From the NCBI RefSeq assembly GCF_009498035.1, contig NZ_CP034550.1, forward strand, positions 3,658,001 to 3,722,000: a stretch of 64,000 bases of DNA, given 5' to 3'. This DNA is from Saccharothrix syringae. Its GTDB lineage: Bacteria > Actinomycetota > Actinomycetes > Mycobacteriales > Pseudonocardiaceae. Positions 1 through 64,000 of the stretch are shown here, in pieces. The notes below the pieces were generated by a model. That model saw only the letters and a list, made by a program, of their open reading frames with translations, was not told where the DNA came from and did not search any database. Made by a program: the position numbers and the translations under genes. The stretch's first letter is position 1, and the number at the start of each line of letters is the position of its first letter.

Positions 1-195
1 CCGCAAGCCCGTGACCCGCGGGTTCGGGATGGCGAAGGTCGCGTGCGGTGTCAGGTGTTGGTCGGGGCCGGTTGAGGACAACGGGTTCGGCTTCTCCGTT
101 CGGTCGATTGGCGGTTGTATGGCGAGAGTTGATGGGAGTGGTCCCCAGTCGGGTCGTGGTCGCGTCGGGAGTCACTCGGATCGAGAAGAGAAGTC
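1..195. other. Intergenic, upstream of ASADH-like gene
   Basis: I see no convincing coding sequence here. The stretch ends in a purine-rich ribosome binding region (gagaagagaag, about 184-194) just before the ATG at 196. Any promoter for the downstream gene should lie here, but no clean -35/-10 pair stands out. Confidence 0.5.
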
Positions 196-1266
196 ATGGT
201 GATGTCCGCTGCCGCCGCGCCACCTCGCCTGGTCGTGGTCGGAGCCACCGGTGCGGTCGGCTCCGCCCTGCTGGAGCTGGTCGGCGAGAAGTCCTTCGCC
301 CACCGCGAGTTGGTGCTGTGCGCCTCGCACCGCTCGACCGGTCGACAGGTCGTCGTGGGCGGCGCGGTGCACCGGGTGCGCCACGCGTCGGCGGACGAGG
401 TCGAGTTCACCCGGGGTGACCTGGTCTTCCTCTGCGCCGGTGAGGAGGTCAGCCGTGGCTGGGCGAAGGCGGCCTGCGCGGCCGGGGCGCTGGTGATCGA
501 CCTCAGCGGCGCCTTCCACCGCGACCGGGACGTCCCGCTGATCGTGCCCGAGGTCAACGGCCACCTGCTGGACCGCCACCCCCACGACGGCCCGATCGCC
601 TGTCCCAGCCCGATGGCGGCGGCGCTGGCCCGGCTGCTGCACCGCTGGCAGGAGGCTTACGGCGTCCGCCAGGTGGTGCTGAGCACCTACCAGGCCGCCA
701 CCCGCCTCGGCCGCCAGGGGGTCGAGGAGTTGTTGGAGGGCGCCGAGTTGGCGTTGCAGGACCCGGACGCCGAGCTGCCCGCCCACAGCACGCCCTTCCC
801 GCTGGCGTTCAACGCGGTGCCGGTGGTCGGCCGGGTGCTCCACAACCGCTTCACCGCCGAGGAGCAGCGGCTGGCCGGTGAGACCCGTCGGCTGCTGGGG
901 CGGCCGTGGCTGAACGTCACGGCCACCTGCGTCCAGGTGCCGGTGGTCAGCGGCGACTCCGCCGCGGTGCTCGTGGAGGCGGAGTCGCCGGTGCCGCGCG
1001 GGGACCTCGTGTCGCTGCTGGCGTCGCTGCCCCGCGTGCGCGTGTACGACGCCGCGCCGCCGGAGAGCGCGGGGCCGACGCCGTTGACCGCGGTCGACCC
1101 GGACGTGGTGCACGTGGGCCGGGTGCGGGTCACCCCGCACGACCCGCGCGCCGTGTGGTTGTGGATCACCTTCGACAGCCTCCGCGCGGCCGGGGCGCTC
1201 AACGCGCTGCACACCGCCCGCCTGGCGCTCGCCCTCGCCGCGGAGCGGTCCGGCCGGACCGGTTGA
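196..1266 (+). CDS. Aspartate-semialdehyde dehydrogenase-like protein, catalytic Cys missing
   Basis: The 356-residue product has the ASADH fold layout. It has an N-terminal Rossmann motif (VVVGATGAVGSALLELV, residues 13-29), the VIDLSGAFHRD segment (about 100-110) typical of family substrate loops, and a C-terminal dimerisation/NADP half. In true enzymes the active-site cysteine lies in a P-N-C-[ST] motif. Here that segment reads CPSPMA (136-141), so the Cys position is Pro139 and the only nearby cysteine is three residues early. It is therefore probably not a functional aspartate-semialdehyde dehydrogenase. It could be an Usg-like paralogue or a different dehydrogenase. It stands apart from the next gene by about 550 bp, so its link to the glycosylation operon is uncertain. 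ATG 196 has an upstream purine-rich RBS; ATG 202 is an alternative. Confidence 0.75.
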   Translation: MVMSAAAAPPRLVVVGATGAVGSALLELVGEKSFAHRELVLCASHRSTGRQVVVGGAVHRVRHASADEVEFTRGDLVFLCAGEEVSRGWAKAACAAGALVIDLSGAFHRDRDVPLIVPEVNGHLLDRHPHDGPIACPSPMAAALARLLHRWQEAYGVRQVVLSTYQAATRLGRQGVEELLEGAELALQDPDAELPAHSTPFPLAFNAVPVVGRVLHNRFTAEEQRLAGETRRLLGRPWLNVTATCVQVPVVSGDSAAVLVEAESPVPRGDLVSLLASLPRVRVYDAAPPESAGPTPLTAVDPDVVHVGRVRVTPHDPRAVWLWITFDSLRAAGALNALHTARLALALAAERSGRTG

Positions 1267-1815
1267 GGGGGCCGGTCGGTTCTCGGCGAATCCCGTCCAG
1301 CTCCGAATAACCCCTGGCCGCTCCTGGCGAACCCCGTCCGGCTTCCGGCGAACCCCCACCGCCTCCCGACATACCGCACCCGCCACCCCCTGGCCAGCGG
1401 CCGGGGATGACGGGTGCGGGAAGGCGAAGGTACGGGAAGGGCGCCGCTCGTCAGCAGGAGACCGCCGGGCCGCGCAGGAGGGCGCCGCCCAGCAGGGCGC
1501 TGTCCCACCTGTCGTCACCCCGAGCGGTCGACGAGCCCCGGCCACCCGACCCTGTGGCGAGCGCCGAGACGCGTGCCGCGCCGAGGACTACCGCAGTGAG
1601 AACGAGACCGGCCAGCTCGCGGAGGGACCGGTGCCGAAGGTGATCCATCTCATCTCCAGTGATACCCGGGTGGTGTGATGCCGAAGTGCGTGGCACACCT
1701 GCGAGGTTGTCAGCACTCGCACGCGACTTCGAGTGCTCACCGGTGTCCTATGGTGGAGTGGCCACAAGTGGAAACCGGACGATGTGGATGCCACGCCCAG
1801 GGGGAGACAGGACCG
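1267..1815. other. Intergenic between ASADH-like gene and LuxR-type regulator
   Basis: About 550 bp without a supportable gene. At 1279-1351 there are imperfect repeats of a cggcgaa(t/c)cccgtcc-type unit. A weak hairpin (gaccgg/ccggtc) surrounds the stop of the upstream gene. The last ~150 bp, less GC-rich than the surroundings, is the probable promoter/leader of the regulator. Confidence 0.4.
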
Positions 1816-2838
1816 TTGGACGAGCAGCCTTTATTGGACGATGTCGTCATGGACGCCTACCAGGCCGGGGTGCGGGCCGGGGTCTTCGTCGACGAGGAGA
1901 TCGCCGCGCAGCTCGACCTGGAGCTGCCGAGGGTAGTCGAAGCCCGTAAACGGTTACAGGAGCTGCGGCTCCTCAGCGACGCGCCCGAGGGGGGCCCGGC
2001 GGTTCCGCTGGACCCGGAGATCGTGGAGGCCGAACTGGTCTCCAACCTGGAGATATCGATCTCCCGCCAGCGCCGCCAGATCTCCCAGATCCACCGCCAG
2101 TTGCGCTCGCTGGCCACCGTCTACCGCTCGACCGAGCACCACCCGCGGGAGAACGCCCTGATCCGGGTGCTGGACAGCGCGGCGGACGTGCAGCGCGAGC
2201 TCGACCTCGCCCGGCACCGCTGCACGCAGGAGCGGATGGCGCTGCAGCCGGGCGGCGGCCGCGCGGCCCACCTCCTCCAGGAGGACCTGGTCCACACCCA
2301 GGAGCTGCTGCGCCGCGGCGTGCGGATCCGGACGCTCTACCAGCACACCGCCCGGTCGAGCATGGCGACCCGGGCCTACGCCAAGCGGGTCGGCGACGCG
2401 GGCGGCGAGGTCCGCACCGCGGAGGAGCTGTCCGAGCGGCTGATCATCTACGACCGCCGCATCGCGTTCGTGCCCAAGGAGCGCCGCGGGCAGGAGGCGC
2501 CGGGGGCGGCGGTGGTCACCGACCCGACGCTCGTGGCCTACCTGTGCCGCTCCTTCGAGGCCGCCTGGCAGGTCGGCCAGCCCTTCCCCGAACCGGACCC
2601 GGTCGAGGACGCCCAGCACGTCGGCTCCGAGCTGCGGGCCTCGATCCTGCGGCTGATGGGCATGGGCCTCAAGGACGAGGTCATCGCGCGCCGCCTGGGC
2701 ATGGCCACGCGCACCTGCCGCCGGTACATCTCGACCTTGATGGAGGAACTGGGGGCCAGCAGCCGCTTCCAGGCCGGCCTGCTGCTGGGCCGCCGCGAGG
2801 CGTCCGCCGACGGGGAGGGCGCCGCGCACCGGTCGTGA
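1816..2838 (+). CDS. LuxR-family transcriptional regulator with two TTA codons
   Basis: The product is about 340 residues. An N-terminal TrmB/helix-turn-helix-like segment (MDAYQAGVRAG...VDEEIAAQLDL) is followed by a helical middle region and a C-terminal LuxR-type HTH (LRLMGMGLKDEVIARRLGMA, about 275-300). This layout is common in actinomycete pathway regulators. I chose TTG 1816 because a GGGGAGACAG ribosome site precedes it by 5-8 bases; ATG 1750 or 1675 in the same frame are alternatives. Leucine TTA codons occur at 1831-1833 and 1954-1956, extremely rare in this GC context, suggesting control by the bldA-type tRNA-Leu(UAA). It precedes the aminotransferase-glycosyltransferase operon and probably controls it (inference). 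A hairpin follows the stop. Confidence 0.75.
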   Translation: MDEQPLLDDVVMDAYQAGVRAGVFVDEEIAAQLDLELPRVVEARKRLQELRLLSDAPEGGPAVPLDPEIVEAELVSNLEISISRQRRQISQIHRQLRSLATVYRSTEHHPRENALIRVLDSAADVQRELDLARHRCTQERMALQPGGGRAAHLLQEDLVHTQELLRRGVRIRTLYQHTARSSMATRAYAKRVGDAGGEVRTAEELSERLIIYDRRIAFVPKERRGQEAPGAAVVTDPTLVAYLCRSFEAAWQVGQPFPEPDPVEDAQHVGSELRASILRLMGMGLKDEVIARRLGMATRTCRRYISTLMEELGASSRFQAGLLLGRREASADGEGAAHRS

Positions 2839-2899
2839 CCACCGGTCACCGGACCACCAGGTATAAGGCCAGGTCAGGCCCGTCCTGCGGGCGGGCTGC

Positions 2900-2931
2900 G
2901 GCCGAAAGTGGCTCGCTGTCCACTTCCGGCC
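2900..2931 (+). terminator. Hairpin after the LuxR-type regulator
   Basis: Arms 2900-2911 (ggccgaaagtgg) and 2920-2931 (ccacttccggcc) pair with one mismatch around an 8-nt loop, about 60 nt after the regulator's stop. There is no U tract, as is usual in actinomycetes. Confidence 0.5.
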
Positions 2932-3043
2932 GATCCACCTGAGGCCATTTGTCACCCCTCGAACAGGGGCCGTCATCCGTGCGAGCTTGGCGACGCGAGA
3001 TCGCCGAGCCGGTGGGATGCCGGCTCCTGGGAGCGGTCCCACG

Positions 3044-3080
3044 CGCCGCCCGGTGCCCCGCACCGGGACACCGGGCGGCG
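3044..3080 (+). promoter_or_regulatory. Hairpin in the presumed 5' leader of the aminotransferase operon
   Basis: A perfect 12-bp inverted repeat (3044-3055 cgccgcccggtg, 3069-3080 caccgggcggcg) with a 13-nt loop ends 26 nt before the operon's first ATG, just upstream of its GAGGAGAA ribosome site. It could be an attenuator, a translation-controlling stem or an mRNA-stabilising structure. Confidence 0.4.
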
Positions 3081-3106
3081 TGCCCATCCCGCGCAGAGGA
3101 GAACCG

Positions 3107-4537
3107 ATGGCAGACCTGATCGGTCTGGATGAGGCCGAGCGCCTGGACGTCGACGCGGTCCACGACCTCCACCGCCGGTACATCAACAAGAGCCAGGTCC
3201 GGCTGATGACCTCGTTCGGCTTCGGCCGGGAACTGGTCGAACGCGCCGAGGGCGCCTACCTGTGGACCAGCGACGGGCGCCGCATCCTCGACTTCACCGG
3301 CGGCGTCGGCGTGCTCAACCACGGCCACAACCACCCCCGCATCCTCGCCGCCCGCCGTCGGTTCCAGGAGCAGAAGCGGATGGAGGTGCACAAGACCTAC
3401 TTCTCGCCCTACCTCGCCGCCCTGGGCCACAACCTGGCGCAGCTGCTGCCGGGCGACCTCAACCGCTCCTTCCTGCCCAACTCCGGCGCCGAGGCGGTGG
3501 AGGGCGCGGTCAAGCTCGCCTACAAGTACCACCAGGGGCGGCGCAACACGATCCTGCGCTCCGACATCAGCTTCCACGGCAAGCTGCTCGGCTCCGGCGG
3601 CCTGACCGGCAGCACGCAGAACCACTTCGCGTTCCCGACCATCCCGGGCATCCGCACCTTCACCTACGGCGACCTGGACTCGGTGCGCCGGGCGCTGGCC
3701 GAGGCGCGGGACGCCAACGGGCGCAGCGACGTGTACGCGCTGCTGATCGAGCCGTTCAGCGCCTCCACGATCCGCTGGTGCTCGGAGGAGTTCCTGCGCG
3801 GGCTGCGGGAGCTGTGCACGGCCGAGGACATCGTGCTGATCTTCGACGAGATCTACACCGGGTGGGGCAAGACCGGCAGCCTGTTCTACTTCACCCGCTA
3901 CGAGGGCCTGGTCCCCGACGTGGTGACCACGTCCAAGTCGTTCGGCGGCGGCAAGTCGTCCATCTCGGCGTACGTGGCGCGCGAGCCGATCTTCCGCCGG
4001 GCCTACGACAACATGACCGACGCGATGATGCAGTCCACGTCGACCACGTACTACGGCTTCGGCGAGGAGGCGGCGACCGCGATCGAGGCGATCGCGATCG
4101 CCGTGGAGGAGGACTTCCCGGCGCGGGCGCGGGCGATCGAGGAGGTGCTGCGGCCGGGTCTGGAGCGCATCCAGAAGACCTACCCCGACCTCATCGCGGA
4201 GGTGGCGGGCGCCGGGGCGCTGCACGGCGTCTTCCTGGCGGGCGGGCCGAAGATCCTCGACATGGTGGGCAAGCTGCCGGTCGGCGGACCGGCCAAGGAC
4301 CCGCTGATCCGCACCAAGATCATCACCGCGGCGGTGATCGACGCCCTCTACCGCGAGCACGACATCTACACCTACAACACCCTCAACGGCCGCAGCCCGC
4401 TGATCGTCGCGCCGCCGCTGGTGGCGGGACCGGACGAGTGCGAGCGCTTCCTCGACGCCTTCGAGGCCGTGCTGGAGCAGGGAATGGGACGACTGGTGCG
4501 CCGCTTCGTGCGGGAGAGGGTGAGCTCGCTGTGGTGA
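3107..4537 (+). CDS. Class III PLP-dependent aminotransferase
   Basis: This 476-residue fold-type I (class III) aminotransferase has the usual markers. The N-terminal part has GGVGVLNHGHNHPRI. The cofactor region has PNSGAEAVEGAVKLAYKY, the PLP-contacting DEIYTGWGKTG (about 245-255), and the Schiff-base lysine in TTSKSFGGGKSS (about 282). Ornithine, diaminobutyrate and glutamate-1-semialdehyde aminotransferases share this fold; the substrate cannot be read from sequence. A strong AGAGGAGAACCG ribosome site precedes ATG 3107. The stop overlaps the epimerase start, so the two are translationally coupled. In context it could install an amino group on a sugar or side chain of the glycoconjugate (inference). 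Confidence 0.9.
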   Translation: MADLIGLDEAERLDVDAVHDLHRRYINKSQVRLMTSFGFGRELVERAEGAYLWTSDGRRILDFTGGVGVLNHGHNHPRILAARRRFQEQKRMEVHKTYFSPYLAALGHNLAQLLPGDLNRSFLPNSGAEAVEGAVKLAYKYHQGRRNTILRSDISFHGKLLGSGGLTGSTQNHFAFPTIPGIRTFTYGDLDSVRRALAEARDANGRSDVYALLIEPFSASTIRWCSEEFLRGLRELCTAEDIVLIFDEIYTGWGKTGSLFYFTRYEGLVPDVVTTSKSFGGGKSSISAYVAREPIFRRAYDNMTDAMMQSTSTTYYGFGEEAATAIEAIAIAVEEDFPARARAIEEVLRPGLERIQKTYPDLIAEVAGAGALHGVFLAGGPKILDMVGKLPVGGPAKDPLIRTKIITAAVIDALYREHDIYTYNTLNGRSPLIVAPPLVAGPDECERFLDAFEAVLEQGMGRLVRRFVRERVSSLW

Positions 4538-5637
4538 ACGGGAACCGACCGGACGACGTGCGCGACACCACCTCGTCGACGGGGCTGCCGTCCCGGATCG
4601 CGGTCACCGGCGCGGCCGGCGTGCTCGGCTCCCAGCTGGTGAGCAGGCTGCGCGCGGAGGGCGTGGAGGTGCACGCCTTCGACATCAGGCCGATCGAGCC
4701 CGCACCCGGCCTGGTGCCGTTCACCGGCGACATCCGCGACCGCAGGGCCGTGACCGAGGCGGTGACCGGCGTCGACGCCCTGGTGCACTGCGCCTCCGCG
4801 CTGCCCAGCTACCCGGCGGCCGACATCCGCTCGATCGTCGTGGAGGGCACCGGCACGGTGCTGGACGCCGCCCGCGCCGCGCGCGTCCCGCGGGTGCTGC
4901 ACGTGTCGTCCACCGCCGTCTACGGCCTGCCCAAGCTGGTGCCCACCCCCGAGGACCACCCGCGCGAGCCGGTGGACACCTACAGCGGCGCCAAGGCGGA
5001 GGCCGAGGTCATCGCGGAGCGGCACCGGGCGGCGGGGATGCTGCTGCCGGTGCTGCGGCCCAAGACCTTCCTCGGCCCCGGCCGGATGGGCCTGTTCGAC
5101 ATGCTCTACCAGTGGGCCGAGGAGGGCCGCCACTTCCCGGTCCTGGGCCGCGGGGACGTGCGCATCCAGATGCTGGCGCTCTCCGACCTGGTGGACGCGG
5201 TGCACACCGTGCTCACCGCGCCCGCCGACCGCGTCAACGACACGTTCAACGTGGGCGCGGCCGAGTTCGGCACGCTGCGCGAGGACTTCCAGGTCGTGCT
5301 GGACGCGGCCGGGCACGGCAAGCGGGTCAAGTCCATCCCGGGCCGCCCGGCGGTGGCGGTGCTGCGCGCCCTGGAGCGCACCGGCATGTCCCCGGTCTAC
5401 GGGCGGCTGCTGTTCAAGCTGCTCGCCGACTCCTACGTCAGCGTGGACAAGATCCGCGAGCGGCTGGGCTTCGTGCCGAAGTACTCCAACCAGGAGGCGA
5501 TCCTCCAGACCTACGCGTGGTGGCGCGAGGCGCGGGCCGCGGCGGGTGACGCCGGGACCGCCGGTCGCGCGACCGGCCGGACGAGCCAGGAGCCCTGGAA
5601 GCAGGGCGCCCTGAAGCTGGCCAAGGTCTTCTTCTGA
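4531..5637 (+). CDS. NAD-dependent epimerase/dehydratase (extended SDR)
   Basis: About 368 residues, extended short-chain dehydrogenase fold. The NAD-binding motif is VTGAAGVLGSQLV (near 25-37), the acidic cofactor residue is in HAFDIRP, and the active-site region has a conserved Ser/Thr (HVSSTAVYG) followed by YSGAKAEAE (YxxxK). Members oxidise, epimerise or dehydrate nucleotide-linked or lipid-linked sugars. Two in-frame GTGs (4531, 4534) overlap the aminotransferase stop; either could start translation. A decaprenyl-phosphoribose-epimerising role next to the UbiA gene is an attractive analogy to DprE2, but the protein is a generic extended SDR and that role is inference. Confidence 0.88.
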   Translation: MVNGNRPDDVRDTTSSTGLPSRIAVTGAAGVLGSQLVSRLRAEGVEVHAFDIRPIEPAPGLVPFTGDIRDRRAVTEAVTGVDALVHCASALPSYPAADIRSIVVEGTGTVLDAARAARVPRVLHVSSTAVYGLPKLVPTPEDHPREPVDTYSGAKAEAEVIAERHRAAGMLLPVLRPKTFLGPGRMGLFDMLYQWAEEGRHFPVLGRGDVRIQMLALSDLVDAVHTVLTAPADRVNDTFNVGAAEFGTLREDFQVVLDAAGHGKRVKSIPGRPAVAVLRALERTGMSPVYGRLLFKLLADSYVSVDKIRERLGFVPKYSNQEAILQTYAWWREARAAAGDAGTAGRATGRTSQEPWKQGALKLAKVFF

Positions 5638-5651
5638 CCGGTCGACCCCGA

Positions 5652-5677
5652 GGTGGCCGGCACCGGCGCCGGCCACC
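5652..5677 (+). terminator. Hairpin between epimerase and EEP-family genes
   Basis: Arms 5652-5661 and 5668-5677 (ggtggccggc / gccggccacc) form a 10-bp stem shortly after the epimerase stop and 50 nt before the next start. It could be a partial terminator or processing site within the operon. Confidence 0.4.
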
Positions 5678-5727
5678 CCACCCCGTCGTGCCCGAAACCC
5701 GTTCCCGCCCGAGGAGGCGACACAGGC

Positions 5728-6906
5728 ATGCCCACGACCAACCCGGCCGTCTCCCCGCGGCCGTCACCCGCCGTCGAGCAGGGGGGAGGACCGGGCGACG
5801 GCCGCACCGCGCGCACCCCCGCGGACGACGGGGGAGGGCGGCGCTGGTGCCTGGGCACCAGGGTGGTCGTGGCCGCCACCGCCGCCTGGTCCGCGTTCCT
5901 CGTCCTCCACGTGGTGCTGACCGGCCGCTGGTGGGTGTGGTTCCTGGTCGAGGCCACGCCCCCGGTGGTGTTCGTCGCGGTGCCGGCCCTGCTCCTGGCC
6001 GTCGTGTGGTGGGCCCGCCCGGTCCGCCGCCGGCTCACCCCCGTGCTGGTCGTGCTGCTGCTGGCCGGCGGGTACCTGGCCGGCGTCGGCCCCGGTTGGC
6101 GCGGCGACACCCGGCCCGCCGGACCGGGCGACGCGGAGGTGTCGATCGTCTCCTGGAACACCGACTACTGGGAGATGGACGACGACCCGGACGCCTTCTA
6201 CGCGTTCCTGCGGGAGAAGGACGCCGACGTCTACCTCCTCCAGGAGTACCTGCACTGGGAGGGCGAGGGGCCGGTCCTCATCGACCGCCTGGCCCGGCTG
6301 CGCGCCGAGTTCCCCGGCTACGAGGTCGTGGTGGAGGGCGAGCTGATCACCCTCTCCCGGCTGCCGGTGGCCGCCGTCCACGCCCGCGACGTGCCGTCGA
6401 CCGACAACGCCTGGTACTGGCAGGGCGGCAAGGCGCAGCGCACCGACCTGCTGGTCGGCGCCGGCCGGGTGCTGTCGGTCTACAACGTCCACTTCCCGGT
6501 GCCGTTCCGGGTCGGCGACAACCCGCTGACGAGCCGGTTCTGGAACTTCCTGGCCAAGCAGCACGACTGGCGGACGCGCGAGTTCGACGCGCTGCGGGCG
6601 GACCTGGCGGGCAACCCGAACACCTCCGTGGTGGCCGGGGACTTCAACTCGCCCTGGCCGGGGAGCCTGCTCCGGCTCGACGGCACCACCGCGCACTCGC
6701 CCGGGAACGGCCCGCTGCCCGCCTCCTCCTGGCCGCTGGCCGACTACCCGGTGCCCCGGGTGTGGCGGCTGGACTGGCTGTTCACCACCGGCGAGGTGTC
6801 CGTGCCGGAGTACCGGTTCACCGACAGCCGGGGCTTCTCCGACCACGCCGCCCAGGAGTTCACCCTCGTCGTCCGCGGCGCCGACCGGCCGTCCGGCAAC
6901 GGCTGA
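5728..6906 (+). CDS. Membrane-anchored endonuclease/exonuclease/phosphatase-family protein
   Basis: The 392-residue product has a charged N terminus, then about three hydrophobic segments (approx. residues 45-125), then an extracytoplasmic-type EEP domain. Motifs seen are SWNTDYWEMDDD, the metal-binding LLQEYLHW (Glu), GDFNSPW (Asp/Asn) and the terminal GFSDHAAQ (SDH). EEP enzymes cleave phosphoesters: nucleic acids, inositol phosphates, sphingomyelin, or lipid-linked phosphates. A GAGGAGGCGA site at 5711-5720 supports ATG 5728. Being membrane-bound beside a UbiA enzyme and glycosyltransferases, it may remove phosphate from a lipid-linked sugar, the step a PAP2 phosphatase performs after DPPR synthase in mycobacteria. 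That is inference. Confidence 0.8.
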   Translation: MPTTNPAVSPRPSPAVEQGGGPGDGRTARTPADDGGGRRWCLGTRVVVAATAAWSAFLVLHVVLTGRWWVWFLVEATPPVVFVAVPALLLAVVWWARPVRRRLTPVLVVLLLAGGYLAGVGPGWRGDTRPAGPGDAEVSIVSWNTDYWEMDDDPDAFYAFLREKDADVYLLQEYLHWEGEGPVLIDRLARLRAEFPGYEVVVEGELITLSRLPVAAVHARDVPSTDNAWYWQGGKAQRTDLLVGAGRVLSVYNVHFPVPFRVGDNPLTSRFWNFLAKQHDWRTREFDALRADLAGNPNTSVVAGDFNSPWPGSLLRLDGTTAHSPGNGPLPASSWPLADYPVPRVWRLDWLFTTGEVSVPEYRFTDSRGFSDHAAQEFTLVVRGADRPSGNG

Positions 6907-6941
6907 CGCCCGCGCCGCCGGCAACGGCTGACCGCCCGCGC
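6893..6941 (+). repeat. 25-bp tandem duplication across the EEP gene stop
   Basis: The unit ccggcaacggctgac followed by gcccgcgc occurs twice with a 25-nt period, starting at 6893 and 6918. The first copy carries the gene's last codons and stop; the second repeats the coding end and TGA in the same frame phase just downstream. Confidence 0.7.
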
Positions 6942-7046
6942 ACCCCGCCCGCGTCACCCCCGCACGCCCACCGTCCTGCCCTGATCCGACCACCCGCACC
7001 GCCGGGCGCCACCCGCGCCCGGTGCACCACCGAGAGGGATCTCACC

Positions 7047-8183
7047 ATGCGGCTACCCGACAGGTTCGACGTCACGGTGATGTTGGACTACTACGCGCCC
7101 TACGTCTCCGGCCTCACCGAGGCCGCCCGGATCACCGCCGAGGGCCTCGTCGCCCGCGGCTGGAAGATCGCCGTGGTCTGCGCCCGGCACGACCGCTCCC
7201 TGCCGACCCACGAGGTGATCAACGGCGTGCACGTCTTCCGCGCGCCGGTCCTCGCCCACGTCAGCCGCGGCTTCATCGCGCCCCACCTGCCGCTGCTCGC
7301 CTCGCGCCTGGCCGCCCGCTCCGACCTGCTCCACATGCACCTGCCCAACCCCGAGGCCGCGTTCGTCGCCGCGCTGCGGCGCAAGACGCCGCTGGTGGTG
7401 ACCTACCACATCGACACCTTCCTGCCGGACAGCCCGATCAACCGGTTCGGGATGCGCGTGGTGGACGCCTCCTGCGCCGCCGCGATCCGCCGCGCCGACC
7501 TCGTGATCACCAACAGCGAGGACCAGGCGCGCGGTTCCCGGATCTGGCCGGTGATCCGGCGCCGGGCGCTGCGCCCCATCGCCTCCCCGTGCGTGGACCG
7601 CAACGGCGGCAGCCCGACGATGCGCGAGGGCGACGGCCTGCACATCGGCTTCATGGGCCGCATCACCGTCGACAAGGGCATCGAGTACCTGATCCGCGCG
7701 TTCCGCGGCATCGACGACCCAGCCGCGCGGCTGCTGATCGCGGGCGACTACACCACCGTCGCCGGCGGCAGCAACATCGCGCAGCTGCGCGAGGAGGCCG
7801 GCAACGACCCGCGCATCCGCTTCACCGGGCTGCTGCGCGGCGAGCGGGTGCGCGACTTCTACGCCTCGATCGACGTGTTCGCGCTGCCCTCGATCTCCGA
7901 GTCCTTCGGCATCGTGCAGGTCGAGGCGATGATGGCGGGCAAGCCGTCGGTCACCACCAACCTGCCCGGCTCCCGCTACCCGGTGGAGGCGACGGGCTTC
8001 GGCCGCCTGGTGGAGCCCCGCGACCCGGTGGCGCTGCGGGAGGCGCTGCTGGAGATGGCGGCGCTGCCGCCCGAGGACCGGCAGGTCGGCCAGGAGGCCG
8101 CGACCAAGCTGTTCGGCGGGGAGACCTTCCTCGACGCGCACGAGGAGGCGTACCGCGCCATCCTGAACGGGGCGCGGTCGTGA
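7047..8183 (+). CDS. GT4-family glycosyltransferase
   Basis: A 378-residue GT-B fold glycosyltransferase. The N-terminal acceptor domain begins FDVTVMLDYYAPYVSG and contains HMHLPNPEA. The C-terminal donor domain has the family motifs GFMGRITVDKGIEYLIRAF, the variable sugar-nucleotide region, and the signature SESFGIVQVEAMMAGKPSV with the two conserved glutamates of the E-x7-E motif. Members retain anomeric configuration and use UDP-, GDP- or CDP-sugars at the cytoplasmic face of the membrane. ATG 7047 has a GAGAGGG ribosome site. The TGA overlaps the GTG of the UbiA gene, indicating translational coupling. Confidence 0.9.
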   Translation: MRLPDRFDVTVMLDYYAPYVSGLTEAARITAEGLVARGWKIAVVCARHDRSLPTHEVINGVHVFRAPVLAHVSRGFIAPHLPLLASRLAARSDLLHMHLPNPEAAFVAALRRKTPLVVTYHIDTFLPDSPINRFGMRVVDASCAAAIRRADLVITNSEDQARGSRIWPVIRRRALRPIASPCVDRNGGSPTMREGDGLHIGFMGRITVDKGIEYLIRAFRGIDDPAARLLIAGDYTTVAGGSNIAQLREEAGNDPRIRFTGLLRGERVRDFYASIDVFALPSISESFGIVQVEAMMAGKPSVTTNLPGSRYPVEATGFGRLVEPRDPVALREALLEMAALPPEDRQVGQEAATKLFGGETFLDAHEEAYRAILNGARS

Positions 8184-9172
8184 CCACGACACCGCCGCCG
8201 GTGTTCAAGCCCTACCGCGTCGGGGGGCGGTCGCTGACCCGGCTGGACGAGGCGGTCCACGTCGTCACCCGGGTCGACCCGCCCGCCGAGCCCCGCGGGT
8301 CGCGGCTGCCCGCCTGGCTGGCGCTGCTGCGGCCCCGCCAGTGGGTGAAGAACGCCTTCGTGCCGATCGCGCCACTGGCCGTGGACCCGGCCGCCGTGGT
8401 CCGCCACCCCGGGCTGCTGGCCGCCGCGGTGCTCGCGTTCGTCGCCGCCTCCAGCGCGGTCTACGTGCTCAACGACTGGCTGGACCGGGAACGCGACCGG
8501 CTCCACGCCACCAAGCGGCACCGGCCGATCGCCAGCGGCCGCGTCGGCCCGGTCCGGGCGCTGCTGCTGGGCGTCGGCTGCCTGGCCGCGCTCGGCGCGG
8601 CGGCCGTGGCACTGCCGCCGACCGCCCGCCTGGCGGTGGCCGCCTACCTGGTGCTGAACCTGCTGTACTGCCTGGTGCTCAAGCACCACGCGCTGGTGGA
8701 CATCAGCGTGGTGGCCTTCGGGTTCGTGCTGCGCGCGGCGGCCGGCTGCCTGGCCGTGGCCGCGCCGTTCAGCCCCACCATGATCGTGTGCGTCTACTGC
8801 GTCTGCCTGCTGCTGTCGCTGGGCAAGCGCCGGCACGAGCTGGCCGCGGTGACGCGGGCGGGCGAGGCCGCGGCCACCCGCCCCGCGCTGGCGGGCTACT
8901 CGGTGCCACTGCTGGACCAGCTGATGGCGGTGCTGGTCGGCTCCACGCTGATCAGCTACCTGCTGCACCTGCTCGAACCCGGTCGCCCCCAGGGCGCCCT
9001 GCTCGCCGTGGTCACCCTGCCCTTCGCGGTGTTCGCGCTGGCCCGCTACCTGCAACTGGTGACGGTGGACCGGCGCGGCGGCGAGCCGGGGCGCGACGTG
9101 CTGCGCGACCTGCCACTGCTGATCAACGCCGCGCTGTGGCTGCTGTGCCTGGCCGCGGGCCGGCTGTTCTGA
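8180..9172 (+). CDS. UbiA-family phosphoribosyl-/prenyl-transferase, DPPR synthase-like
   Basis: A 330-residue polytopic membrane protein of the UbiA superfamily. After a ~45-residue cytoplasmic tail comes LLRPRQWVKNAFV, then the first Asp-rich motif NDWLDRERDRLHATK (NDxxDxxxD), and several transmembrane helices. The LRPRQWVKN start and the NDxxDxxxDxxHxTKRxRPIAxG pattern are features I associate with decaprenyl-phosphate phosphoribosyltransferase (mycobacterial Rv3806c), which joins PRPP to decaprenyl phosphate. Quinone and heme prenyltransferases of the same superfamily look different here. The start is the GTG overlapping the upstream stop (GTGA). This gene suggests the operon builds a polyprenyl-phosphate-linked pentose. 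A true arabinan DPPR synthase would normally sit with the dprE1/dprE2/aft genes, which are absent here. Confidence 0.82.
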   Translation: MTTTPPPVFKPYRVGGRSLTRLDEAVHVVTRVDPPAEPRGSRLPAWLALLRPRQWVKNAFVPIAPLAVDPAAVVRHPGLLAAAVLAFVAASSAVYVLNDWLDRERDRLHATKRHRPIASGRVGPVRALLLGVGCLAALGAAAVALPPTARLAVAAYLVLNLLYCLVLKHHALVDISVVAFGFVLRAAAGCLAVAAPFSPTMIVCVYCVCLLLSLGKRRHELAAVTRAGEAAATRPALAGYSVPLLDQLMAVLVGSTLISYLLHLLEPGRPQGALLAVVTLPFAVFALARYLQLVTVDRRGGEPGRDVLRDLPLLINAALWLLCLAAGRLF

Positions 9173-9182
9173 GGTGATCCCG

Positions 9183-10205
9183 ATGTCGTCCGCACCGGTG
9201 ACCCCGACCGTCTCGGTCATCATCCCCAACTACAACTACGCGCGCACGCTGCGCCAGTGCCTGCAGGCCGTGTTCGACCAGACCTACCCGAACATCACCG
9301 AGGTCGTGGTCGTGGACGACGGCAGCACCGACGCCTCGCCGCACATCGCCGCCGAGTTCCCCTGCACGCTCGTGCGCACCGCCAACGCCGGGGTCTCCGC
9401 GGCCCGCAACACCGGCGTGCGGCACAGCACCGGCGAGGTCCTGTTCTTCCTCGACTCCGACATCGCCCTCGCGCCGGAGGCGGTGGAGCGGGCCGTCCGG
9501 CTGCTGACCTCCGACCCCCGGCTCGGTTTCGTCAGCGGCATCTACGACAAACAACCCCTGATCGACGACGGCCCGGTGGAGCGGTACAAGGTGCTCCACG
9601 GCCACTTCTGGCGGGTGCGCAACTCCGGCGAGACCCGGATGTGCAACTTCTCGATCGGCGCGATGCGCCGCGAGACCTACGAGCTGGCCGGGCCGCTGGA
9701 CACCAGCCTGCGGGCCACCGAGGACGTCGAGTACGGCGCGCGGCTGTCGGCGATGTCCACCGTGTGGATCGACGCGACGATCCTGGGCCGCCACGACGAC
9801 GACGACCGGCTCGGCGTGCTGCTGGGCAAGCAGTACCACCGCTCGGTGCCGCTGGTGGCGCTGTTCGCCGACCGGGGGCGGTCCCGGCCGCGGCTGTCGG
9901 ACACCGCCTACCGGCCGCTGGCCGTCGCGGGCACCGCGCTGGTCCTGGCGAGCCTCGCCGGCGCCGCGCTGTGGCCCGCGGCGGGCGCGGCGACGGCGCT
10001 GGCCGGGATGGCGCTGTTCGTGGTGGAGGAGCGGCGGTTGCTCAAGTTCCTGCGCGCCTCGACGGGACCGCGGCAGTTCCCGCTGATGGCCGGGCTCCAC
10101 CTGCTGATGAACGCCACCACCGCCGCCGCCGCGCTGGTCGGCGCGGCCCGCTGGGCGTGCTCACCGTCGTTCCGGCGGCTCTACGCGAACGGGGGCCGCG
10201 CGTGA
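9183..10205 (+). CDS. GT2-family glycosyltransferase with C-terminal membrane segments
   Basis: The product is 340 residues. The N-terminal GT-A domain starts SVIIPNYNYARTL. It has the nucleotide-binding VVVDDGSTDASP, the metal-binding FLDSDIA (DxD-like) and the acceptor-loop acid in ATEDVEYGARL (ED motif). Two or three hydrophobic segments lie near residues 240-315, so the enzyme is membrane-bound and may transfer a sugar onto a lipid-linked intermediate. ATG 9183 is preferred because GAGGTG lies 6-8 nt upstream; GTG 9174 is an in-frame alternative. The last codons overlap the next GTG (GTGA). Confidence 0.88.
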   Translation: MSSAPVTPTVSVIIPNYNYARTLRQCLQAVFDQTYPNITEVVVVDDGSTDASPHIAAEFPCTLVRTANAGVSAARNTGVRHSTGEVLFFLDSDIALAPEAVERAVRLLTSDPRLGFVSGIYDKQPLIDDGPVERYKVLHGHFWRVRNSGETRMCNFSIGAMRRETYELAGPLDTSLRATEDVEYGARLSAMSTVWIDATILGRHDDDDRLGVLLGKQYHRSVPLVALFADRGRSRPRLSDTAYRPLAVAGTALVLASLAGAALWPAAGAATALAGMALFVVEERRLLKFLRASTGPRQFPLMAGLHLLMNATTAAAALVGAARWACSPSFRRLYANGGRA

Positions 10206-11182
10206 ACGGCACCACCGCCCCGCCGGCGCGGTGGGCACGCGCCCTGGCCGTCGGGTCGGCGCTCGGCGCGTTCCTGCGCCGGCCCGGGGTGCGCCGCACC
10301 ACCACCGCCCTGGTCGTGCTGCTGTGCGCGGCGTTCCTGGTGCGGTCGCTGGCCGCCGACCGCGAGGCCGCGGGCGCCGCGCTGGGCCGCCTCGGCCCGT
10401 GGCTGCTGCCCGCCCTCGTCGCCGCGGTGGTCGGGCTGTGGCTGACCGCGCTGTCCTGGCGGGAGCCGCTGCAGGCCCTGTCCCGGCCGCTGGGGCGGGT
10501 GGCGGCGGTGCGCCTGTTCGCCGCCGGCAGCCTGGGCAAGTACGTGCCGGGCGTGATGTGGTCGATCGTCCTGCAGACCCGGCTGGCGGCGTCCTCGGGG
10601 ATCACGGTCTTCCACTTCACCGCGACCTTCGGGCTCTACGCCGCCGTCTCGCTGGCCACCGGCGCGGCGCTGGGCCTGCCCACGCTGCTGCGCTACGCCC
10701 ACGGCGGCTGGACGGCGCTGGCCGCGGCCGCCCTGGCCCTCGTGGCGCTGCTGGTGATGCCGTGGCTGCTGGCGGCGGCGGTGCGGCTGCTGCGCCAGGT
10801 GCCCGCGCTGGCGCGGCGCCTGGTCGAGGTGCCGGCGGACGTGCTGCGCCGCGCGGTGTGGCTGTGCGCGGTGTCCTGGGTGGTGACCGGGCTGCACCTG
10901 TGGCTGCTGGTCGTCGCGCTGGGCGCCGACCCGGTGGCCGCGCTGCTGCCGTGCCTGGGCGGTTTCGCGCTGGCGACGTCGGTGGCGAGCCTGGTCGTGG
11001 TGGTGCCCGACGGCATCGGGGTGCGGGAGGCGCTGCTGGCCGTCTCGCTCGCCTCGCTGCTGCCCGCGCCCGAAGCCGTCGCGGCGGCGGCGGCCAGCCG
11101 GCTCGTGCTCGCCGCCGCCGACGTGCTCGCCTTCACTTACGGTAGCCTCACCGCCCGCCTCCGTAACCTCGAACCCGCCTGA
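10202..11182 (+). CDS. LPG synthase TM-domain/flippase-type integral membrane protein
   Basis: A 326-residue protein with 7-8 predicted transmembrane helices. The segment LFAAGSLGKYVPGVMWSIV (about residues 102-120) is typical of the lysylphosphatidylglycerol synthase transmembrane domain (UPF0104) family: MprF flippase domains, AglD-like proteins and polyprenyl-glycan operon membrane proteins. There is no aminoacyl-transferase domain, so it is unlikely to make lysyl-PG by itself. Beside a UbiA enzyme and two glycosyltransferases, moving a lipid-linked glycan across the membrane is the most natural role (inference). The start is a GTG overlapping the GT2 stop. Confidence 0.82.
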   Translation: MNGTTAPPARWARALAVGSALGAFLRRPGVRRTTTALVVLLCAAFLVRSLAADREAAGAALGRLGPWLLPALVAAVVGLWLTALSWREPLQALSRPLGRVAAVRLFAAGSLGKYVPGVMWSIVLQTRLAASSGITVFHFTATFGLYAAVSLATGAALGLPTLLRYAHGGWTALAAAALALVALLVMPWLLAAAVRLLRQVPALARRLVEVPADVLRRAVWLCAVSWVVTGLHLWLLVVALGADPVAALLPCLGGFALATSVASLVVVVPDGIGVREALLAVSLASLLPAPEAVAAAAASRLVLAAADVLAFTYGSLTARLRNLEPA

Positions 11183-11208
11183 CCGGATTTCTGAAGAGAG
11201 GACGCCCC

Positions 11209-12189
11209 ATGCTCACCACCGCCTACGGCGACGAGGTCTTGGCGCGGCTGCGCGAGACCCGGGTGGCGCTCGGCACCATGTACTTCGGCACCACCGTCGA
11301 CGAGGCCACGTCCCGGGCGATCCTGGACCGGTTCGCCGAGCGCGGTGGCCGGCTGGTCGACACCGCCAACTGCTACTCGTTCTGGGTGCCGGGCGGCACC
11401 GGCGAGGAGTCCGAGCTGGTGATCGGCCGCTGGCTCGCGGACACCGGGTCGCGTGCCGAGGTGCTGCTGACCACCAAGGTCGGCTGCCTGCCCGACCCGC
11501 TCGACGGGCCGTTCCCGGAGTCCGCCGAGGGGCTCGACCCCGCCGTCATCCACAAGCAGTTCGAGCTGAGCGCCCAGCGGCTGGGCACCGACCGCGTCGA
11601 CGTCTACCTCACCCACGCCGACGACCCGAAGACCCCGTTGGCCGAGACCGCCCGGGCGCTGTCCGACCTGGTCCGTGACGGCCGCGTCGGCGTGGTCGGC
11701 GCCAGCAACTCGGCACCCGAGCGGCTGCGCGAGGCCACCGACCTGGCCGCGGACGACTCGATCGCCGCACCGCGGGTGATCCAGGTGCGGCACTCCTACC
11801 TGTGGCCCGACCCGGCCGCCGACATCCGCCCGCAGCGCCCGCTCGACCGGGAGATGGTGGCGCACGCGCGGGAGCACGGCATCGTCGTGCAGGGCTACTC
11901 GCCGCTGCTCCAGGGCGCGCTGACCCGGCCCGACAAGCAGTTGGCGCCCGAGTACCGCAGCGAGGACAACGAGCGCAGGCTCGCGCACCTCCGCGCCCAG
12001 GCCGAACGGCTCGGCATCACCGCCAACCAGCTCGCCCTGGCCTGGATGGTCGGCGGTGAGACGCCGGTGGTGCCGGTGCTGGGCGTGAGCAGCGTGGCGC
12101 AGCTCGACGAGGCCCTGGACGGCATCGAGTTCGAACTCCCGGCCGAGGTCCGCGCGGACCTCGACGCCCAGGCGCCGCTGGGCGGCTGA
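11209..12189 (+). CDS. Aldo/keto reductase
   Basis: A 326-residue (alpha/beta)8 barrel NADPH-dependent oxidoreductase. It shows LGTMYFGTTVDE, the catalytic Asp-Tyr pair region VDTANCYSFW (Asp and Tyr of the DxxxxY motif), a Lys in LLTTKVG, and a His in VYLTHADD. The C-terminal cofactor region includes ITANQLALAWMV and VVPVLGVSS. It most resembles the large group of sugar and carbonyl reductases (AKR11/12-like) found in deoxysugar and secondary-metabolite operons. A GAGAGGACG ribosome site precedes ATG 11209, 26 nt after the membrane protein, so it is probably the last gene of the operon. A strong terminator follows. Confidence 0.9.
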   Translation: MLTTAYGDEVLARLRETRVALGTMYFGTTVDEATSRAILDRFAERGGRLVDTANCYSFWVPGGTGEESELVIGRWLADTGSRAEVLLTTKVGCLPDPLDGPFPESAEGLDPAVIHKQFELSAQRLGTDRVDVYLTHADDPKTPLAETARALSDLVRDGRVGVVGASNSAPERLREATDLAADDSIAAPRVIQVRHSYLWPDPAADIRPQRPLDREMVAHAREHGIVVQGYSPLLQGALTRPDKQLAPEYRSEDNERRLAHLRAQAERLGITANQLALAWMVGGETPVVPVLGVSSVAQLDEALDGIEFELPAEVRADLDAQAPLGG

Positions 12190-12212
12190 GCCGTCGCCCG
12201 CGGGTGCGGACG

Positions 12213-12245
12213 CGGTGCCCGGCCGGGGTTTCGGGCCGGGCACCG
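12213..12245 (+). terminator. Terminator after the aldo/keto reductase operon
   Basis: A 12-bp perfect stem (12213-12224 / 12234-12245, cggtgcccggcc / ggccgggcaccg) with a 9-nt loop containing ttt lies 24 nt after the stop codon. Confidence 0.7.
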
Positions 12246-12322
12246 TCGCGTCGCCGGTGCCCGATCGCCTCGCCGGCGTGGCGGCGCGATGAGTTCCCCG
12301 CGCTCCGGCAGTCTGTACCGCC

Positions 12323-12889
12323 ATGGGATTGTTGACCTATGGCATGAACGTCTCGGTGGACGGCTACATCGCCGACGCGAACGGCGACCTCGGCTGGAGC
12401 GTGCCGGACGAGGAGCTGCACCGGTACTGGAACGACCGGACCGGGCAGGTCGCCCTGTCGCTGTACGGGCGCAAGCTGTACGAGCTGATGTCGGCCCACT
12501 GGCCGACCGCCGGCCAGGCGCCCGACGTGCCCCCGGTGGAGGCCGAGTACGCCCGGCTGTGGCTCGCGATGCCCAAAGTGGTCTTCTCCAGGACCCTGGA
12601 GTCGGTCGACTGGAACTCCAGGCTGGAGCGCGGTGACGTGGTCGAGACCACCAGGAGGCTCAAGGCCGAGACCGACGGCCTGATGGAGGTGGGCGGCGCC
12701 ACGCTCGCCGCACCCCTGGTCCAGGCCGGCCTCGTGGACGAGTTCCACGTGCTGGTCACCCCGGCCGCGATCGGCGGCGGCACGCCGTTCTTCCCGGCGC
12801 TGAACAGGTGGTTGAAGCTGGAACTGGTGGAGAACCGCGCCTTCGGGTCGGGCGCGGTCCTGCTGCGCTACCGGACCGTCCGCGACTAG
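12323..12889 (+). CDS. RibD C-terminal/dihydrofolate reductase-family protein
   Basis: A 188-residue single-domain protein of the RibD_C (DHFR-like) family, widespread in actinomycetes and often annotated as dihydrofolate reductase family. Recognisable parts are MNVSVDGYIADANGDLGW (N terminus), LYGRKLYELM, and the NADPH-binding glycine stretch LMEVGGATLAAPLVQAGLVDEFHV. Substrates of stand-alone members are mostly unknown; it is unlikely to be the housekeeping DHFR or riboflavin RibD because the deaminase half is absent. ATG 12323 has no obvious Shine-Dalgarno, so it may be leaderless. It converges with the BMP lipoprotein gene across a shared terminator. Confidence 0.85.
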   Translation: MGLLTYGMNVSVDGYIADANGDLGWSVPDEELHRYWNDRTGQVALSLYGRKLYELMSAHWPTAGQAPDVPPVEAEYARLWLAMPKVVFSRTLESVDWNSRLERGDVVETTRRLKAETDGLMEVGGATLAAPLVQAGLVDEFHVLVTPAAIGGGTPFFPALNRWLKLELVENRAFGSGAVLLRYRTVRD

Positions 12890-12902
12890 CGGACGCCGAC
12901 GG

Positions 12903-12939
12903 CCGGGCCTCGCGGGGGCCGGGTCCCCGCGAGGCCCGG
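12903..12939. terminator. Bidirectional terminator between convergent genes
   Basis: A perfect 15-bp inverted repeat (12903-12917 ccgggcctcgcgggg, 12925-12939) with a 7-nt loop sits in the 54-bp gap between the converging RibD-like and BMP genes. Confidence 0.85.
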
Positions 12940-12943
12940 TGGC

Positions 12944-14098
12944 CTACGGCTTGTCCGCGACCTTGATCCCGCCCTCGATGATCTGGGCCTTGAACCCTTC
13001 GAGGATGCCCTGGAGCCGGGCGTCGATCCGGCCACCGGACGTGGCGTAGCCGATGCCGTCCACCTTGAGGTCGAAGACCTTCGGCAGCGAGGCGAGGTCG
13101 TTGCTCGCGGCGGCCCTGAAGTAGTCGTACACCGCGACGTCGACGCGCTTGAGGCTCGACGCGACGATGACGTCCCTGCTGTCCGCGAGCGCCGGCTGGT
13201 TGTACTGGTCGGCGTCGCACCCGACCGCCAGCACACCGGCCTGCTTCACCGCGGAGAAGACGCCGATGCCGGACGCGCCGGCGGCGGGGTAGAGGACGTC
13301 CGCGCCCTTCTCGATGAGGCCCTTCGCGGTCTCCATGCCCTTCGCCGGGTCCTGGAAGCCGCTGAAGTCGGTGGCGGGCGTGATGTACTTCCTGTCGACC
13401 ACGATCTTCGGCGCGGCGGCCCTGGCGCCCTGCGCGTAACCGGCCTCGAACTTGTGGATCAGCGGGATGTCGACGCCGCCGACGAAGCCGACGTGGCACT
13501 TCTTGCTCTGGTACGCGGCCACGACGCCGGCCAGGAACGCGCCCTCCTGCTCGGCGAAGACCAGCGGTGTGACGTTGGTCGCGCCCTCCACGGCGGAGTC
13601 GACCAGGCCGAACCGGACGTCCGGGAACTCCGGCGCGACGACCTTGAGCGCCTCGGTGTACGCGAAGCCGACGGCGACGATCGGGTTGAAGCCCTCGCGC
13701 GCGAGCTGGCGCAGCCGGGACTGCTTCGCCGCCTCGTCCTCGTTCGGGGCGGCCGAGACCTCGCGGGTGTTCTCCCGCGCGACCCCCATGTCCGTGATGG
13801 CCCGGTCGAACCCGGCGGCGGCGAGGTCGTTGAACGACGCGTCACCACGACCGCCGATGTCGTAGGCCAGGCCGATCTTCAGCGCGCTGCCGTCGACCTT
13901 CTCGCTGTCGGCCGGGTTGGTGGTGCTGGTGTTCGAGCCGGCGGGCGGGGCGGGTGGTGTCGCGAACTCGCACGCGGCGCCGGTGGCGCCGGTCGACCCG
14001 GCGGCACCACCGCCGGAGTCCTTCGCGCAGGCGCTCAACACCATCAGGCCGGACATCGCGATCGCGGCAACGGCGGTGCCGAACCCAGGACGGCGCAC
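12944..14098 (-). CDS. BMP-family (Med/PnrA-type) substrate-binding lipoprotein
   Basis: This 384-residue protein begins with a lipoprotein signal peptide (lipobox LSAC followed by AKDSGGG). The mature part has the basic membrane protein fold: LKIGLAYDIGGRGDASFND at the N terminus, NPIVAVGFAYTEAL, VAAYQSKKCHVGFVGGVD, and YPAAGASGIGVF plus VGCDADQYNQPA in the second lobe. Family members bind nucleosides (PnrA) or act as regulators (Med) and normally work with an ABC importer. No permease or ATPase is adjacent. The start is GTG 14098, chosen because a GGGAGGGAGACGAG site lies just upstream and it places the signal peptide at the N terminus. Confidence 0.9.
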   Translation of the reverse strand: MRRPGFGTAVAAIAMSGLMVLSACAKDSGGGAAGSTGATGAACEFATPPAPPAGSNTSTTNPADSEKVDGSALKIGLAYDIGGRGDASFNDLAAAGFDRAITDMGVARENTREVSAAPNEDEAAKQSRLRQLAREGFNPIVAVGFAYTEALKVVAPEFPDVRFGLVDSAVEGATNVTPLVFAEQEGAFLAGVVAAYQSKKCHVGFVGGVDIPLIHKFEAGYAQGARAAAPKIVVDRKYITPATDFSGFQDPAKGMETAKGLIEKGADVLYPAAGASGIGVFSAVKQAGVLAVGCDADQYNQPALADSRDVIVASSLKRVDVAVYDYFRAAASNDLASLPKVFDLKVDGIGYATSGGRIDARLQGILEGFKAQIIEGGIKVADKP

Positions 14099-14145
14099 GG
14101 CTCGTCTCCCTCCCTGCTCACCGAGCAGACGACCTCCCCCGGTGG

Positions 14146-14203
14146 GCGCACCGGGGCTTGCGCGACGGACCGTACCTCCTCCGCCGCGCAAGCCCCGGTG
14201 CGC
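14146..14203 (-). terminator. 19-bp stem downstream of the lipase gene
   Basis: A perfect 19-bp inverted repeat (14146-14164 and 14185-14203, cgcaccggggcttgcgc core) with a 20-nt loop lies between the lipase stop and the BMP start, both on the minus strand. It fits a terminator for the lipase transcript. The left part of the 67-bp repeat copy A overlaps its loop and right arm. Confidence 0.65.
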
Positions 14204-14233
14204 GCTCACCTGCTGAGAACGGCGTTCGGCCCG
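14167..14233. repeat. 67-bp dispersed repeat, copy A
   Basis: This segment and 15704-15770 have the same length and agree at about 55 of 67 positions without gaps. Shared blocks include acctcctccg, cccggtgcgcgc and gttcggcccg. Each copy lies upstream of a minus-strand gene (BMP lipoprotein here, lipase for copy B). Confidence 0.75.
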
Positions 14234-14258
14234 GCCGTCCCGCCGCGGGGCCCGCGGT

Positions 14259-15545
14259 TCACCGGATGTCGGCGTAGTCCTTGAACTCCACCGTCACGCT
14301 GTGCTGGTCCGACCGCCACGCCGGCACGGTGACCGTCCTGGACTGGGTCGTCCCGCGGATGCCCTCCCGCACCGCGACCGAACCGGTGGGCGGCAGGTAG
14401 ACGTCGACGCCGGTGAGGAACGGCAGCGAGGCGAAGTCCGCGGCGGGCGCGCCCAGCGCAGAACGGCGGTCGCAGCCGTCGTCGAAGAGGAACGCCGCCA
14501 GCACCTGTCGCGACCTCGGCGCGACGTTCGCCGTCAGCACCTCGACGCCGTTGAGGGCGAGGCCGTCGCTGCCGGCTCCCTGGTCCGACCACCACTCGCG
14601 GTTGCGGACGACCGTGATCGCGGTGTGCGTGGGGCAGCGGTCGACGTCGTCGGCCGGGCCTCCCGGCGCCGAGATCTGCAGCCGGACGAACTGGTTGGTG
14701 CGCTCGAACGACTCGAAGTAGAAGTGCGAGGTGGGCTCGCCGGTCCGCTGGTACTCCAGCTCGTAGCGCTTGCGCGGGTCGACCGCCAGGGGACCGAACG
14801 CACCGTCGTAGGTGGTCGTGGTGTGCACCGGCGCGGAACCGACGCGGGTGCCCGAGGACTCCTCCACCTCCCACACGGCCAGCCGGCCGGGGACGCCGGA
14901 GTTCGCGCCGAAGTACGTCGCCCGCCCGGAGACGGTCACCCCGGACGGCTGCGGGACGACCTGCGTGGTCTGCGGCGCCGTCCCGGTCAGGAACCGGTAG
15001 ACGTGGGCGAAGCTCTCGGCCGACGTCGTGGTCTCGGTGTGCCCCAGGTCGGGCAGGTGCACGTTGGTCGCCCCGCCGATGGCGCCGTCGGGCTGCAGGC
15101 CGCTCCACAGCGCCAGCGTGGGCACGCCGCCGGGCGGCAGGAGGCTGGACCGGCCGTCCACGTTGACGTAGCGCCGCACCTCGGCGGCGTGCCGCCGGTC
15201 CGACAGGTACGAGTGCGCCACGATGGTCCCGCGCGAGTGCGCGATGATGTCCACGGTGGGCGAACCGGTCGCCGCGCGCACCCGGTCGACGAACACCGCG
15301 AGGCCGAGGACGGCCCGCTCGTTGAGCAGCGTGCCGGTGTCGTACTCGTAGGCGTGCAGCAGCCGGTCGGGGTAGCCGTTGCCGGACAGGCGCTGCGCGG
15401 TCGACTGGAACTGCTGCGCCGAACCTTCCTGGCCGTGCACGAAGATCACCGGAACGGTGGGGGCGGCGTGCGCTTCGGGCGCCGTCGCGACGAGTGGGGT
15501 GCTCACCGCGACGAGGGCGGCGGCTAGCAGGGCGAGTCGGGTCAC
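14259..15545 (-). CDS. Secreted alpha/beta-hydrolase (lipase-like)
   Basis: The product is 428 residues with a Sec signal peptide (hydrophobic stretch LALLAAALVAVST, cleavage near AHA-AP). The hydrolase domain has PVIFVHGQEGSAQQFQ with the oxyanion-hole HG, the nucleophile elbow AHSRGTIVAHSYL (GxSxG-like, S-R-G), and DLGHTET supplying the likely catalytic His. A ~200-residue C-terminal beta-rich region (from about 225) resembles the extra domains seen in some actinomycete lipases. It probably hydrolyses extracellular esters. GTG 15545 is preferred over longer frames because GGAAGG lies 8-13 nt upstream and it starts directly at the signal peptide. Confidence 0.85.
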   Translation of the reverse strand: MTRLALLAAALVAVSTPLVATAPEAHAAPTVPVIFVHGQEGSAQQFQSTAQRLSGNGYPDRLLHAYEYDTGTLLNERAVLGLAVFVDRVRAATGSPTVDIIAHSRGTIVAHSYLSDRRHAAEVRRYVNVDGRSSLLPPGGVPTLALWSGLQPDGAIGGATNVHLPDLGHTETTTSAESFAHVYRFLTGTAPQTTQVVPQPSGVTVSGRATYFGANSGVPGRLAVWEVEESSGTRVGSAPVHTTTTYDGAFGPLAVDPRKRYELEYQRTGEPTSHFYFESFERTNQFVRLQISAPGGPADDVDRCPTHTAITVVRNREWWSDQGAGSDGLALNGVEVLTANVAPRSRQVLAAFLFDDGCDRRSALGAPAADFASLPFLTGVDVYLPPTGSVAVREGIRGTTQSRTVTVPAWRSDQHSVTVEFKDYADIR

Positions 15546-15929
15546 CGGGGGGCCTTCCGTTCGAGTGCGGGGACCAAGGCGCCTGCGAGGTCTGCGCACT
15601 CCCGCGGCACCGGGGAAGACCGCTCGAACGTAACGGCGGCCGTTCGCCGGGCACCAGCGCTCGGGGAGAACGTGAGATGGCGGTCTCACCGGTCGGTTCG
15701 CGCGGACCGCACCTCCTCCGTCGCGGTCGTCCCGGTGCGCGCCCACCTGCCGGGAACGGTGTTCGGCCCGACGTCGCTCCCGACCTGCCCCGTAGGCGGC
15801 TGGGACCGCAATTGTGCGGTCAAGGGGCTTGTGTCAAGGCCCGGAGGAACGGGCGACCGGTCGTTCGGCTAGGTCCGGCCACCCACAAGAGTGGCCCGGG
15901 CCCACTGCGTTCGGTAATAGCATCGACAC
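15546..15929. other. Divergent intergenic region with repeat copy B
   Basis: A 384-bp gap between the divergent lipase and hybrid regulator genes. It contains a small hairpin (gtgaga/tctcac, around 15672-15689) and repeat copy B at 15704-15770. Close to 15930 a taatagcat stretch may be a -10-like element for the rightward gene. No supportable ORF. Confidence 0.5.
15704..15770. repeat. 67-bp dispersed repeat, copy B
   Basis: Partner of the copy at 14167-14233, 1537 bp away in the same orientation, so the two are direct repeats flanking the lipase gene. Most differences fall in three short clusters, leaving conserved blocks of 10-12 bp. Confidence 0.75.
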
Positions 15930-17237
15930 ATGGCGCTGAGCAGCTGGGGGGATCCGGAGTTCGCGCTCCGGATGGCGAGCAGGCTGGTGCAGGCGCCGCT
16001 GCGGGAGACGTTGGAGTGCTTCTCGGCGGTGCTGGCCGACCTGGTGCCGCACCGCGCGCTGGTGATGCTGACCGGGGACTGCTCGCGGTTCCCGCTCATG
16101 TGGCACGGCGAGGCCGAGGTGACCGAGGGGCTCGACAACGGCGACCTCACGGCCCTGTCCCGCCTGGTGGAGGTGGGGCGGCCGTGGACGGGGCAGGCGT
16201 CGCTGGGCGGGGTCAGCCGCCCGGTCCTCGCCGTCGCCGCCGCGCCCAACGGGTCGGCGGGGGCGCTGCTGGCCGTGGTGCTGCCGGACGGCGGGTTCCC
16301 GGAGGGGGTGCGGCAACGGGTCGTCCAGCAGCTGTGGGACATCTCCACCGCGCACGTGGTCGACCAGCTGGTCGAGGCGGTGCCGGTGCACATCGCGGGC
16401 ACCTGGGCGGCGGCCAGTGAGCGGGCGCGGCTGGTGGCCGAGCTCAACGCGGAGTACACCAGCGTGCTGACCGCCCAGCTGGGCGCCCTGCGCTCGAAGG
16501 GCCTGGACGACGCCACCGCCCGGCGGACGGCGATCGACCTGGCCGTGTCCGCCCTGATCGAGCTGCGCGCGGCGGCCGACCAGGACCGGGCCGCGGGGGA
16601 GGAGACCGCGGCGGACGCCTTCGCCCGCCTGGCCGGGACGCTGAGCCTGCTCACCCGGTACGGCGACGTGCAGCTGGAGCTGGCCGGGCCCGAGCGCGGC
16701 GACCGCGTCCTGCCCGCCGACGTGGCCCTGGCGGCCCGGGCCACGGTGCGCGACGCCGTGCTGGTCGTGCTCGACCACGGCGGGGTCTCGCGGGTGCGGG
16801 TGGCCTGGCAGGTCGAGGACGGCGGGCTGCAGGTCAGCGTCCGCGACAACGGGCCGGGCAGGCTGTCCAAGGACTCGGCGGCCGTGCACCGGATCAGCGA
16901 CCGGCTGCTGGGGCTCAACGGGTCGCTGCACGTGGACTCGGTGCCGGACTGGGGCACGGCGCTCACCGCGGTCCTGCCGCTGACGCCGCCCGAGGTGCCC
17001 GACGCGCACCCGCTGGGCGTGCTCAACCCGCGCGAGCTGGACGTGCTGGCGCTGCTGACGCTCGGGCGCCGCAACCGCCAGATCGCCGAGCAGCTGCACA
17101 TCAGCGAGCACACGGTGAAGTTCCACGTGGCGAACATCCTCAACAAGCTGGAGGTGGGATCGCGCGGCGAGGCCGCGGCGGTGGCGAGGGACGCGGGGCT
17201 GCCGTCCCGGCCCCCGGTGGCGACGCTGGCCACGTGA
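15930..17237 (+). CDS. Hybrid regulator: histidine-kinase-like ATPase plus LuxR HTH
   Basis: A 435-residue protein. The first ~150 residues resemble a GAF-type sensor. A helical region (ARLVAELNAEYTSVLTAQL) follows where a kinase would carry its H-box. Next is a GHKL ATPase-like domain (VSVRDNGPGRL, about 305-315, N/G boxes; PDWGTALTAVLPL, G2 box). It ends in a NarL/LuxR HTH: LNPRELDVLALLTLGRRNRQ, then IAEQLHISEHTVKFHVANIL. The E-A-D phosphorylatable His is not apparent. Sensing and DNA binding would then be in one polypeptide instead of a kinase-regulator pair. Targets are unknown; the divergent lipase and the downstream flavoprotein are neighbours only. Confidence 0.82.
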   Translation: MALSSWGDPEFALRMASRLVQAPLRETLECFSAVLADLVPHRALVMLTGDCSRFPLMWHGEAEVTEGLDNGDLTALSRLVEVGRPWTGQASLGGVSRPVLAVAAAPNGSAGALLAVVLPDGGFPEGVRQRVVQQLWDISTAHVVDQLVEAVPVHIAGTWAAASERARLVAELNAEYTSVLTAQLGALRSKGLDDATARRTAIDLAVSALIELRAAADQDRAAGEETAADAFARLAGTLSLLTRYGDVQLELAGPERGDRVLPADVALAARATVRDAVLVVLDHGGVSRVRVAWQVEDGGLQVSVRDNGPGRLSKDSAAVHRISDRLLGLNGSLHVDSVPDWGTALTAVLPLTPPEVPDAHPLGVLNPRELDVLALLTLGRRNRQIAEQLHISEHTVKFHVANILNKLEVGSRGEAAAVARDAGLPSRPPVATLAT

Positions 17238-17285
17238 CCGGGGACCGGGACGGCGAGGCGGGCCCGCTCGACCCGCGGTGCCCGC

Positions 17286-18935
17286 TTACGGCAGGCGGAC
17301 CGACAGGGCGTGGCGGAAGAAGTCGGTCGGGTCGTAGGCGGCCTTCGCCCGCTGGAGGCGGGGGTAGTTCTCGCCGTAGTAGAGCGTCGACCAGGGCACC
17401 CCGGAGGTGTTGACCGCCGGGTCGGTGATCTCCAGGTCCGGGGCGTTGATCGAGCAGCCGCCGTACCGGTCGCCCGGCACCGGGTAGCCGCCGGTGTCGG
17501 CGAAGACGTCGCGGTAGACGTCGCGCAGCCAGGCCAGGTTCGCCGCGTCGTCGGCCTGGTCGCGCCAGTACGCCTGGAAGAACGTGAACAGCGCCGAGGT
17601 GCGGGCGACCACCGCCGTGTCGGTCGGCAGCAGCGCGTTGATCCGGCCGCCGGCCATCGCGCCGAGCTGCACGATGGCGTTGGGGTTGGCGTAGTCGGTC
17701 CGGGTCAGGTGGTGGTGCAGCCTCCTGATCTGCTCCTCGGTGAAGCCCCTGCGCAGGTACGCGCTCTTGACCGAGTTGCGGTTGGTGGCGTCGGTCATCA
17801 CCACGGCGTTGCTGGTGTTGATCGTCTCCGTCGCCGCCATCCACGGCAGCCGCCGGCGCGGGACCGCGGCGCCGACGCCGGTGCCCGCGGTCACGGTGCT
17901 CCAGTAGTCGGAGACCACGCCGTCCGCGTCGGGCAGGTCGGCGTCGATGGTGGTCAGCATGGCGATGCCGCCGCCGGAGACGTGCGGCGCGAACATCAGC
18001 CCGCACAGCGCCGCGCCCGGCGAGGTGGGGGAGCTGTTCCGCTCGTGCCAGGTGCCGTGGTTGCGCACGAGGGCGACGAACTGGTCCCGGTTCAGGTTCT
18101 GCCACGGGATGAACAGCTGGCTGACCAGGAAGTCCTTCGGCGGGCGGGGCAGCTGCCCGCGCGGGTCGGTCCCGCTCGCGCCCCTGGTCCGGAACCAGTA
18201 GCGGGTGACGACGCCGAAGTTGCCGCCGCCACCGCCGGTGCAGGCCCACCACAGGTCGTGGTTGGGGTCGGCGGGGTTGCGCGAGGCCGTGACCACGCGG
18301 ACCAGGCCGCCGCGGTCCACGACGACGACCTCCACGGCCTCGACCAGGTCGCAGATGTTGCCGAGCTGGCGGGACAGCAGGCCGTGGCCGCCGCCCGCCG
18401 CGTGGCCGCCGACGGCCACGGTCGGGCACACGCCGCCGGGCAGGGTGACGCCCCAGCCGCGGAACAGCGTCTCGTAGACCCGGCCGAGCTGCGCGCCGCT
18501 CTCCACGGCGAAGGCGCAGCGCAGCGGGTCGTAGTAGATCTGGTTCATCAGCGACAGGTCGACGATGAGCTTCGCCTCGTCGTTGTAGACGAAGTTGGCG
18601 TAGCAGTGCCCGCCGCTGCGCACCGACACCTTCTTGCGCGCGAGCACCGCCTCCTGCACCGCCAGGGCGACCTGGGCCGTCGTGGTCACCAGCCGGACCG
18701 CGTCGGGCGCCGCGACCCAGCGCCGGTTGAAGCCGGTGACCAGCTCCGGGAAGCGCGGGTCGGACGGCGGGACGCTCACCGGCCCGAACGCGCCGCCGGT
18801 CGGGCCGGGCTGCGCGGAGGGGTCGGCCACCGGGTCCGCGAGCGCGTCGGGTACCGCGCCCACCGCCGCGCCGGCCACTGCCGCGCCACCCAGGGCGACG
18901 GCTCGGGAGAGCACTTTTCTCCGGGACATGGTCAT
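17286..18935 (-). CDS. Secreted BBE-type FAD-dependent oxidoreductase (bicovalent flavin)
   Basis: The product is 549 residues. A Tat-type signal (SRRKVLSRAVALGGAAVAG) is followed by a PCMH FAD-binding domain and a C-terminal berberine-bridge domain (YPRLQRAKAAYDPTDFF). His110 in VRSGGHCY and Cys170 in GGVCPTVAVGGH are the two positions that bind FAD covalently in bicovalent BBE-like oxidases (GOOX, AknOx). Such enzymes oxidise sugars or polyketide glycosides with O2. The starts 18935 and 18929 are both ATG; 18935 has a GGGGGGA site. It lies downstream of the polyketide operon on the same strand, 178 bp after the BVMO gene, and may tailor the product outside the cytoplasm. It could also be independent of the cluster. 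Confidence 0.85.
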   Translation of the reverse strand: MTMSRRKVLSRAVALGGAAVAGAAVGAVPDALADPVADPSAQPGPTGGAFGPVSVPPSDPRFPELVTGFNRRWVAAPDAVRLVTTTAQVALAVQEAVLARKKVSVRSGGHCYANFVYNDEAKLIVDLSLMNQIYYDPLRCAFAVESGAQLGRVYETLFRGWGVTLPGGVCPTVAVGGHAAGGGHGLLSRQLGNICDLVEAVEVVVVDRGGLVRVVTASRNPADPNHDLWWACTGGGGGNFGVVTRYWFRTRGASGTDPRGQLPRPPKDFLVSQLFIPWQNLNRDQFVALVRNHGTWHERNSSPTSPGAALCGLMFAPHVSGGGIAMLTTIDADLPDADGVVSDYWSTVTAGTGVGAAVPRRRLPWMAATETINTSNAVVMTDATNRNSVKSAYLRRGFTEEQIRRLHHHLTRTDYANPNAIVQLGAMAGGRINALLPTDTAVVARTSALFTFFQAYWRDQADDAANLAWLRDVYRDVFADTGGYPVPGDRYGGCSINAPDLEITDPAVNTSGVPWSTLYYGENYPRLQRAKAAYDPTDFFRHALSVRLP

Positions 18936-19113
18936 CGAGGGTTCCCCCCAGTTGCATCGGTTCTCGTGGTTGTTCCCCGCGCGCCGCCGTGACCGGGCCG
19001 TGGCGGCGACCCGGTCGCGGGGGGTGTGCGCGGGTTGTCCCGACCACTTCGTCCACACAGGACGGACGCGGTCGGGGGATCGTGGTCCGGGCAGCCCCGG
19101 ACGGGTGGTCCGA

Positions 19114-21036
19114 TCAGGACAGCTCGTAGTCGGCGGGATCCACGCGGCGCGTGCGCCGCCAGTACTCGTGGGCCGAGTAGGGCCAGTTCGGGGCCGAGCG
19201 GCCGCCCTCGTTGTACCAACCGCCGACCTTCGACCAGCCCCAGGCGCGATTGGCGTTGCCCTCGTCGACCCAGGCGTTGTAGTCGTCGTGCACGTCCTTG
19301 CGGACCTCCAGCGCCTTCCTGCCCCGCGTCAGCAGCAGGCGCACCGCGTCGAGCACGTACCGGGCCGCGCACTCGGAGAAGTAGACGATGCTGCCGCCCT
19401 GCCCGACCAGGTTGGTGTTCGGGCCGTACAGGCAGAACAGGTTCGGGAACCCCGGCACGGTCAGGCCCAGGTACGCCCTGGGCACGCCGTTCCACGCGCC
19501 GTGCAGGTCGACCCCGCCGCGGCCGGTCACCCGCATCGGCGCCAGGAACTCCGAGGCCCGGAACCCGGTGGCGTAGACGATGACGTCGACCTCGTGCTCG
19601 ACCCCGCCGGCCACCACGCCGCCCGGCGTGACCCGCCGGACGGGCTCGGTGACCAGCCGGACGTCGTCCCGCTTGAGGGTCGCGATCCAGCGGCCGTCGT
19701 CGCGCAGCACCCGCTTGGCGCCCACCGGGTACCGCGGCAGCACCGCCTCGGCCAGCTCCGGCGGCGCGTCGGCGAGCTGGGCCCGCATGGCCGCCTCCAG
19801 GGCCGCGCGCATCGCCTCGTTGGGCGCCGACACCGCCCGCTCGGTGGGCGGGTGGCCGTGGTCGACGACCCAGTTCTCCAGGATGCCGCGCAGCCCCGGG
19901 GCGAACAGCCAGAAGCGCTCCCAGCGGGCGTAGAACGGCACGTGCTCGCGCAGCCACCGGGCGCTGTCGGACATCGGCGCGCGGTAGTGCGGGGTCGGCC
20001 GCAGCCACGGCGGGTTGCGCTGGAACACCACCAGCCCGGCCACCTCCGGGGCGATCTCGGGCACCACCTGGAAGGCGCTGGCCCCGGTGCCGACCACGGC
20101 GACCCGCTTGCCCCGCAGGTCCACCGAGTGGTCCCACCGGGCGGTGTGGAACGCGGGACCGGCGAACTCGTCCCGGCCGGGCACGTCGGGCAGCCGCGGC
20201 CGGTTGAGCTGGCCCACGGCGCTGACCAGCACGTCGCACTCCTCCTCGGTGACGCCCCGCGGCGTGCGCACGGTCAGCCGCCAGCGCGAGGCGCGGTCGT
20301 CCCACGCGGCGGCGACGACCTCCGACCGGAAGCGGACGTGCCCGGCGACGCCGGTGTCGCGGGCGAAGCGGCGGAAGTAGCGCAGCACCTCGTCGCGGGT
20401 GCAGAAGTGGTCCGGCCAGTCCGACCGCGGCGCGAACGAGTAGTCGTAGAGCCTGCTGGCCACGTCGATCCGGCAGCCGGGGTAGGTGTTGTCGAACCAC
20501 GTGCCGCCGACGTCCGGGTTCTTCTCGTGGATCACGAACGGCACCCCGGCCTGCGCCAGCCGGTGGCCGACCAGCAGGCCGCTCGGACCGGCGCCGATGA
20601 CGACCACCCTCGGCACCGCCGCGCCGGGGGCCAGCTCCGCCGCGGTCCAGCCGGGTGCCCTCGGGTCCGCGCCCGGCGCGGTGACCTCCTCGGCCAGCAG
20701 CGGCACCAGCTCCGTGGTGTCGCCGCCCATCGCCCAGGTGGTGAGCGCGCGCAGCAGCCCCGGGTCCGGTGCCGGCGGTGCGGCACGGCCGCCGTCGCGG
20801 TGGGCGGCCAGCACGCGCAGCGCCACCTCCCGCGCCCGCTCCTGCTGCGCGGGCGTGAGCCCGCCCTGCGGCGCGAACAGCCAGCCGGGCTCGCGCCGGT
20901 CGTCGGGCAGCACCGAGGTGTCCCCGGTCAGGTGGGCCACGGTCAGCAGCAGCGCGGGCACCTCGGCGTGGGCCAGGTGGCGGCGCAGCTCGTCGTCGTC
21001 GGCGGTGATGGGCAGCGGCGTCGGGTCCAGGGTCAT
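19114..21036 (-). CDS. Baeyer-Villiger monooxygenase, HAPMO-like
   Basis: A 640-residue class B flavoprotein monooxygenase. It shows the FAD Rossmann motif GAGPSG (148-153), the BVMO fingerprint FAGPAFHTARWD (291-302; FxGxxxHTxxW) and the NADPH motif GTGASA (316-321). An N-terminal extension of about 140 residues before the first Rossmann motif, and the total length, match 4-hydroxyacetophenone monooxygenase. That enzyme inserts oxygen beside aryl ketones to give esters. ATG 21036 has GGAGGCACC upstream; GTG 21054 is an in-frame alternative. It is the seventh gene of the KS-alpha operon, 64 bp after the flavin reductase. A ketone-to-ester or ring-opening step in polyketide tailoring is inferred. 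Confidence 0.9.
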   Translation of the reverse strand: MTLDPTPLPITADDDELRRHLAHAEVPALLLTVAHLTGDTSVLPDDRREPGWLFAPQGGLTPAQQERAREVALRVLAAHRDGGRAAPPAPDPGLLRALTTWAMGGDTTELVPLLAEEVTAPGADPRAPGWTAAELAPGAAVPRVVVIGAGPSGLLVGHRLAQAGVPFVIHEKNPDVGGTWFDNTYPGCRIDVASRLYDYSFAPRSDWPDHFCTRDEVLRYFRRFARDTGVAGHVRFRSEVVAAAWDDRASRWRLTVRTPRGVTEEECDVLVSAVGQLNRPRLPDVPGRDEFAGPAFHTARWDHSVDLRGKRVAVVGTGASAFQVVPEIAPEVAGLVVFQRNPPWLRPTPHYRAPMSDSARWLREHVPFYARWERFWLFAPGLRGILENWVVDHGHPPTERAVSAPNEAMRAALEAAMRAQLADAPPELAEAVLPRYPVGAKRVLRDDGRWIATLKRDDVRLVTEPVRRVTPGGVVAGGVEHEVDVIVYATGFRASEFLAPMRVTGRGGVDLHGAWNGVPRAYLGLTVPGFPNLFCLYGPNTNLVGQGGSIVYFSECAARYVLDAVRLLLTRGRKALEVRKDVHDDYNAWVDEGNANRAWGWSKVGGWYNEGGRSAPNWPYSAHEYWRRTRRVDPADYELS

Positions 21037-21100
21037 CGGTGCCTCCAGCGTCACGGGAGTGGTCTCGGTGCGCCCGCGCCGCGGCGCGGACCCGGTCGCG

Positions 21101-21619
21101 TCACGGCGCGGACCCGGTCGACCGAGCCACGGTGCCGAACGCGCGGTCGAAGTACACGGCCGGCGGACCCGGCTGCGCGGCCAGCGCCAGCCGCTCGACC
21201 CGGCCGACCAGGATCAGGTGGTCGCCGCCGTCGTGGGTGCCGTCCGCGGCGCACTCCAGCACCGCCAGCGCGTCCTCGACCACGACCGCGCCGCTCGGCG
21301 TGACCCGCAGCCCGCCGCCGGTGAACTTGTCCGCGCCCCGGCGGGCGAACCGCACCGCCAGGGCGGCGTGGTGGTCGCGCAGCACGCTGACCGCGAACCG
21401 CGGGCGGCGGGCGAACACCGGGAAGCTGCGGGCCGTCCTGGCCAGGCACACCAGCACCAGGGGCGGTTCCAGCGACACCGAGCAGAACGAGCTGACCGTC
21501 ATGCCGTGCGGCTCGCCCGCCTCGTCGCGGGCGGTCACCACGGCCACCCCGGTCGGGAACCGGGCCATGGCGTCGCGGAAGTCGGCCGGGTCGACGCGCT
21601 CCCGGTTCAGGCCAGGCAC
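21101..21619 (-). CDS. Flavin reductase (ActVB/HpaC-type)
   Basis: A 172-residue member of the FMN-binding split-barrel flavin reductase family. The key motifs are FRDAMARFPTGVAVVTA, HGMTVSSFCSVSLEPPLVLVCL and FAVSVLRDHH. These enzymes use NAD(P)H to reduce free FMN or FAD, which diffuses to a partner oxygenase. The obvious partner is the acyl-CoA-dehydrogenase-like monooxygenase at 26538-27689, as ActVB serves ActVA-ORF5 in actinorhodin biosynthesis. GTG 21619 overlaps the end of the cyclase gene by 13 nt, so the two are coupled. No strong Shine-Dalgarno is visible. Confidence 0.88.
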   Translation of the reverse strand: MPGLNRERVDPADFRDAMARFPTGVAVVTARDEAGEPHGMTVSSFCSVSLEPPLVLVCLARTARSFPVFARRPRFAVSVLRDHHAALAVRFARRGADKFTGGGLRVTPSGAVVVEDALAVLECAADGTHDGGDHLILVGRVERLALAAQPGPPAVYFDRAFGTVARSTGSAP

Positions 21620-22527
21620 GTCGGCAACCGCCCGTCGTTGTGGGCCACCATCTCCCCGAACACCGACACCACGTCGAGCGGCCGGCCGAGCGGGCCGCCC
21701 TCGACCTCGGCGTAGGCGCGGTGCAGGTTCCCCACGACCCGCTCGGGGTCGAGCAGGTGGCCGAACTCGCCGGGCCCCGCCTCGGCCGCGACCTCCAGCG
21801 GTCGCAGCCCCGCGGCGACGCCGTCGGCCGCCAGGCGCTGCACCCACCGCAGGTAGGCGGCGTTCTCGTCGAACACCTCCGGGCCCGCCACCGGGCCGTG
21901 GCCGCACACCACGGTGCGCGCGCCGAGGTCGCGCAGCCGCTCGATCGCGGCCAGCGTGCCCGCCACCGAGCCCATCAGGCTGAACGGCGTCGCGCCCGAG
22001 AGCACCACGTCGCCCGCGAACAGCACGCGGTCCTCGGGGAGCCAGGCCACCACGTCGTTGGTGGTGTGCGCGGGCCCCACGTGCAGCAGCCGGACCGCCC
22101 GCCCGCCCACGTGCACGGTGAGCCGGTCGGCGAAGGTGGTGGTCGGCAGGGTCACCGCCACCTCGCCCCACGCCACGTCCGGCCACAGCCCGGTGAGCGC
22201 CAGGCCGGTCGCGGCCATCTCGGTGCGCGCCGCCTCGTGGGCCACGATCGCGGCGCCCGGGCCGAACACGCGGTTGCCGAAGTTGTGGTCGCCGTGGTGG
22301 TGGGTGTTGACCACGGTGCGCCGCGGACCCGCCCGCAGCCCGTCCACGGCCGCCCGCAGCCGCCGCGCCCGGTGCTCGGTGGCCAGGGTGTCGACGACCA
22401 GCACGCCGTCCGACCCGGCCACCACGCCCGCGTTGCTCACGCACCAGCCGCCCGGCAGCTGCGTGTAGGCGTAGACGTCCTCGGCGACCTCGACCAGGGC
22501 CGCGTCGGTGGTCGTCGCCGGGCTCAC
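21607..22527 (-). CDS. ActIV-like metallo-beta-lactamase-fold polyketide cyclase
   Basis: A 306-residue MBL-fold protein with the metal ligands THHHGDHNFGN (HxHxDH), a downstream His in LHVGPAHTTND, and an Asp in LFAGDVVL. The N-terminal VYAYTQLPGGWCVSNAGVV and TVVNTHHHGDHNFGN segments closely follow the ActIV pattern. ActIV catalyses second-ring aldol cyclisation and product release in actinorhodin assembly. In the context KS/CLF/ACP/aromatase that role is the best call, not an antibiotic lactamase. The start is a GTG overlapping the aromatase TGA (GTGA). Confidence 0.87.
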   Translation of the reverse strand: MSPATTTDAALVEVAEDVYAYTQLPGGWCVSNAGVVAGSDGVLVVDTLATEHRARRLRAAVDGLRAGPRRTVVNTHHHGDHNFGNRVFGPGAAIVAHEAARTEMAATGLALTGLWPDVAWGEVAVTLPTTTFADRLTVHVGGRAVRLLHVGPAHTTNDVVAWLPEDRVLFAGDVVLSGATPFSLMGSVAGTLAAIERLRDLGARTVVCGHGPVAGPEVFDENAAYLRWVQRLAADGVAAGLRPLEVAAEAGPGEFGHLLDPERVVGNLHRAYAEVEGGPLGRPLDVVSVFGEMVAHNDGRLPTCLA

Positions 22528-23471
22528 GACCCGGACCCGGTCGACGCCGCGGCCCGCGCGGCGTACCCGAGCGTGGCCCGGCTGTTCGCGCCGAGCGCCG
22601 CGCGCAGGTAACCGCGCGCGTCGGAGAGGGTCTTGCCCGCGCCCAGCACCCCCGGCACGGCGGCGACGTCGACCGCCACGGTGTGGGTGGCCACCGCGGT
22701 GGGCCCGCCGGGGCCGTCGCGGAAGGTCCACGACCCGCTGTGGCCCAGCAGCAGCGCGGGCGGCACCAGCTGCTTGTAGACGATCCGGTCCGGCGGCAGG
22801 CACAGCCGCACGGACCGGGTCCGGTGCACCCCGCCGTCGACGGTGACGGTGTCCATCTCCATGTCCTGCACCCCGTCCGGGTGCTCGGCCAGCGCGACCC
22901 GCCGCACGTGCGGCAGCACGTGCGGCCAGCGGTCGGACCTGGCGACGAACTGGTAGGCGGCCCACGGCTCGCCGTCGAGGGCCACCTCGTCGGTGAAGGA
23001 GAACACCACCTGCTCGACCGGGTGGCCCTGGCCCGCGACGCGGTCGAGCGCGGCCAGCTCCGCGGTGCTGTTGTGGTCCACCGCCGCGGTCACCAGCTCC
23101 AGCCGCTCCTCGTCCTCGGCGGAGAAGGTGTGGCCCAGCTCGACCTCGGTGCGCCCGCCGTCGAGCGGGCGGAACCGCCAGTGGCCGCTCATGGCCAGCA
23201 CCGGCGCCCGGCCGTGCTCCTGCCGGAACCCGATGCGCAGCCGGTCGCGGTCCAGGGTGCGCCGCGAGGTCCAGTTCCTGACCTCGCCGTTGAGCGTGGC
23301 CCAGAGCCGGAACCGCTCGCTGGTGCCGTCGTGCTCCAGCAGGTCGACGTGCACGGTCGGCCCGAACACCGCGGGCCACCGCGACACGGTGGCCACCAGG
23401 TCGTAGACCGCCGCGGCCGGCGCGTCGACCACGCGGGTGTGCGCGGTGCTGCGCTGCGGCGCCCCGCTCAT
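22524..23471 (-). CDS. Aromatase/cyclase, two SRPBCC domains (ActVII-like)
   Basis: A 315-residue didomain START/SRPBCC protein. Domain 1 spans about residues 8-145 (VVDAPAAAVYDLVATVSRWPAVFGPTV, sliced motif VDAPAAAVYDL). Domain 2 spans about 155-300 and contains FVARSDRWPHVLPHV. Didomain members such as ActVII, Gris ARO and BexL aromatise the first ring of C9-reduced polyketides made on the ACP. A C9 ketoreductase is encoded at 36086-36871, which agrees. The ATG overlaps the ACP stop (ATGA). It is part of the minus-strand minimal-PKS operon. Confidence 0.92.
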   Translation of the reverse strand: MSGAPQRSTAHTRVVDAPAAAVYDLVATVSRWPAVFGPTVHVDLLEHDGTSERFRLWATLNGEVRNWTSRRTLDRDRLRIGFRQEHGRAPVLAMSGHWRFRPLDGGRTEVELGHTFSAEDEERLELVTAAVDHNSTAELAALDRVAGQGHPVEQVVFSFTDEVALDGEPWAAYQFVARSDRWPHVLPHVRRVALAEHPDGVQDMEMDTVTVDGGVHRTRSVRLCLPPDRIVYKQLVPPALLLGHSGSWTFRDGPGGPTAVATHTVAVDVAAVPGVLGAGKTLSDARGYLRAALGANSRATLGYAARAAASTGSGS

Positions 23472-23725
23472 CCCCGCTCCAGCTCGTCGCCGTTGACCAC
23501 GGCCAGCACCTCGCGCGGGGTGCGCAGCTCGGCGACCCGCTCGTCGGAGATCTCCACGCCGTACTCCTTGGCGATCTGGGCGGCGGTCTCCATCAGCGCC
23601 AGCGAGTCGTAGCCGAGGTCGTCGAAGTCCCGGTCCAGCGCGTCGGCGCCCAGCACGCCCTGCTCGGCCTCGCCGGCGCACTGGACGAGGATGCGGTGCA
23701 GGTCGTGGACGGTCATCTTGCTCAT
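23468..23725 (-). CDS. Acyl carrier protein of the type II polyketide synthase
   Basis: An 85-residue ACP. The phosphopantetheine attachment Ser41 sits in LGYDSLALMET (DSL motif), followed by the usual acidic helix and the TPREVLAVV C-terminal region. It carries the growing polyketide between KS/CLF, KR, aromatase and cyclase. AGGAGGAGCTGAC gives a strong ribosome site, and the ATG overlaps the KS-beta TGA, ensuring coupled synthesis. Confidence 0.95.
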   Translation of the reverse strand: MSKMTVHDLHRILVQCAGEAEQGVLGADALDRDFDDLGYDSLALMETAAQIAKEYGVEISDERVAELRTPREVLAVVNGDELERG

Positions 23726-24999
23726 GTCAGCTCCTCCTGATCGGGACGGGTGCGGTCGCGGGTGGGCGCGGTCGTAGCGGGTGCGGTCGGGACGGCGCGC
23801 ACGACGACGGCCGAGTTGAACCCCCACTTGCCGCGGGCGAGCACCAGCGCGGTCGTGACGCGGGCGGGGCGCGGGGCCGGGCCGACGAGGTCGACGCCGT
23901 ACCGCTCGGCGGCCCGCGCCGCCGCCGCGGTCGGCGGGATCACGCCGTCGCGGATGGACAGCAGCGCGGTGGCGACGTCCACCGGACCGCCGCCGGAGTA
24001 CAGCCGCCCGAACAGCGCCTTGGGCGCGGCGACCGGCACCCCGTGCGGGCCGAACAGCCCGGTGACGGCGGCGGCCTCGGCCAGGTCCAGCTCCGGCACG
24101 CCGGCGGCGTCGGCGAAGACCACGTCGACCTCGCCCGGTTGGACGCCCGCGTCGGCCAGCGCCAGCCGCGCGGCCCGGGCGAGGCCCGGCGGGCGCGGCG
24201 AACCGGGCGGCGGGTCGAAGGTCGAGGCGTAGCCGGCGATCTCGCCGTACACCCGGTGCGCGCCCCGCGCGCGGGCCGCGGCCGGGTCCTCCACCACCAG
24301 GATCGCGCCGCCCTCGCCGGGCACGTACCCGCGGGCCGAGTCGTCGAACGGCAGGTAGGCCCGCGCCGGGTCGGTGGCCCGGCTGACCCGGCCGCTCGCC
24401 AGCTGCGCCACCCAGCCCCACGGGTCCAGCGCCGAGTCCACCCCGCCGGTGACCACCACCGGGGTGCCCGCGCGCACGGTGCGGCGGGCGTGGCCCAGGG
24501 CGTCGAGGCCGCCCGCCTGCTCGGCGACCAGGGCGCTGCTGGGCCCGCGCAGCTCGTTGCGGATGGAGATCTGGCCGGTGTTCACCGCGTAGAACCAGGC
24601 GAACGACTCGTACACGCTGACCGACCTCGGTCCCCGCGACCACAGCTTGTGGAACTCCCGGTGGGTGAACTCGAACCCGCCGGAGGCGTTGGAGGTCACC
24701 ACGCCCATCTCGTAGTCGGTGAACGCGCCCGCCTCGATCTTGGCGTCGGCCAGCGCCCAGTCGGCGGCCACCAGGGCGAACCGGGTGGAGACGTCGGTCT
24801 GCGGCAGCAGCCTGCCCGGCAGGTGCGCGGCCGGGTCGAAGCCCTCGACCTGCCCGGCGAGCCGGGAGGGGTAGCGGGAGGCGTCGAACCGGGTCAGCTC
24901 CCGGATGCCGGCGCGCCCGTCCAGGGTGGCCTGCCAGAACTGCTCCAGGCCGGCGCCGTTGGGCGCCAGCACGCCCATGCCGGTCACGTACGCGCTCAT
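23722..24999 (-). CDS. KS-beta / chain length factor
   Basis: A 425-residue ketosynthase homologue with Gln161 replacing the active-site Cys (LVAEQAGG), the hallmark of CLF subunits that decarboxylate malonyl-ACP and set chain length. Numbered by Gln161, the gate positions read F109, T112 and F116, as in the actinorhodin CLF. In that enzyme these bulky residues limit the chain to eight acetate units, so an octaketide (C16) is predicted. A C-terminal extension of ~25 Pro/Thr/Asp-rich residues (after about 400) is longer than usual. The ATG overlaps the KS-alpha TGA. Confidence 0.95.
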
Positions 25000-26264
25000 C
25001 GCGCCACCACCCCGGGCCGGTGCAGCACCATCGCGCTCTGGAAGCCGCCGAAGCCGCTGCCCACGCTCAGCACGGTGTCCACCCGCCGCTCGCGGGCCTC
25101 CAGCGGCACGTAGTCCAGGTCGCACTCGGGGTCGCGCTCGCGCAGGTTGGCCGTCGGCGGCACCACGCCGTGCTCGATGGCCAGCACGGACGCGGCGATC
25201 TCGATCGAGCCGATCGCGCCCAGCGAGTGGCCGACCATCGACTTGATGGAGCTGACCGGCGTCCGGTAGGCGTGGTCGCCCAGGCTGCGCTTGTACGCGG
25301 CGGTCTCGTGGCGGTCGTTCTGCTTGGTGCCCGAGCCGTGCGCGTTGACGTAGTCGACCGCGGTCGGGTCCAACCGGGCCTGCGCCAGCGCGTTGCGGAT
25401 GGCCTCGGCCATCTCCCGGCCGTCCGCCTTCAGGCCGGTCATGTGGTAGGCGTTGCAGCGCGTGGCGTAGCCGCCGACCTCGGCGTAGACGTGCGCGCCG
25501 CGCCGCCGGGCCGACTCCAGCTCCTCCAGCACGAACACCGCGGCGCCCTCGGCGAGCACGAAGCCGTCGCGCGAGCCGTCGAAGGGCCGGGACGCGTGCC
25601 CGGGGTCGTCGTTGCGGGTCGTGGTGGCCTTGATCGCGTCGAAGCAGGCGACCACGATCGGGGTGATCGGGGTGTCCGACGCCCCGGCCAGCGCCACGTC
25701 GGCGCTGCCCTCGCGGATCAGCTGCACCGCGTGGCCGACCGAGTCCAGGCCGGACGTGCAGCCGTTGGACACCATGGTCACCGGCCCCTCCGCGCCGACG
25801 GTCCACGCCACCTCGGCGGGCATCACGCTGGGGACCAGGTAGTCGAACATGTGCGGCGACAGGTAGGCGTCGTCCACCAGCCAGTTCCGCCCGCTGTCGG
25901 ACAGCACCAGGTACTCCTGCTCCAGGCTGGTGGCCGCGGCCACCGCGCTGCCCAGGCTGACCCCGACGCGCGTCGGGTCCAGCGCGCCGAAGTCCAGGCC
26001 GCTGTCGACCACCGCCTCCCGCGCGCACACCACGGCGAACTGCGAGGCCCGGTCCATGCGGCGGACCTCGGTGGGCGTCAGGCCCTCCGCGGCCGCGTCG
26101 AAGTCGGCCTCCGCCGCGACCCGCGAGCGGTAGGGCGACGGGTCGAAGAAGGTGATCCGCCGGGTGGCGGACCGACCCGAGGTCATCAGGTCCCAGAACG
26201 CGGCGACGCCGTTGCCGCCCGCGGTGCGCACGCCGATCCCGGTGATCACGACGCGGCGGGTCAC
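24996..26264 (-). CDS. KS-alpha, ketosynthase of the type II polyketide synthase
   Basis: A 422-residue ketosynthase with nucleophile Cys169 (NGCTSGLDS), catalytic His in [12 protein letters not shown] and the second His in [12 protein letters not shown], plus the C-terminal [13 protein letters not shown]. It condenses malonyl units as a heterodimer with the next gene. The start is GTG 26264, with no clear Shine-Dalgarno of its own. This GTG overlaps the TGA of a 14-codon upstream ORF (26305-26261) that has a good ribosome site, so initiation is probably by translational coupling. It is the first structural gene of the leftward operon; a paired-heptamer operator lies upstream in the shared divergent promoter. 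Confidence 0.95.
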
Positions 26265-26305
26265 CGGGCACCGCCGGGGAGCGGCGAAGCCGCCAGGCTC
26301 ACCAT
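26261..26305 (-). CDS. 14-residue leader peptide coupled to KS-alpha
   Basis: The sequence encodes [14 protein letters not shown] and ends TGA overlapping the GTG of KS-alpha. GGAAGGGA lies 9-16 nt before its ATG, whereas KS-alpha itself has no clear ribosome site. It may serve only to deliver ribosomes to the KS-alpha start. Whether the peptide is made is unproven. Confidence 0.5.
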
Positions 26306-26389
26306 TGCAGCAAGTCCCTTCCGTCGAGTGGCGTCACCGGTCGGGGCACGAGGTCCCGCGGTGACGGCGACGAGCGTCGCCCGGCGGCC

Positions 26390-26407
26390 TCGAACTCGGG
26401 TCGAAGG
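26390..26407 (+). promoter_or_regulatory. Putative SARP operator, plus-strand box of the KS/monooxygenase promoter
   Basis: Two heptamers, TCGAACT (26390-26396) and TCGAAGG (26401-26407), are separated by CGGG, giving an 11-bp period. That is the known geometry of SARP-binding direct repeats of the TCGAG type. The box reads toward the monooxygenase-ACC operon and is nearly identical to the box at 36933-36950. Confidence 0.65.
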
Positions 26408-26442
26408 CCGCTCCTGAACCGGTCCCGAACGGCTTTCAGCCG

Positions 26443-26460
26443 ATGTCGAGCCGAGTTCGA
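26443..26460 (-). promoter_or_regulatory. Putative SARP operator, minus-strand box toward KS-alpha
   Basis: On the minus strand TCGAACT (26460-26454) and TCGACAT (26449-26443) are spaced by CGGC with an 11-bp period. It reads toward the KS-alpha operon and, together with the plus-strand box, makes a symmetrical divergent control region. Confidence 0.6.
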
Positions 26461-26537
26461 CCGGCGGCGACCACGGTGGCCGAGGCACCGCACCGCCGTG
26501 CCGACCCACGCACCCCGATGCCGAGGAGATGGCCAGG

Positions 26538-27689
26538 ATGGACAAGTCCCTGACGGCCACCGCGCTGCCCGACGCGGCCGCCGACGCCGCGTCCGTGGCC
26601 GCCCGGTCCGCCGCGGACGCCGAGGCGAACCGCAAGCTCGCCCCCGAGGTGGTGCGGGCGGTGCGCGACGCCGGCTTCGCCCGCCACTTCGTGCCGCTCG
26701 GCCACGGCGGCAGGCAGGGCACCTTCCGCGAGCTGACCACCGCCGTCGCCGTGCTCGGCGAGGCGTGCGCCGCCACCGCGTGGTGCGCCTCGCTGTCCGC
26801 GCACATGTCCCGGATGGCCGCGCACCTGCCCGCCGCCGGCCTCGACGAGCTCTGGGCCGACGGCCCCGACCCGCTGCTGGTGGGCTCGCTGACCCCGCTG
26901 GGCTCGGCCGAACCCGTCGACGGCGGCTACCGGCTGTCCGGGCGCTGGCCGTTCATCAGCGCCGTCGACCACTCGGACTGGGCGCTGCTGGCCGCGGTGA
27001 CCCGGACCGACGAGGGCCCGCAGCCGCGGGTCTTCGCCGTGCCGCGCGCCCAGTACCGCACCATGGACACCTGGTTCAACGTGGGCATGGCCGGCACCGG
27101 CAGCAACACGCTGATCGTGGACGGCGTCGTGGTGCCCGAAGCGCGGAGCATGAGCCGCGAGGACCTGTTCACCGGCCGGCCCGCGGCCGTCGACGCGCCC
27201 TGCTACGCCGTGCCCATGCAGGCCACCACCACGATGTTCGCCGCGCCCGCGCTCGGCGCCGCCCGCGGTGCGCTCAAGGCGTGGCTGGGCCACGTCACGC
27301 CCAAGATCGCGGCCGCCGCCCGCAACCCGGTCCAGGCGCTGCCCGGGATGCCGACGTTCAACCGCGCCGCCCACGACGTGGTGCTGGCCCGCTCCGCCGC
27401 CGAGATCGACGCCGCGCAGATGCTGCTCGACCGCGCCTCGGCCACCGCCGACCTCGGGCCGGCGATCACCCGGCTGGACACCATGCGCGCCTGGCGCGAC
27501 TGCGCCGTCGCCACCGACGCGCTGGTCACCGTGGTCAACCGCCTCTTCCGCGGCGTGGGCACCACCGGCCAGGCCCGGGGCAACGCCGTCCAGCGGTTCT
27601 GGCGCGACGTCAACTCCCTGGCCGGGCACCAGGGGCTCCAGGTGGAGTCCGCGGCCGTCGCGTACTCCCACGAGGTCATCGAGGTCTGA
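26538..27689 (+). CDS. FMN-dependent monooxygenase, acyl-CoA dehydrogenase fold (ActVA-ORF5-like)
   Basis: A 383-residue group D flavin monooxygenase. It has the acyl-CoA dehydrogenase architecture: an N-terminal helical domain, a beta domain with [16 protein letters not shown], and a C-terminal four-helix bundle. There is no acyl-CoA catalytic base pattern, so the HsaA/HpaB/ActVA-ORF5 oxygenase group fits best. Such enzymes hydroxylate phenolic rings using reduced flavin from a separate reductase, here probably the product of 21101-21619. ATG 26538 is preferred because GAGGAG lies about 9 nt upstream; ATG 26529 overlaps that site too closely. It is the first gene of the rightward operon. Confidence 0.85.
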
Positions 27690-27717
27690 CGGCCACTCGC
27701 GGAAGGAGGAGAGCACG

Positions 27718-29418
27718 ATGACGGCCACCACCGACCGGCCCACCGCCACCGGCCCCGACTGGGTGCTGTGCGCGGACTGCCGGTTGCCGATCTACGCCAA
27801 GCGCCTGGCGCGCAACCTGCGCGTGTGCCCGGAGTGCCACCGGCACCAGCCGCTGACCGCCCACGAGCGGATCCGGCAGCTCGCCGACGACGGCCGGTTC
27901 GCGCCGCTCGAACTCGCCGTGGGCGGCAACGACCCGCTCGGGTTCGTCGACACCACCCCCTACACCGAGCGGCTGGCCAGGGCCCGCGCCCGCACCGGCC
28001 TGGACGAGGCCGTGCTGTGCGCCCGGGCGGCGATCGAGGGCAACCCGGTCGTCATCGCGGCGATGGACTTCGGCTTCCTCGGCGGCAGCCTCGGCACCGC
28101 CACCGGCGAGCTGATCACCCTGGCCGCGGAGACCGCGCTGGCCGAGCGCACCCCGCTGCTGGTGGTGTCCGCCTCCGGCGGCGCCCGGATGCAGGAGGGC
28201 GCCCTGTCGCTGATGCAGATGGCCAAGACCAGCGCGGCGCTGGGCCGGCTCGACCGCGCGGGCGTGCTGACGATCTCGCTGGTCACCGACCCCACCTTCG
28301 GCGGGGTCGCGGCCTCCTTCGCCACGCTCGCCGACGTCATCGTCGCCGAGCCCGGCGCGCGGCTCGGTTTCGCCGGCCGCCGGGTGATCGAGCAGACCAT
28401 CCGCCAGGTGCTGCCCGACGACTTCCAGACCGCCGAGTTCCTGCTGGAGCACGGGATCGTCGACATGATCGTGCCCCGCCCCCGGCTGCGCGCCGAGCTG
28501 GGCAGGCTGCTGCGGGCCGCCGCGGGGGGCGGGCCCGCGACCGCCGGCGCGACCGCCGACGCCGTGGTGACCGATCCCGACCTGCTGGCCGAGCGCGACC
28601 CGTGGGAGCAGGTGCGCGGGGCGCGCGACCTGAGCCGGCCGACCACCCTGGACCACCTGGCCGCGACCTTCGAGGACTTCCAGGAGCTGCACGGCGACCG
28701 CATGTCCGCCGACTGCCCGGCCGTGGTCGGCGGCACCGCCCGGCTGTCCGGGCGGCCGGTGGTGGTGATCGGCACCCAGAAGGGCCGCACGCCCGCCGAC
28801 CTGGCCCGCCGCAACTACGGCATGGCCACCCCGGCGGGCTACCGCAAGGCGGCCCGGCTGATGCGGCTGGCCGACAAGCTCGGCCTGCCCGTGGTCACGC
28901 TGGTCGACACCCCCGGCGCCCACCCCGGCGCCGACGCCGAGGAGCGGGGGCAGGCCGTGGCCATCGCCGAGAACCTGCGGCTGATGGCCTCCCTGCGGGT
29001 GCCCGTGGTCAGCGTCGTCACCGGTGAGGGCGGCAGCGGTGGCGCGCTCGGCCTGGCCGTGGCCAACCGGGTCCTGGTGTTCTCCGGCGGCGTGTACTCG
29101 GTGATCAGCCCCGAGGGCTGCGCCGCGATCGTGTGGAAGGACCCGGCGGCGGCACCCCGCGCGGCCCGCGCCCTGCGGCTGGACTCCCGCGAGCTGCTGC
29201 GGCTGGGCGTCGTCGACGGCGTGGTCCCCGAGCCGCCGGGCGGCGTCGGCGCCGACCCGCCGGCCACCGCGGACCTGCTGCGCGGCGCGCTCGACCGGGT
29301 GCTCGCCGAGCTGGACCCGCTCGACGAGCGGGAGCTGGTGGCCGACCGGCACGCCCGGTTCCGGCGCTTCGGCGCCGCCGGGCCGGGGTCCGCCGACGAC
29401 CACCGCTCCGCCGGGTAG
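27718..29418 (+). CDS. accDA: Acetyl-CoA carboxylase carboxyltransferase, fused beta-alpha subunits
   Basis: A 566-residue fusion. The N-terminal AccD-like half begins with a zinc ribbon (CADC and CPEC pairs, residues 18-41) and has [16 protein letters not shown] and the oxyanion region [12 protein letters not shown]. The AccA-like half (from about 300) has the [10 protein letters not shown] region, [20 protein letters not shown] and [17 protein letters not shown]. It transfers CO2 from carboxybiotin to acetyl-CoA, making malonyl-CoA. GGAAGGAGGAGAG gives a strong ribosome site. Together with AccC (next gene) and AccB (35509-36054) the cluster carries a complete dedicated enzyme for extender-unit supply. 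Confidence 0.93.
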
Positions 29419-29428
29419 GGGGACAGCC

Positions 29429-30787
29429 GTGTTCGACAAGGTGCTGATCGCCAACCGCGGCGAGGTCGCCGTCCGGGTCGCCCGCGCGTGCCGCGAGCTG
29501 GGCGTGCGGTCCGTGGCGGTGTACTCGACCAGGGACCGCGACTCCGCGGTCGTGCGCATGGCCGACGAGGCCGTCCACATCGGACCGGGGCAGCCCGCGC
29601 GCAGCTACCTCAACGCCGCCGCGGTGCTCCAGGCCGCCGACCAGACCGGGGCGGAGGCCATCCACCCCGGCTACGGCTTCCTGTCCGAGTCACCGGACTT
29701 CGCCGAGGCGTGCGAGGCCGCGGGCATCACCCTGATCGGCCCGCCCGCGCGCGTGATGTCCGTCCTCGGCGACAAGACCTCCGCGCGGGCCCTGATGCGC
29801 CGGGCCGGGCTGGAGCTGCTGCCCGGCAGCACCGACGCGCTCGACGTGGAGGAGGCGCTGGAGCTCGCGGACCGCATCGGGTACCCGGTGATCATCAAGG
29901 CGTCGGCGGGCGGCGGTGGCCGCGGCATGGCCGTGGTCCGCGAGCGGGACCGCTTCGTCGACGACTTCCGGCGCACCCGCGCCACCGCGCAGGCCGTCTT
30001 CGGCGACGGCCGCCTCTACGTCGAGAAGTACCTCGAACACGCCCGGCACGTCGAGGTCCAGGTGCTCTGCGACACCCGCGGCCGGGCCATCCACCTCGGC
30101 GAGCGCGACTGCTCGGTGCAGCGCAGGCACCAGAAGCTCATCGAGGAGAGCCCCGCGCCCGACCTGCGGCCCGGCCTGGCCGAGCGGATGGGCCGCTCCG
30201 CGGTGGCCGGCGCGGTCGCCGCCGGCTACGTCGGCGCGGGCACCTTCGAGTTCCTGGTGTCCCCCGAGGGGGAGCACTACTTCATGGAGGTCAACTGCCG
30301 CATCCAGGTCGAGCACCCGGTCACCGAGATGGTCACCGGCGTGGACCTGGTGCAGCAGCAGATCAGGATCGCCGCGGGCCTGCCGCTGGAGCTGGCCCAG
30401 GACGACGTGCGCCCGCGCGGGGTGTCCATCGAGTGCCGCATCAACGCCGAGGACCCCGCCGCCGGGTTCGCCCCGACACCGGGGCTGATCGAGCGGTTCG
30501 TCCCCGCGGGCGGCCCGTTCGTCCGGGTCGACACCCACGTGCACGCCGGCTACACCGTGCCGCCCGACTACGACTCCCTGCTCGCCAAGCTCGTCGTGTG
30601 GGCGCCCGACCGCGACGCGGCCATCGCCCGGATGCGCCGGGCCCTGGCGGAGTTCCGGGTCGACGGCGCCCGCGTCCGCACCACCGGCCAGTTCCTCGAC
30701 GCGGTGCTCGCACACCCGAAGTTCGCGGCCGCGGCCCACTCGACCGCGCTGGTCGACGAGCTGCTGGCCGCGCGGCCCCACCGTTGA
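29429..30787 (+). CDS. accC: Biotin carboxylase
   Basis: A 452-residue ATP-grasp biotin carboxylase with all main landmarks: IANRGEVAVRVARACRELG at the N terminus, HPGYGFLSESPDFAEAC, the glycine-rich ATP loop KASAGGGGRGM, the RRHQKLIEESPAP segment, the EVNCRIQVEHPVTE catalytic/metal region, and RINAEDP. It carboxylates biotin on the partner BCCP using ATP and bicarbonate. The GTG start 29429 lies 10 nt after the carboxyltransferase stop behind GGGGGAC. At 452 residues it is the short AccC form, without the fused BCCP domain seen in actinobacterial AccA3-type subunits. It therefore needs the separate AccB. Confidence 0.95.
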   Translation: MFDKVLIANRGEVAVRVARACRELGVRSVAVYSTRDRDSAVVRMADEAVHIGPGQPARSYLNAAAVLQAADQTGAEAIHPGYGFLSESPDFAEACEAAGITLIGPPARVMSVLGDKTSARALMRRAGLELLPGSTDALDVEEALELADRIGYPVIIKASAGGGGRGMAVVRERDRFVDDFRRTRATAQAVFGDGRLYVEKYLEHARHVEVQVLCDTRGRAIHLGERDCSVQRRHQKLIEESPAPDLRPGLAERMGRSAVAGAVAAGYVGAGTFEFLVSPEGEHYFMEVNCRIQVEHPVTEMVTGVDLVQQQIRIAAGLPLELAQDDVRPRGVSIECRINAEDPAAGFAPTPGLIERFVPAGGPFVRVDTHVHAGYTVPPDYDSLLAKLVVWAPDRDAAIARMRRALAEFRVDGARVRTTGQFLDAVLAHPKFAAAAHSTALVDELLAARPHR

Positions 30788-30809
30788 CCAGCCCGATGGA
30801 GGCAACCCG

Positions 30810-31895
30810 ATGAGACGTCCGCGCCGCCGCGCCGCGTCGCTGCTCGCCGTGACCGCGGTCATGGCCACCCTCACCGCCGCGCCCGCCCACGCGACCGGGC
30901 CCGCGCCGTACCGGCTCGTCTGGGACGACTTCGCGCACGGCTTCGACGCCGAGGGCCCCGGCGCCCGGTGGTCCTACCTGGCGCTCGGCTCCTTCGTGGG
31001 CGACGACGGCGTGGTGTCCACCTCGCCGCGCGGCGGCCTGCGGGTGGTCGCGGGCGGGGTCAACCCGACCACCGGCGAGCCCGCGTTCACCGGCACCGTC
31101 CCCCAGGACGACCCCGCGGGCGCGCTGGACCACGTCAAGTGGCTGGCCTACGCCAACCACACGGCCTCCACCGGCTACCAGGGCTTCGACGCCGTACCCG
31201 GCCAGGAGCTGGCGTGCGAGACCTGGATGTCCGGGCGCACCCACGGCACCGCGGCCCACCCGTTCGGCGACGCGGTGACCAACCCGCGGGACGACCTGCG
31301 GCTCGCCTCGGTCGGGATGCCCGTGCAGGACGTGGAGACCGACGTCGTGTTCGACTTCTTCCTCAGCGACGAGCGGGTCTACGCGTTCTACGAGCGGCTG
31401 CCGCACCTGCGCGGGTCGCTGGGTGATTACGCCGCCTTCCTCCACGTCGTGCCGGTGGCCCGGCGCTCGCCGACCGACCGGCACCACTTCAAGATCGCCT
31501 ACGACCGCGCCGCCGGCGTGGCGCGCTGGGTGCTCGACGGCCGCGAGGTCTTCCGCGTCGACCGCATCGGCCACCGCCTCCCCGACCGCGCGCACCTCGT
31601 GCTCGACCACGGCGGCGTGGAGGAAACGGTCCGGCCGCGGCAGCTCAGCTGCGGCATGGGCATGTTCACCATCCTCGACGCCGCGGCGCCCGGCAGCGGC
31701 TCCGGCGACGGGCTGGTGCGCCTCACCACGGCGCCCGACCACTACTTCGACCCGGTGCTGGGCGCGCCCACGCCCCAGGTCTTCCGCGACGAGGCGAGCC
31801 TGCCGGGCAGCCGGCTGTTCGGGCAGGGCGCGGAGATGGGCGTGCGCCGGTACGTCGTGTCGAGCCTGCCGGTCCGCGACCGGGACGCGTCGTGA
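30810..31895 (+). CDS. Secreted DUF6081-type protein
   Basis: A 361-residue protein with a signal peptide (RRRAASLLAVTAVMATLTAAPAHA). The mature part has a beta-rich sequence with WDDFAHGFD, LGSFVGDDGVVSTSPRGGL, GGVNPTTGEPAFTGTV and FDFFLSDERVYAFYERLPH. I recognise the pattern as the DUF6081 family, recurrent near actinomycete type II polyketide genes, with no established activity known to me. The beta-sandwich/concanavalin-like look suggests binding or lyase-type chemistry, but no catalytic motif is clear. It stands within the rightward PKS operon: GGAGGCAACCC precedes the ATG and the stop overlaps the next GTG. An extracytoplasmic role for a cluster protein is unusual. Confidence 0.7.
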   Translation: MRRPRRRAASLLAVTAVMATLTAAPAHATGPAPYRLVWDDFAHGFDAEGPGARWSYLALGSFVGDDGVVSTSPRGGLRVVAGGVNPTTGEPAFTGTVPQDDPAGALDHVKWLAYANHTASTGYQGFDAVPGQELACETWMSGRTHGTAAHPFGDAVTNPRDDLRLASVGMPVQDVETDVVFDFFLSDERVYAFYERLPHLRGSLGDYAAFLHVVPVARRSPTDRHHFKIAYDRAAGVARWVLDGREVFRVDRIGHRLPDRAHLVLDHGGVEETVRPRQLSCGMGMFTILDAAAPGSGSGDGLVRLTTAPDHYFDPVLGAPTPQVFRDEASLPGSRLFGQGAEMGVRRYVVSSLPVRDRDAS

Positions 31896-32323
31896 CCGCC
31901 GGTGGCGCGGGCGCCGGGCCGCGCACCGCGGTCCGCGCCGACGACCTGGTCGGGACCTGGCGGCTGGAGCGCTACGCGGACGTCGCCCCGCCGGGCGAGG
32001 GCCCGCTGGGCCCGACCCCCGAGGGCGTGCTGATCTACACCCGCGACGGCCACGTGTCGGTGAGCATGATGCGCGCACCGGCGCCCCCGGGTGCCGAGGT
32101 GGCCTTCATGGGCTACGCCGGGACCTGGCGGCTCGTCGGGACCGACCGGGTGGTGCACGACGTGCTGGTCGCCTCGCACGCCCACCTGCCGGGCACCGCG
32201 CAGGTCCGCGACGTCGAGCTGGACGGCGACCGGCTCACCCTGGCGGGCGTGTCCCGGCTCGGCGGCGCGCCGCGCGGGCGGGTGCTCACCTGGCGCCGGG
32301 TCGGCGGGGGAGGACGGCCGTGA
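31892..32323 (+). CDS. Lipocalin-like domain protein
   Basis: A 143-residue protein matching the lipocalin-like family found in some aromatic polyketide clusters (AlnR-type). The pattern has LVGTWRLERYADV, then GVLIYTRDGHVSVSMMR, then a second GTWRLV. Relatives in such clusters have been linked to cyclisation or ring-forming steps; here the role is unassigned. The GTG start overlaps the upstream stop, and its own TGA overlaps the next GTG. All three genes are thus coupled. Confidence 0.75.
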   Translation: MTAGGAGAGPRTAVRADDLVGTWRLERYADVAPPGEGPLGPTPEGVLIYTRDGHVSVSMMRAPAPPGAEVAFMGYAGTWRLVGTDRVVHDVLVASHAHLPGTAQVRDVELDGDRLTLAGVSRLGGAPRGRVLTWRRVGGGGRP

Positions 32324-33270
32324 CGTACCGGTTCGACCCCGAGCTGGCGCCGTTCGCGCCGCGGATGGCGCCGCTGGACTACGGCGCCCCGGTGGACGCC
32401 CGCAACGCGTTGCGCGCGGTGATGGCCGCGCAGCCGCGCTACGAACCCGCCGAGCCGGTCCTGGTGGAGGACCGCACCATCCCCGGCCACGATGGCTCGC
32501 CGGCCGTGCCGGTGCGGCTCTACCGGCCCGCGGACCGGCCGGGGCGGCTCCCGGCGCTGGTCTTCCCGCACTGGGGCGGGTTCGTCACCGGCGACCTGGA
32601 CACCGCCACCACCCAGGCCACCCGCATCGCCGAGCTGGTGGGCGCGCTCGTGGTGTCGCCGGACTACCGGCTGGCCCCGGAGCACCCGTTCCCGGCCGCC
32701 CTGGACGACTGCTACGCCACCCTGGTGTGGGTGGCGCGGCAGGCGCACGACCTCGGGGTGGACCCGGCCCGCGTGGGCGTCGGCGGCCTGAGCGCGGGCG
32801 GCGGGCTGGCCGCGGCGCTGGCCCTGCTGGCCCGCGACCAGGGCGGTCCGCCGGTGCGCCACCAGTTCCTGCTCTTCCCCGAGCTGGACGACCGGGTGGG
32901 GACGGCGTCGGCGCGGGCCTTCACCGACACGCCGATGCTGGACCGGGCCAACCTGCTGCTGAGCTGGAAGCACTACCTGTCCGGCTGGTCCGGTGCGGGC
33001 GTCGGCGCGGTGTCCCGCTACGCCGCGCCCGCCAGGGCGGAGGACCTGCGCGGCCTGCCGCCCGCGTTCGTCGGCGTCTGCGAGTTCGACCCGCTGCGGG
33101 ACGAGGGGATCGACTACGCGCTCAGGCTCATCGCGGCCGGGGTGCCCACGGACCTGGTGCACTACCCGGGAACCTTCCACGCCTCCATCGGGATCGCCCA
33201 CGCGGCCGTGTCCCGGCGCATGGTGGCCGACCAGATCGCAGTTCTGCGCAGGGAGCTGGCGGTCGGTTGA
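32320..33270 (+). CDS. Alpha/beta-hydrolase, HSL (Abhydrolase_3) family
   Basis: The product is 316 residues. It has the nucleophile motif GLSAGGGLAAALAL (GxSxGG), a probable catalytic Asp in CEFDPLRDEG, and His in YPGTFHASI. The oxyanion motif, HGGG in the hormone-sensitive-lipase family, is changed to HWGG (FPHWGGFVTGD). SPDYRLAPEHPFPAALDD is the conserved HSL hallmark. It may hydrolyse an ester formed by the BVMO, or release or lactonise the product (inference). The start is a GTG overlapping the lipocalin stop. It is the last gene of the rightward operon. Confidence 0.87.
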   Translation: MTYRFDPELAPFAPRMAPLDYGAPVDARNALRAVMAAQPRYEPAEPVLVEDRTIPGHDGSPAVPVRLYRPADRPGRLPALVFPHWGGFVTGDLDTATTQATRIAELVGALVVSPDYRLAPEHPFPAALDDCYATLVWVARQAHDLGVDPARVGVGGLSAGGGLAAALALLARDQGGPPVRHQFLLFPELDDRVGTASARAFTDTPMLDRANLLLSWKHYLSGWSGAGVGAVSRYAAPARAEDLRGLPPAFVGVCEFDPLRDEGIDYALRLIAAGVPTDLVHYPGTFHASIGIAHAAVSRRMVADQIAVLRRELAVG

Positions 33271-33489
33271 GGGAGGCCCGGGGCACCGGGGTGGAGGGCA
33301 GGGGAAGGCACGTCCGGCGGGCCCCCTCGGACACGCCTTCCCCTGCCCGACCCGGAACTGGAACTGCCTGCCGGCACCGCTCGCCGGTGTGGCTTCGTCG
33401 GGGACCACCTGCCGTTGCGGCTTCGTCCGACACCGACACCGACACCGGGCGGAGCGGTGCGCGACCGCGCCTCACCACGGGCACGGCCG

Positions 33490-33530
33490 TCGACCGAGCC
33501 GGGATCGACCGAGCCGGGATCGACCGAACC
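33490..33530. repeat. Three-copy ~15-bp tandem repeat
   Basis: The unit tcgaccgagccggga recurs three times with a 15-bp period, the last copy with a G-to-A change, just upstream of the terminator stem. It contains TCGA but its period is 15, not 11, so it does not resemble the SARP boxes. Confidence 0.7.
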
Positions 33531-33592
33531 GGCGAGGTCCGGCGGGGTTACTGCCCGCTCCCCGGGGACAGTGGGCCCCACCGGACCTCGCC
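33531..33592. terminator. Bidirectional terminator
   Basis: Arms 33531-33547 (ggcgaggtccggcgggg) and 33576-33592 (ccccaccggacctcgcc) form a 17-bp stem with one mismatch. It sits between the convergent hydrolase (+) and WrbA-like (-) genes. Confidence 0.8.
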
Positions 33593-33608
33593 GTCGTACC
33601 GGCACCCG

Positions 33609-34202
33609 TCAGGCCGCCTGGCGGGCCCGGCGCAGCAGCTGCACGTGCTCGGCCACCCGCTTGCCCAGGTGGGAGGCGGTGAGCAGGTCGGACTTGCTCA
33701 TCTCCGCGGGTGCCTCGTCACCGTTGGACTGGGCGGCGGCGCCCAGCCAGACGCCGAGGCGGTTGAGGTCGTTCTCGGACGCGGTGCTCTCGTTCCAGCC
33801 CGGCATGAGCCCCAGGTTCACCCAGTGCATACCGTGCTGCGCGGCCAGCAGGGTGAAGTAGTGCAGGGTGTGCAGCTTGTCCCCGCTCTTGGAGCTGGAG
33901 TTGGTGAAGCCGGCCGCGACCTTGCCCGCCCAGCGCTGCTCGACCCAGCGCTTGCCGGAGGCGTAGGCGAAGGTGTGGAACGCCGGGCTCGCCGAGCCCA
34001 TGTAGGTGGGCGAGCCGAAGATGATCGCGTCGGACGCGTCGAGCAGTTCCCACTGCTCCTCGGTCATCCCGTCGACGTTGACGGTGGTGGCACCGGTGCC
34101 CGGCACCGAGGCGGCCCCGTCGCGGACCGCCTCCGCGAGCCGAACCGTGTGGCCGAAGCCACTGTGGTAGGCGATGGCCACCATCGCCTGGGACTCGGAC
34201 AT
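33609..34202 (-). CDS. WrbA-like NAD(P)H-dependent FMN flavoprotein
   Basis: A 197-residue flavodoxin-fold protein. VAIAYHSGFGHTVRLAEAV holds the FMN phosphate loop, IIFGSPTYMGSASPAFHTF the isoalloxazine loop, and WAGKVAAGFTNSSSKSGDK the third FMN contact. WrbA-type enzymes are quinone reductases; others in polyketide clusters reduce quinone intermediates. ATG 34202 has CGGAGACACC upstream. It is divergent from the SARP gene across a ~415-bp control region, so co-regulation with the cluster is plausible but unproven. Confidence 0.85.
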   Translation of the reverse strand: MSESQAMVAIAYHSGFGHTVRLAEAVRDGAASVPGTGATTVNVDGMTEEQWELLDASDAIIFGSPTYMGSASPAFHTFAYASGKRWVEQRWAGKVAAGFTNSSSKSGDKLHTLHYFTLLAAQHGMHWVNLGLMPGWNESTASENDLNRLGVWLGAAAQSNGDEAPAEMSKSDLLTASHLGKRVAEHVQLLRRARQAA

Positions 34203-34617
34203 GGTGTCTCCGTTCAGCTCGTTCGGGTTGGCGCGACGCTGCCGGGTGGGCGCGGCGCTGCGCGCGCGACAGCGGTCGCTCAATCGCCGGTAGATACGCT
34301 ATTCAACCGATCGGGTGGACTCAACAATTCTTTCGGGTAGTTCGACCTGCCCGATCGGCGGGCAGGTGTGGAATAATGTGATCTGCCCCACCATTGATAA
34401 TGGAAATCCTCCCGCGTTTGCCCTCTTTTCCATCGCCGACCTGACGGGCGGAAGTGGTTGAGGTGCAGATGTTCCGCAGGTAGCCTCGCTAACGGGGGAG
34501 AACGCGAAGAAGATCGACGAACGCTTGGGGAAATCGCGTTCAAAGTAGAACGGGGAATCCGGCGGCTCCTGCGCGTGCAGTCGATGTGCCACGGAGATCC
34601 ATATGGGGGTAATCGTC
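34203..34617. promoter_or_regulatory. Relatively AT-rich divergent control region upstream of the SARP gene
   Basis: This stretch is clearly less GC-rich than its surroundings. It holds a 7-bp inverted repeat (cctgccc 34346-34352, gggcagg 34360-34366), an operator candidate. A good sigma-70-type promoter for the SARP gene is present: TTGAGG at 34458-34463, 17-bp spacer, TAGCCT at 34481-34486. Transcription would then start near 34493, leaving a leader of about 125 nt. No ORF on either strand here is convincing. Confidence 0.55.
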
Positions 34618-35733
34618 ATGGAGTTCCATGTGTTAGGTCAGTTGGCCGTGGTCACCACGGACGGCCGGTGGTTCGGCATGAACACCTCGAAGACCGGGCA
34701 GCTCCTGGCGCTGCTGCTGGCGCACAGCCCGGACACGGTGAGCGTGGACCACCTGATCGCCGAGCTGTGGGGGGAGCACCCACCGCGCAGCGCCCTGGGC
34801 ACCCTGCAGACCTACATCTACCACCTGCGGCAGATGTTCGTGGGCAAGCTCCTGCTGCCCGGCGAGGAGTGCCCGCTGGTGACCAGGCCGGCGGGGTACG
34901 CGATCGAGGCCGACCGCGCGGACATCGACGCCCGCGTGTTCGAGCGGCTGGTCACCAGCGGGCGCCTGGCCCTGGCCGAGGACCGGCCGGAGGCCGCGGC
35001 GGCGGAGTTGCGCGAGGCCCTGGCCCTGTGGCGGGGGCCGGCCTTCGCCGGGATCGACACCAGGGCCGCGCTCGACGGGCACGTCGCCTACCTCGACGAG
35101 CTGCGGCTGAGCGCCATCCACCTGCGCGTCGAGGCGGATCGCAGGCTCGGCTGGTACCAGGAGCTGATCCCGGAGCTGCGGCTGCTCGTGGCCACCTACC
35201 CGCTCAACGAGCGCTTCCACGGCCACCTGATCGACGCGCTGCACCAGTGCGGGCGGCGGGCGGAGGCGTTGCAGGCGTACCGGGACCTGTGGCGGGTGCT
35301 GGACTCCGAACTCGGTGTCAAACCCGCGCCGGAGATCCAGCGGCTCCAGGTCGAACTGCTCGCGCTGGGCGCGGACGGCGACGAGGCACCCGGGCGGGCG
35401 GGCGTCGCCGCCCGGGCCGCGTCACCGGGGTCGCGCGCCGAGGCCGGTGAACCCCGCCCCCGCCGGGCAACGGGCGGGAACGGGGTCCTCCGGCGCCTCC
35501 ACCGGCCGCTACAGCGGGTCGAGGACGAAGAGGGGGTCGTCGTACTCGACCGGCTCGCCGTCGCCGCGGCAGACCTCGGCGACGCGGCCCCCGTGGGCCG
35601 CCTCGACCGGGATCATCAGCTTCATCACCTCGATGATGGCCACCTGCGTCCCCGGCGCCACCGCGTCACCGACCGAGACGAACGGCTCGGCGCCGGGTTC
35701 GGGGGCCAGGTAGAGGACGCCGACGGCCGGTGA
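34618..35733 (+). CDS. SARP-family activator with TTA codon and antisense-overlapping tail
   Basis: The 371-residue product starts like a SARP. An OmpR-type winged helix (EFHVLGQLAVVT... residues 1-97, with LAELWGEHPP-like AELWGEHPPRSAL) is followed by the bacterial transcriptional activator domain (about 100-250, ending ELGVKPAPEIQRLQVELLAL). Such proteins activate antibiotic clusters by binding direct heptamer repeats. Codon 6 is TTA (34633-34635), so translation probably depends on the rare tRNA-Leu(UAA). Residues beyond ~250 are low-complexity, and the last 74 codons lie antisense to the accB gene, an unusual 225-bp overlap. ATG 34603 is an alternative start. It is the probable pathway-specific activator of this cluster. 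Confidence 0.88.
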   Translation: MEFHVLGQLAVVTTDGRWFGMNTSKTGQLLALLLAHSPDTVSVDHLIAELWGEHPPRSALGTLQTYIYHLRQMFVGKLLLPGEECPLVTRPAGYAIEADRADIDARVFERLVTSGRLALAEDRPEAAAAELREALALWRGPAFAGIDTRAALDGHVAYLDELRLSAIHLRVEADRRLGWYQELIPELRLLVATYPLNERFHGHLIDALHQCGRRAEALQAYRDLWRVLDSELGVKPAPEIQRLQVELLALGADGDEAPGRAGVAARAASPGSRAEAGEPRPRRATGGNGVLRRLHRPLQRVEDEEGVVVLDRLAVAAADLGDAAPVGRLDRDHQLHHLDDGHLRPRRHRVTDRDERLGAGFGGQVEDADGR

Positions 35734-36054
35734 GGTGAGCCGCGGCCGCGCGTCGGCCGCCGGCACCGCGGGGGCGTGGCCGTTCGCGGTCACGCCCCCG
35801 TTCGCGGCCGGGGCCGGGGCGGTGGCCGCGACCGGCGGCGCGTCGGCGTGCGGCGCGGCGCGGGTCCCCTCCCACTCGGCCTCGATCGTCACCCCGTGCG
35901 CGGCGACGCGCAGTGCGCTCGGCGGCTGGGCGAAGCCCTCCAGCAGCCGCAGCGCGCTGTCTCGCACCAGGTCGAGGGTGTGCTGGGTGTCCCCGGCCGG
36001 GGACGGGTCGCGGTGCACGGCGAGCTGGGCCGTCCGCCGGGTGTCGTGGTCCAT
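35509..36054 (-). CDS. accB: Biotin carboxyl carrier protein
   Basis: A 181-residue BCCP. The N-terminal ~60 residues form the short helical/beta region, a Pro/Ala-rich linker spans about 65-105, and a biotinyl domain carries Lys145 in IIEVMKLMIPV (canonical E-A-M-K-M; here EVMKLM). It is carboxylated by AccC and gives CO2 to the AccDA carboxyltransferase, both encoded at 27.7-30.8 kb. GGGAGGCACC precedes ATG 36054. It follows the ketoreductase by 31 bp on the same strand, so the two form an operon. Its 3' end is covered antisense by the SARP tail. Confidence 0.92.
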   Translation of the reverse strand: MDHDTRRTAQLAVHRDPSPAGDTQHTLDLVRDSALRLLEGFAQPPSALRVAAHGVTIEAEWEGTRAAPHADAPPVAATAPAPAANGGVTANGHAPAVPAADARPRLTSPAVGVLYLAPEPGAEPFVSVGDAVAPGTQVAIIEVMKLMIPVEAAHGGRVAEVCRGDGEPVEYDDPLFVLDPL

Positions 36055-36085
36055 GCGTGGTGCCTCCCTGACGGTGGGATCGGGC

Positions 36086-36871
36086 TCAGTAGTTGCCCAG
36101 GCCGCCGCACACGTTGAGGGCCTGGGCGGTCACGGCGGCGGCGCCGGGGCCGACCAGGTACCGGACCATCGCCGCCACCTCGTGCGGCTCGACGTAGCGG
36201 CCGATCGGCACGCGGGTGGTGATGCGGGAGTGGGCCTCGGCCTCGTCGACGCCCCAGATGCCCGCGTAGTGCTCGCGCACCCGCTCGGCCATCGGCGTCT
36301 CGACGAACCCGGGGCACACGGCGTTGACGGTGATGCCGGTCCTGGCCAGCTCCAGGCCGAGGGCCTTGGAGAAGCCGACCACGCCGTGCTTGGACGCCGA
36401 GTACGGCGCGGCGTGCACCACGCCCTGCTTCCCGCCGGTGGAGGCGATGTTGATGATCCGGCCGCTGCCGGCGGCGCCCATGCCGCCGATGTCGAGCACG
36501 CGCTTGGTCACCAGGAAGACGCTGTTGAGGTTGGTGTCGATCACGTCGTACCACAGGTCGTCGTCGATCGCGGCGGTCTCGCCGCCGCCGGGCCGCCCCG
36601 CGTTGTTGACCAGGACGTCGATGGGGCCGTACCGCTCCACCGCCGCCCGCACCAGCCGGTCCACCTGCGCGGGCGAGCGCACGTCGCAGGCGGTGCCGTC
36701 GACCTCCAGGCCCCGGTGCCGCAGGTCCTTCACCGTCTGCGCCACCGCGTCCTCCCGGCGGGAGCAGAGGAAGACGCGGAGGCCGTCCTCGGCCAGGCTC
36801 TTCGCGATCTCCAGGCCCATGCCGCTCGTCGCGCCGGTCACGAGCGCGACCCGCTCGGTGCCGTTCACCAT
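36086..36871 (-). CDS. Polyketide C9 ketoreductase (ActIII-type SDR)
   Basis: A 261-residue SDR that aligns to actinorhodin ketoreductase almost position for position. The cofactor loop is TGATSGMG (12-19), the stereo-determining motif is R93-P94-G95-G96, and the catalytic residues are Ser144, Tyr157 and Lys161. Such enzymes reduce the C9 carbonyl of the nascent octaketide with NADPH after first-ring closure. The start is ATG 36871 with GGGGGAACC upstream. A paired-heptamer SARP box on the minus strand lies 100-117 nt upstream. It forms an operon with accB. Confidence 0.95.
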   Translation of the reverse strand: MVNGTERVALVTGATSGMGLEIAKSLAEDGLRVFLCSRREDAVAQTVKDLRHRGLEVDGTACDVRSPAQVDRLVRAAVERYGPIDVLVNNAGRPGGGETAAIDDDLWYDVIDTNLNSVFLVTKRVLDIGGMGAAGSGRIINIASTGGKQGVVHAAPYSASKHGVVGFSKALGLELARTGITVNAVCPGFVETPMAERVREHYAGIWGVDEAEAHSRITTRVPIGRYVEPHEVAAMVRYLVGPGAAAVTAQALNVCGGLGNY

Positions 36872-36932
36872 GGTTCCCCCGTTCAGGGTCGTCTCCGTCA
36901 GCGTCGGTCCCCACCAGGCTGGGGACCCGACC

Positions 36933-36950
36933 TCGAAGCCGGGTCGAAGG
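36933..36950 (+). promoter_or_regulatory. Putative SARP operator, plus-strand box
   Basis: TCGAAGC (36933-36939), CGGG, TCGAAGG (36944-36950): the same 11-bp heptamer arrangement as at 26390, reading toward the SnoaL-like cyclase gene. The 20-base core is almost the same in both promoters. Confidence 0.68.
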
Positions 36951-36970
36951 GTCCTCGGAGTCGTCCGCCG

Positions 36971-36988
36971 GGTTGGACCCGGCTTCGA
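36971..36988 (-). promoter_or_regulatory. Putative SARP operator, minus-strand box toward ketoreductase
   Basis: On the minus strand TCGAAGC (36988-36982), CGGG, TCCAACC (36977-36971), an 11-bp period with the second heptamer degenerate (TCCA for TCGA). It reads toward the ketoreductase-accB operon. Confidence 0.55.
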
Positions 36989-37046
36989 GCCCGCCGTGCC
37001 ACCATCGCCGTGGCCGCCGACGGTGCGGCACGACTCGGGAGGCGAA

Positions 37047-37484
37047 GTGGTGACCAACGGTGGCGACGGCGTCGGCGACGGCGTCGGCCAGGCGAGGGCG
37101 GACGCGGACCGGCTCGCGGCGAACAAGGAGCTGGTGGCCGACTTCTGCGAGACCTTCTACAACGCCAAGGACTTCGCGCGGGCGGCGACGCTGCTGGCCG
37201 ACGACTTCCACAACCACCACCACGGCGCGGGCATCGGTCCCGCCCGCACGGTGGACAGCTTCCGGGAGCAGGTCAGCGACCGGTTCCCCGGGTTCTCCCT
37301 GGAGATCCGGCGCGCGGTCGCCGAGGGCGACCTCGTGTGGACCTACGGCCTGGTCCGCTTCGACGAGGGCGCGCCCGTGGCCGCGACGGTCGACATCTGG
37401 CGCGTCGCGGACGGCAAGCTGGCCGAGAAGTGGGACGTCGGGCAGGCGGTCACCGAGGAGACCGATCCCGGGACGCTGATGTAG
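37047..37484 (+). CDS. SnoaL-like polyketide cyclase/NTF2-fold protein
   Basis: A 145-residue protein of the SnoaL family. LVADFCETFYNAKDFARAATLL and DDFHNHHHGAGIGP, then VRFDEGAPVAATVDIWRVADGKLAEKWDV, are typical (the IWRVxDGKIxExWD ending is a strong hallmark). SnoaL proteins catalyse aldol ring closure in aromatic polyketides or act as small hydrolase/isomerase-type enzymes. The start is GTG 37047 behind CGGGAGGCGAA; the GTG at 37050 also possible. It is under the divergent SARP-box promoter, so probably a late cyclase of the pathway. Confidence 0.83.
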   Translation: MVTNGGDGVGDGVGQARADADRLAANKELVADFCETFYNAKDFARAATLLADDFHNHHHGAGIGPARTVDSFREQVSDRFPGFSLEIRRAVAEGDLVWTYGLVRFDEGAPVAATVDIWRVADGKLAEKWDVGQAVTEETDPGTLM

Positions 37485-37497
37485 GGAACGCCGGCGC

Positions 37498-37559
37498 GGG
37501 CACGCCGGTGCGCGGCGGACTGGTGCGCGGCGACCGGCGTGCCGCCGACCGGCGTGCCC
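37498..37559. terminator. Hairpin cluster between convergent SnoaL-like genes
   Basis: gggcacgccgg (37498-37508) can pair with either ccggcgtgcc (37534-37543) or ccggcgtgccc (37549-37559). The two alternative right arms come from a local repeat of gaccggcgtgcc. Confidence 0.6.
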
Positions 37560-37574
37560 GGCGGGCTCCCGCGG

Positions 37575-37994
37575 TCAGTCGATTTCCACGACCCGGGACC
37601 GGTTGCGCAGCTCGCCGTCCTCCCGCACCAGCACGTCCCGCACGACGCAGCTGGCCCGCAGTTCCGGCCCCTGCCCGGGGCGGGTGATCACGACCAGCGC
37701 GTAGAAGGTGGACCGGATGCTGCCGTCCGCCAGGGGCACCAGGTCGATCATGCTGAAGTGGTGCCTGCGCTTCATCGGGTCCTCCTCGAACCGCCGGTGG
37801 AAGTCCACCAGGTCGGCGAGGATGCCCGCCCTGGTGCGCGCCGGGGGCCGGCCCGCGCTGTGGACGAACTCGGCGTCCTCGGTGAAGGTGTTCGAGTAGC
37901 CCTCCAGGTCGGGCGCGTCGAGCATGTGCGTCTGGCGCGCGTAGTACTGCTGGACCTCCAGGTAGAGGTCGTTGCGGGACTGGGTGGTCGTCAT
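37575..37994 (-). CDS. NTF2/SnoaL_4-type protein, ActVI-ORFA-like
   Basis: A 139-residue single-domain protein beginning TTTQSRNDLYLEVQQYYARQ, with DLEGYSNTFTEDAEF, RRHHFSMIDLVPL and ending SRVVEID. The pattern resembles the NTF2-like proteins of aromatic polyketide clusters such as ActVI-ORFA and, more distantly, ring-hydroxylating dioxygenase beta subunits. The function is not certain; relatives affect pyran-ring formation or intermediate stability. ATG 37994 has GGAAGGG upstream, and a perfect SARP-type repeat lies 51 nt before the start. Confidence 0.75.
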   Translation of the reverse strand: MTTTQSRNDLYLEVQQYYARQTHMLDAPDLEGYSNTFTEDAEFVHSAGRPPARTRAGILADLVDFHRRFEEDPMKRRHHFSMIDLVPLADGSIRSTFYALVVITRPGQGPELRASCVVRDVLVREDGELRNRSRVVEID

Positions 37995-38044
37995 GTCGGC
38001 CCTTCCGTGCGACGGGGTTCGCCCGTGACGGTGGCGCGCCCGGC

Positions 38045-38062
38045 TCGAAGCTCGATCGAAGC
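38045..38062 (-). promoter_or_regulatory. Putative SARP operator of the NTF2-like gene
   Basis: The plus strand reads TCGAAGC TCGA TCGAAGC (identical heptamers, 11-bp period). The minus strand also gives TCGATCG AGCT TCGAGCC with the same period, so the direction is ambiguous. It lies 51 bp upstream of the gene at 37994. Confidence 0.6.
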
Positions 38063-38137
38063 CGTCCCGCCGGCGACGCGGTGGAGCGCGTGGTCCTGTT
38101 CCCCGGTCCGCAGCACCCCGGCCGGGCTCCGCCGCGG

Positions 38138-38569
38138 TCAGGCGGTGCAGGGGACGCCGTTGAGGGTGACGCCGGAGACGGTGACGCCGGTGGAAGCGGT
38201 GTTGGGCCCGCTGAACGTGAAGTTGGCGGACCCGCCCGGAGCCAGGGGTGAGAGCCACTCGGGGCCCAGGACGCGGATGTGGCCCCGGAAGCCGACGAAC
38301 GTGCCGCCGGAGAGGGTGCCGATGGTGGCGCCGGGGGACAGGTCGAACTCGACCTGCCAGTGGTGGAACGAGGTCGAGCCGGTGTTGGTCACCTTCAGCG
38401 CGGCGGAGTAGCTCCCCAGGGAGTTGCCGGCCCGGTAGTCGAAGTCGCAGCTCGTCCGCGCCGCGGCGAACCCGGTGTCCGGGGCCGGCGCGGCGGTGGC
38501 GGTGGTGGTCAGGGCGAGCACGCCGGCCACGGTGGGCAGGACGGCGGACAGGGCGCGCTTGAGCTGCAT
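38138..38569 (-). CDS. Secreted single-domain CBM2-like protein, copy 1
   Basis: A 143-residue protein with a signal peptide (QLKRALSAVLPTVAGVLALTTTATAAPA). The mature ~105-residue domain resembles a family 2 cellulose-binding module: CDFDYRAGNSLGSYSAALKVTNTG, WQVEFDLSPGATIGTLSGG, and terminal VTVSGVTLNGVPC. The two cysteines near the ends would form the usual disulfide. It has no catalytic domain, so a stand-alone carbohydrate binder is likely. GGAGGAGAACC precedes ATG 38569. It is a close paralogue of 56155-56568; sequence similarity extends upstream into non-coding DNA. Confidence 0.8.
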   Translation of the reverse strand: MQLKRALSAVLPTVAGVLALTTTATAAPAPDTGFAAARTSCDFDYRAGNSLGSYSAALKVTNTGSTSFHHWQVEFDLSPGATIGTLSGGTFVGFRGHIRVLGPEWLSPLAPGGSANFTFSGPNTASTGVTVSGVTLNGVPCTA

Positions 38570-38722
38570 GGTTCTCCTCCGGGTGAAGGGTGGGAGGGCA
38601 TCCGGCGTGGCGGGGGCGGAACCCAGGGCGCCCCGGCTCCCGCCCTGATCCTCGTGCGGGACGGCGGCGGACCCCAGTACCACTACGCCTTCTCTCCCGG
38701 TGCACCACTTCGCCGGGGACCT

Positions 38723-38826
38723 CCGGCGCCGGTGCGGCAGCACGTCGTCGCCGGGGGCGAAGCCTTTGTGCTCCCAGCCGAACACCCACCGGGTGTGGCG
38801 GGTCCGCGATCAGTCGTTCCTCCTCG
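38723..38826 (-). pseudogene. Remnant of a DUF4440/SnoaL-type gene, internally deleted
   Basis: This stretch matches both ends of the intact gene at 56721-57182: the C-terminal codons (gcggcagcacgtcgtcg) and the N-terminal codons (gctcccagccgaacaccc, then ggtccgcgatcagt). The ~350 bp between them are replaced by about 20 bp. Relative to the CBM2-like gene the arrangement is the same as at 56 kb. It is therefore a decayed duplicate with no intact reading frame. Confidence 0.72.
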
Positions 38827-38859
38827 GTGCCGGTGCCGGTGCCCTCGACGGTGGGCCGG

Positions 38860-41001
38860 TCACCCGGTGGCCGGCCGGGCCGGGTCGGGCGGGAGGGCGG
38901 CCAGTTGGTCCCGCACCGCCGCGACGTCCTGGGAATCCAGGTGCCGCAGCATGGTGAGCGCGCGGTGCAGGGTGGCACGCGCCTCGGTGCCCCGGCCGAG
39001 TGCCTGGTAGGCGGCGGCCATGTGGCGGAGCGTGGTGACCTGGGTGAAGTGGTTGCCCCGCTGCTCGCACAGCGCCAGCGCCCGCCGGTAGTGCTCCAGC
39101 GCCAGCTCGGGCCGCCCGGTGCCCGCGTGGGCGCGGCCCAGGCACTCCAGGACGTGGGCGTGGCCGTCGGGGTCGGTGCCCAGCGCCTCGAACAGGCGCA
39201 GCGCCTCCAGGCAGTGGGGCAGGGCCTCGTGGTGCTCGTCGAACTCCAGGTGGCACCAGCCGATGTTGTTCAGCGCCTTGGCCTGCCAATTGCGGTAGCC
39301 GCCCCGGGCGGCCAGGGCCAGCGCCGCGTGCGTGTCGTCCAGCGCCTGCGCGCGGTCGCGGACGAGGACGCCGAGGTAGCCCAGCGCGTAGCGGGTGTGG
39401 GCACGCCCGTGGTCGTCGTCGAGCTGGTCGAACAGGCGCAGGGCGTGCGCCAGGTGCTCGCGCGCCGGGGCGAGCCGCTTCCGCCGGATCAGCGCCCGCG
39501 CCAGGAGCCGGTGGGCCATCGCGAGCGAGGGCGGGTCGCCCCACCGCAGCGCCGCGTCGAGCGCCCGGTGGGCGGTGTCGGCGAAGTCCTGCCAGTGCCC
39601 GCGCCGGTCGAGGTAGGTGGCCATGGCGCGGGCCAGTCGGCAGGTGTGCCGGTCGGCGCCCGCGGCGGCGCTCTGCGCGACCACGGCGACCAGCACGGCG
39701 TGCTCGTCGGTGAACCACGCCAGCGCCTGCTGCCGGGTGCCGATGTCCGGCACGGTCACCCCGGCTCGCGGCGGCGTGGCGGGGAGCGGCTCCCACGGCG
39801 GGCCGATGTGGCCGTCCGCGGTGGTGGCGGTGTGCAGGTAGTGGTCGAACAGCCGGTGCGCGGCGGCCTCGCGGACCTCGGCGGGCTCCTGGGCGTCACA
39901 CCGCTCGCGGGCGTAGATGCGCAGCAGGTCGTGCACGCGGTACCGGCCGAGCCGGTTCGGCTCCACCAGGTGCGCGCGCGTCAGCTCGCGGGTCAGGTCT
40001 CGCGCCCGGTCGACGTCGACGCCGAGCAGGGAGGCCAGCGCGACCGGGGACAGGTCGGGACCCGGGTGCAGGCCGATCAACCGGAACAGGGCCGCCGCCG
40101 GTGCGCTGAGCGCGTCGTAGGACCACGAGAACACCGCTTTCACCGCCAGCCCGGGTTCGCCGCTGTCCAGCGCGTCGAGGCGGTCGCGCCGGTCGCGCAG
40201 CTCCGCGGCGAGCGCGCTCGGCGACAGGTGCGGTTCACCGACCAGGCGGGCCGCGACCAGGGACAGCGCCAACGGCAGGTGGTCGCACAGGCGCACCAGT
40301 TCGTCGACGGCTCCCCGGTCCGCGGCGATGCGCCCGGCACCCACCGTCGCGGTCAGCAGCTCGCGCGACTCGTCCTCGGTGAGCACGGTCAACGTCACCG
40401 TGTGGGCCCCGTACCGGGCGACCAGGTTGTCCAACCGGTAACGGCTGGTGACCACCACCCGGCAGCTCGGGCTGCCCGGCAGCAGGGGCTCCACCTGCCT
40501 GCTGTCGCGCGCGTTGTCCAGCACGATCAGCACCCGGCGCCCGGCCATCAGGCTGCGGTACAGGGCGACCTGCCGGTCGAGGTCGACGGGCCAGACCGCG
40601 CCGGGCACGCCCAGCGCGTCGAGGAACCCCCGGATCGCCTCACCGGGTTGCACCGGGACGCCCACCGCGTCGAACCCGCGCAGGTCCACGTAGAGCTGCC
40701 CGTCGGGGAACCGCTCGGCGCTGCGGTGCGCCCACTGCACCACCAGCGACGACTTGCCGACCCCGGCCATGCCGTCGATGACCGAGATCCCGACGGCGTG
40801 GCCCTGCGCGGGCACCGAGTCGAGCGCGGCCAGGTGCGTCACCCGCCCCGCGAAACCGGTCCTCGCGGGTGGCAGCTGGTGCGGGGCGATGACCGGGGGA
40901 GGGGGCTGGTGCACCCGCACGTCGCCGGCGATCGAATGGGCCTGGACCACCGCGCCGAAGACCCCGCCGACCACACCGTTGCCGGGTAAGGCGTCACCCA
41001 C
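38860..41001 (-). CDS. NB-ARC/TPR STAND regulator (AfsR-like without SARP domain)
   Basis: A 713-residue STAND ATPase. After a ~50-residue N-terminal region (VVGGVFGAVVQAHSIAGDV) there is an NB-ARC domain with the P-loop GMAGVGKSSLV (about 74-84), Walker B RRVLIVLDNARD, the CRVVVTSRYRL sensor and LPLALSLVAARL. A winged-helix region and about seven tetratricopeptide repeats (430-700) follow. This is the layout of AfsR minus its N-terminal DNA-binding domain. The SARP at 34618 could be the missing half, working in trans (speculative). Codon 5 is TTA (40989-40987), so production is probably linked to the same rare tRNA. The start is GTG 41001. Confidence 0.83.
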   Translation of the reverse strand: MGDALPGNGVVGGVFGAVVQAHSIAGDVRVHQPPPPVIAPHQLPPARTGFAGRVTHLAALDSVPAQGHAVGISVIDGMAGVGKSSLVVQWAHRSAERFPDGQLYVDLRGFDAVGVPVQPGEAIRGFLDALGVPGAVWPVDLDRQVALYRSLMAGRRVLIVLDNARDSRQVEPLLPGSPSCRVVVTSRYRLDNLVARYGAHTVTLTVLTEDESRELLTATVGAGRIAADRGAVDELVRLCDHLPLALSLVAARLVGEPHLSPSALAAELRDRRDRLDALDSGEPGLAVKAVFSWSYDALSAPAAALFRLIGLHPGPDLSPVALASLLGVDVDRARDLTRELTRAHLVEPNRLGRYRVHDLLRIYARERCDAQEPAEVREAAAHRLFDHYLHTATTADGHIGPPWEPLPATPPRAGVTVPDIGTRQQALAWFTDEHAVLVAVVAQSAAAGADRHTCRLARAMATYLDRRGHWQDFADTAHRALDAALRWGDPPSLAMAHRLLARALIRRKRLAPAREHLAHALRLFDQLDDDHGRAHTRYALGYLGVLVRDRAQALDDTHAALALAARGGYRNWQAKALNNIGWCHLEFDEHHEALPHCLEALRLFEALGTDPDGHAHVLECLGRAHAGTGRPELALEHYRRALALCEQRGNHFTQVTTLRHMAAAYQALGRGTEARATLHRALTMLRHLDSQDVAAVRDQLAALPPDPARPATG

Positions 41002-41352
41002 GACCGACCACCTCTCCCGGCCGCGCGGCCGGGACGGGGCGAATGCCCGGCCCGCGCAGCGGCACGGGCCGACGTGATCCGCGGCGGACGGCGTCCCGCC
41101 CGCGTCCGGCTCGCGGTGGACGACCCGCGGGCCCCGTCACCCGCGCGGACGGGGTTCGCGGCGCCCGCGACGCGCGCTTGGCCGCGGGAATCAGCCCGCG
41201 GTCGGCGGCTCGCCGGTCGTGCGGCGGGGCGGGGTCGTGCCGTGGCGCCGCGTGGTGGGCAGCGGGGCGAGGCGTTGTGGGCGGTCGGGCCGCGATCGCC
41301 ACGACGCCGGTGCCACCGGCCGCTCCCGGGCGCCCGGCCGGTCCGGGTGGCC
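41002..41352. other. Intergenic upstream of the NB-ARC regulator
   Basis: A 351-bp gap between the NB-ARC gene (minus strand) and a hypothetical minus-strand gene. A ccggccgcgcggccgg palindrome lies around 41019-41034. I see no supportable gene or clear promoter. Confidence 0.45.
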
Positions 41353-41724
41353 TCACCGGTCCACCGCCCGGCGCGCGGCCAGTCGCAGGGTGATCGCGAG
41401 CCTGGGTGCGGCGATCAGGACGATGCTGAGCAGTTCGACCCACCGGTGGACCGGGGGCGTTCCGTCGGCGCGCAGGTCCAGCATCCAGGCCGCCCACTCC
41501 TCCCGGTACTCCTCCTCGGCGTCGGCGGGCAGCAGGCGGCTCGCGCCCGTGACGATGCGGGCCGCGACACCCTCCGCGCCGCGCGAGCGCGACTGGACCA
41601 CGACCGAGGCGGCGACCGCGGCAACACCGCCGGCGGCGACCACGGTGCCCTTGCCCACGAAGGCGGCGTTGACGGCAGCGGCGGCGGGCCTTTCGCGGCT
41701 GTCTCGTCGCGCGTTGCATGACAT
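41353..41724 (-). CDS. Hypothetical membrane protein paired with PadR
   Basis: The 123-residue product has two hydrophobic stretches (VVAAGGVAAVAASVVV, about 27-42, and LLSIVLIAAPRLAITLRLA, about 97-115) joined by a charged segment containing LLPADAEEEYREEWAAWMLDL. That segment resembles one I associate with small actinobacterial membrane proteins downstream of PadR genes (RYREEW pattern). The function is unknown; coupling to the PadR gene (15-bp gap) suggests it is the regulator's target. Confidence 0.65.
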   Translation of the reverse strand: MSCNARRDSRERPAAAAVNAAFVGKGTVVAAGGVAAVAASVVVQSRSRGAEGVAARIVTGASRLLPADAEEEYREEWAAWMLDLRADGTPPVHRWVELLSIVLIAAPRLAITLRLAARRAVDR

Positions 41725-41738
41725 GGTCGCGACTCCGG

Positions 41739-42068
41739 CTAGTGTCCTGGTTGGGAACGCAACGTCGGAAGGCCGTCGGTGGTCGTGGCCTCGGCCCGCA
41801 TGACGGCCCGGTAGGCGTGGGCGGCTCCGCTGTCGGTGAACCGGTAGTAACGGCGCCGGGGTCTGCCCTGGTCCTCGTGGTCCGCGGGGTCTTCCCAGGA
41901 GCTCGTGATCAGCCCGGCCCGCTGGAGGCGGTTCAGGATCGGGTGCAGGGTGCCGGTCTTCAGCCCGCTCCGGCGGGCGATGTCGAGCCCGTAGCGCGGT
42001 GTCGCCGGGTCCTCCAGCAGCACGCGCAGCACCGCGATCGTCTGTGGTGTCATCCGTGGGCCGGCCAT
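41739..42068 (-). CDS. PadR-family transcriptional regulator
   Basis: A 109-residue PadR-like winged-helix repressor: MTPQTIAVLRVLLEDPATPRYGLDIARRSGLKTGTLHPILNRLQRAGLITSSWED and RPRRRYYRFTD are the diagnostic segments (cut as MTPQTIAVLRVLL, LKTGTLHPILNRLQRAGLI, RPRRRYYRFT). The start could be ATG 42068 or GTG 42077. An inverted repeat at 42079-42113 overlaps the promoter, so it probably represses itself and the membrane protein downstream. Confidence 0.88.
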   Translation of the reverse strand: MAGPRMTPQTIAVLRVLLEDPATPRYGLDIARRSGLKTGTLHPILNRLQRAGLITSSWEDPADHEDQGRPRRRYYRFTDSGAAHAYRAVMRAEATTTDGLPTLRSQPGH

Positions 42069-42078
42069 GACGCTCACT

Positions 42079-42113
42079 CTACCTAGCTAGACTTGTGATC
42101 GCTATCTAGGTAG
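42079..42113 (-). promoter_or_regulatory. PadR operator candidate
   Basis: ctacctagctag (42079-42090) and ctatctaggtag (42102-42113) are inverted repeats with one mismatch and an 11-bp spacer, immediately upstream of the PadR gene. The sequence is strikingly AT-rich for this genome. Confidence 0.7.
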
Positions 42114-42300
42114 AGGAGCTTCCGGTCGGCGGTTGTGGCACGACCGGGTCCGGTCGCCGCACTCGTCCCGGTGGTGGTTCCGCGGGGAGCGGGCCCGCCT
42201 TCGGCGTGCCGGCAGCGGTGGAACGGGCACGCGCCCACCGCGGACCCGGGCCGCGGCGCCCGTCGGTCGGGCGCCGTCGCACCGGTTCGGCGGGGGCCGG

Positions 42301-43050
42301 TCAGCCCGGCTGCCGGGTCGACATGACGACCAGCTGCTTGAGGTTGACGTGCTCGGGGCGGCTGGCCGCGTAGGCGACCAGGTCGGCCACGTCGGCCGGC
42401 ACCAGGCACGGCACGTGGGCGGCCAGCGCCTCGGCGGGCACGTCCGGGTTGCCGGTGTACTCGCTGAGCATTTCCGTGGCGACCAGGCCGGGCTCGACCG
42501 TCGTCACCCGCACGCCCAGCGGCCCCAGCTCGGCGCGCAACCCGGCGGACAGGTGCGACACGGCGGCCTTGGTGGCGGTGTAGACGCCGAAGCCGGGGTA
42601 CACCGAGTGCGCGCCCGCGGAGGAGATGTTCACCAGGTCGGCGACGCCGTCGGCGCCCGCGGCGACCAGGTCGGCGGTGAACGCGCGGGTCGCGTTCAGC
42701 ACGCCCTTGAGGTTGGTGTCGACCATGCGGTCCCAGTCGCGCGGGTCGCCCTCGGCGAAGGCGCCCTGCACCAGCACGCCCGCGTTGTTCACCACCAGGT
42801 CCACCCGGCCCAGTCCGGCGTGCACCGCGTCGACCGCCCCGGACAGGTCGGCGGTCACGTCGGCCGGCACGGCCAGCGCCCGGCCGCCCTCGGCGGTGAT
42901 CCTCCCGGCCAGGTCGGAGATCCGCTCCTCCCGCCGCGCCAGCAGGGCGACCCGGGCGCCCGAGCGGGCCAGGACGAGGGCGGTCTCGGCGCCGATCCCG
43001 CTGGCGGCACCCGTCACCACGGCGGTGCGGCCGGTCAAGTCGTGAGTCAT
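42301..43050 (-). CDS. Short-chain dehydrogenase/reductase
   Basis: A 249-residue classical SDR with TGAASGIGAETA (cofactor loop), NNAGVLVQG, catalytic Ser in LVNISSAGAHS and YTATKAAVSHL (YxxxK). The substrate is unknown; it looks like the broad group of clavulanate-dehydrogenase/YdfG-like reductases. It lies upstream of PadR on the same strand, but a ~230-bp gap and a separate operator imply independent transcription. Confidence 0.88.
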   Translation of the reverse strand: MTHDLTGRTAVVTGAASGIGAETALVLARSGARVALLARREERISDLAGRITAEGGRALAVPADVTADLSGAVDAVHAGLGRVDLVVNNAGVLVQGAFAEGDPRDWDRMVDTNLKGVLNATRAFTADLVAAGADGVADLVNISSAGAHSVYPGFGVYTATKAAVSHLSAGLRAELGPLGVRVTTVEPGLVATEMLSEYTGNPDVPAEALAAHVPCLVPADVADLVAYAASRPEHVNLKQLVVMSTRQPG

Positions 43051-43129
43051 GGGGTGAATTCGAGCACGGCCGGGTGAACGGCGGTCCCCCGGTGGGGCGA
43101 ACGCGTGGATCGGGGCGCAGCGGTTCCGG

Positions 43130-44779
43130 TCAGGTCGTGCGGTGCAGCAGGGCGCGCACGCCCTCGGCGTCGAGCGGGTCGCCGAAGTAGGGCCCCTGGG
43201 CCGCGGTGATGCCCAGGCGGGTCAGCTCCAGGGCCTCGGCCTCGGTGCGGACGTCCTGCGCGAACAGGCCGCCGTCGAGGTTGCGCACCGCCCAGGACAG
43301 CATGCCGGTGACCGCCGAGCGGACGAGCGGGTCGGCGGTGTCGTCGAGCCCGTGGACGACGGAGCCGTCCACCTTGAGGCCGCTGACCGGCACGCCGAGG
43401 GCGTCGAAGCGACCGCCCCCGTGCTGCTCGCGCAGGACCGACACCCCGTCGGCGGCCAGCACGTCCAGTTCGTCGGCCTGGTCGGCGTCCAGCGACAGCA
43501 GCACGTCGTCCTCGACGATCAGCCACAGCCGGTCGGCGGGCAGGTCCGCGTCGGCCAGGTGGCGGCGGACGGTGGCGACCAGCTCGGGCTCGCGGCACTG
43601 GTGCGCGGTGAGCCGCACGGCCACCGGCGGCGTGCGGTCGCCGAACTCCGCCCGCCACCGGCCCGCGTGCGCGCAGGCGTCGGCCAGCACCTTGCGCCCG
43701 AGGCGGACCGCGTTCCCGGTCGCCACCGCCGACTCCAGGACGTTCTGCTGCGGCAGCGGCCCGCGCTCGGGGTGGTCCCAGCGCAGCACCGCCTCCAGCC
43801 CGACCACGTCCCGGTCCGGCAGGGAGAACAGGGGCGTGTAGCGGGTGTCGACCTCGCCGTTCTCCAGGGCGCCCGCGACCGAGGCGGCCAGGGTGAAGCG
43901 CCGCCGCTCCCCGGCGTCGCGCCGGTGGTCGTAGAGCGTCCAGCGGGCGCGGCCGTCCTGCCTGCTCCAGCGCGCCGCCACCTCGGCGGTGCGCATCAGG
44001 TCCGCGGCGGTGCGGCCCCGGGTCCGCTGCACGCTGATGCCGGCGCTGATCGCCACGCCGACGCCCACGCCGTCCAGGTAGACGGGCTCGGCCAGCGAGG
44101 CGTCCACCTCCTCCACGATCCCCACCAGGACGAGGGTGTCGGCCGGGTCGTCCACGAGCACGGTGAACTCGTCGTGGCCGGTGCGGGCGACCCGGCCGCG
44201 GGGCGCGCAGATCTCCAGCAGCCGCGCGGCCAGCGACCTCAGCAGCCGGTCGCCCGCGTCGTGCCCGAGCGCCTCGTTGACCACGTGGAAGCCGTCGACG
44301 TCGAGGTGCACCAGGCCGGCCACGTCGGGGCAGCGCTCCAACCAGCGCAGGAACTGGACCCGGTTGGGCAGCCCGGTGACGAGGTCGTTGAGGCTCTGCC
44401 GGATCAGCGCGCCGCGCAGCGCCGTGGTCTCCCCGGCGTCCACCACCACGACGGCCCGCCGACCGCCGCCCAACGGCGCCACGTCGAGCACCACGGCCGC
44501 GCCGTCGCCGTCCGGCGACGCCACCCGCGCCTCCACCCGCAGGCGCCCGGCGCCCAGGTCGCCGTCGGCGGCGAACACCTCGGTCACGTGCACCCCGGTC
44601 AGGGCCTCCACCGGCCGACCGGTCAGGTCGCCCAGGGCGGCGTTCGCGTCGAGCACGGCACCGCCCGGGTCGAGGACGGCGAAGCCCAGCGACGTGCGGT
44701 CGAAGAAGGCCCGGACGGCACCCGTCCCGTCGTTCGCGCCGGGGTCGGGTGCCTCGTGCAGGCGGGTGTTGTCGCGCAT
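43130..44779 (-). CDS. PAS-GGDEF-EAL protein with degenerate catalytic motifs
   Basis: A 549-residue protein. PAS-like domain about 20-130 (SLGFAVLDPGGAVLDANAAL), GGDEF-like domain about 135-295 and EAL-like domain about 305-545. The GGDEF signature is changed to TGHDEF (RVARTGHDEFTVL), and EALLRW to LEAVLRW. In the EAL domain the usual DDFG(T/S)G metal/loop segment reads REQHGGGRFDALG and most metal-ligand acids are missing. It is probably a catalytically dead c-di-GMP receptor or protein-interaction module. ATG 44779 has GGAGCGAG upstream. Confidence 0.8.
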   Translation of the reverse strand: MRDNTRLHEAPDPGANDGTGAVRAFFDRTSLGFAVLDPGGAVLDANAALGDLTGRPVEALTGVHVTEVFAADGDLGAGRLRVEARVASPDGDGAAVVLDVAPLGGGRRAVVVVDAGETTALRGALIRQSLNDLVTGLPNRVQFLRWLERCPDVAGLVHLDVDGFHVVNEALGHDAGDRLLRSLAARLLEICAPRGRVARTGHDEFTVLVDDPADTLVLVGIVEEVDASLAEPVYLDGVGVGVAISAGISVQRTRGRTAADLMRTAEVAARWSRQDGRARWTLYDHRRDAGERRRFTLAASVAGALENGEVDTRYTPLFSLPDRDVVGLEAVLRWDHPERGPLPQQNVLESAVATGNAVRLGRKVLADACAHAGRWRAEFGDRTPPVAVRLTAHQCREPELVATVRRHLADADLPADRLWLIVEDDVLLSLDADQADELDVLAADGVSVLREQHGGGRFDALGVPVSGLKVDGSVVHGLDDTADPLVRSAVTGMLSWAVRNLDGGLFAQDVRTEAEALELTRLGITAAQGPYFGDPLDAEGVRALLHRTT

Positions 44780-45035
44780 GGGTCTCGCTCCGGTCCGGCC
44801 GACGATCAGCGCAGCCGAACCTAGGTGCGTACCACCGACCCCGCACAACAGGATGGGCGGCGACCCGGACGAAGGAGGAGGATTCACTCGACCGGCTCAA
44901 CCACGCGGTCCCGTGGCACGCCACCGGCCACCGGGACGCGACCGCTTTCGCGGCGCCGGCCGCCTCCCGCGCGCGTTCCCGATCCGGCGGATCCCCACCG
45001 CGGGGTAAACAGATCGTCCCCGGGCGGAGTCCTCA

Positions 45036-45545
45036 GTGGTGATGGCTGACTACGAGAACTTCGTCCGGGCGCTGCTGCCGAGACTGCTGCGCTACGCGAC
45101 GATGCTCACCGGCGAGCGCGAGCTGGCCGGTGATCTGGTGCAGGACGTGCTGGTCAAGCTCCACCGCAGGTGGTCCCGGATCAGCAGCGCGGACAACCCG
45201 GAGCGCTACGTGGTCCGGATGGTCACCAACGGCTACCTGTCCTGGCGGCGCAGCAGGGCGGCGCGCCTGATCGCCGTCGGTGACGTCCCGGACGGGGCAC
45301 GGCCGGACGACTTCGCCACCGACCACGCGTTGCGCGAGGACATGTGGCAGCGGCTGGCGCGGTTGCCGCGGCGCCAGCGGGCCGTGCTGGTCCTGCGGTA
45401 CTACGAGCAGTGGGACGACTCCGAGATCGCCGACCTGCTCGGCTGTGCCCGCGCCACCGTGCGCGCCCACGCCCACCGGGCGCTGACGACATTGCGAAAG
45501 GACATTGCCGTGGATCACCTGGCCGAGACCGGGGGGAGCCGATGA
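45036..45545 (+). CDS. SigE-family ECF RNA polymerase sigma factor
   Basis: A 169-residue ECF sigma factor of the actinobacterial SigE-like (SigE70_fam) group. Region 2 (LLRYATMLTGERELAGDLVQDVLVKLHR) and region 4 (LARLPRRQRAVLVLRYYEQWDDSEIADLLG, then TVRAHAHRAL) are clear. GTG 45036 is chosen because CGGAG lies 7-12 nt upstream; GTG 45039 and ATG 45042 are nearby alternatives. The stop overlaps the ATG of the membrane-anchored partner at 45542. Confidence 0.9.
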   Translation: MVMADYENFVRALLPRLLRYATMLTGERELAGDLVQDVLVKLHRRWSRISSADNPERYVVRMVTNGYLSWRRSRAARLIAVGDVPDGARPDDFATDHALREDMWQRLARLPRRQRAVLVLRYYEQWDDSEIADLLGCARATVRAHAHRALTTLRKDIAVDHLAETGGSR

Positions 45546-46609
45546 ACGGGGAGCCGACGAACGTCGAGAAGCTGGTCAGGGACGCGCTCACCGCGCACGA
45601 GCACGTGGCGCCCGACGGTGACGAGGTGTTCGCCGCCGCGCGGGCCCGCATCGACCGGAGGCGCACCGCGCTGAACCGACCGCTCGCGGTCGCCGCCGGG
45701 GTGGCCGCGCTGACCCTCGCCGCGGGCACCGTCGCGGTGCTGAACCGGCCCGGTCCCGCGGACGGGGTCGCCGCGCCCGCCGACCAGGTCCGGACCACCG
45801 CCCCGGCGAGCAGCGCACCGGCCGGGCCGGTCGTCCCCGACCTGGCGATGCCCTTCTCCCTCGGCTGGCTGCCGCCGGGTTCGGTCGACTACCTGGCGAG
45901 GCGCATCAACATCGGGAGCGCCGCGGAAGCACCGGACACACCGCTGTACGGCGGTGAGTACATGCTCACCGTCACGGCCGGCGGGCAGGTCCTCCTCATC
46001 GACGTCCAGCAGTTCCGGATGGTCTCGGTGGACGAGGCGGCGTTCAAGTCCGGGCCGGGCCGTCCCGTCACCGTCAACGGGCAGCGCGCCGTCGAGAGCG
46101 CGAACCCCGGCGGTCCGGGCGGCTACGAGCTGTACGTGGCGCACCCCGACGGCGGGTCGGTGTACGTGAACGTGGCCAACGAGCCCGGCGGCACGGTGCC
46201 CGCGGAGCAGTTGGTCGAGGTCGGCCGGCGGGTCGCGCGGGAGATCGGCTTCCCGGGCACGACGACCGTCACCCCGGCGTTCGGGTTGCGCGACCTGCCG
46301 GGCGACCTGCGGGTGTGCGCCTTCAACGTCGGGCGGTCGCCCTCGTCGCGGCCGGGCCAGAGCACCAGCTACTCGCTGGGCACCTGCGCCACCATGCCGC
46401 CGATCACCGTCGGCACCGCCGACCCGGAGACGGTGACCGGCACCCCGGGCGAGCCCGTGCAGGGCCGTGAGACGCGCTACGCCGACGAGGGCGGCTACCA
46501 CCGGCTGTGGGTCCTCGACGCGGTCGACGGCGCCCCGGTCCACCTCGCCGGCCGCGTGCCGCCGGCCGAGCTGCGCGACCTCGCCGACCGGCTCGTCCTG
46601 CCCGGCTGA
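45542..46609 (+). CDS. Membrane-anchored partner of SigE-type sigma factor (anti-sigma candidate)
   Basis: A 355-residue protein with a cytoplasmic N terminus of ~45 residues (VEKLVRDALTAHEHVAPDGDEVFAAARARID), one transmembrane helix (about 48-67) and a ~285-residue extracytoplasmic domain of unknown fold. This is the normal layout of anti-sigma factors that sense outside the cell. There is no zinc-binding HxxxCxxC motif. ATGA overlap with the sigma gene supports paired function. The same arrangement recurs at 53605-54878. Confidence 0.72.
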   Translation: MNGEPTNVEKLVRDALTAHEHVAPDGDEVFAAARARIDRRRTALNRPLAVAAGVAALTLAAGTVAVLNRPGPADGVAAPADQVRTTAPASSAPAGPVVPDLAMPFSLGWLPPGSVDYLARRINIGSAAEAPDTPLYGGEYMLTVTAGGQVLLIDVQQFRMVSVDEAAFKSGPGRPVTVNGQRAVESANPGGPGGYELYVAHPDGGSVYVNVANEPGGTVPAEQLVEVGRRVAREIGFPGTTTVTPAFGLRDLPGDLRVCAFNVGRSPSSRPGQSTSYSLGTCATMPPITVGTADPETVTGTPGEPVQGRETRYADEGGYHRLWVLDAVDGAPVHLAGRVPPAELRDLADRLVLPG

Positions 46610-46613
46610 GCGG

Positions 46614-46653
46614 GGACGGGACCGGCCGGAGTCCTCGCCGGCCGGTCCCGTCC
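46614..46653 (+). terminator. Terminator after the sigma/anti-sigma operon
   Basis: A perfect 16-bp stem, 46614-46629 and 46638-46653, with an 8-nt loop, five bases after the stop codon. Confidence 0.82.
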
Positions 46654-46692
46654 TCTGTGGACCGGCCCGCCGGGTGGTGACCCGCCGGCGGA

Positions 46693-46726
46693 GAACGCCC
46701 CGTCGCCCTGAGGCGGCGGGGCGTTC
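46693..46726. terminator. Second terminator-like hairpin
   Basis: gaacgccccgtcgcc (46693-46707) and ggcggcggggcgttc (46712-46726) pair with one mismatch around a 4-nt loop, followed by a non-coding stretch up to the helicase start. Confidence 0.65.
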
Positions 46727-46896
46727 GGCGTCCTCGGCCGCGGCTCGGCACGGGGGACCGCCGCGCCCGCCGACGGAGATGATCTCCGCACTTTTGCGGT
46801 CCGGGTTCGTAACGGTGTGGTGTCGGCCGTATCGCCCTGCGCCTCCCGGGCGATGAGCACGGTGGTCTGTTCGGTGGTGAGGAAGGGGGGGCGGTT

Positions 46897-49800
46897 GTGG
46901 CGGACAACGACGCTGCGCCGGATCCGCGGGACAAGAGGGTCGATCGGGCGGTACGGCTCTTCCGGTTCCTGGCGCGGGGTCAACAGCTCAAGTCGAACCC
47001 GCCCCGCACCACCGACAGCTACGACTCGGTGCTGTGGTTCGCGCAGCTGCCCGAGCACCCCGCCATCCGGGCCGCGCACCGCGAGGACGCCCCCGAGCCC
47101 GGCGCCGCCCTGCTCGCGGTCGAGCGGGTCGCGCACCAGGAGCCGCCCGAGCCCGGAGCCGAGCTGAAGCCCTGGCTGGACGGCGGGTGGGACGACCCGG
47201 GCACGCCGCCGCGCCTGCGGGAGTCGATCGGCGAGGGGGAGCGGCGCACCGCGCTCGACGACGTGCCGGAGGTCCGCGACGCCCACGTCGAGTGGGAGGC
47301 CCGCTGGTCGGCGTGGGCCGAGCGCGAGCGGACCGACCAGCCGGCGCGGGACGTCTACAACGAGCTGTTCTCGGCCTACGTGACCGCGGCCGGGCACGCC
47401 GAGGAACTGGAGCTCGTGGTCGGCGTCGGCTGCCTGTCGTGGGCGCCGCCCGGCCACCACGTCGTCCGGCGGCACCTCGTCACCGTGCCCGCCGTGGTCC
47501 ACTTCGACGACGGCACCGGGCGGCTGGCGCTCCGGCAGACCGAGGCCGCGGACGGCTTGACCGTCGAGCTGGACATGCTCGACCCCGGCCGCGTGGCCAA
47601 CCCGCAGCACGTCGCGCAGATCAGGGACGAGGCCCGCGAGGCCACCGCCGCCGTCCTGGACCGCGAGGTGGTGGGCGGCGTCCTGCGCCGGCTGGTGCAC
47701 GCCCTCGACGGCGACGCCGCCTACCTCGACGAGGACGACCCGCAGAAGCCCGGCGCGCACGCCGTGGCCGCGTTCGCCCCCGCCCTCGTCCTGCGCAGGC
47801 GTTCCCGGCAGGGGATCGTCGACATCCTCGACTCGGTCGCCGGGCAGATCGAGGAGTCCGGGGGCGTCCCGGACGGGCTGCTCCCGCTCGTCGACCCGGA
47901 CCACCGGCCGGTCGCGGAGCGCTCGCCCGAGCCCGGCGCCCTGGTCGAGCTCGACGCGGACCCCTTCCTGCCGCTGCCGGTCAACGACCGCCAGCTGCGC
48001 GTGCTCACCCAGGTCGACGCCAAGGCCCAGACCCTCGTCCAGGGTCCGCCCGGGACGGGCAAGACCCACACCGTCGCCGCGCTGCTGTCCCACCTGCTCG
48101 CGCAGGGCAAGCGGGTGCTCGTCACCGCGCAGACCGACCGCGCCCTGAAGGAGGTGCGGGCGAAGCTGCCCGAGGCCATCGCGCCGCTGGCCGTCTCGGT
48201 CGTCGGCTCCTCGCGCTCGGACCTCGCGGACCTCAAGGTCGCCGTGGAGCGGATCAGCCACGTGGCCGGCGAGTACGACGCGGAGGCCGCGCGCCGGGCC
48301 GTCGAAGACCACCTCGTCGCGATCGAAGACCTCCGCCGGCGTCGGGCCGGCCTGTACCGGCGCCTGCTCGACGCGCGGGGCGAGGAGGTGGCCGGGCACG
48401 AGGTCGGCGACTACCGCGGCACCCTCGCCGCCATCGCGCGGCGCGTGGAGGCGGAGCGGGAGCGGTTCGGCTGGGTGGCCGACCTGGTCGCCGTGAACGG
48501 TGTCGGCCCGTCGCCGGTCCCGGCGCGCGACATCGTCGAGTGGCACCGGGCCGTCCTGGACGACGCCCTGAACGCCGACGAGCCCGAGTCGCGGCTCAAG
48601 CTGCTCCCGCCCGCCGACGTGCCGACCCCCGAGGAGTTCTTCGCGCTGGTGACCGCGGAGCGGCAGGCCATCGCGGCCGAGGAGGGGCACGGCAGCCTCA
48701 CGCGGCACACCGCGTTCGACGCCGTCCGCCGCCTCGACCAGCGCACCCGGACCGTGCTGCGGCAGCGGCTCAACGGGTTCGCGCGGGAGGCCGAGGACCT
48801 GTCGCGGCGGCGCGAGGAGTGGATGGACGACGCGCTGTCCGACGTGCTCGCCGGTCGCGCGAACCACTGGCGGTCGCGCGGCAACCAGGTCGCCCAGCTC
48901 GTCGGGCGCGTCAGCCCCCTCGTCGACCGGCTCGGCCCGCTCACCGAGGTGCGCGTCGGCACCGCCGACACGGGCGCGCTCGTGGCCCTGGCCGGGGTGC
49001 TCCGCGCGCACGTCGGCGACGGCGGCAAGCTCAAGACCAACCCGGACGGCTCGCCCAGGACCGGTGCGTTCGCCCCCAGGGCCGTCAAGCAGGCCCAGCC
49101 CCTGTTCCAGGCGGTGCGGGTCAACGGCCTCCCGCCCACCACCGCCGACCAGCTCGACGCGTTCCTGGTGTGGGCCGAGGCCACCAGGGCGCTGGACGCG
49201 CTGGACCGGGCGTGGCCCGACTCCGTGCGCATCCCCGCCGAGGACACGCTGAGCGAACGGCTCCAGTGGCACGTGACCGAACTGGCGCAGCTGCGCCGCG
49301 TGCTGGCGCTCGGCGAAGCCCTCGAAACGGAGGAGCGCGGCCTGGCCGGGCTCGGCCTGCCGCGCCCGAACTGGACCGACCTCGACGCCGTCCAGACCTA
49401 CGCCCGGCTCGTCGACGCCGCCGCCGCCTCGGACGCGCGCACCGCCGCCACCGTGCCGCTGCTGGAGGTCGTGCGGACCGCCGCCGAGGTGGCGCGGTGG
49501 GCGGACGCCGCGCCGTGCGTGAAGCACCTGGAGCGGGCCGCCGAGGAGCGCGACCACGAGACCTACGCGGTCGCGCACCACCGGCTGGTGCGGCTGGCCG
49601 AGGTCGTCGGGCTGGTGCGCCGCCGGGACGGGATCGCGGCGGCCCTCGCCCGGCTGCTGCCGGGTGTGCACGAGGCGGTGTCGGCGGACCCGCGCGACCC
49701 CGCCTGGGCGGAGCGGCTGGCCGACTGGGACGCGGCGTGGGCGTGGGCGGTGGCCCGGGCGTGGGTGCTCGGGCGCGGCACCGAGGACGTCAACGCCCTC

Positions 49801-52026
49801 CAGGCCGAGGTGCTGCACGTCGAGGAGCAGGTGCGCGGCCGGGTCGAGCGGCTGGCCGCCGAGCGGGCGTGGGGGCACGCGGTGTCGCCGGAGCGGCTGT
49901 CCGGCAAGGCCCGCGCCGACCTGCTCCAGTACGCCCAGCTGGTCAAGCTGCTCGGCAAGGGCACCGGCGCCTACGCCCACCAGCGCCGGGCCGACATCAA
50001 GGCGGCCATGGACCGCTGCCGCCCGGCCGTGCCGGTGTGGATCATGCCCGTCTACCGGATCGCCGAGCAGTTCCGCGTCCGGCCGGACATGTTCGACGTC
50101 GTGGTCGTCGACGAGGCGTCCCAGGCGGGCCTGGAGGCGACGTTCCTGCAGTACCTCGCGCCCAAGATCGTGGTCATCGGCGACGACAAGCAGGTCTCGC
50201 CCACGGCCGTGGGCACCGACCAGCAGCAGTTGCGCGACCTCGCCGAGCAGTACCTGTGGGACGACCCGTACCGGGCGTCGTGGCAGGACCCCAAGCGGAG
50301 CCTGTTCGACGAGGCGAAGATGCGCTTCGAGGGCATGACCACGCTCGTCGAGCACCGGCGCTGCGTGCCCGAGATCATCGGCTTCTCCAACCGGATCGCC
50401 TACGAGCCCGACGGCATCCGGCTGGTGCCCGTGCGCCAGTACGGCGCGGACCGCCTGGAACCGGTCAAGCCGGTGTTCCTCGCCGACGGCTACGAGCGCG
50501 GCGTGACCGACAAGGTCAACCCGGTCGAGGCGGACGCCGTCGTCGACCAGGTCGAGAAGTGCATCGCCGACCCGCGGTACGACGGGATGACGTTCGGCGT
50601 CGTCTCGCTGCTCGGCCGCGCCCAGGCGAAGCGGATCGAGAAGCGGCTGCTGGAGCGCATCCCGCCGGAGGAGTGGAAGGCGCGCGACCTGCGGTGCGGC
50701 GACTCGGCGGACTTCCAGGGCTCCGAGCGCGACGTGGTGTTCCTGTCGATGGTCAAGGCCGCGGAGCCCGGCAAGCGGATCGGCTCGCTGACCCAGGACC
50801 TGTACGTCCAGCGCTTCAACGTCGCCGCGTCGCGGGCCAAGGACCAGATGTGGGTGTTCCACTCGCTGCGCCTGTCCGACCTCGGCAACCCCGAGGACAT
50901 GCGGTTCCAGCTGCTGGACTACTGCTACGCGGTGGCCGGGCGCGCGGACGGCGTGGACGGGGCGGGGCGTTCGGTCGTGCCCGAGGACCGGCGGGTGGAG
51001 CCGTTCGACTCGCTGTTCGAGCAGCGGGTGTTCAACCGGCTCGTCGACCGCGGCTACAGCGTCGTCCCCCAGTTCCCGGCCGAGGGCTACCGGATCGACC
51101 TGGTGGTCGTGGGCGCCCGGGCCAGGCTGGCGGTCGAGTGCGACGGTGACGCCTGGCACGGGCCCGAGGCGTACGAGCGCGACCTGGCCCGGCAGCGCGA
51201 CCTGGAGCGGTGCGGGTGGCGGTTCTTCCGCATCCGCGAGTCGGAGTTCTACGCCGACCGGCCGGCGGTGCTGGCCCGGTTGTGGGAGGCGTTGCACGAG
51301 CTGGACGTCCACCCGTCGGGGTGGACGTCCGAGGGGGACGAACCGGTGGCCGCGGCACCTCTCCCGCGGGTGGCGGTCGAACCCGGGCCGGTTGTCGTCG
51401 AGCCGGTTGTCGTTGAGCCGGTCATCGCCGAGCCGGTCGTTCCGGAGCGGTTCGTGCGCGCACCGGTCGCGGTCGAGCCGGTCGCGGTGCCGGCACCCGC
51501 CGCGGCCGGGGGACCGGCGGAGTCCGTGCTCGCCGCGTACGCGCAGTTCACCGGAACCGTGGTCCAGGTCGCCGAGGCATCGCGGCGGGACCTGCTCGAC
51601 GGCCTGGTGCGCATCGTCGAGGCGGAGGGACCGGTGCTGGGCGGGCGGCTGCACACCGCCTACGTCCGGGCTTCGGGTGCCATCAGGGTCACCAAGCTGG
51701 TCGCGGGCGAGCTGAACAAGGCGATCGCCCAGGCGGTGCGCGAGGGACGGCTCGTCGAGGACGACCCGCTCGGCGAGGGCGGCGTCAAACCGCGCACGTA
51801 CCGGCTGCCCGGCCAACCGGAGGTCCGGATGCGCCACCTGGGACCGCGCTCCCTGGACGAGGTGCCCCCGGCGGAGCTGGCCGCGCTGCTCGACCACGTC
51901 GCCGAGCGGGACGGGAACCCCGGCGGGGAGGCGTTGCAGCGCGCCGTGCTGGAACTGCTCGGCCTGAAGCGGCTCACCGACAACGTCAAGAACCGCTTCG
52001 CCGCCGTCCGCGCCCTCATGTCCTGA
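46897..52026 (+). CDS. SF1 helicase with C-terminal Vsr/DUF559-type nuclease, candidate phage defence
   Basis: A 1709-residue protein. The N-terminal ~370 residues are of uncertain fold. Helicase motifs: P-loop QGPPGTGKTHTVAALL (about 384-399), a long insertion (about 400-1060), Walker B VVVDEASQAG (about 1068), VVIGDDKQVSP, EHRRCVPEIIGFSN, and UvrD_C-type DFQGSERDVVFLSMV and RFNVAASRAKDQMWV. A PD-(D/E)XK-like nuclease follows (about 1369-1458): FEQRVFNRLVDRGY, RIDLVVV, AVECDGDAWHG, with WRFFRIRESEF at the end. A ~150-residue C-terminal winged-helix-like region (GPVLGGRLHTAYV...) resembles the DUF3320 position. The order matches the DUF4011-helicase-Vsr-DUF3320 type of single-gene anti-phage proteins. 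GTG 46897 has a GGAAGGGGGGG site. Confidence 0.85.
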   Translation: MADNDAAPDPRDKRVDRAVRLFRFLARGQQLKSNPPRTTDSYDSVLWFAQLPEHPAIRAAHREDAPEPGAALLAVERVAHQEPPEPGAELKPWLDGGWDDPGTPPRLRESIGEGERRTALDDVPEVRDAHVEWEARWSAWAERERTDQPARDVYNELFSAYVTAAGHAEELELVVGVGCLSWAPPGHHVVRRHLVTVPAVVHFDDGTGRLALRQTEAADGLTVELDMLDPGRVANPQHVAQIRDEAREATAAVLDREVVGGVLRRLVHALDGDAAYLDEDDPQKPGAHAVAAFAPALVLRRRSRQGIVDILDSVAGQIEESGGVPDGLLPLVDPDHRPVAERSPEPGALVELDADPFLPLPVNDRQLRVLTQVDAKAQTLVQGPPGTGKTHTVAALLSHLLAQGKRVLVTAQTDRALKEVRAKLPEAIAPLAVSVVGSSRSDLADLKVAVERISHVAGEYDAEAARRAVEDHLVAIEDLRRRRAGLYRRLLDARGEEVAGHEVGDYRGTLAAIARRVEAERERFGWVADLVAVNGVGPSPVPARDIVEWHRAVLDDALNADEPESRLKLLPPADVPTPEEFFALVTAERQAIAAEEGHGSLTRHTAFDAVRRLDQRTRTVLRQRLNGFAREAEDLSRRREEWMDDALSDVLAGRANHWRSRGNQVAQLVGRVSPLVDRLGPLTEVRVGTADTGALVALAGVLRAHVGDGGKLKTNPDGSPRTGAFAPRAVKQAQPLFQAVRVNGLPPTTADQLDAFLVWAEATRALDALDRAWPDSVRIPAEDTLSERLQWHVTELAQLRRVLALGEALETEERGLAGLGLPRPNWTDLDAVQTYARLVDAAAASDARTAATVPLLEVVRTAAEVARWADAAPCVKHLERAAEERDHETYAVAHHRLVRLAEVVGLVRRRDGIAAALARLLPGVHEAVSADPRDPAWAERLADWDAAWAWAVARAWVLGRGTEDVNALQAEVLHVEEQVRGRVERLAAERAWGHAVSPERLSGKARADLLQYAQLVKLLGKGTGAYAHQRRADIKAAMDRCRPAVPVWIMPVYRIAEQFRVRPDMFDVVVVDEASQAGLEATFLQYLAPKIVVIGDDKQVSPTAVGTDQQQLRDLAEQYLWDDPYRASWQDPKRSLFDEAKMRFEGMTTLVEHRRCVPEIIGFSNRIAYEPDGIRLVPVRQYGADRLEPVKPVFLADGYERGVTDKVNPVEADAVVDQVEKCIADPRYDGMTFGVVSLLGRAQAKRIEKRLLERIPPEEWKARDLRCGDSADFQGSERDVVFLSMVKAAEPGKRIGSLTQDLYVQRFNVAASRAKDQMWVFHSLRLSDLGNPEDMRFQLLDYCYAVAGRADGVDGAGRSVVPEDRRVEPFDSLFEQRVFNRLVDRGYSVVPQFPAEGYRIDLVVVGARARLAVECDGDAWHGPEAYERDLARQRDLERCGWRFFRIRESEFYADRPAVLARLWEALHELDVHPSGWTSEGDEPVAAAPLPRVAVEPGPVVVEPVVVEPVIAEPVVPERFVRAPVAVEPVAVPAPAAAGGPAESVLAAYAQFTGTVVQVAEASRRDLLDGLVRIVEAEGPVLGGRLHTAYVRASGAIRVTKLVAGELNKAIAQAVREGRLVEDDPLGEGGVKPRTYRLPGQPEVRMRHLGPRSLDEVPPAELAALLDHVAERDGNPGGEALQRAVLELLGLKRLTDNVKNRFAAVRALMS

Positions 52027-52035
52027 CGGCACGGC

Positions 52036-52071
52036 TCACCACCCCCGGGCGTGACCGCCCGGGGGTGGTGA
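52036..52071. terminator. Terminator between helicase and convergent DeoR gene
   Basis: A perfect 16-bp inverted repeat (52036-52051, tcaccacccccgggcg; 52056-52071) with a TGAC loop, in the 77-bp gap between convergent genes. Confidence 0.88.
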
Positions 52072-52103
52072 CCGATCCCGGGGACCGGGCGTGAGGGCTG
52101 TCG

Positions 52104-52850
52104 TCAGGCGTGGATGACCGGCACCTCCAGCGCCCGCACCGTCGGGTCGTCCTCGCCCGCGTCGGTGATCACCCCGGCGACCTCGGCCGGCGGCAGCACG
52201 GCGAACCGGGAGGCCGCGCCGATCTTCTCCGAACTCGCCAGCACGTAGGTGTCGGCGGCCTGGTGGGCCAGGGCGCGCTTCATCGCGGCCTCGTCGGCGT
52301 CGCCGGTGGTCAGCCCCGCCTCGGGGTGGACGCCGGTCACGCCGAGGAGGAAGAGGTCGGCGTGCACGGCGCGCGCGGCTTCCGCGGCGGCGGCGCCGCA
52401 GGCGACCATCGAGTGCTTGAACAGGCGTCCGCCGATCAGGTAGACCTCCACGTCCCGGTGGTCGGCCAGCGCGCTCGCCACGGTCGGGCTGTGCGTCACG
52501 ACGGTGGCCCGCAGGTCGACGGGCAGCGCGCGGACGACGGCCAGCGCGGTGGTGCCGCCGTCGAGGATCGTGGTGCTGCCCGGTTCGACCAGCCTGGCCG
52601 CGGCGGCCGCCACCCGCTGCTTGCCGGTCACCGAGACGTCCTGCCGCGCGGCGTAGTCGACGATCGCGGGCGACGCCGGCAGCGCACCGCCGTACACGCG
52701 CTGGCACAGGCCCGCCGCCGCCAGTTCGCGCAGGTCGCGGCGGATGCTGTCCTCGGACATGCCCAGCTCGGCGGCCAGGTCCTTGGCGATGATCCGGCCG
52801 TCCGTGCGCAGGCGTTCGAGCAGCAGGTCACGGCGTTGAGCGGCCAGCAT
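52104..52850 (-). CDS. DeoR/GlpR-family transcriptional repressor
   Basis: A 248-residue regulator. The N-terminal HTH (QRRDLLLERLRTDGRIIAKD, SEDSIRRDLRELAAAGL) is followed by the DeoR C-terminal sugar-phosphate-sensing domain (LDGGTTALAVVRAL, VVTHSPTVASAL, LIGGRLFKHSMVACG, DADEAAMKRALA). Members sense phosphorylated sugars and repress nearby catabolic genes. ATG 52850 has GGAGGAACGTGC upstream. It is divergent from the DUF4406 gene, with only about 50 bp between starts, so both promoters probably share one operator. Confidence 0.9.
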   Translation of the reverse strand: MLAAQRRDLLLERLRTDGRIIAKDLAAELGMSEDSIRRDLRELAAAGLCQRVYGGALPASPAIVDYAARQDVSVTGKQRVAAAAARLVEPGSTTILDGGTTALAVVRALPVDLRATVVTHSPTVASALADHRDVEVYLIGGRLFKHSMVACGAAAAEAARAVHADLFLLGVTGVHPEAGLTTGDADEAAMKRALAHQAADTYVLASSEKIGAASRFAVLPPAEVAGVITDAGEDDPTVRALEVPVIHA

Positions 52851-52863
52851 GCACGTTCCTCCT

Positions 52864-52892
52864 TGTTTCTTCCGACTCTTGCACAGTATGGT
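52864..52892 (+). promoter_or_regulatory. Promoter of the DUF4406 gene, possibly leaderless
   Basis: TTGTTT (52864-52869), a 17-bp spacer and GTATGG/TATGGT (-10, 52887-52892) place the transcription start at about 52899, the A of the ATG at 52900. No Shine-Dalgarno precedes that ATG, consistent with a leaderless mRNA. Confidence 0.5.
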
Positions 52893-52899
52893 CGACGCC

Positions 52900-53262
52900 A
52901 TGATGATCCTGATCGCCGGCCCCTACCGCTCGGGCACCGGGGACGACCCGGAACTGATGGCCCGCAACCTGGCCCGGCTGGAGGAGGCGGCGTGGCCGGT
53001 CTTCCGCAGCGGGCACGTGCCCGTGATCGGGGAGTGGATCGCGCTGCCCGTGCTGCGCGGCGCGGGCGGCACGGGACCGACCGACCCGGTCGCCGAGGGG
53101 ATCATGTACCCCACCGCGCAACGCCTGCTGGAGCACTGCGACGCGGTGCTCCGCCTGCCGGGTCGGTCCACCGGGGCCGACCAGGACGTGCGGATCGCGG
53201 AGGAACGCGGCCTGCCGGTGTACCACCGGGTCGAGGACATCCCCGGTTACCGACCGGCCTAG
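52900..53262 (+). CDS. DUF4406-type protein (nucleoside deoxyribosyltransferase-like fold)
   Basis: A 120-residue protein starting MMILIAGPYRSGTGDDP, the IAGPYR(S/T) nucleotide-sugar binding loop of the DUF4406/nucleoside 2-deoxyribosyltransferase superfamily. GEWIALPVL and QRLLEHCDAVLRLPGRSTGADQDVRIAEERGLPVY (cut here as CDAVLRLPGRSTGADQDV) match the conserved D-x-G/S loop and Glu region. The substrate is unknown. It is divergent from the DeoR gene, suggesting a sugar- or nucleoside-responsive pair. ATG 52900 or 52903; ATG 52888 is an in-frame alternative that would overlap the proposed -10 box. Confidence 0.75.
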   Translation: MMILIAGPYRSGTGDDPELMARNLARLEEAAWPVFRSGHVPVIGEWIALPVLRGAGGTGPTDPVAEGIMYPTAQRLLEHCDAVLRLPGRSTGADQDVRIAEERGLPVYHRVEDIPGYRPA

Positions 53263-53506
53263 AAGGCGACCGGCAGCCCACCGGGGGTGCGGACCAGGTG
53301 CAGCCGCAGACCCCGGAACCATCGGGAGTGGGAGGCGCGGTAGCCGCACTCGGCCCCCACCCGGCCAGGGTGACCAGCTCCGCGTCGGTCAACAGGGGCT
53401 GGAGACCGACCTCCGGGCGCCACGGCGCCAGGTGCGGCGCGTCCTTCAGCAGGTCGCCGGTCCTGACGCAGAGTGCGGTCGCGAGGGTGTCCACGTCGGT
53501 CGTCAC
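53262..53506 (-). pseudogene. IS982-family transposase remnant
   Basis: The fragment begins (GTG 53506) TTDVDTLATALCVRTGD, continues LLTDAELVTLA, the N-terminal signature of IS982 transposases. After a frame break and missing sequence it resumes ASHSRWFRGLRLHLV and TPGGLPVAF, a mid-protein segment of the same family with its DDE-region context. Only about 80 of ~300 residues remain. No terminal inverted repeats were recognised. It marks a decayed insertion between the DUF4406 gene and the second sigma operon. Confidence 0.75.
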
Positions 53507-53604
53507 AACCCGTACATCGACACCCTCGCCCCACGTCTCCAGGCGCCTACCCCTCGGACTCGCTCATCCGGGGCACGACCGGTGGCCGGCCACCGCGAAC
53601 CTCG

Positions 53605-54390
53605 TCACCACTCGTCGGAGGTGACGATCGCCTTCATCTGGTCGAGGGTCAGCGGCGGTTGCGGCGCGTAGATCTCACCGCCGGGCGAGTTGACCACAGC
53701 GCCCATGGGGTCCTCCTGGTTGCCGACGTGCAGGAGGACCGTCGTCCCGTCGGGCCGCTCGAGGCACGCCAGGTACGACACCGCGCCGGCATCCGGCCGC
53801 GCGGTCCCGGTCGCCAGCCGGGAGCCGTCGGGCAGCGTGCTGACATCGCAGTCCTGCGTGCGGGAAAGGCGGCACCACTCGGTGGGCTCGGCACCGCCGG
53901 GGTGGATCGTCAGGGAGAAGCTCCCGGTCACGCCCGCGGAGGTCAGGGTCCCGCCGATCAGCGCACTGCTGTCCGGGTCCCCCGGCTGCGGTGTCAAGAC
54001 CGTGACCGTCTCCGGTTGCGGGTTGTTCGACGGGGAAGCCCCCGGCACGGTGATCTTCGTGGTCGCCTCGAACGTCGCGGTGCTGCCGAGCACCGCCCTG
54101 AACCGGGCGATCAGGTCGTCCGGCGAGGCGGGGACCGGGCTGCGCGTCGCGGTCGTGGGCGGTGCGGTCGACGAGGTGGCCTGCGGGTCGGCGGCGTGCG
54201 TGCCGGGGTCGCCCGGCACCAGCCACACCGCACCCGCGACCAGGCCCGCCACCGCGACGACGGTGGCCGCGACGGGTACCAGCCGCCCGGTCCGGCGCGG
54301 CCGCGCGACCGGGGCCGTGCTCACGGCCGCGGCGTCGGCGCGCCGCTCCAGCTCGGCGAAGGCATCGTGGAGGGTTCGCAGGTCACTCAT
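53605..54390 (-). CDS. Membrane-anchored anti-sigma candidate of the second SigE-type pair
   Basis: A 261-residue protein. A short cytoplasmic N terminus (SDLRTLHDAFAELERRADAAAV), one transmembrane helix (about 36-57, LVPVAATVVAVAGLVAGAVWL), a Thr/Pro/Ser-rich linker and a ~160-residue outer domain with two cysteines (WCRLSRTQDCDV). The ATG overlaps the sigma factor's TGA. It has the same design as 45542-46609 but little sequence identity by eye. Likely it holds the sigma factor at the membrane until a signal arrives. Confidence 0.7.
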   Translation of the reverse strand: MSDLRTLHDAFAELERRADAAAVSTAPVARPRRTGRLVPVAATVVAVAGLVAGAVWLVPGDPGTHAADPQATSSTAPPTTATRSPVPASPDDLIARFRAVLGSTATFEATTKITVPGASPSNNPQPETVTVLTPQPGDPDSSALIGGTLTSAGVTGSFSLTIHPGGAEPTEWCRLSRTQDCDVSTLPDGSRLATGTARPDAGAVSYLACLERPDGTTVLLHVGNQEDPMGAVVNSPGGEIYAPQPPLTLDQMKAIVTSDEW

Positions 54391-54878
54391 GAGGTCTCCT
54401 GGAAGTCGGGGACGCCGGCGGTGAGGTCGATGCGCAGGGCGTTGAGCGCCCGGTGGACCTGGCTGCGCACGGTCGGTTCCCGGCACCCCAGCTGCGCGGC
54501 GATCTCCTTGTCGGACAGCCCCGCGTAGTAGCGCAGGACCACGGCCGCGCGCTGCTTCCGGGGCAGGCCGGCGAGGCGGCGGATCATCGCGTCCCGCTCG
54601 GCCCGCTCGTCCGCGCCGTCGGAGACCACCACCGGCCCGACCTCGGCGCGCGGGGACGTGCGGGTCAGCCTCCTGCGCCAGGACAGGTACTCGTTGACGA
54701 CCATCCGCCGCACGTAGGCGTTCGGCTCGGCCATCCCCGAGATCCGCTCCCAGTGCTCGAACGCCCGGCCCAGCACGTCGCTCACCAGGTCCTCGGCCAG
54801 CCACGTCCGGCAGGTCAGGACCGTGGCGAACCGCATCAGCGCGGGACGCTGCCTTGCCACGTACTCGGCAAACTCCAT
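54387..54878 (-). CDS. SigE-family ECF sigma factor, second copy
   Basis: A 163-residue SigE-like sigma factor: MEFAEYVARQRPALMRFATV with region 2 LAEDLVSDVLGRAFEHWERI, and region 4 LAGLPRKQRAAVVLRYYAGL, then SDKEIAAQLGCREPTVRSQV. ATG 54878 is preceded by GGGAGTGGCC. The upstream region has an ccgca/tgcgg inverted repeat around 54909-54925. Paired with the membrane protein at 53605. Confidence 0.9.
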   Translation of the reverse strand: MEFAEYVARQRPALMRFATVLTCRTWLAEDLVSDVLGRAFEHWERISGMAEPNAYVRRMVVNEYLSWRRRLTRTSPRAEVGPVVVSDGADERAERDAMIRRLAGLPRKQRAAVVLRYYAGLSDKEIAAQLGCREPTVRSQVHRALNALRIDLTAGVPDFQETS

Positions 54879-54990
54879 CGGCCACTCCCGATCGTCGACC
54901 TCGATTCCGCACCCCTAATGCGGGAGTGACCCCTTTCGTTGCATCCGGGTCCCGCCACGGCTGCCGAGAACGTCGCCAACGGCCGGTCGA

Positions 54991-56109
54991 TCAGGCCGGG
55001 CGCACCGCTCGGGCACCCCGGATCGCGGTCACCAGGCCGGTCACCAGGTCCGCCCGTTCGACCATGCTGCCCACCAGCAGGTACTCGTGGTCGGCGTGCG
55101 CGCCGCCGCCGACGGCGCCGAGGCCGTCCAGGGTCGGCACGCCCAGCGCGGCCGTGAAGTTGCCGTCGCTGCCGCCCCCGACCGCCACGCCCGCCACGCC
55201 GGGCAGCAGCCGGCTCGCGATCGCGAACAGCCCCGCCGTGGCGGACTCGGGCATCGGTGGCCGGCCCACGCCGCCCCGCACCTCGATCCCGGCGCCCTCG
55301 ACGTGCGGGGTCAGGGCCGCGAACGCGGCTTCGACCCGGTCCTGCTCCGCGATCGTCTCGACCCGGACGTCGACCACGACCGAGGCCCGCGCGGGCACGA
55401 CGTTGCCCTGCGTGCCGGCCGCCGCGACGGTCGGGGTGACCGTGGTGCCCGCCCCGGGACGGCTCAGCGCCTCGATCCGGAGCACCTGGTGGGCGGCTTC
55501 GACCAGGGCGTTGACCCCGGCTTCGGGTTCCAGACCGGCGTGCGAGGCCCGGCCGGTGATCAGCACCTCGAACGTGCCGCACCCCTTGCGGCCGGTCTTC
55601 AGCCCACCGCCGTCGGCCGCGCCCTCGCACACCAGCACCGCCCCGCACGCCAGCGCGCGCTCCTCGACGAGGGCCCGCGAGGTGGGGGAGCCGTTCTCCT
55701 CGTCGCAGGTCACCAGGACCTCGACCCCGGTCAGGTCGTCCAGCGCGGCCAGGCCGTGGACCGCCTGCACCAGGCCGCCGAGCATGTCGAAGACGCCGGG
55801 GCCGGTCACCCGCCCGTCCTCGACCGCGAACGGGCGGCGCGCCAGGGTGCCGAGCGGGAACACCGTGTCGTGGTGCCCGAGGACCAGCACCCGCGGCTCG
55901 CCGCCACCCGACCAGTGGACGTGCGGGCCCGCCGGCCCCTCGACGAGCGCGGCCCGGCCGCCGAGGCGCCTTTCGAGGACACCGACGACCGCGGCGGCCG
56001 ACGCCGCCAACGCGACCGGGTCACCCGAGGGGGACTCGACCTCGACGAGGGTCCTGAGGTCGTCGAGCATCGCGTCGACGGAAACCGGAACGGCCTGGTG
56101 CGTGACCAC
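54991..56109 (-). CDS. M20-family metallopeptidase (carboxypeptidase G2-like)
   Basis: The product is 372 residues with all M20 dizinc ligands in place: GHHDTVFPLG (His plus catalytic Asp), GPGVFDMLGG (bridging Asp), CDEENGSPTSRA (catalytic Glu pair), CEGA (Glu) and HADHEYLLVG (C-terminal His). The dimerisation domain starts around 180 (GRASHAGLEPEAG). Relatives hydrolyse N-acyl or glutamyl amides. The start is GTG 56109. It lies 46 bp from the convergently oriented... same-strand CBM2-like gene, so read-through from that gene is possible. Confidence 0.9.
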   Translation of the reverse strand: MVTHQAVPVSVDAMLDDLRTLVEVESPSGDPVALAASAAAVVGVLERRLGGRAALVEGPAGPHVHWSGGGEPRVLVLGHHDTVFPLGTLARRPFAVEDGRVTGPGVFDMLGGLVQAVHGLAALDDLTGVEVLVTCDEENGSPTSRALVEERALACGAVLVCEGAADGGGLKTGRKGCGTFEVLITGRASHAGLEPEAGVNALVEAAHQVLRIEALSRPGAGTTVTPTVAAAGTQGNVVPARASVVVDVRVETIAEQDRVEAAFAALTPHVEGAGIEVRGGVGRPPMPESATAGLFAIASRLLPGVAGVAVGGGSDGNFTAALGVPTLDGLGAVGGGAHADHEYLLVGSMVERADLVTGLVTAIRGARAVRPA

Positions 56110-56154
56110 GGTGCGACGATAGCCCGCGGTGCGGCGCCCCCGGCCCGTCCGGGG

Positions 56155-56568
56155 TCAGGCCGTGCAGGGGACGTCCTTGAGGGTGACGCCGGAGACGGTG
56201 ACGCCGGTCGGGGTGGCGTTGCTCCCGTTGAACACGATGTTGGCGCGTCGGCCGACGGCCAGGTTCGGGAGCCAGTCGGGGGCGGTGACGTGGATGTGGC
56301 CGCTGCGGGTGAGGAACCGGCCGCCCGAGGTGGTCTGGATGAGGACGCCGGTGGGCAGGTCGAACTCGACCCACCAGCCGTTCGCCGGGTCCGGGCCGGT
56401 GTTCGTCACGGTCAGCGTGGCCGAGAAGCCGCCGGCGAAGTTGGCGGCGGTGTAGTCGAAGTGGCAGTCGGCCTGCGCGGGGGCCGGGGCGGCGTCGGCG
56501 CCGGTGGTCAGGGCGAGCACGCCGGCCACGGCGGGCAGGAGGGCGGACAGGGCGCGCTTGAGCTGCAT
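56155..56568 (-). CDS. Secreted single-domain CBM2-like protein, copy 2
   Basis: A 137-residue paralogue of 38138-38569. The signal peptides are nearly the same (QLKRALSALLPAVAGVLALT); the mature domain has CHFDYTAANFAGGFSATLTV, TNTGPDPANGWWVEFDL, SGHIHVTAPDWLP and terminal VSGVTLKDVPC. Predicted fold and role are as for copy 1: an extracellular polysaccharide-binding module without an enzyme. Its divergence (roughly half of mature residues differ) shows the duplication is old, though non-coding similarity upstream is still visible. Confidence 0.8.
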   Translation of the reverse strand: MQLKRALSALLPAVAGVLALTTGADAAPAPAQADCHFDYTAANFAGGFSATLTVTNTGPDPANGWWVEFDLPTGVLIQTTSGGRFLTRSGHIHVTAPDWLPNLAVGRRANIVFNGSNATPTGVTVSGVTLKDVPCTA

Positions 56569-56720
56569 GTTCTCCTCCAGGGCGGGTTCTTCGGCGTGGT
56601 GGGGCCGGAACCCGGGCCGTGCCGGGGTGTCCCGCTCCCGCACCGATCGTCGTGCGGGAGGGCGGCGCACCCCAGGGCCACTACCCGCTCTCTCGTGGTG
56701 CACCACTTCGCCGGGGGCCC

Positions 56721-57182
56721 TCAGCGCCGATCCGGCAGCACGTCGTCGAGGGCTCCCGCGGGGAGGACCCGGGACGAGTTGTGCTCGCGGACGATCCGCC
56801 AGCCGCCCGGGGTGCGGCGCCAGACCAGCGAGGTCGTGGTGCGGATGTCCGTGGCGCCGTCCGGCGTGGTGACCCGCGCCACGAACACCAGGGTGGAGGC
56901 GGCCAGGTCGTGGCAGGCGATGACGTGCGGACCGTCGTCCACGGCGTGGTGCGCGGAGACCATCCCGCGGAACGCGGGCTCCCAGATCGCGCCGTACCCG
57001 GCGGCGGTCGTCGCCACCCGCTGCTCGGGGTCGAAGTCGTCGTAGAGGCGGACGTCGGGGGAGTCGGAGTCGTAGAACCCGCCGAAGGTGCGCTGGAAGT
57101 CGAACGGTGCGTCGCCCTCGTCGCGCTCCCAGCCGAACACCCACCGGTGGTGCAGGTCCGCGATCAGTTGTTCGTCGTTCAC
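56721..57182 (-). CDS. DUF4440/SnoaL-like NTF2-fold protein
   Basis: A 153-residue cone-like (NTF2) protein. It starts NDEQLIADLHHRWVFGWERDEG, has VRLYDDFDPEQRVATTAAGY, HHAVDDGPHVIACHDLAAST and ends with TTTSLVWRRTPGGWRIVREHNSS, the TxVWRRxxGGWRIxxEH hallmark of DUF4440/SnoaL_3. Function unknown; such proteins often act as small isomerases or binding proteins. It is the intact version of the remnant at 38.7 kb. Confidence 0.8.
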   Translation of the reverse strand: MNDEQLIADLHHRWVFGWERDEGDAPFDFQRTFGGFYDSDSPDVRLYDDFDPEQRVATTAAGYGAIWEPAFRGMVSAHHAVDDGPHVIACHDLAASTLVFVARVTTPDGATDIRTTTSLVWRRTPGGWRIVREHNSSRVLPAGALDDVLPDRR

Positions 57183-57225
57183 GGCTTCGACGCTAGGGCC
57201 GCGCGCGGCGCCCCGGGAGGGTGCG

Positions 57226-58083
57226 TCACACCCTCCCGGCGGGCACGACCGGCGAGGCGGGCAGGTCGGCGGCCACCGTGCCCAGCAGCGCGAGGGCCTG
57301 CTCGGAGGTGCTGCCCGGCTCCGCCTGGTACACGACGAGCTGCTGGTCCGTCGCGCTGTCGACGGTGAACGAGTCGTAGGTCAGGGTCAGCGCGCCGACC
57401 TGGTGGTGGGTGAAGGACTTGGCCTCGTGGGCCTTGCCCCGCACGTCGTGCCGCGCCCACAGCTCGCGGAACTCCCGGCTCTTCGGGGACAGCTCGCCGA
57501 CCAGGTCGGTGAGCCGGGGGTCGTCGACCAGGTCACCGCTGTTGGCGCGCAGGGCCGCGAGCCCGGACCGGGCCACCCGCTCCCAGTCGGGGTAGAGGTC
57601 CCGGGCGGTCGGGTGCAGGAAGGTGAACCGGACCAGGTTGGTCTCGCCCCGGTCCAGCATCGCGGCGAACAGGGCGCGCCCGAGGCGGTTGCCGGCCAGC
57701 ACGTCCAGCCGGCGGTCGAGGACCAGCGCGGGCGTGTGCAGCCAGCCGTCCACCAGGCGCAGCAGGCCCGGGTCGACCCGCGTGCCGCCCCGCCGCACGG
57801 GGCCGTGGGCCGTGCGGGCCAACCGGTGCAGGTGCGCCGCCTCCTCGGGGTCCAGCCCGAGGGCGCGGGCCAGGGCGTGCACCACCTGCGCGGAGGGGCG
57901 CTGCTCCCGCCCCTGTTCCAGCCGGGCGTAGTAGTCCGTGCTGACCCCGGACAGCTGGGCGACCTCCTCCCGCCGCAGGCCCGGCGTCCGGCGCCGGCCC
58001 GACCGGGGCAGCCCGGCGCGGGCCGGGTCCGTCGTCTCTCGTCGGGCGCGGAGGAATTCGCCCAGCGGGTTGCCACCGTCCAC
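57226..58083 (-). CDS. XRE-family regulator with MmyB-type ligand domain
   Basis: A 285-residue regulator. The N-terminal HTH has LGEFLRARRETTDP, TPGLRREEVAQLSGVSTDYY and ARLEQGREQRPSAQVVHALA. It is followed by a MmyB-like PAS/ligand domain (about 105-270; LVLDRRLDVLAGNRLGRALF and ELWARHDVRGKAHEAKSF). Such proteins repress or activate a divergent oxidoreductase gene; the SDR at 58185 is exactly so placed. The start is GTG 58083, without a clear Shine-Dalgarno. Confidence 0.9.
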   Translation of the reverse strand: MDGGNPLGEFLRARRETTDPARAGLPRSGRRRTPGLRREEVAQLSGVSTDYYARLEQGREQRPSAQVVHALARALGLDPEEAAHLHRLARTAHGPVRRGGTRVDPGLLRLVDGWLHTPALVLDRRLDVLAGNRLGRALFAAMLDRGETNLVRFTFLHPTARDLYPDWERVARSGLAALRANSGDLVDDPRLTDLVGELSPKSREFRELWARHDVRGKAHEAKSFTHHQVGALTLTYDSFTVDSATDQQLVVYQAEPGSTSEQALALLGTVAADLPASPVVPAGRV

Positions 58084-58184
58084 ACCACGACGGTAAGCGC
58101 GCGCGTGGTCGGTTGCCTGGACGTGCCACACCCCGGATAACGCCGCCCTGGTCGGTCCCCGGCGGGCCGGACACGATCGGTCCC

Positions 58185-58967
58185 ATGAGCGATCCGAACA
58201 ACTCCTCACCCGCTCTCCTCGCCGGCCGGGTCGCCGTGGTCACCGGGGCGAGCGCCGGGATCGGCGCCGCGACCGCGCGCCGCTTCGCCGCCGCCGGGGC
58301 GGCCGTCGCCCTGCTCGGCCGGCGGGCCGAACTGCTCGACGACCTCGCCGCGAGCCTGCGGGCGCAGGGCGCCGCGGGCGTCCTGCCGGTCGCGGTCGAC
58401 GTGACGGACCCGGTCGCGCTGACCGCCGCCGCGGAGGCGGTCCGGGGCGAGCTGGGCCGGCCCGACCTGGTCGTCGCCAACGCGGGGGTCATGCTCGGTG
58501 CGCCGTTCGACGAGGCGGACGCGGCCGAGTGGGACCGGATGATCGACGTGAACGTGCGGGGCCTGCTGGCGACCGGTCGGGCCTTCATCGGCGACCTGCT
58601 CGACGCGGCCGGGGCCGGGCGGCCCGCGGACCTGGTGCACCTCGGCTCGATCGCGGCGGAGGTCGTCTTCGCCGACTACCCGGTCTACGGCGCGACCAAG
58701 GCGGCGGTCACCCAGCTGACCCGCAACCTGCGCGCCTCGCTCGGGCCCCGCGGCGTGCGGGTGCGGTCCGTCGACCCGGCGTTCGCGGTCACGGAACTCG
58801 GCACCGACATGGCCCACGAGGCCACCCGGGCCGGGCTGGCGGAGATGCGGTCGGCCATCACGACCATCACCGCGGAGGACGTGGCCGAGGCAATCGCGTT
58901 CTCGGTGGCGGTGCCGGCCCGGGTCAACATCGCCGCGCTGACCGTCGTGCCCACCCAGCTCGGCTGA
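58185..58967 (+). CDS. Short-chain dehydrogenase/reductase, divergent from MmyB regulator
   Basis: A 260-residue classical SDR: VTGASAGIGAATARRF, NAGVMLGAPFDEADAAEWDR, catalytic Ser in LVHLGSIAAEV and YGATKAAVTQLT (YxxxK), then VRSVDPAFAVTELG. It belongs to the group often controlled by a neighbouring XRE-MmyB regulator. ATG 58185 lies 102 bp from the regulator's start, forming one divergent promoter region. Substrate unknown. Confidence 0.9.
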   Translation: MSDPNNSSPALLAGRVAVVTGASAGIGAATARRFAAAGAAVALLGRRAELLDDLAASLRAQGAAGVLPVAVDVTDPVALTAAAEAVRGELGRPDLVVANAGVMLGAPFDEADAAEWDRMIDVNVRGLLATGRAFIGDLLDAAGAGRPADLVHLGSIAAEVVFADYPVYGATKAAVTQLTRNLRASLGPRGVRVRSVDPAFAVTELGTDMAHEATRAGLAEMRSAITTITAEDVAEAIAFSVAVPARVNIAALTVVPTQLG

Positions 58968-59000
58968 CCGACGCGGTCCCCGTCGTTCGGGTGCGATCGG

Positions 59001-59149
59001 TATGACGAGTTGGCTCGTGAGCACGCCGAACCCTCGACTGGCTCGCCTACGCCTCCCACCACGGGACGATCGCGTTCGGCGGCCTGCTCGCCGAGTCGCT
59101 GTTGACGAAGTGGCCGGACCTCGACGAGTGGCGCTGGACCGGCGAGTAG
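59001..59149 (+). pseudogene. Frameshifted 3' remnant of an unidentified gene
   Basis: From 59001 one frame reads YDELAREHAE; at about 59030 it shifts and continues in another frame TLDWLAYASHHGTIAFGGLL, AESLLTKWPDLDEWRWTGE, then TAG (59147-59149). Both parts are codon-biased like real protein, but there is no start and the frame breaks. It looks like the last ~50 codons of a decayed gene. I do not recognise the family. Confidence 0.5.
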
Positions 59150-59165
59150 CGCGCCGGCGGCGGGG

Positions 59166-59705
59166 TCACGCGTCGTACACCAGGAGGCCGTCGTCGCGCA
59201 GGCGCACGCCCTGGGTCGGGGTGTGCGGTGTGAGGCGCCCGTCGTGCATCAGGTGGTGGACGGACAAGCCGCGGGACAGGACGGCGAAGTCGGCGATCAG
59301 GCGTCGGTGGCAGCGCCACCACACCGCTTCGGCGCACATCACCGCGGCGCGCTCCCGGCCCACCTGGTCCACGAGGGCGTCCATCGCGGCGACGAACTCC
59401 TGGCCGCGGGTGTGGGCGGCGTAGCCGCGGAACGAGGTGTTGCGCCAGACCGCGTCCGGTGAGTCGGGCGGTGGTGCGCGGAAGCCGCCCAGGCGCTGCT
59501 CCCACCGGTAGGCGATGCCCTCCTCGGGCAGCCACTCGGCCAACCGCTGCCGGAGCAGGTCGGGGTCGCGGCGGCTGCCCGGGGCGGTCCTGACGTCCAC
59601 GACGGCGGTGACGTCGGCTCCCCGGAGGAGGCCGGCCAGCGCGGCCCGGTCCGCGGTGCCGTGGCCGAAGGTGATCAGGTCGGGCTGTTCGTCCGCGTGG
59701 GCCAT
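59166..59705 (-). CDS. DUF488 family protein
   Basis: A 179-residue member of DUF488: ITFGHGTADRAALAGLL at the N terminus, VVDVRTAPGSRRDPDL, and the conserved MCAEAVWWRCHRRLIAD (C-A-E and CHR). The cysteine-containing motifs suggest redox or metal chemistry, but no function is established for the family to my knowledge. ATG 59705; a separate promoter is expected in the divergent gap with 59821. Confidence 0.88.
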   Translation of the reverse strand: MAHADEQPDLITFGHGTADRAALAGLLRGADVTAVVDVRTAPGSRRDPDLLRQRLAEWLPEEGIAYRWEQRLGGFRAPPPDSPDAVWRNTSFRGYAAHTRGQEFVAAMDALVDQVGRERAAVMCAEAVWWRCHRRLIADFAVLSRGLSVHHLMHDGRLTPHTPTQGVRLRDDGLLVYDA

Positions 59706-59820
59706 GGCACTGATTCCAGCAGTTCCCGGCGCGCACGGCAGCGCTCGTCCCGGGGGAGCGGTACTGCGAATCGGCGGGCCGCACGTAGGCTGTGCGGACC
59801 TGGTGTGAGGAGTCGAGCGG

Positions 59821-60204
59821 GTGCGGACGGCGGTGCGGGCGGGCCGGTTCGGGCTCCTGCCTGCCCTGCTGCTGGTGCTGCTCGGGGTGAGCGCCGTCGT
59901 GGCGCCGGACGGCGGCGGGTACGCGCTGCGCTACCAGGCGTCGCAGCAGCGGCTGCCGCTGCTGGGCGAATCGGCGTCGGCCGCGCCGTCGGTGAACGAC
60001 GACCTCCACGACTGGCTCCGGTTGTCGTTGGCGGCGCGGCAGGCGCCGACCGCGGACGTGCCGCAGACCTGGTGGGCCGTGCTCGGGCAGGTCGTCGACG
60101 AGCACGGCGGACCGGGGCGCCCGCCGGTCGGCGTGGTCGGTGGCCGGGGGATCGCGGCCGCCGGGTGGACGGCGTGGTCGAGCCGGGGGCCACCGCTCGG
60201 GTGA
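59821..60204 (+). CDS. Small secreted or membrane-anchored hypothetical protein
   Basis: A 127-residue ORF starting with GTG, with a typical hydrophobic N-terminal helix after RTAVRAGR (FGLLPALLLVLLGVSAVVA). The rest is compositionally biased with no recognised domain. The position divergent from DUF488 and third-position GC pattern make it plausible, but no homologue comes to mind. It could be spurious. Confidence 0.45.
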   Translation: MRTAVRAGRFGLLPALLLVLLGVSAVVAPDGGGYALRYQASQQRLPLLGESASAAPSVNDDLHDWLRLSLAARQAPTADVPQTWWAVLGQVVDEHGGPGRPPVGVVGGRGIAAAGWTAWSSRGPPLG

Positions 60205-60279
60205 ACCCGACCCGCCTGACCCCGTTCCGGGGTGAGGCGGCTCGTCGACGCCCTGACCCCCCTTCCACGAGGAATTCCC

Positions 60280-60444
60280 ATGTACCAGGTTGTGCTTGTG
60301 CTGCTCGTCGCCATGGTGGTGGCGGCGATCGGTTTGATGGCGAGGATGTTCGCCAAGGACGAGCCGTTCTACGGCGTGGTGGCGCTCGGTGTCCTGGCCG
60401 GGCCCGGCAGCCTGCTGGCGCTCGCCCACCTCGCGGTGGCCTGA
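60280..60444 (+). CDS. 54-residue membrane protein
   Basis: ATG 60280 follows an ACGAGGAATTCCC ribosome site. The product consists of two hydrophobic helices (VVLVLLVAMVVAAIGLMA and VVALGVLAGPGSLLALAHL) with a short charged loop (RMFAKDEPFYG). Function unknown. A strong terminator follows 11 nt after the stop. Confidence 0.65.
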   Translation: MYQVVLVLLVAMVVAAIGLMARMFAKDEPFYGVVALGVLAGPGSLLALAHLAVA

Positions 60445-60455
60445 GCCGGTCCCGC

Positions 60456-60495
60456 GGGTGGTCCGGCCGGTCCGGGAGGGCCGGCCGGACCACCC
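60456..60495. terminator. Terminator between convergent genes
   Basis: Perfect 15-bp inverted repeat gggtggtccggccgg (60456-60470) / ccggccggaccaccc (60481-60495), 10-nt loop, between the small membrane protein and the response regulator. Confidence 0.87.
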
Positions 60496-60496
60496 G

Positions 60497-61153
60497 TCAC
60501 GGTTCGATGAGGCCGGCGCGGATCGCGTAGCGGGTGAGTTCCAGCCGGTCCTTCAGGCCGAGCTTCTGCAGCAGGTTGGCGCGGTGCCGCTCGACGGTCT
60601 TGACGCTGATGACCAGCAGGCCGGCGATGTCCTTGGAGGAGTGGCCCTCGGCGACGAGCTTGAGGATCTGCTCCTCGCGGTCGGTGATGGCCCTGGCGGG
60701 CAGGTCGGCGCCGTCGCGGACGCGGTCGAGGTAGTTGCGGATGAGCGCGGTGACCGCGCCGGGGTAGAGGAACGGTTCGCCGCGCATGCAGGCCCGGCAG
60801 GCCGCGACCAGGTCGCGGTCGGCCACGGACTTGAGGACGTAGCCCGAGGCGCCCGCCTTGAGCGCTTCGAAGAAGTACTGCTCGTTGTCGTACATGGTCA
60901 GGATGAGGATGCGCAGGTCCGGTTGCAGGCGCGACAGCTCCCGCGCGGCCTGCAGGCCGGTCAGCCGCGGCATGGCGATGTCGAGGATGGCCAGGTCGGG
61001 GCGCTCGGACCGGGCCTTCTCGACGGCCTCGGCGCCGTCACCGGCCTCGGCGACCACGGTCAGGTCCGGCTCGCCGTCCAGGATCAGCCGGACTCCCCGG
61101 CGGACCAGCGCGTGGTCGTCGGCGAGCAGGACTCGGGTCTTCGCTTGCGCCAT
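60497..61153 (-). CDS. NarL/FixJ-family response regulator
   Basis: A 218-residue response regulator. The receiver domain has LLADDHALVRRGVRLIL (acidic pair), the phosphorylation Asp in LAILDIAMPRLTG (about residue 56), Thr and Lys at the expected positions (LTMYDNEQYF, GYVLKSV). The LuxR HTH is ITDREEQILKLVAEGHSSKD plus IAGLLVISVKTVERHRANLL. It is coupled to the sensor kinase, whose TGA lies 2 bp before this ATG. The stop falls 2 bp after the terminator stem. Confidence 0.95.
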   Translation of the reverse strand: MAQAKTRVLLADDHALVRRGVRLILDGEPDLTVVAEAGDGAEAVEKARSERPDLAILDIAMPRLTGLQAARELSRLQPDLRILILTMYDNEQYFFEALKAGASGYVLKSVADRDLVAACRACMRGEPFLYPGAVTALIRNYLDRVRDGADLPARAITDREEQILKLVAEGHSSKDIAGLLVISVKTVERHRANLLQKLGLKDRLELTRYAIRAGLIEP

Positions 61154-61155
61154 GG

Positions 61156-62109
61156 TCAGCTGCTCCGGGTCGGGGCGGGCACGCGCAGTCGCACCTCGGT
61201 GCCGCCGCTCGGTGGTGGGGTGACGGTCAGCTCCGCGCCGATGAGCAGCGCGCGTTCGCGCATGCCGCGGATGCCGGCGCCCTCGGGTGCGTCGCCGGGC
61301 CCGCGGCCGTCGTCGCGGATGCGCAGGTCCACGCCGGCGGGGTCGTGGGCGAGGGTCAGCTCCAGGTGGGTCGCGCGCGCGTGGCGGGCGACGTTGGTGA
61401 TCGCCTCCTGCGCGACCCGGTAGACGACCAGCTCGGCCTCGTTGCCCAGGGCGGGGAGGTCGTGGTCGAACCGGTGCCGCACCGACAGGCCGCTGTGGTT
61501 GGCGATCTCGGTGGTCAGCGCCTTGAGCGCGCTGATCAGCCCCAGCTCTTCGAGCACGCCGGGGCGCAGCCGGCGGGCGATCCGGCGGATCTCGTCGAGG
61601 CCGCCGCGGGTGGTCTCCTGCACCTGGCGCAGTTCGGCGCGCACGGTGGGCGGCGCGTGGTCGGCCACCCGCTTGAGCTCCAGCAGGACCGCGGTGAGGG
61701 TCTGGCCGACCTCGTCGTGCAGTTCCCGCGCGATGCGGCTGCGCTCGGCCTCCTGCGCGGACAGGGCGCGGGCGGTGCTGTCGCCGCGCTCGGCCTCCAA
61801 CCTGTCGAGCATGGCGTTGAAGGTCCTGATGAGACCGGAGATCTCGCCGCGCCCGGTGGGCGCGGGGCGCGGGCCGGGGCGCAGCAGGTCGGTCGTGGTC
61901 ATCGCGCGGGTGAGCCGTTCCAGCGGCGCCAGGTTCAGCCGCAGCAGCACGGCGTTGGCCACCAGCATCACCGCCAGCCCGCCCGTCAGGATCACCGCCT
62001 CGGTGAACAGGACCGGGGTGGACACCGTCACCGGTCCGAGCAGCAGCGCCGCCGCGGCCACCACCAGCACCACGGCGTTGAGCAGGAAGATCCGCCAGAA
62101 CAGCGACAC
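61156..62109 (-). CDS. NarX-type sensor histidine kinase
   Basis: A 317-residue kinase. Two transmembrane helices (about 1-25 and 35-60) enclose a very short loop, followed by a HAMP-like linker and HisKA_3 ([20 protein letters not shown], phospho-His in ELHDEVGQ). The ATPase domain has [13 protein letters not shown] (N box), DDGRGPGD (G1) and GIRGMRERA (G2). The short periplasmic loop suggests sensing within the membrane. GTG 62109 with AAGGAGGCCGTACCC is preferred over the longer upstream frame. Confidence 0.93.
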
Positions 62110-62287
62110 GGGTACGGCCTCCTTCGGTCCCAGGCTGCCGGGGGTCCCGCGACCTGTCCATCCGTGGTGGCACCCATTCGCCGCGTGCGGGTCGCCACCG
62201 CCCGCGGATGGGTGTCGGCACCGATTGTCCCGCCTCCGGCCGCCTCGCAGACTGGTGGCCGACGGTTCGCCACGCCGGGAGGAAGAG

Positions 62288-62842
62288 GTGACAGCGGTGC
62301 TCGGGTCGGAACAGCGGGTGCTCGCGCCCCCGGTCGCGACGTTGCAGGCACTCCTCCTCCGCCACGCCGAACAGGTTGATTTCATGCACGCAAGCGATAT
62401 CGCGGTGAACGTGCCGACGGTCACCGTCCACGACCCGGTGGCGCTGGCCGTGCGGGTGATGGCGGTGAGCCGCCTGCCGGGCCTCGTCGTCGTCGACGAG
62501 CGGTCGCGGCCCCACCTGGTGCTGCCCGGGACCCAGGTGCTGCGCCTGGCCGTGCCCGGCGCCTACCAGGAGGACCCGGCGCTCGCCCGCGCGGTCGACG
62601 AGGAGCACGCGGACCACTTCTGGCAGGAGCTGGGCGACCTGACGGTCGGCGACTGCGCGCCGCGCCGACCGGTCAAGCCCGTGACCGTGCGCGCCGACGC
62701 GACCCTGCTGGAGGTCGCCGCGCTCATGGCGCGCCTGCACAGCCCCCTCGTGGCGGTGGTCGACGAGGACGGCGTGCTCCTCGGCGCCGTCACGCTGGAG
62801 CGCCTGATCACCAGCCTGGCGGTGTTCGGCCACGTCGACTGA
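62288..62842 (+). CDS. CBS-domain protein
   Basis: A 184-residue protein. Two CBS motifs: [20 protein letters not shown] with [15 protein letters not shown], and [20 protein letters not shown] with [23 protein letters not shown] pairs bind adenine nucleotides and regulate transporters or enzymes. GTG 62288 has GGAGGAAGAG just upstream; a shorter form from ATG 62384 is also possible. The downstream permease is its likely partner, as CBS proteins often accompany such transporters. Divergent from the kinase. Confidence 0.85.
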
Positions 62843-62870
62843 CGGCTGACGCCGCACCGTTCCCGTTCCC

Positions 62871-62890
62871 CGCACCCGCTCCCGGGTGCG
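62871..62890 (+). terminator. Small hairpin between CBS and permease genes
   Basis: An 8-bp perfect stem (cgcacccg / cgggtgcg) with a 4-nt loop, 29 nt after the CBS stop. It could be a weak terminator or a processing site between the two genes. Confidence 0.4.
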
Positions 62891-63018
62891 CTGCGCCATG
62901 CCTTGAGGAGTGTGCCTTCGGTGTGCCCGAGTACCGCGACCACCCGATCACCCGGCCGCGAACCCGTGACGTGCCCGGGCCACGCCGACGGCCGGACCGG
63001 GCCCCCGGGTCGTGACCG

Positions 63019-64000
63019 GTGAGCGCGGTCCTCGCCCTGGCGATCTTCCTGGTGGCGTTCTTCTTCATCGCCACCGAGAAGGCGGACAAGCTCAAGGTGG
63101 TGCTGATCGCGTCGGGCGCGATGGCCGTCACCGGCCTGGTCCCCGGCGCCGAGGTGTTCTTCTCCGAGCACGCGGGCATCGACTGGAACGTCATCTTCCT
63201 GCTGTTCGGCATGATGGTCATCGTCGGGATCGTCAAGCAGACCGGCGTCTTCGAGTACCTGGCCATCTGGGCGGCCAAGAAGGCGCGGGGCAAGCCGTAC
63301 CGCCTCATGGTGATGCTGATGGGGATCACCGCCGTGGCGTCGCCGTTCCTGGACAACGTCACCACGATCATGCTCGTCGCCCCGGTGACGGTCGTGGTGT
63401 GCAACCGGCTGCGCATCGCGCCCCAGCCGTACCTGATCGCCGAGGTGTTGGCGTCCAACATCGGCGGCGCGGCGACGCTCATCGGCGACCCGCCCAACAT
63501 CATCATCGGCAGCCGCGCCGGGCTGACGTTCACCGACTTCCTGGTCCACATGGCGCCCGTCGTGGTGGTCGTCTTCGCGGTGTTCGTGCTGTTGACCAGG
63601 GTGCTGTTCCGCAGGTCGTTCCAGTACAACCCGGAGCACGTCGCCGCGGTGATGGCGTTGAACGAGCGGCGGGCCATCACCGACGCCGGGATGCTGCGCC
63701 GGTGCGCGGTGGTGTTCGGCCTGGTGGTCGTCGGGTTCGGGCTGCACTCGGTGCTCCACCTCGACCCGGCCGTCGTCGCCCTGGTGGGCGCCGGGCTGAT
63801 GACGCTGGTCACCCGCGCCGACGTCGGTGACGTGCTGCGCGAGGTCGAGTGGCACACCCTGGCGTTCTTCATGGGCCTGTTCGTCATGGTCGCCGGACTC
63901 GTGCACACCGGTGTCATCGAGACGATCGGCGGCTGGGCCGTGCGAGGGGTCGGGGACGACTACTTCCTCGCGGCCACCGCGCTGCTGTTCGGCTCCAGCG
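63019..64000 (+). CDS. SLC13/ArsB-NhaD-type permease, truncated by window end
   Basis: The reading frame from GTG 63019 stays open to the window end, giving 327 residues of a polytopic membrane protein. Markers are LALAIFLVAFFFIATEKADKL, IFLLFGMMVIVGIVKQTGVF, FLDNVTTIMLVAPVTVVVCN, and the family signature NIGGAATLIGDPPNIIIGS. The ion-transporter superfamily includes arsenite, dicarboxylate and Na+/H+ carriers. The NIGGxxTxIGDPPNI motif is general and does not settle the substrate. Usual length ~420-430 residues, so about 100 are missing. A GTG at 63012 lies in a different frame and is not the start. Confidence 0.88.
   Translation, partial: MSAVLALAIFLVAFFFIATEKADKLKVVLIASGAMAVTGLVPGAEVFFSEHAGIDWNVIFLLFGMMVIVGIVKQTGVFEYLAIWAAKKARGKPYRLMVMLMGITAVASPFLDNVTTIMLVAPVTVVVCNRLRIAPQPYLIAEVLASNIGGAATLIGDPPNIIIGSRAGLTFTDFLVHMAPVVVVVFAVFVLLTRVLFRRSFQYNPEHVAAVMALNERRAITDAGMLRRCAVVFGLVVVGFGLHSVLHLDPAVVALVGAGLMTLVTRADVGDVLREVEWHTLAFFMGLFVMVAGLVHTGVIETIGGWAVRGVGDDYFLAATALLFGSS

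Follow-up and report, generated by a model that had tools for sequence, protein, structure and literature searches.

A recurrent actinobacterial gene unit that may build an amino-pentose glycoside on a polyprenyl phosphate carrier

A ten-gene unit of Saccharothrix syringae, which contains a UbiA-family protein resembling DPPR synthase, may use polyprenyl phosphate as the carrier on which it assembles a glycoside containing an amino-pentose; this glycoside would then be flipped, and would be released by a membrane protein of the EEP family. We give this reading about an even chance of being right. The unit lies in a window of 64,000 nt (contig NZ_CP034550.1, positions 3,658,001–3,722,000, forward strand), which is the whole stretch of DNA that was analysed. 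As the earlier note had supposed, no characterised cluster with this gene set was recognised in the open-licence literature.

The eight genes originally reported were all found, contiguous on the + strand and with consistently GC3-biased frames. They encode, in order, a class III PLP aminotransferase (AT3; 3107–4537; Pfam Aminotran_3, 210.8 bits), an extended SDR of the NAD epimerase/dehydratase type (NDR; 4531–5637; Epimerase, 114.4 bits), a protein with three TM helices and an endonuclease/exonuclease/phosphatase-fold domain (EEP; 5728–6906, alternative start 5653; Exo_endo_phos, 47.8 bits), a GT4-family glycosyltransferase (7047–8183; matching GT4 enzymes in PDB and NCBIfam), the putative DPPR-synthase-like polyprenyl-phosphate phosphoribosyltransferase UbiA (8180–9172; Pfam UbiA, 83.9 bits), a GT2 glycosyltransferase with C-terminal TM helices (9183–10205, alternative start 9174; Glycos_transf_2, 108.4 bits), an LPG_synthase_TM-type flippase (LPG; 10202–11182; Pfam 51.9 bits against a cut-off of 33.4) and, as the last gene, an aldo/keto reductase (AKR; 11209–12189; Aldo_ket_red, 177.6 bits). 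Genes in this block overlap or are separated by short gaps, with the exception of about 140 bases upstream of GT4 and of the 90 bases that would precede EEP with a start at 5728 rather than 5653.

The eight genes recur as a block, but the co-inherited unit proved to comprise ten genes (196–12189) and is common to an Actinosynnema, a genus relative and two Streptomyces. The two additional upstream genes, both on the + strand and kept at loci L012, L013, L054 and L055, encode an aspartate-semialdehyde-dehydrogenase-like protein (196–1266; Pfam Semialdhyde_dh/_dhC, NCBIfam ASADH models, synteny at the same four loci) and a LuxR-type regulator with a C-terminal GerE helix-turn-helix (1675–2838; 24.3 bits), and are followed by larger gaps of about 410 and 270 bases, respectively. 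A motif check of the first protein did not find the usual catalytic Cys motif. Proteins like the regulator occurred in 28 of the 97 loci surveyed, many at 30–35% identity and on the opposite strand. DNA similarity to the four loci, compared over the first 22 kb, ends with the AKR gene at about 12,186, and RibD (12323) was accordingly excluded from the unit.

A gene-neighbourhood survey, as proposed in the earlier note, revealed the same genes together in 97 loci, and this joint recurrence argues that the grouping is not due to chance. Among these loci, which were chosen by AT3 and include some duplicates (L053–L132 being the best 80 of 198), NDR was present in 97, EEP in 91, UbiA in 88, GT2 in 82, LPG in 79, AKR in 50 and GT4 in 32. 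Omission of the duplicates L053, L059, L066, L070, L080, L082 and L087, together with L023, gave a set of 90 loci including the window, of which all except L041, missed by the gene caller, were gene-called (89 loci) by a crude GC-frame method that mislabelled some lengths; each neighbour family was assigned through one to three representatives. NDR adjoins AT3 in 89/89 gene-called loci. Distance matrices correlated at r 0.81–0.85 over 75 loci, compared with at most 0.10 in shuffles. Some motif patterns were crude, the AKR histidine pattern being found in 6/48 and some EEP, GT2 and UbiA patterns matching only part of their families. Counting against the main reading, locus L111 carries AT3, NDR and UbiA, whereas EEP, GT2 and LPG are all missing from the 4 kb on its upstream side and the 5 kb on its downstream side. 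The cluster is patchy, with 17 of 390 family genomes and 6 of 394 class-sample genomes carrying it (the own genome counted in both), and among the best 80 of 198 matches it occurs in Streptomyces, Micromonospora, Salinispora, Amycolatopsis and others. A plasmid search returned two records (5.7 Mb and 11.9 Mb), neither of them annotated under the match.

The UbiA protein carries the RPRQWVK and NDWLDRERD motifs and matches PDB entry 8j8j (E 8.1e-35), and three of its four best NCBIfam models are decaprenyl-phosphate phosphoribosyltransferases. A quinone- or heme-type UbiA was rejected on the strength of these models and because, of the five PF01040 proteins in the genome, this one alone matches the UbiA query. 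We compared 79 cluster UbiAs of 250–420 aa with Rv3806c, for which the roles of residues contacting PRPP, Mg and lipid phosphate are given in PMC10994848. The PRPP/Mg/pyrophosphate contacts R22, K28, Y70, N73, D77, K87, R90, Y138 and K143 were kept in 77–79 of the 79 proteins, the remainder being gaps, and the polyprenyl-phosphate contact K191 was likewise kept in 77–79. Three other sites were altered: Q135, a ribose O3 contact, corresponds to N160 in the window and is N in 64 and S in 15 cluster proteins, never Q; Y157, reported in PMC10994848 as Phe in some mycobacteria, corresponds to F182 and is F in 79/79; and K208 corresponds to P235, with P in 78 and S in one. Since these three positions are changed in all 79 proteins, the donor or acceptor may differ from that of Rv3806c. 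The NCBIfam equivalog cut-offs were not reached (185.8 vs 234, 177.8 vs 207 and 139.4 vs 474). The largely conserved PRPP site and the best models thus support the assignment to the DPPR-synthase type, as an enzyme predicted to act like DPPR synthase, but the missed cut-offs do not support the statement that it is one.

The housekeeping DPPR synthase proposed as a comparison does not appear in the genome, in which a search with the UbiA query returned only the UbiA of the unit, although five proteins there belong to PF01040. Six genus relatives carry the other UbiA type, with 33–39% identity to the window UbiA, and in one of them it sits in a DprE1/DprE2/PAP2 operon. At the UbiA-less clusters L048, L050, L051 and L052, each genome has another DPPR-type UbiA; two of these four other-UbiA neighbourhoods were scanned, and both contain PAP2 with DprE1/DprE2 (L142 by equivalog hits, L141 by Pfam domains). 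The UbiA-less genomes represent two genera of the collection, which counts against the main reading. In a tree built from every third UbiA plus four own-genome rows picked by hydrophobicity from open frames, the canonical UbiA group, the only group that we used, formed one clade (100/100); cluster UbiAs did not (5 changes), which counts against the main reading, albeit in a topology distorted by the very long own-genome rows (branches 5.9–7.8), whose frames are perhaps not all right.

The shared UbiA family would suit a standard arabinan (DPA) operon to which a few genes have been added, but gene content contradicts this explanation, to which we assign a negligible probability. The unit has no DprE1, as the earlier note had observed, and no DprE2 or PAP2 by Pfam, and it also lacks GT-C, unlike the canonical operons scanned, in which DprE1, DprE2 and PAP2 lie beside UbiA (L016, L142 and, judged from Pfam domains, L141); moreover, Emb-type arabinosyltransferase (PF04602) had no match in the own genome, whereas 7 of the 18 genomes searched contain such a protein.

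AT3 has its PLP lysine in SKSFGGG, and the pattern SK[ST][FML]GGG was present in 89/91 sequences; the basic/aromatic C-terminal tail is conserved. Its nearest solved relatives are putrescine aminotransferase and 4ppm, "Aminotransferase", and among the 120 database matches listed its relatives bear only generic names or none. NDR keeps the TGxxGxxG and YxxxK motifs. The best NCBIfam models of AT3 (PigE and putrescine aminotransferase) and of NDR (OleD, 2-alkyl-3-oxoalkanoate reductase) would be compatible with an unaminated sugar, in which an aliphatic aldehyde or long-chain lipid is the substrate of AT3 and NDR, and UbiA and the glycosyltransferases glycosylate the resulting aminolipid. However, NDR scores far under the OleD cut-off (82.6 vs 580), the unit has no acyl-activating enzyme, and UbiA retains the polyprenyl-phosphate contact, and we consider such an aminolipid route improbable.

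The AF2 model of EEP (pLDDT 85.8) gave human neutral sphingomyelinase as its top Foldseek match (TMq 0.46), a likeness at the fold level that is shared with DNA-acting EEPs and in this respect counts against the main reading. The charge pattern placed the EEP domain outside the membrane in 54 of the 61 proteins testable among 120 and disagreed in 7, and an extracytoplasmic domain is therefore predicted; alignment A1 comprised 33 of 35 proteins thinned from 113, plus the window. The unit has neither a recognisable cytoplasm-facing phosphatase nor a GT-C candidate, which also counts against the main reading. EEP-fold enzymes include phosphatases, and PAP2 adjoins UbiA in the canonical operons scanned but is absent here; EEP might thus be the missing 5′-phosphatase, a PAP2 analogue acting on the ribosyl lipid, with a product that remains lipid-linked. 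The predicted topology argues against this role, also implied for EEP in the earlier note as the sugar phosphatase of the chain, because PRPP is cytoplasmic, and we judge it very doubtful.

In some relatives GT2 forms a fusion protein with LPG or EEP. The LPG protein falls below the NCBIfam TIGR00374 cut-off (26.2 vs 43.2), but the flippase role first suggested for it gains support from five relatives that lack it and have a WzxE-like multi-helix protein instead. Pfam and PDB sequence searches with this WzxE-like family gave nothing useful; its AF2 model was weak (pLDDT 60.5), with WzxE matches at rmsd 10–11, only two of which reach E 0.001, and 3 of 27 homologues are named "O-antigen/teichoic acid export" in the source, in agreement with the WzxE match. 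A screen of the operon runs of 89 loci for unassigned genes with at least six TM helices turned up no more than the WzxE-like family, an MMPL family, a further family labelled component 10 and three singletons, which counts against the main reading.

The two kinds of flippase candidate would also fit envelope decoration, in which a GT-C encoded elsewhere uses a lipid-linked amino-pentose donor to modify a cell-wall glycan and EEP only recycles the carrier; the published three-component pentofuranose systems (PMC11127046) combine polyprenyl phosphate charged from PRPP with a flippase and a GT-C enzyme. Each of the ten genes in the unit belongs to a family other than GT-C, the operon runs of the 89 loci show no recurrent GT-C candidate apart from the component 10 membrane family, and both the patchy distribution of the cluster and the emb-less genome likewise speak against decoration, which we regard as unlikely.

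In the preferred reading, of a released amino-pentose glycoside, UbiA would transfer phosphoribose from PRPP to polyprenyl phosphate at the cytoplasmic face, as homology and the conserved site suggest, and a phosphatase would then remove the 5′-phosphate. NDR may then oxidise (or epimerise) the lipid-linked pentose and AT3 convert the resulting aldehyde or ketone to an amine. Relatives of AT3 act on aldehydes, so that a terminal C5 amine is our first guess. GT4 and GT2, of known family and presumed acceptor, would add sugars at the cytoplasmic face, the LPG-type protein would flip the lipid-linked glycoside, as its exchange for a non-homologous flippase suggests, and the outward EEP may, judging from fold and predicted topology, cut the phosphodiester to free the glycoside or its sugar phosphate and recycle the carrier; AKR and the semialdehyde-dehydrogenase-like protein would have accessory roles. 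The patchiness of the cluster makes a specialised metabolite, secreted or at the surface, the probable product. The parallel chain of the earlier note is supported in part, its order, with amination and export at the end, being tentative.

PRPP-charged polyprenyl phosphate is a known source of arabinan and pentofuranose side chains. Here its entry step is coupled with an aminotransferase and with a phosphodiesterase predicted to face outwards, and we tentatively suggest, as a possibility short of an even chance, a new actinobacterial metabolite class: a PRPP-derived amino-pentofuranoside assembled on polyprenyl phosphate, extended by GT2/GT4, flipped and released by EEP, the lipid being the carrier of a small secreted molecule and not a polymer donor. 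If true, genome mining keyed on PKS or NRPS would have missed a family of amino-pentose metabolites, and the unit would supply an enzyme set that remodels lipid-linked ribose by a non-DprE1 route.

Membrane-anchored EEP-type proteins of actinomycetes include VanJ and StaP, to which the window EEP is likened by description, although it belongs to a biosynthetic unit. PMC4790382 describes VanJ as a membrane protein that confers increased resistance to teicoplanin. AT3 shares its domain and PLP lysine motif with class III aminotransferases such as putrescine aminotransferase and PigE, but forms a distinct subfamily with its own C-terminal tail (240.5 bits with the PigE model, whose cut-off is 850). 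Of the MOP lipid-glycan flippases WzxE and MurJ, a WzxE-like protein replaces LPG in the five relatives, whereas the window's own flippase is of the unrelated LPG_synthase_TM type. The three-component pentofuranose systems (PPPRS, MATE flippase and GT136 of Citrobacter youngae; PMC11127046) resemble the unit in that polyprenyl phosphate is charged with PRPP, and in a dedicated flippase, which is matched here by family only (LPG_synthase_TM, with the WzxE-like substitute in relatives), and in some cases in an epimerase; in contrast to these systems, the unit lacks a HAD phosphatase domain and a GT-C, and it has the aminotransferase and the predicted extracytoplasmic EEP in addition. With Rv3806c and the DPA pathway the unit shares the UbiA fold, the PRPP/Mg/pyrophosphate residues and the polyprenyl-phosphate contact, but it has N/S for Q135, is without DprE1, DprE2, PAP2 and GT-C, and adds the aminotransferase, NDR, EEP, GT4, GT2 and LPG flippase. 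The unit thus appears to have its first step in common with tuberculosis cell-wall synthesis and to depart from it in the later route.

All eight genes described in the earlier note were found on the + strand in strongly GC3-biased frames, and their family assignments were upheld by profile searches (separate searches for GT4): a class III aminotransferase (AT3, 3107..4537), an extended SDR (NDR, 4531..5637), a membrane endonuclease/exonuclease/phosphatase-fold protein (EEP, 5728..6906, alternative start 5653), GT4 (7047..8183), a DPPR-synthase-like UbiA (8180..9172), GT2 (9183..10205), an LPG_synthase_TM-type flippase (LPG, 10202..11182) and an aldo/keto reductase (AKR, 11209..12189). AT3 and NDR overlap by 7 bases, and GT4/UbiA and GT2/LPG by 4 each; the UbiA-GT2 and LPG-AKR gaps are below 30 bases, the EEP-GT4 gap is ~140, and EEP follows NDR after 15 bases if it starts at 5653 and after 90 if at 5728. 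In blastn comparisons the initial 22 kb of the window resembled four relatives, a genus relative (L012), Actinosynnema pretiosum (L013) and two Streptomyces (L054, L055), from a semialdehyde-dehydrogenase-like gene (196-1266) through AKR, where the similarity ceased. The blocks ran from 46 to ~1,270 and from ~1,600 to 12,184 in L012/L013, and in pieces from ~420 to 12,186 in L054/L055. Since the ten genes recur, identically arranged, in bacteria that belong to a different taxonomic order from the window's host, transfer of the block as a unit is suggested. The directly downstream gene for a RibD C-terminal-domain protein (12323-12889) is not conserved with the unit and was rejected as a member. 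In five called orthologues of the semialdehyde-dehydrogenase-like protein, including the window's, some with poor start calls, we did not find the usual catalytic Cys motif; this protein, adjoining the unit in the window and the four relatives, is possibly a repurposed enzyme.

The gene set recurs across 97 loci (17 via genome handles and 80 named, with some duplicates), whose hosts include Streptomyces, Micromonospora, Salinispora, Lentzea, Amycolatopsis, Herbidospora and Actinoplanes. By tblastn, AT3 and NDR were detected in 97 each, EEP in 91, UbiA in 88, GT2 in 82 and LPG in 79, with AKR (50) and GT4 (32) less constant and the semialdehyde-dehydrogenase-like gene in 5; AT3 served to select the loci, or UbiA in five cases, and such counts therefore partly reflect the selection; the set is also enriched in close relatives. 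Gene calls in the de-duplicated set (89 loci) gave NDR in 89, always adjoining AT3, EEP in 83, UbiA in 80, GT2 in 79 and LPG in 77. The distribution is patchy (17/390 family genomes and 6/394 class-sample genomes, own genome counted in both). Gene content and co-inheritance are established at the sequence level. One real exception, L111:4197-7500, is a minimal AT3-NDR-UbiA set in whose vicinity EEP, GT2 and a flippase are all missing; it is either degenerate or complemented by genes at another site.

The only solved relatives of UbiA found in the PDB were 8j8j and 8j8k, both of the tuberculosis DPPR synthase Rv3806c, whose PRPP and lipid contacts are given in passages of PMC10994848. Among 79 cluster UbiAs, Y70, N73, D77, K87, R90, Y138, K143 and K191 (Rv3806c numbering) are invariant, and R22 and K28 are kept in 77 and 78, the remainder being gaps; Q135 is replaced by N (64) or S (15), Y157 by F (79/79) and K208 by P (78) or S (1). 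This pattern indicates that the PRPP-pyrophosphate and lipid-phosphate sites are kept and the ribose O3 contact altered throughout. UbiA falls below the NCBIfam DPPR synthase cut-offs. The window genome, a single contig of 10,929,570 bases, encodes five PF01040 proteins, of which only UbiA itself matched the window UbiA. A different UbiA type (33-39% identity to the window's) is found in six genus relatives that lack the cluster; the annotated one, L016, has a DprE1-DprE2-membrane protein-PAP2-UbiA operon (L016:1861-7196), with similar gene lengths in L017-L020 and different ones in L021. The 566-aa membrane protein of this operon, without a Pfam or NCBIfam match, may be an unrecognised GT-C.

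UbiA is missing from four distinct clusters for which flanking sequence is available (L048, L050, L051, L052); L057, L084, L099 and L120 also lack it, but lie at contig ends. All four genomes encode another DPPR-type UbiA elsewhere (37-38%). Of the four neighbourhoods of this other UbiA, two were scanned: L142 contains DprE1, DprE2 and PAP2, and L141 has matching Pfam domains. L140 and L143 were judged from gene lengths only. These clusters, from two genera only, are consistent with a shared polyprenyl-P-ribose precursor.

The AF2 model of EEP comprises N-terminal helices and an EEP domain, and hydropathy revealed three TM segments. In fold it matched human neutral sphingomyelinase best, with EEP enzymes that act on DNA, and others, ranking next, and the invariant or nearly invariant alignment columns include E173, H255, D305, N307, D349 and H373. 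Topology was readable (exactly three N-terminal TM segments) in 61/120 EEP proteins; the charge pattern indicates a cytoplasmic N-terminus in 54 of these 61, the window's among them, which places the EEP domain outside the membrane by prediction, where it would release the product. GT2-LPG fusions (L048, L103, L105, L115, L118, L123) and GT2-EEP fusions (L125, L127) suggest that GT2, LPG and EEP act in sequence. LPG was absent from the gene calls of 12 loci. It was recovered by tblastn in L091, L096 and L097, and L057, L061, L099 and L120 lie at contig ends. A common multi-helix family (9-13 predicted helices) occurs instead in L014 (whose sequence starts just 2 kb upstream of AT3), L015, L042 and L043, and, by tblastn only, in L041; the top five fold matches of its weak model were WzxE, with a MATE protein and MurJ in sixth and seventh place. 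L111 is the twelfth locus. A flippase swap in one lineage is shown at the sequence level.

AT3 and NDR distances track those of UbiA (r 0.81-0.85, 75 loci), to which shared species history contributes. Sugar aldehydes are substrates of class III aminotransferases in aminoglycoside and 5'-amino-5'-deoxyuridine pathways, and AT3 would aminate the sugar. Its conserved C-terminal tail (~GLxRLLxRFVKEKVSSLW in most of twelve rows sampled) is possibly a membrane or partner contact. Optional families, identified from representatives, comprise lineage-specific additions, a NodB-like polysaccharide deacetylase (L121:8114-8827; 10 loci, including two Streptomyces) and an MMPL protein (L106:16672-18561; 12 loci, the L098 member giving no match), as well as methyltransferases (L088, L014, L096) and regulators. 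Because some lineages carry deacetylase and methyltransferase genes, a decorated, possibly GlcNAc-containing glycoside is suggested there.

NB-ARC/TPR-type proteins lie near many AT3 clusters (32 loci, one member scanned), and one is encoded in the window at 38860-41001. A 1709-aa protein (46897-52026) combines AAA_11/AAA_12 helicase domains and an MTES_1575 nuclease domain in a defence-like architecture; the ARAGORN tRNA-Gly at 50946-51034 falls within its gene and is probably false.

In agreement with the earlier note, no matching characterised cluster was found in the literature searched, which included passages on VanJ (PMC4790382). 'Streptomyces' is absent from the main text of PMC11127046, and the sections of that paper on three-component pentofuranose systems mention undP-aminoarabinose, which serves in lipid A modification, but describe no amino-pentose step like that proposed for the AT3 cluster. 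Judged from these sections, the three-component pentofuranose pathway is the closest published pathway found.
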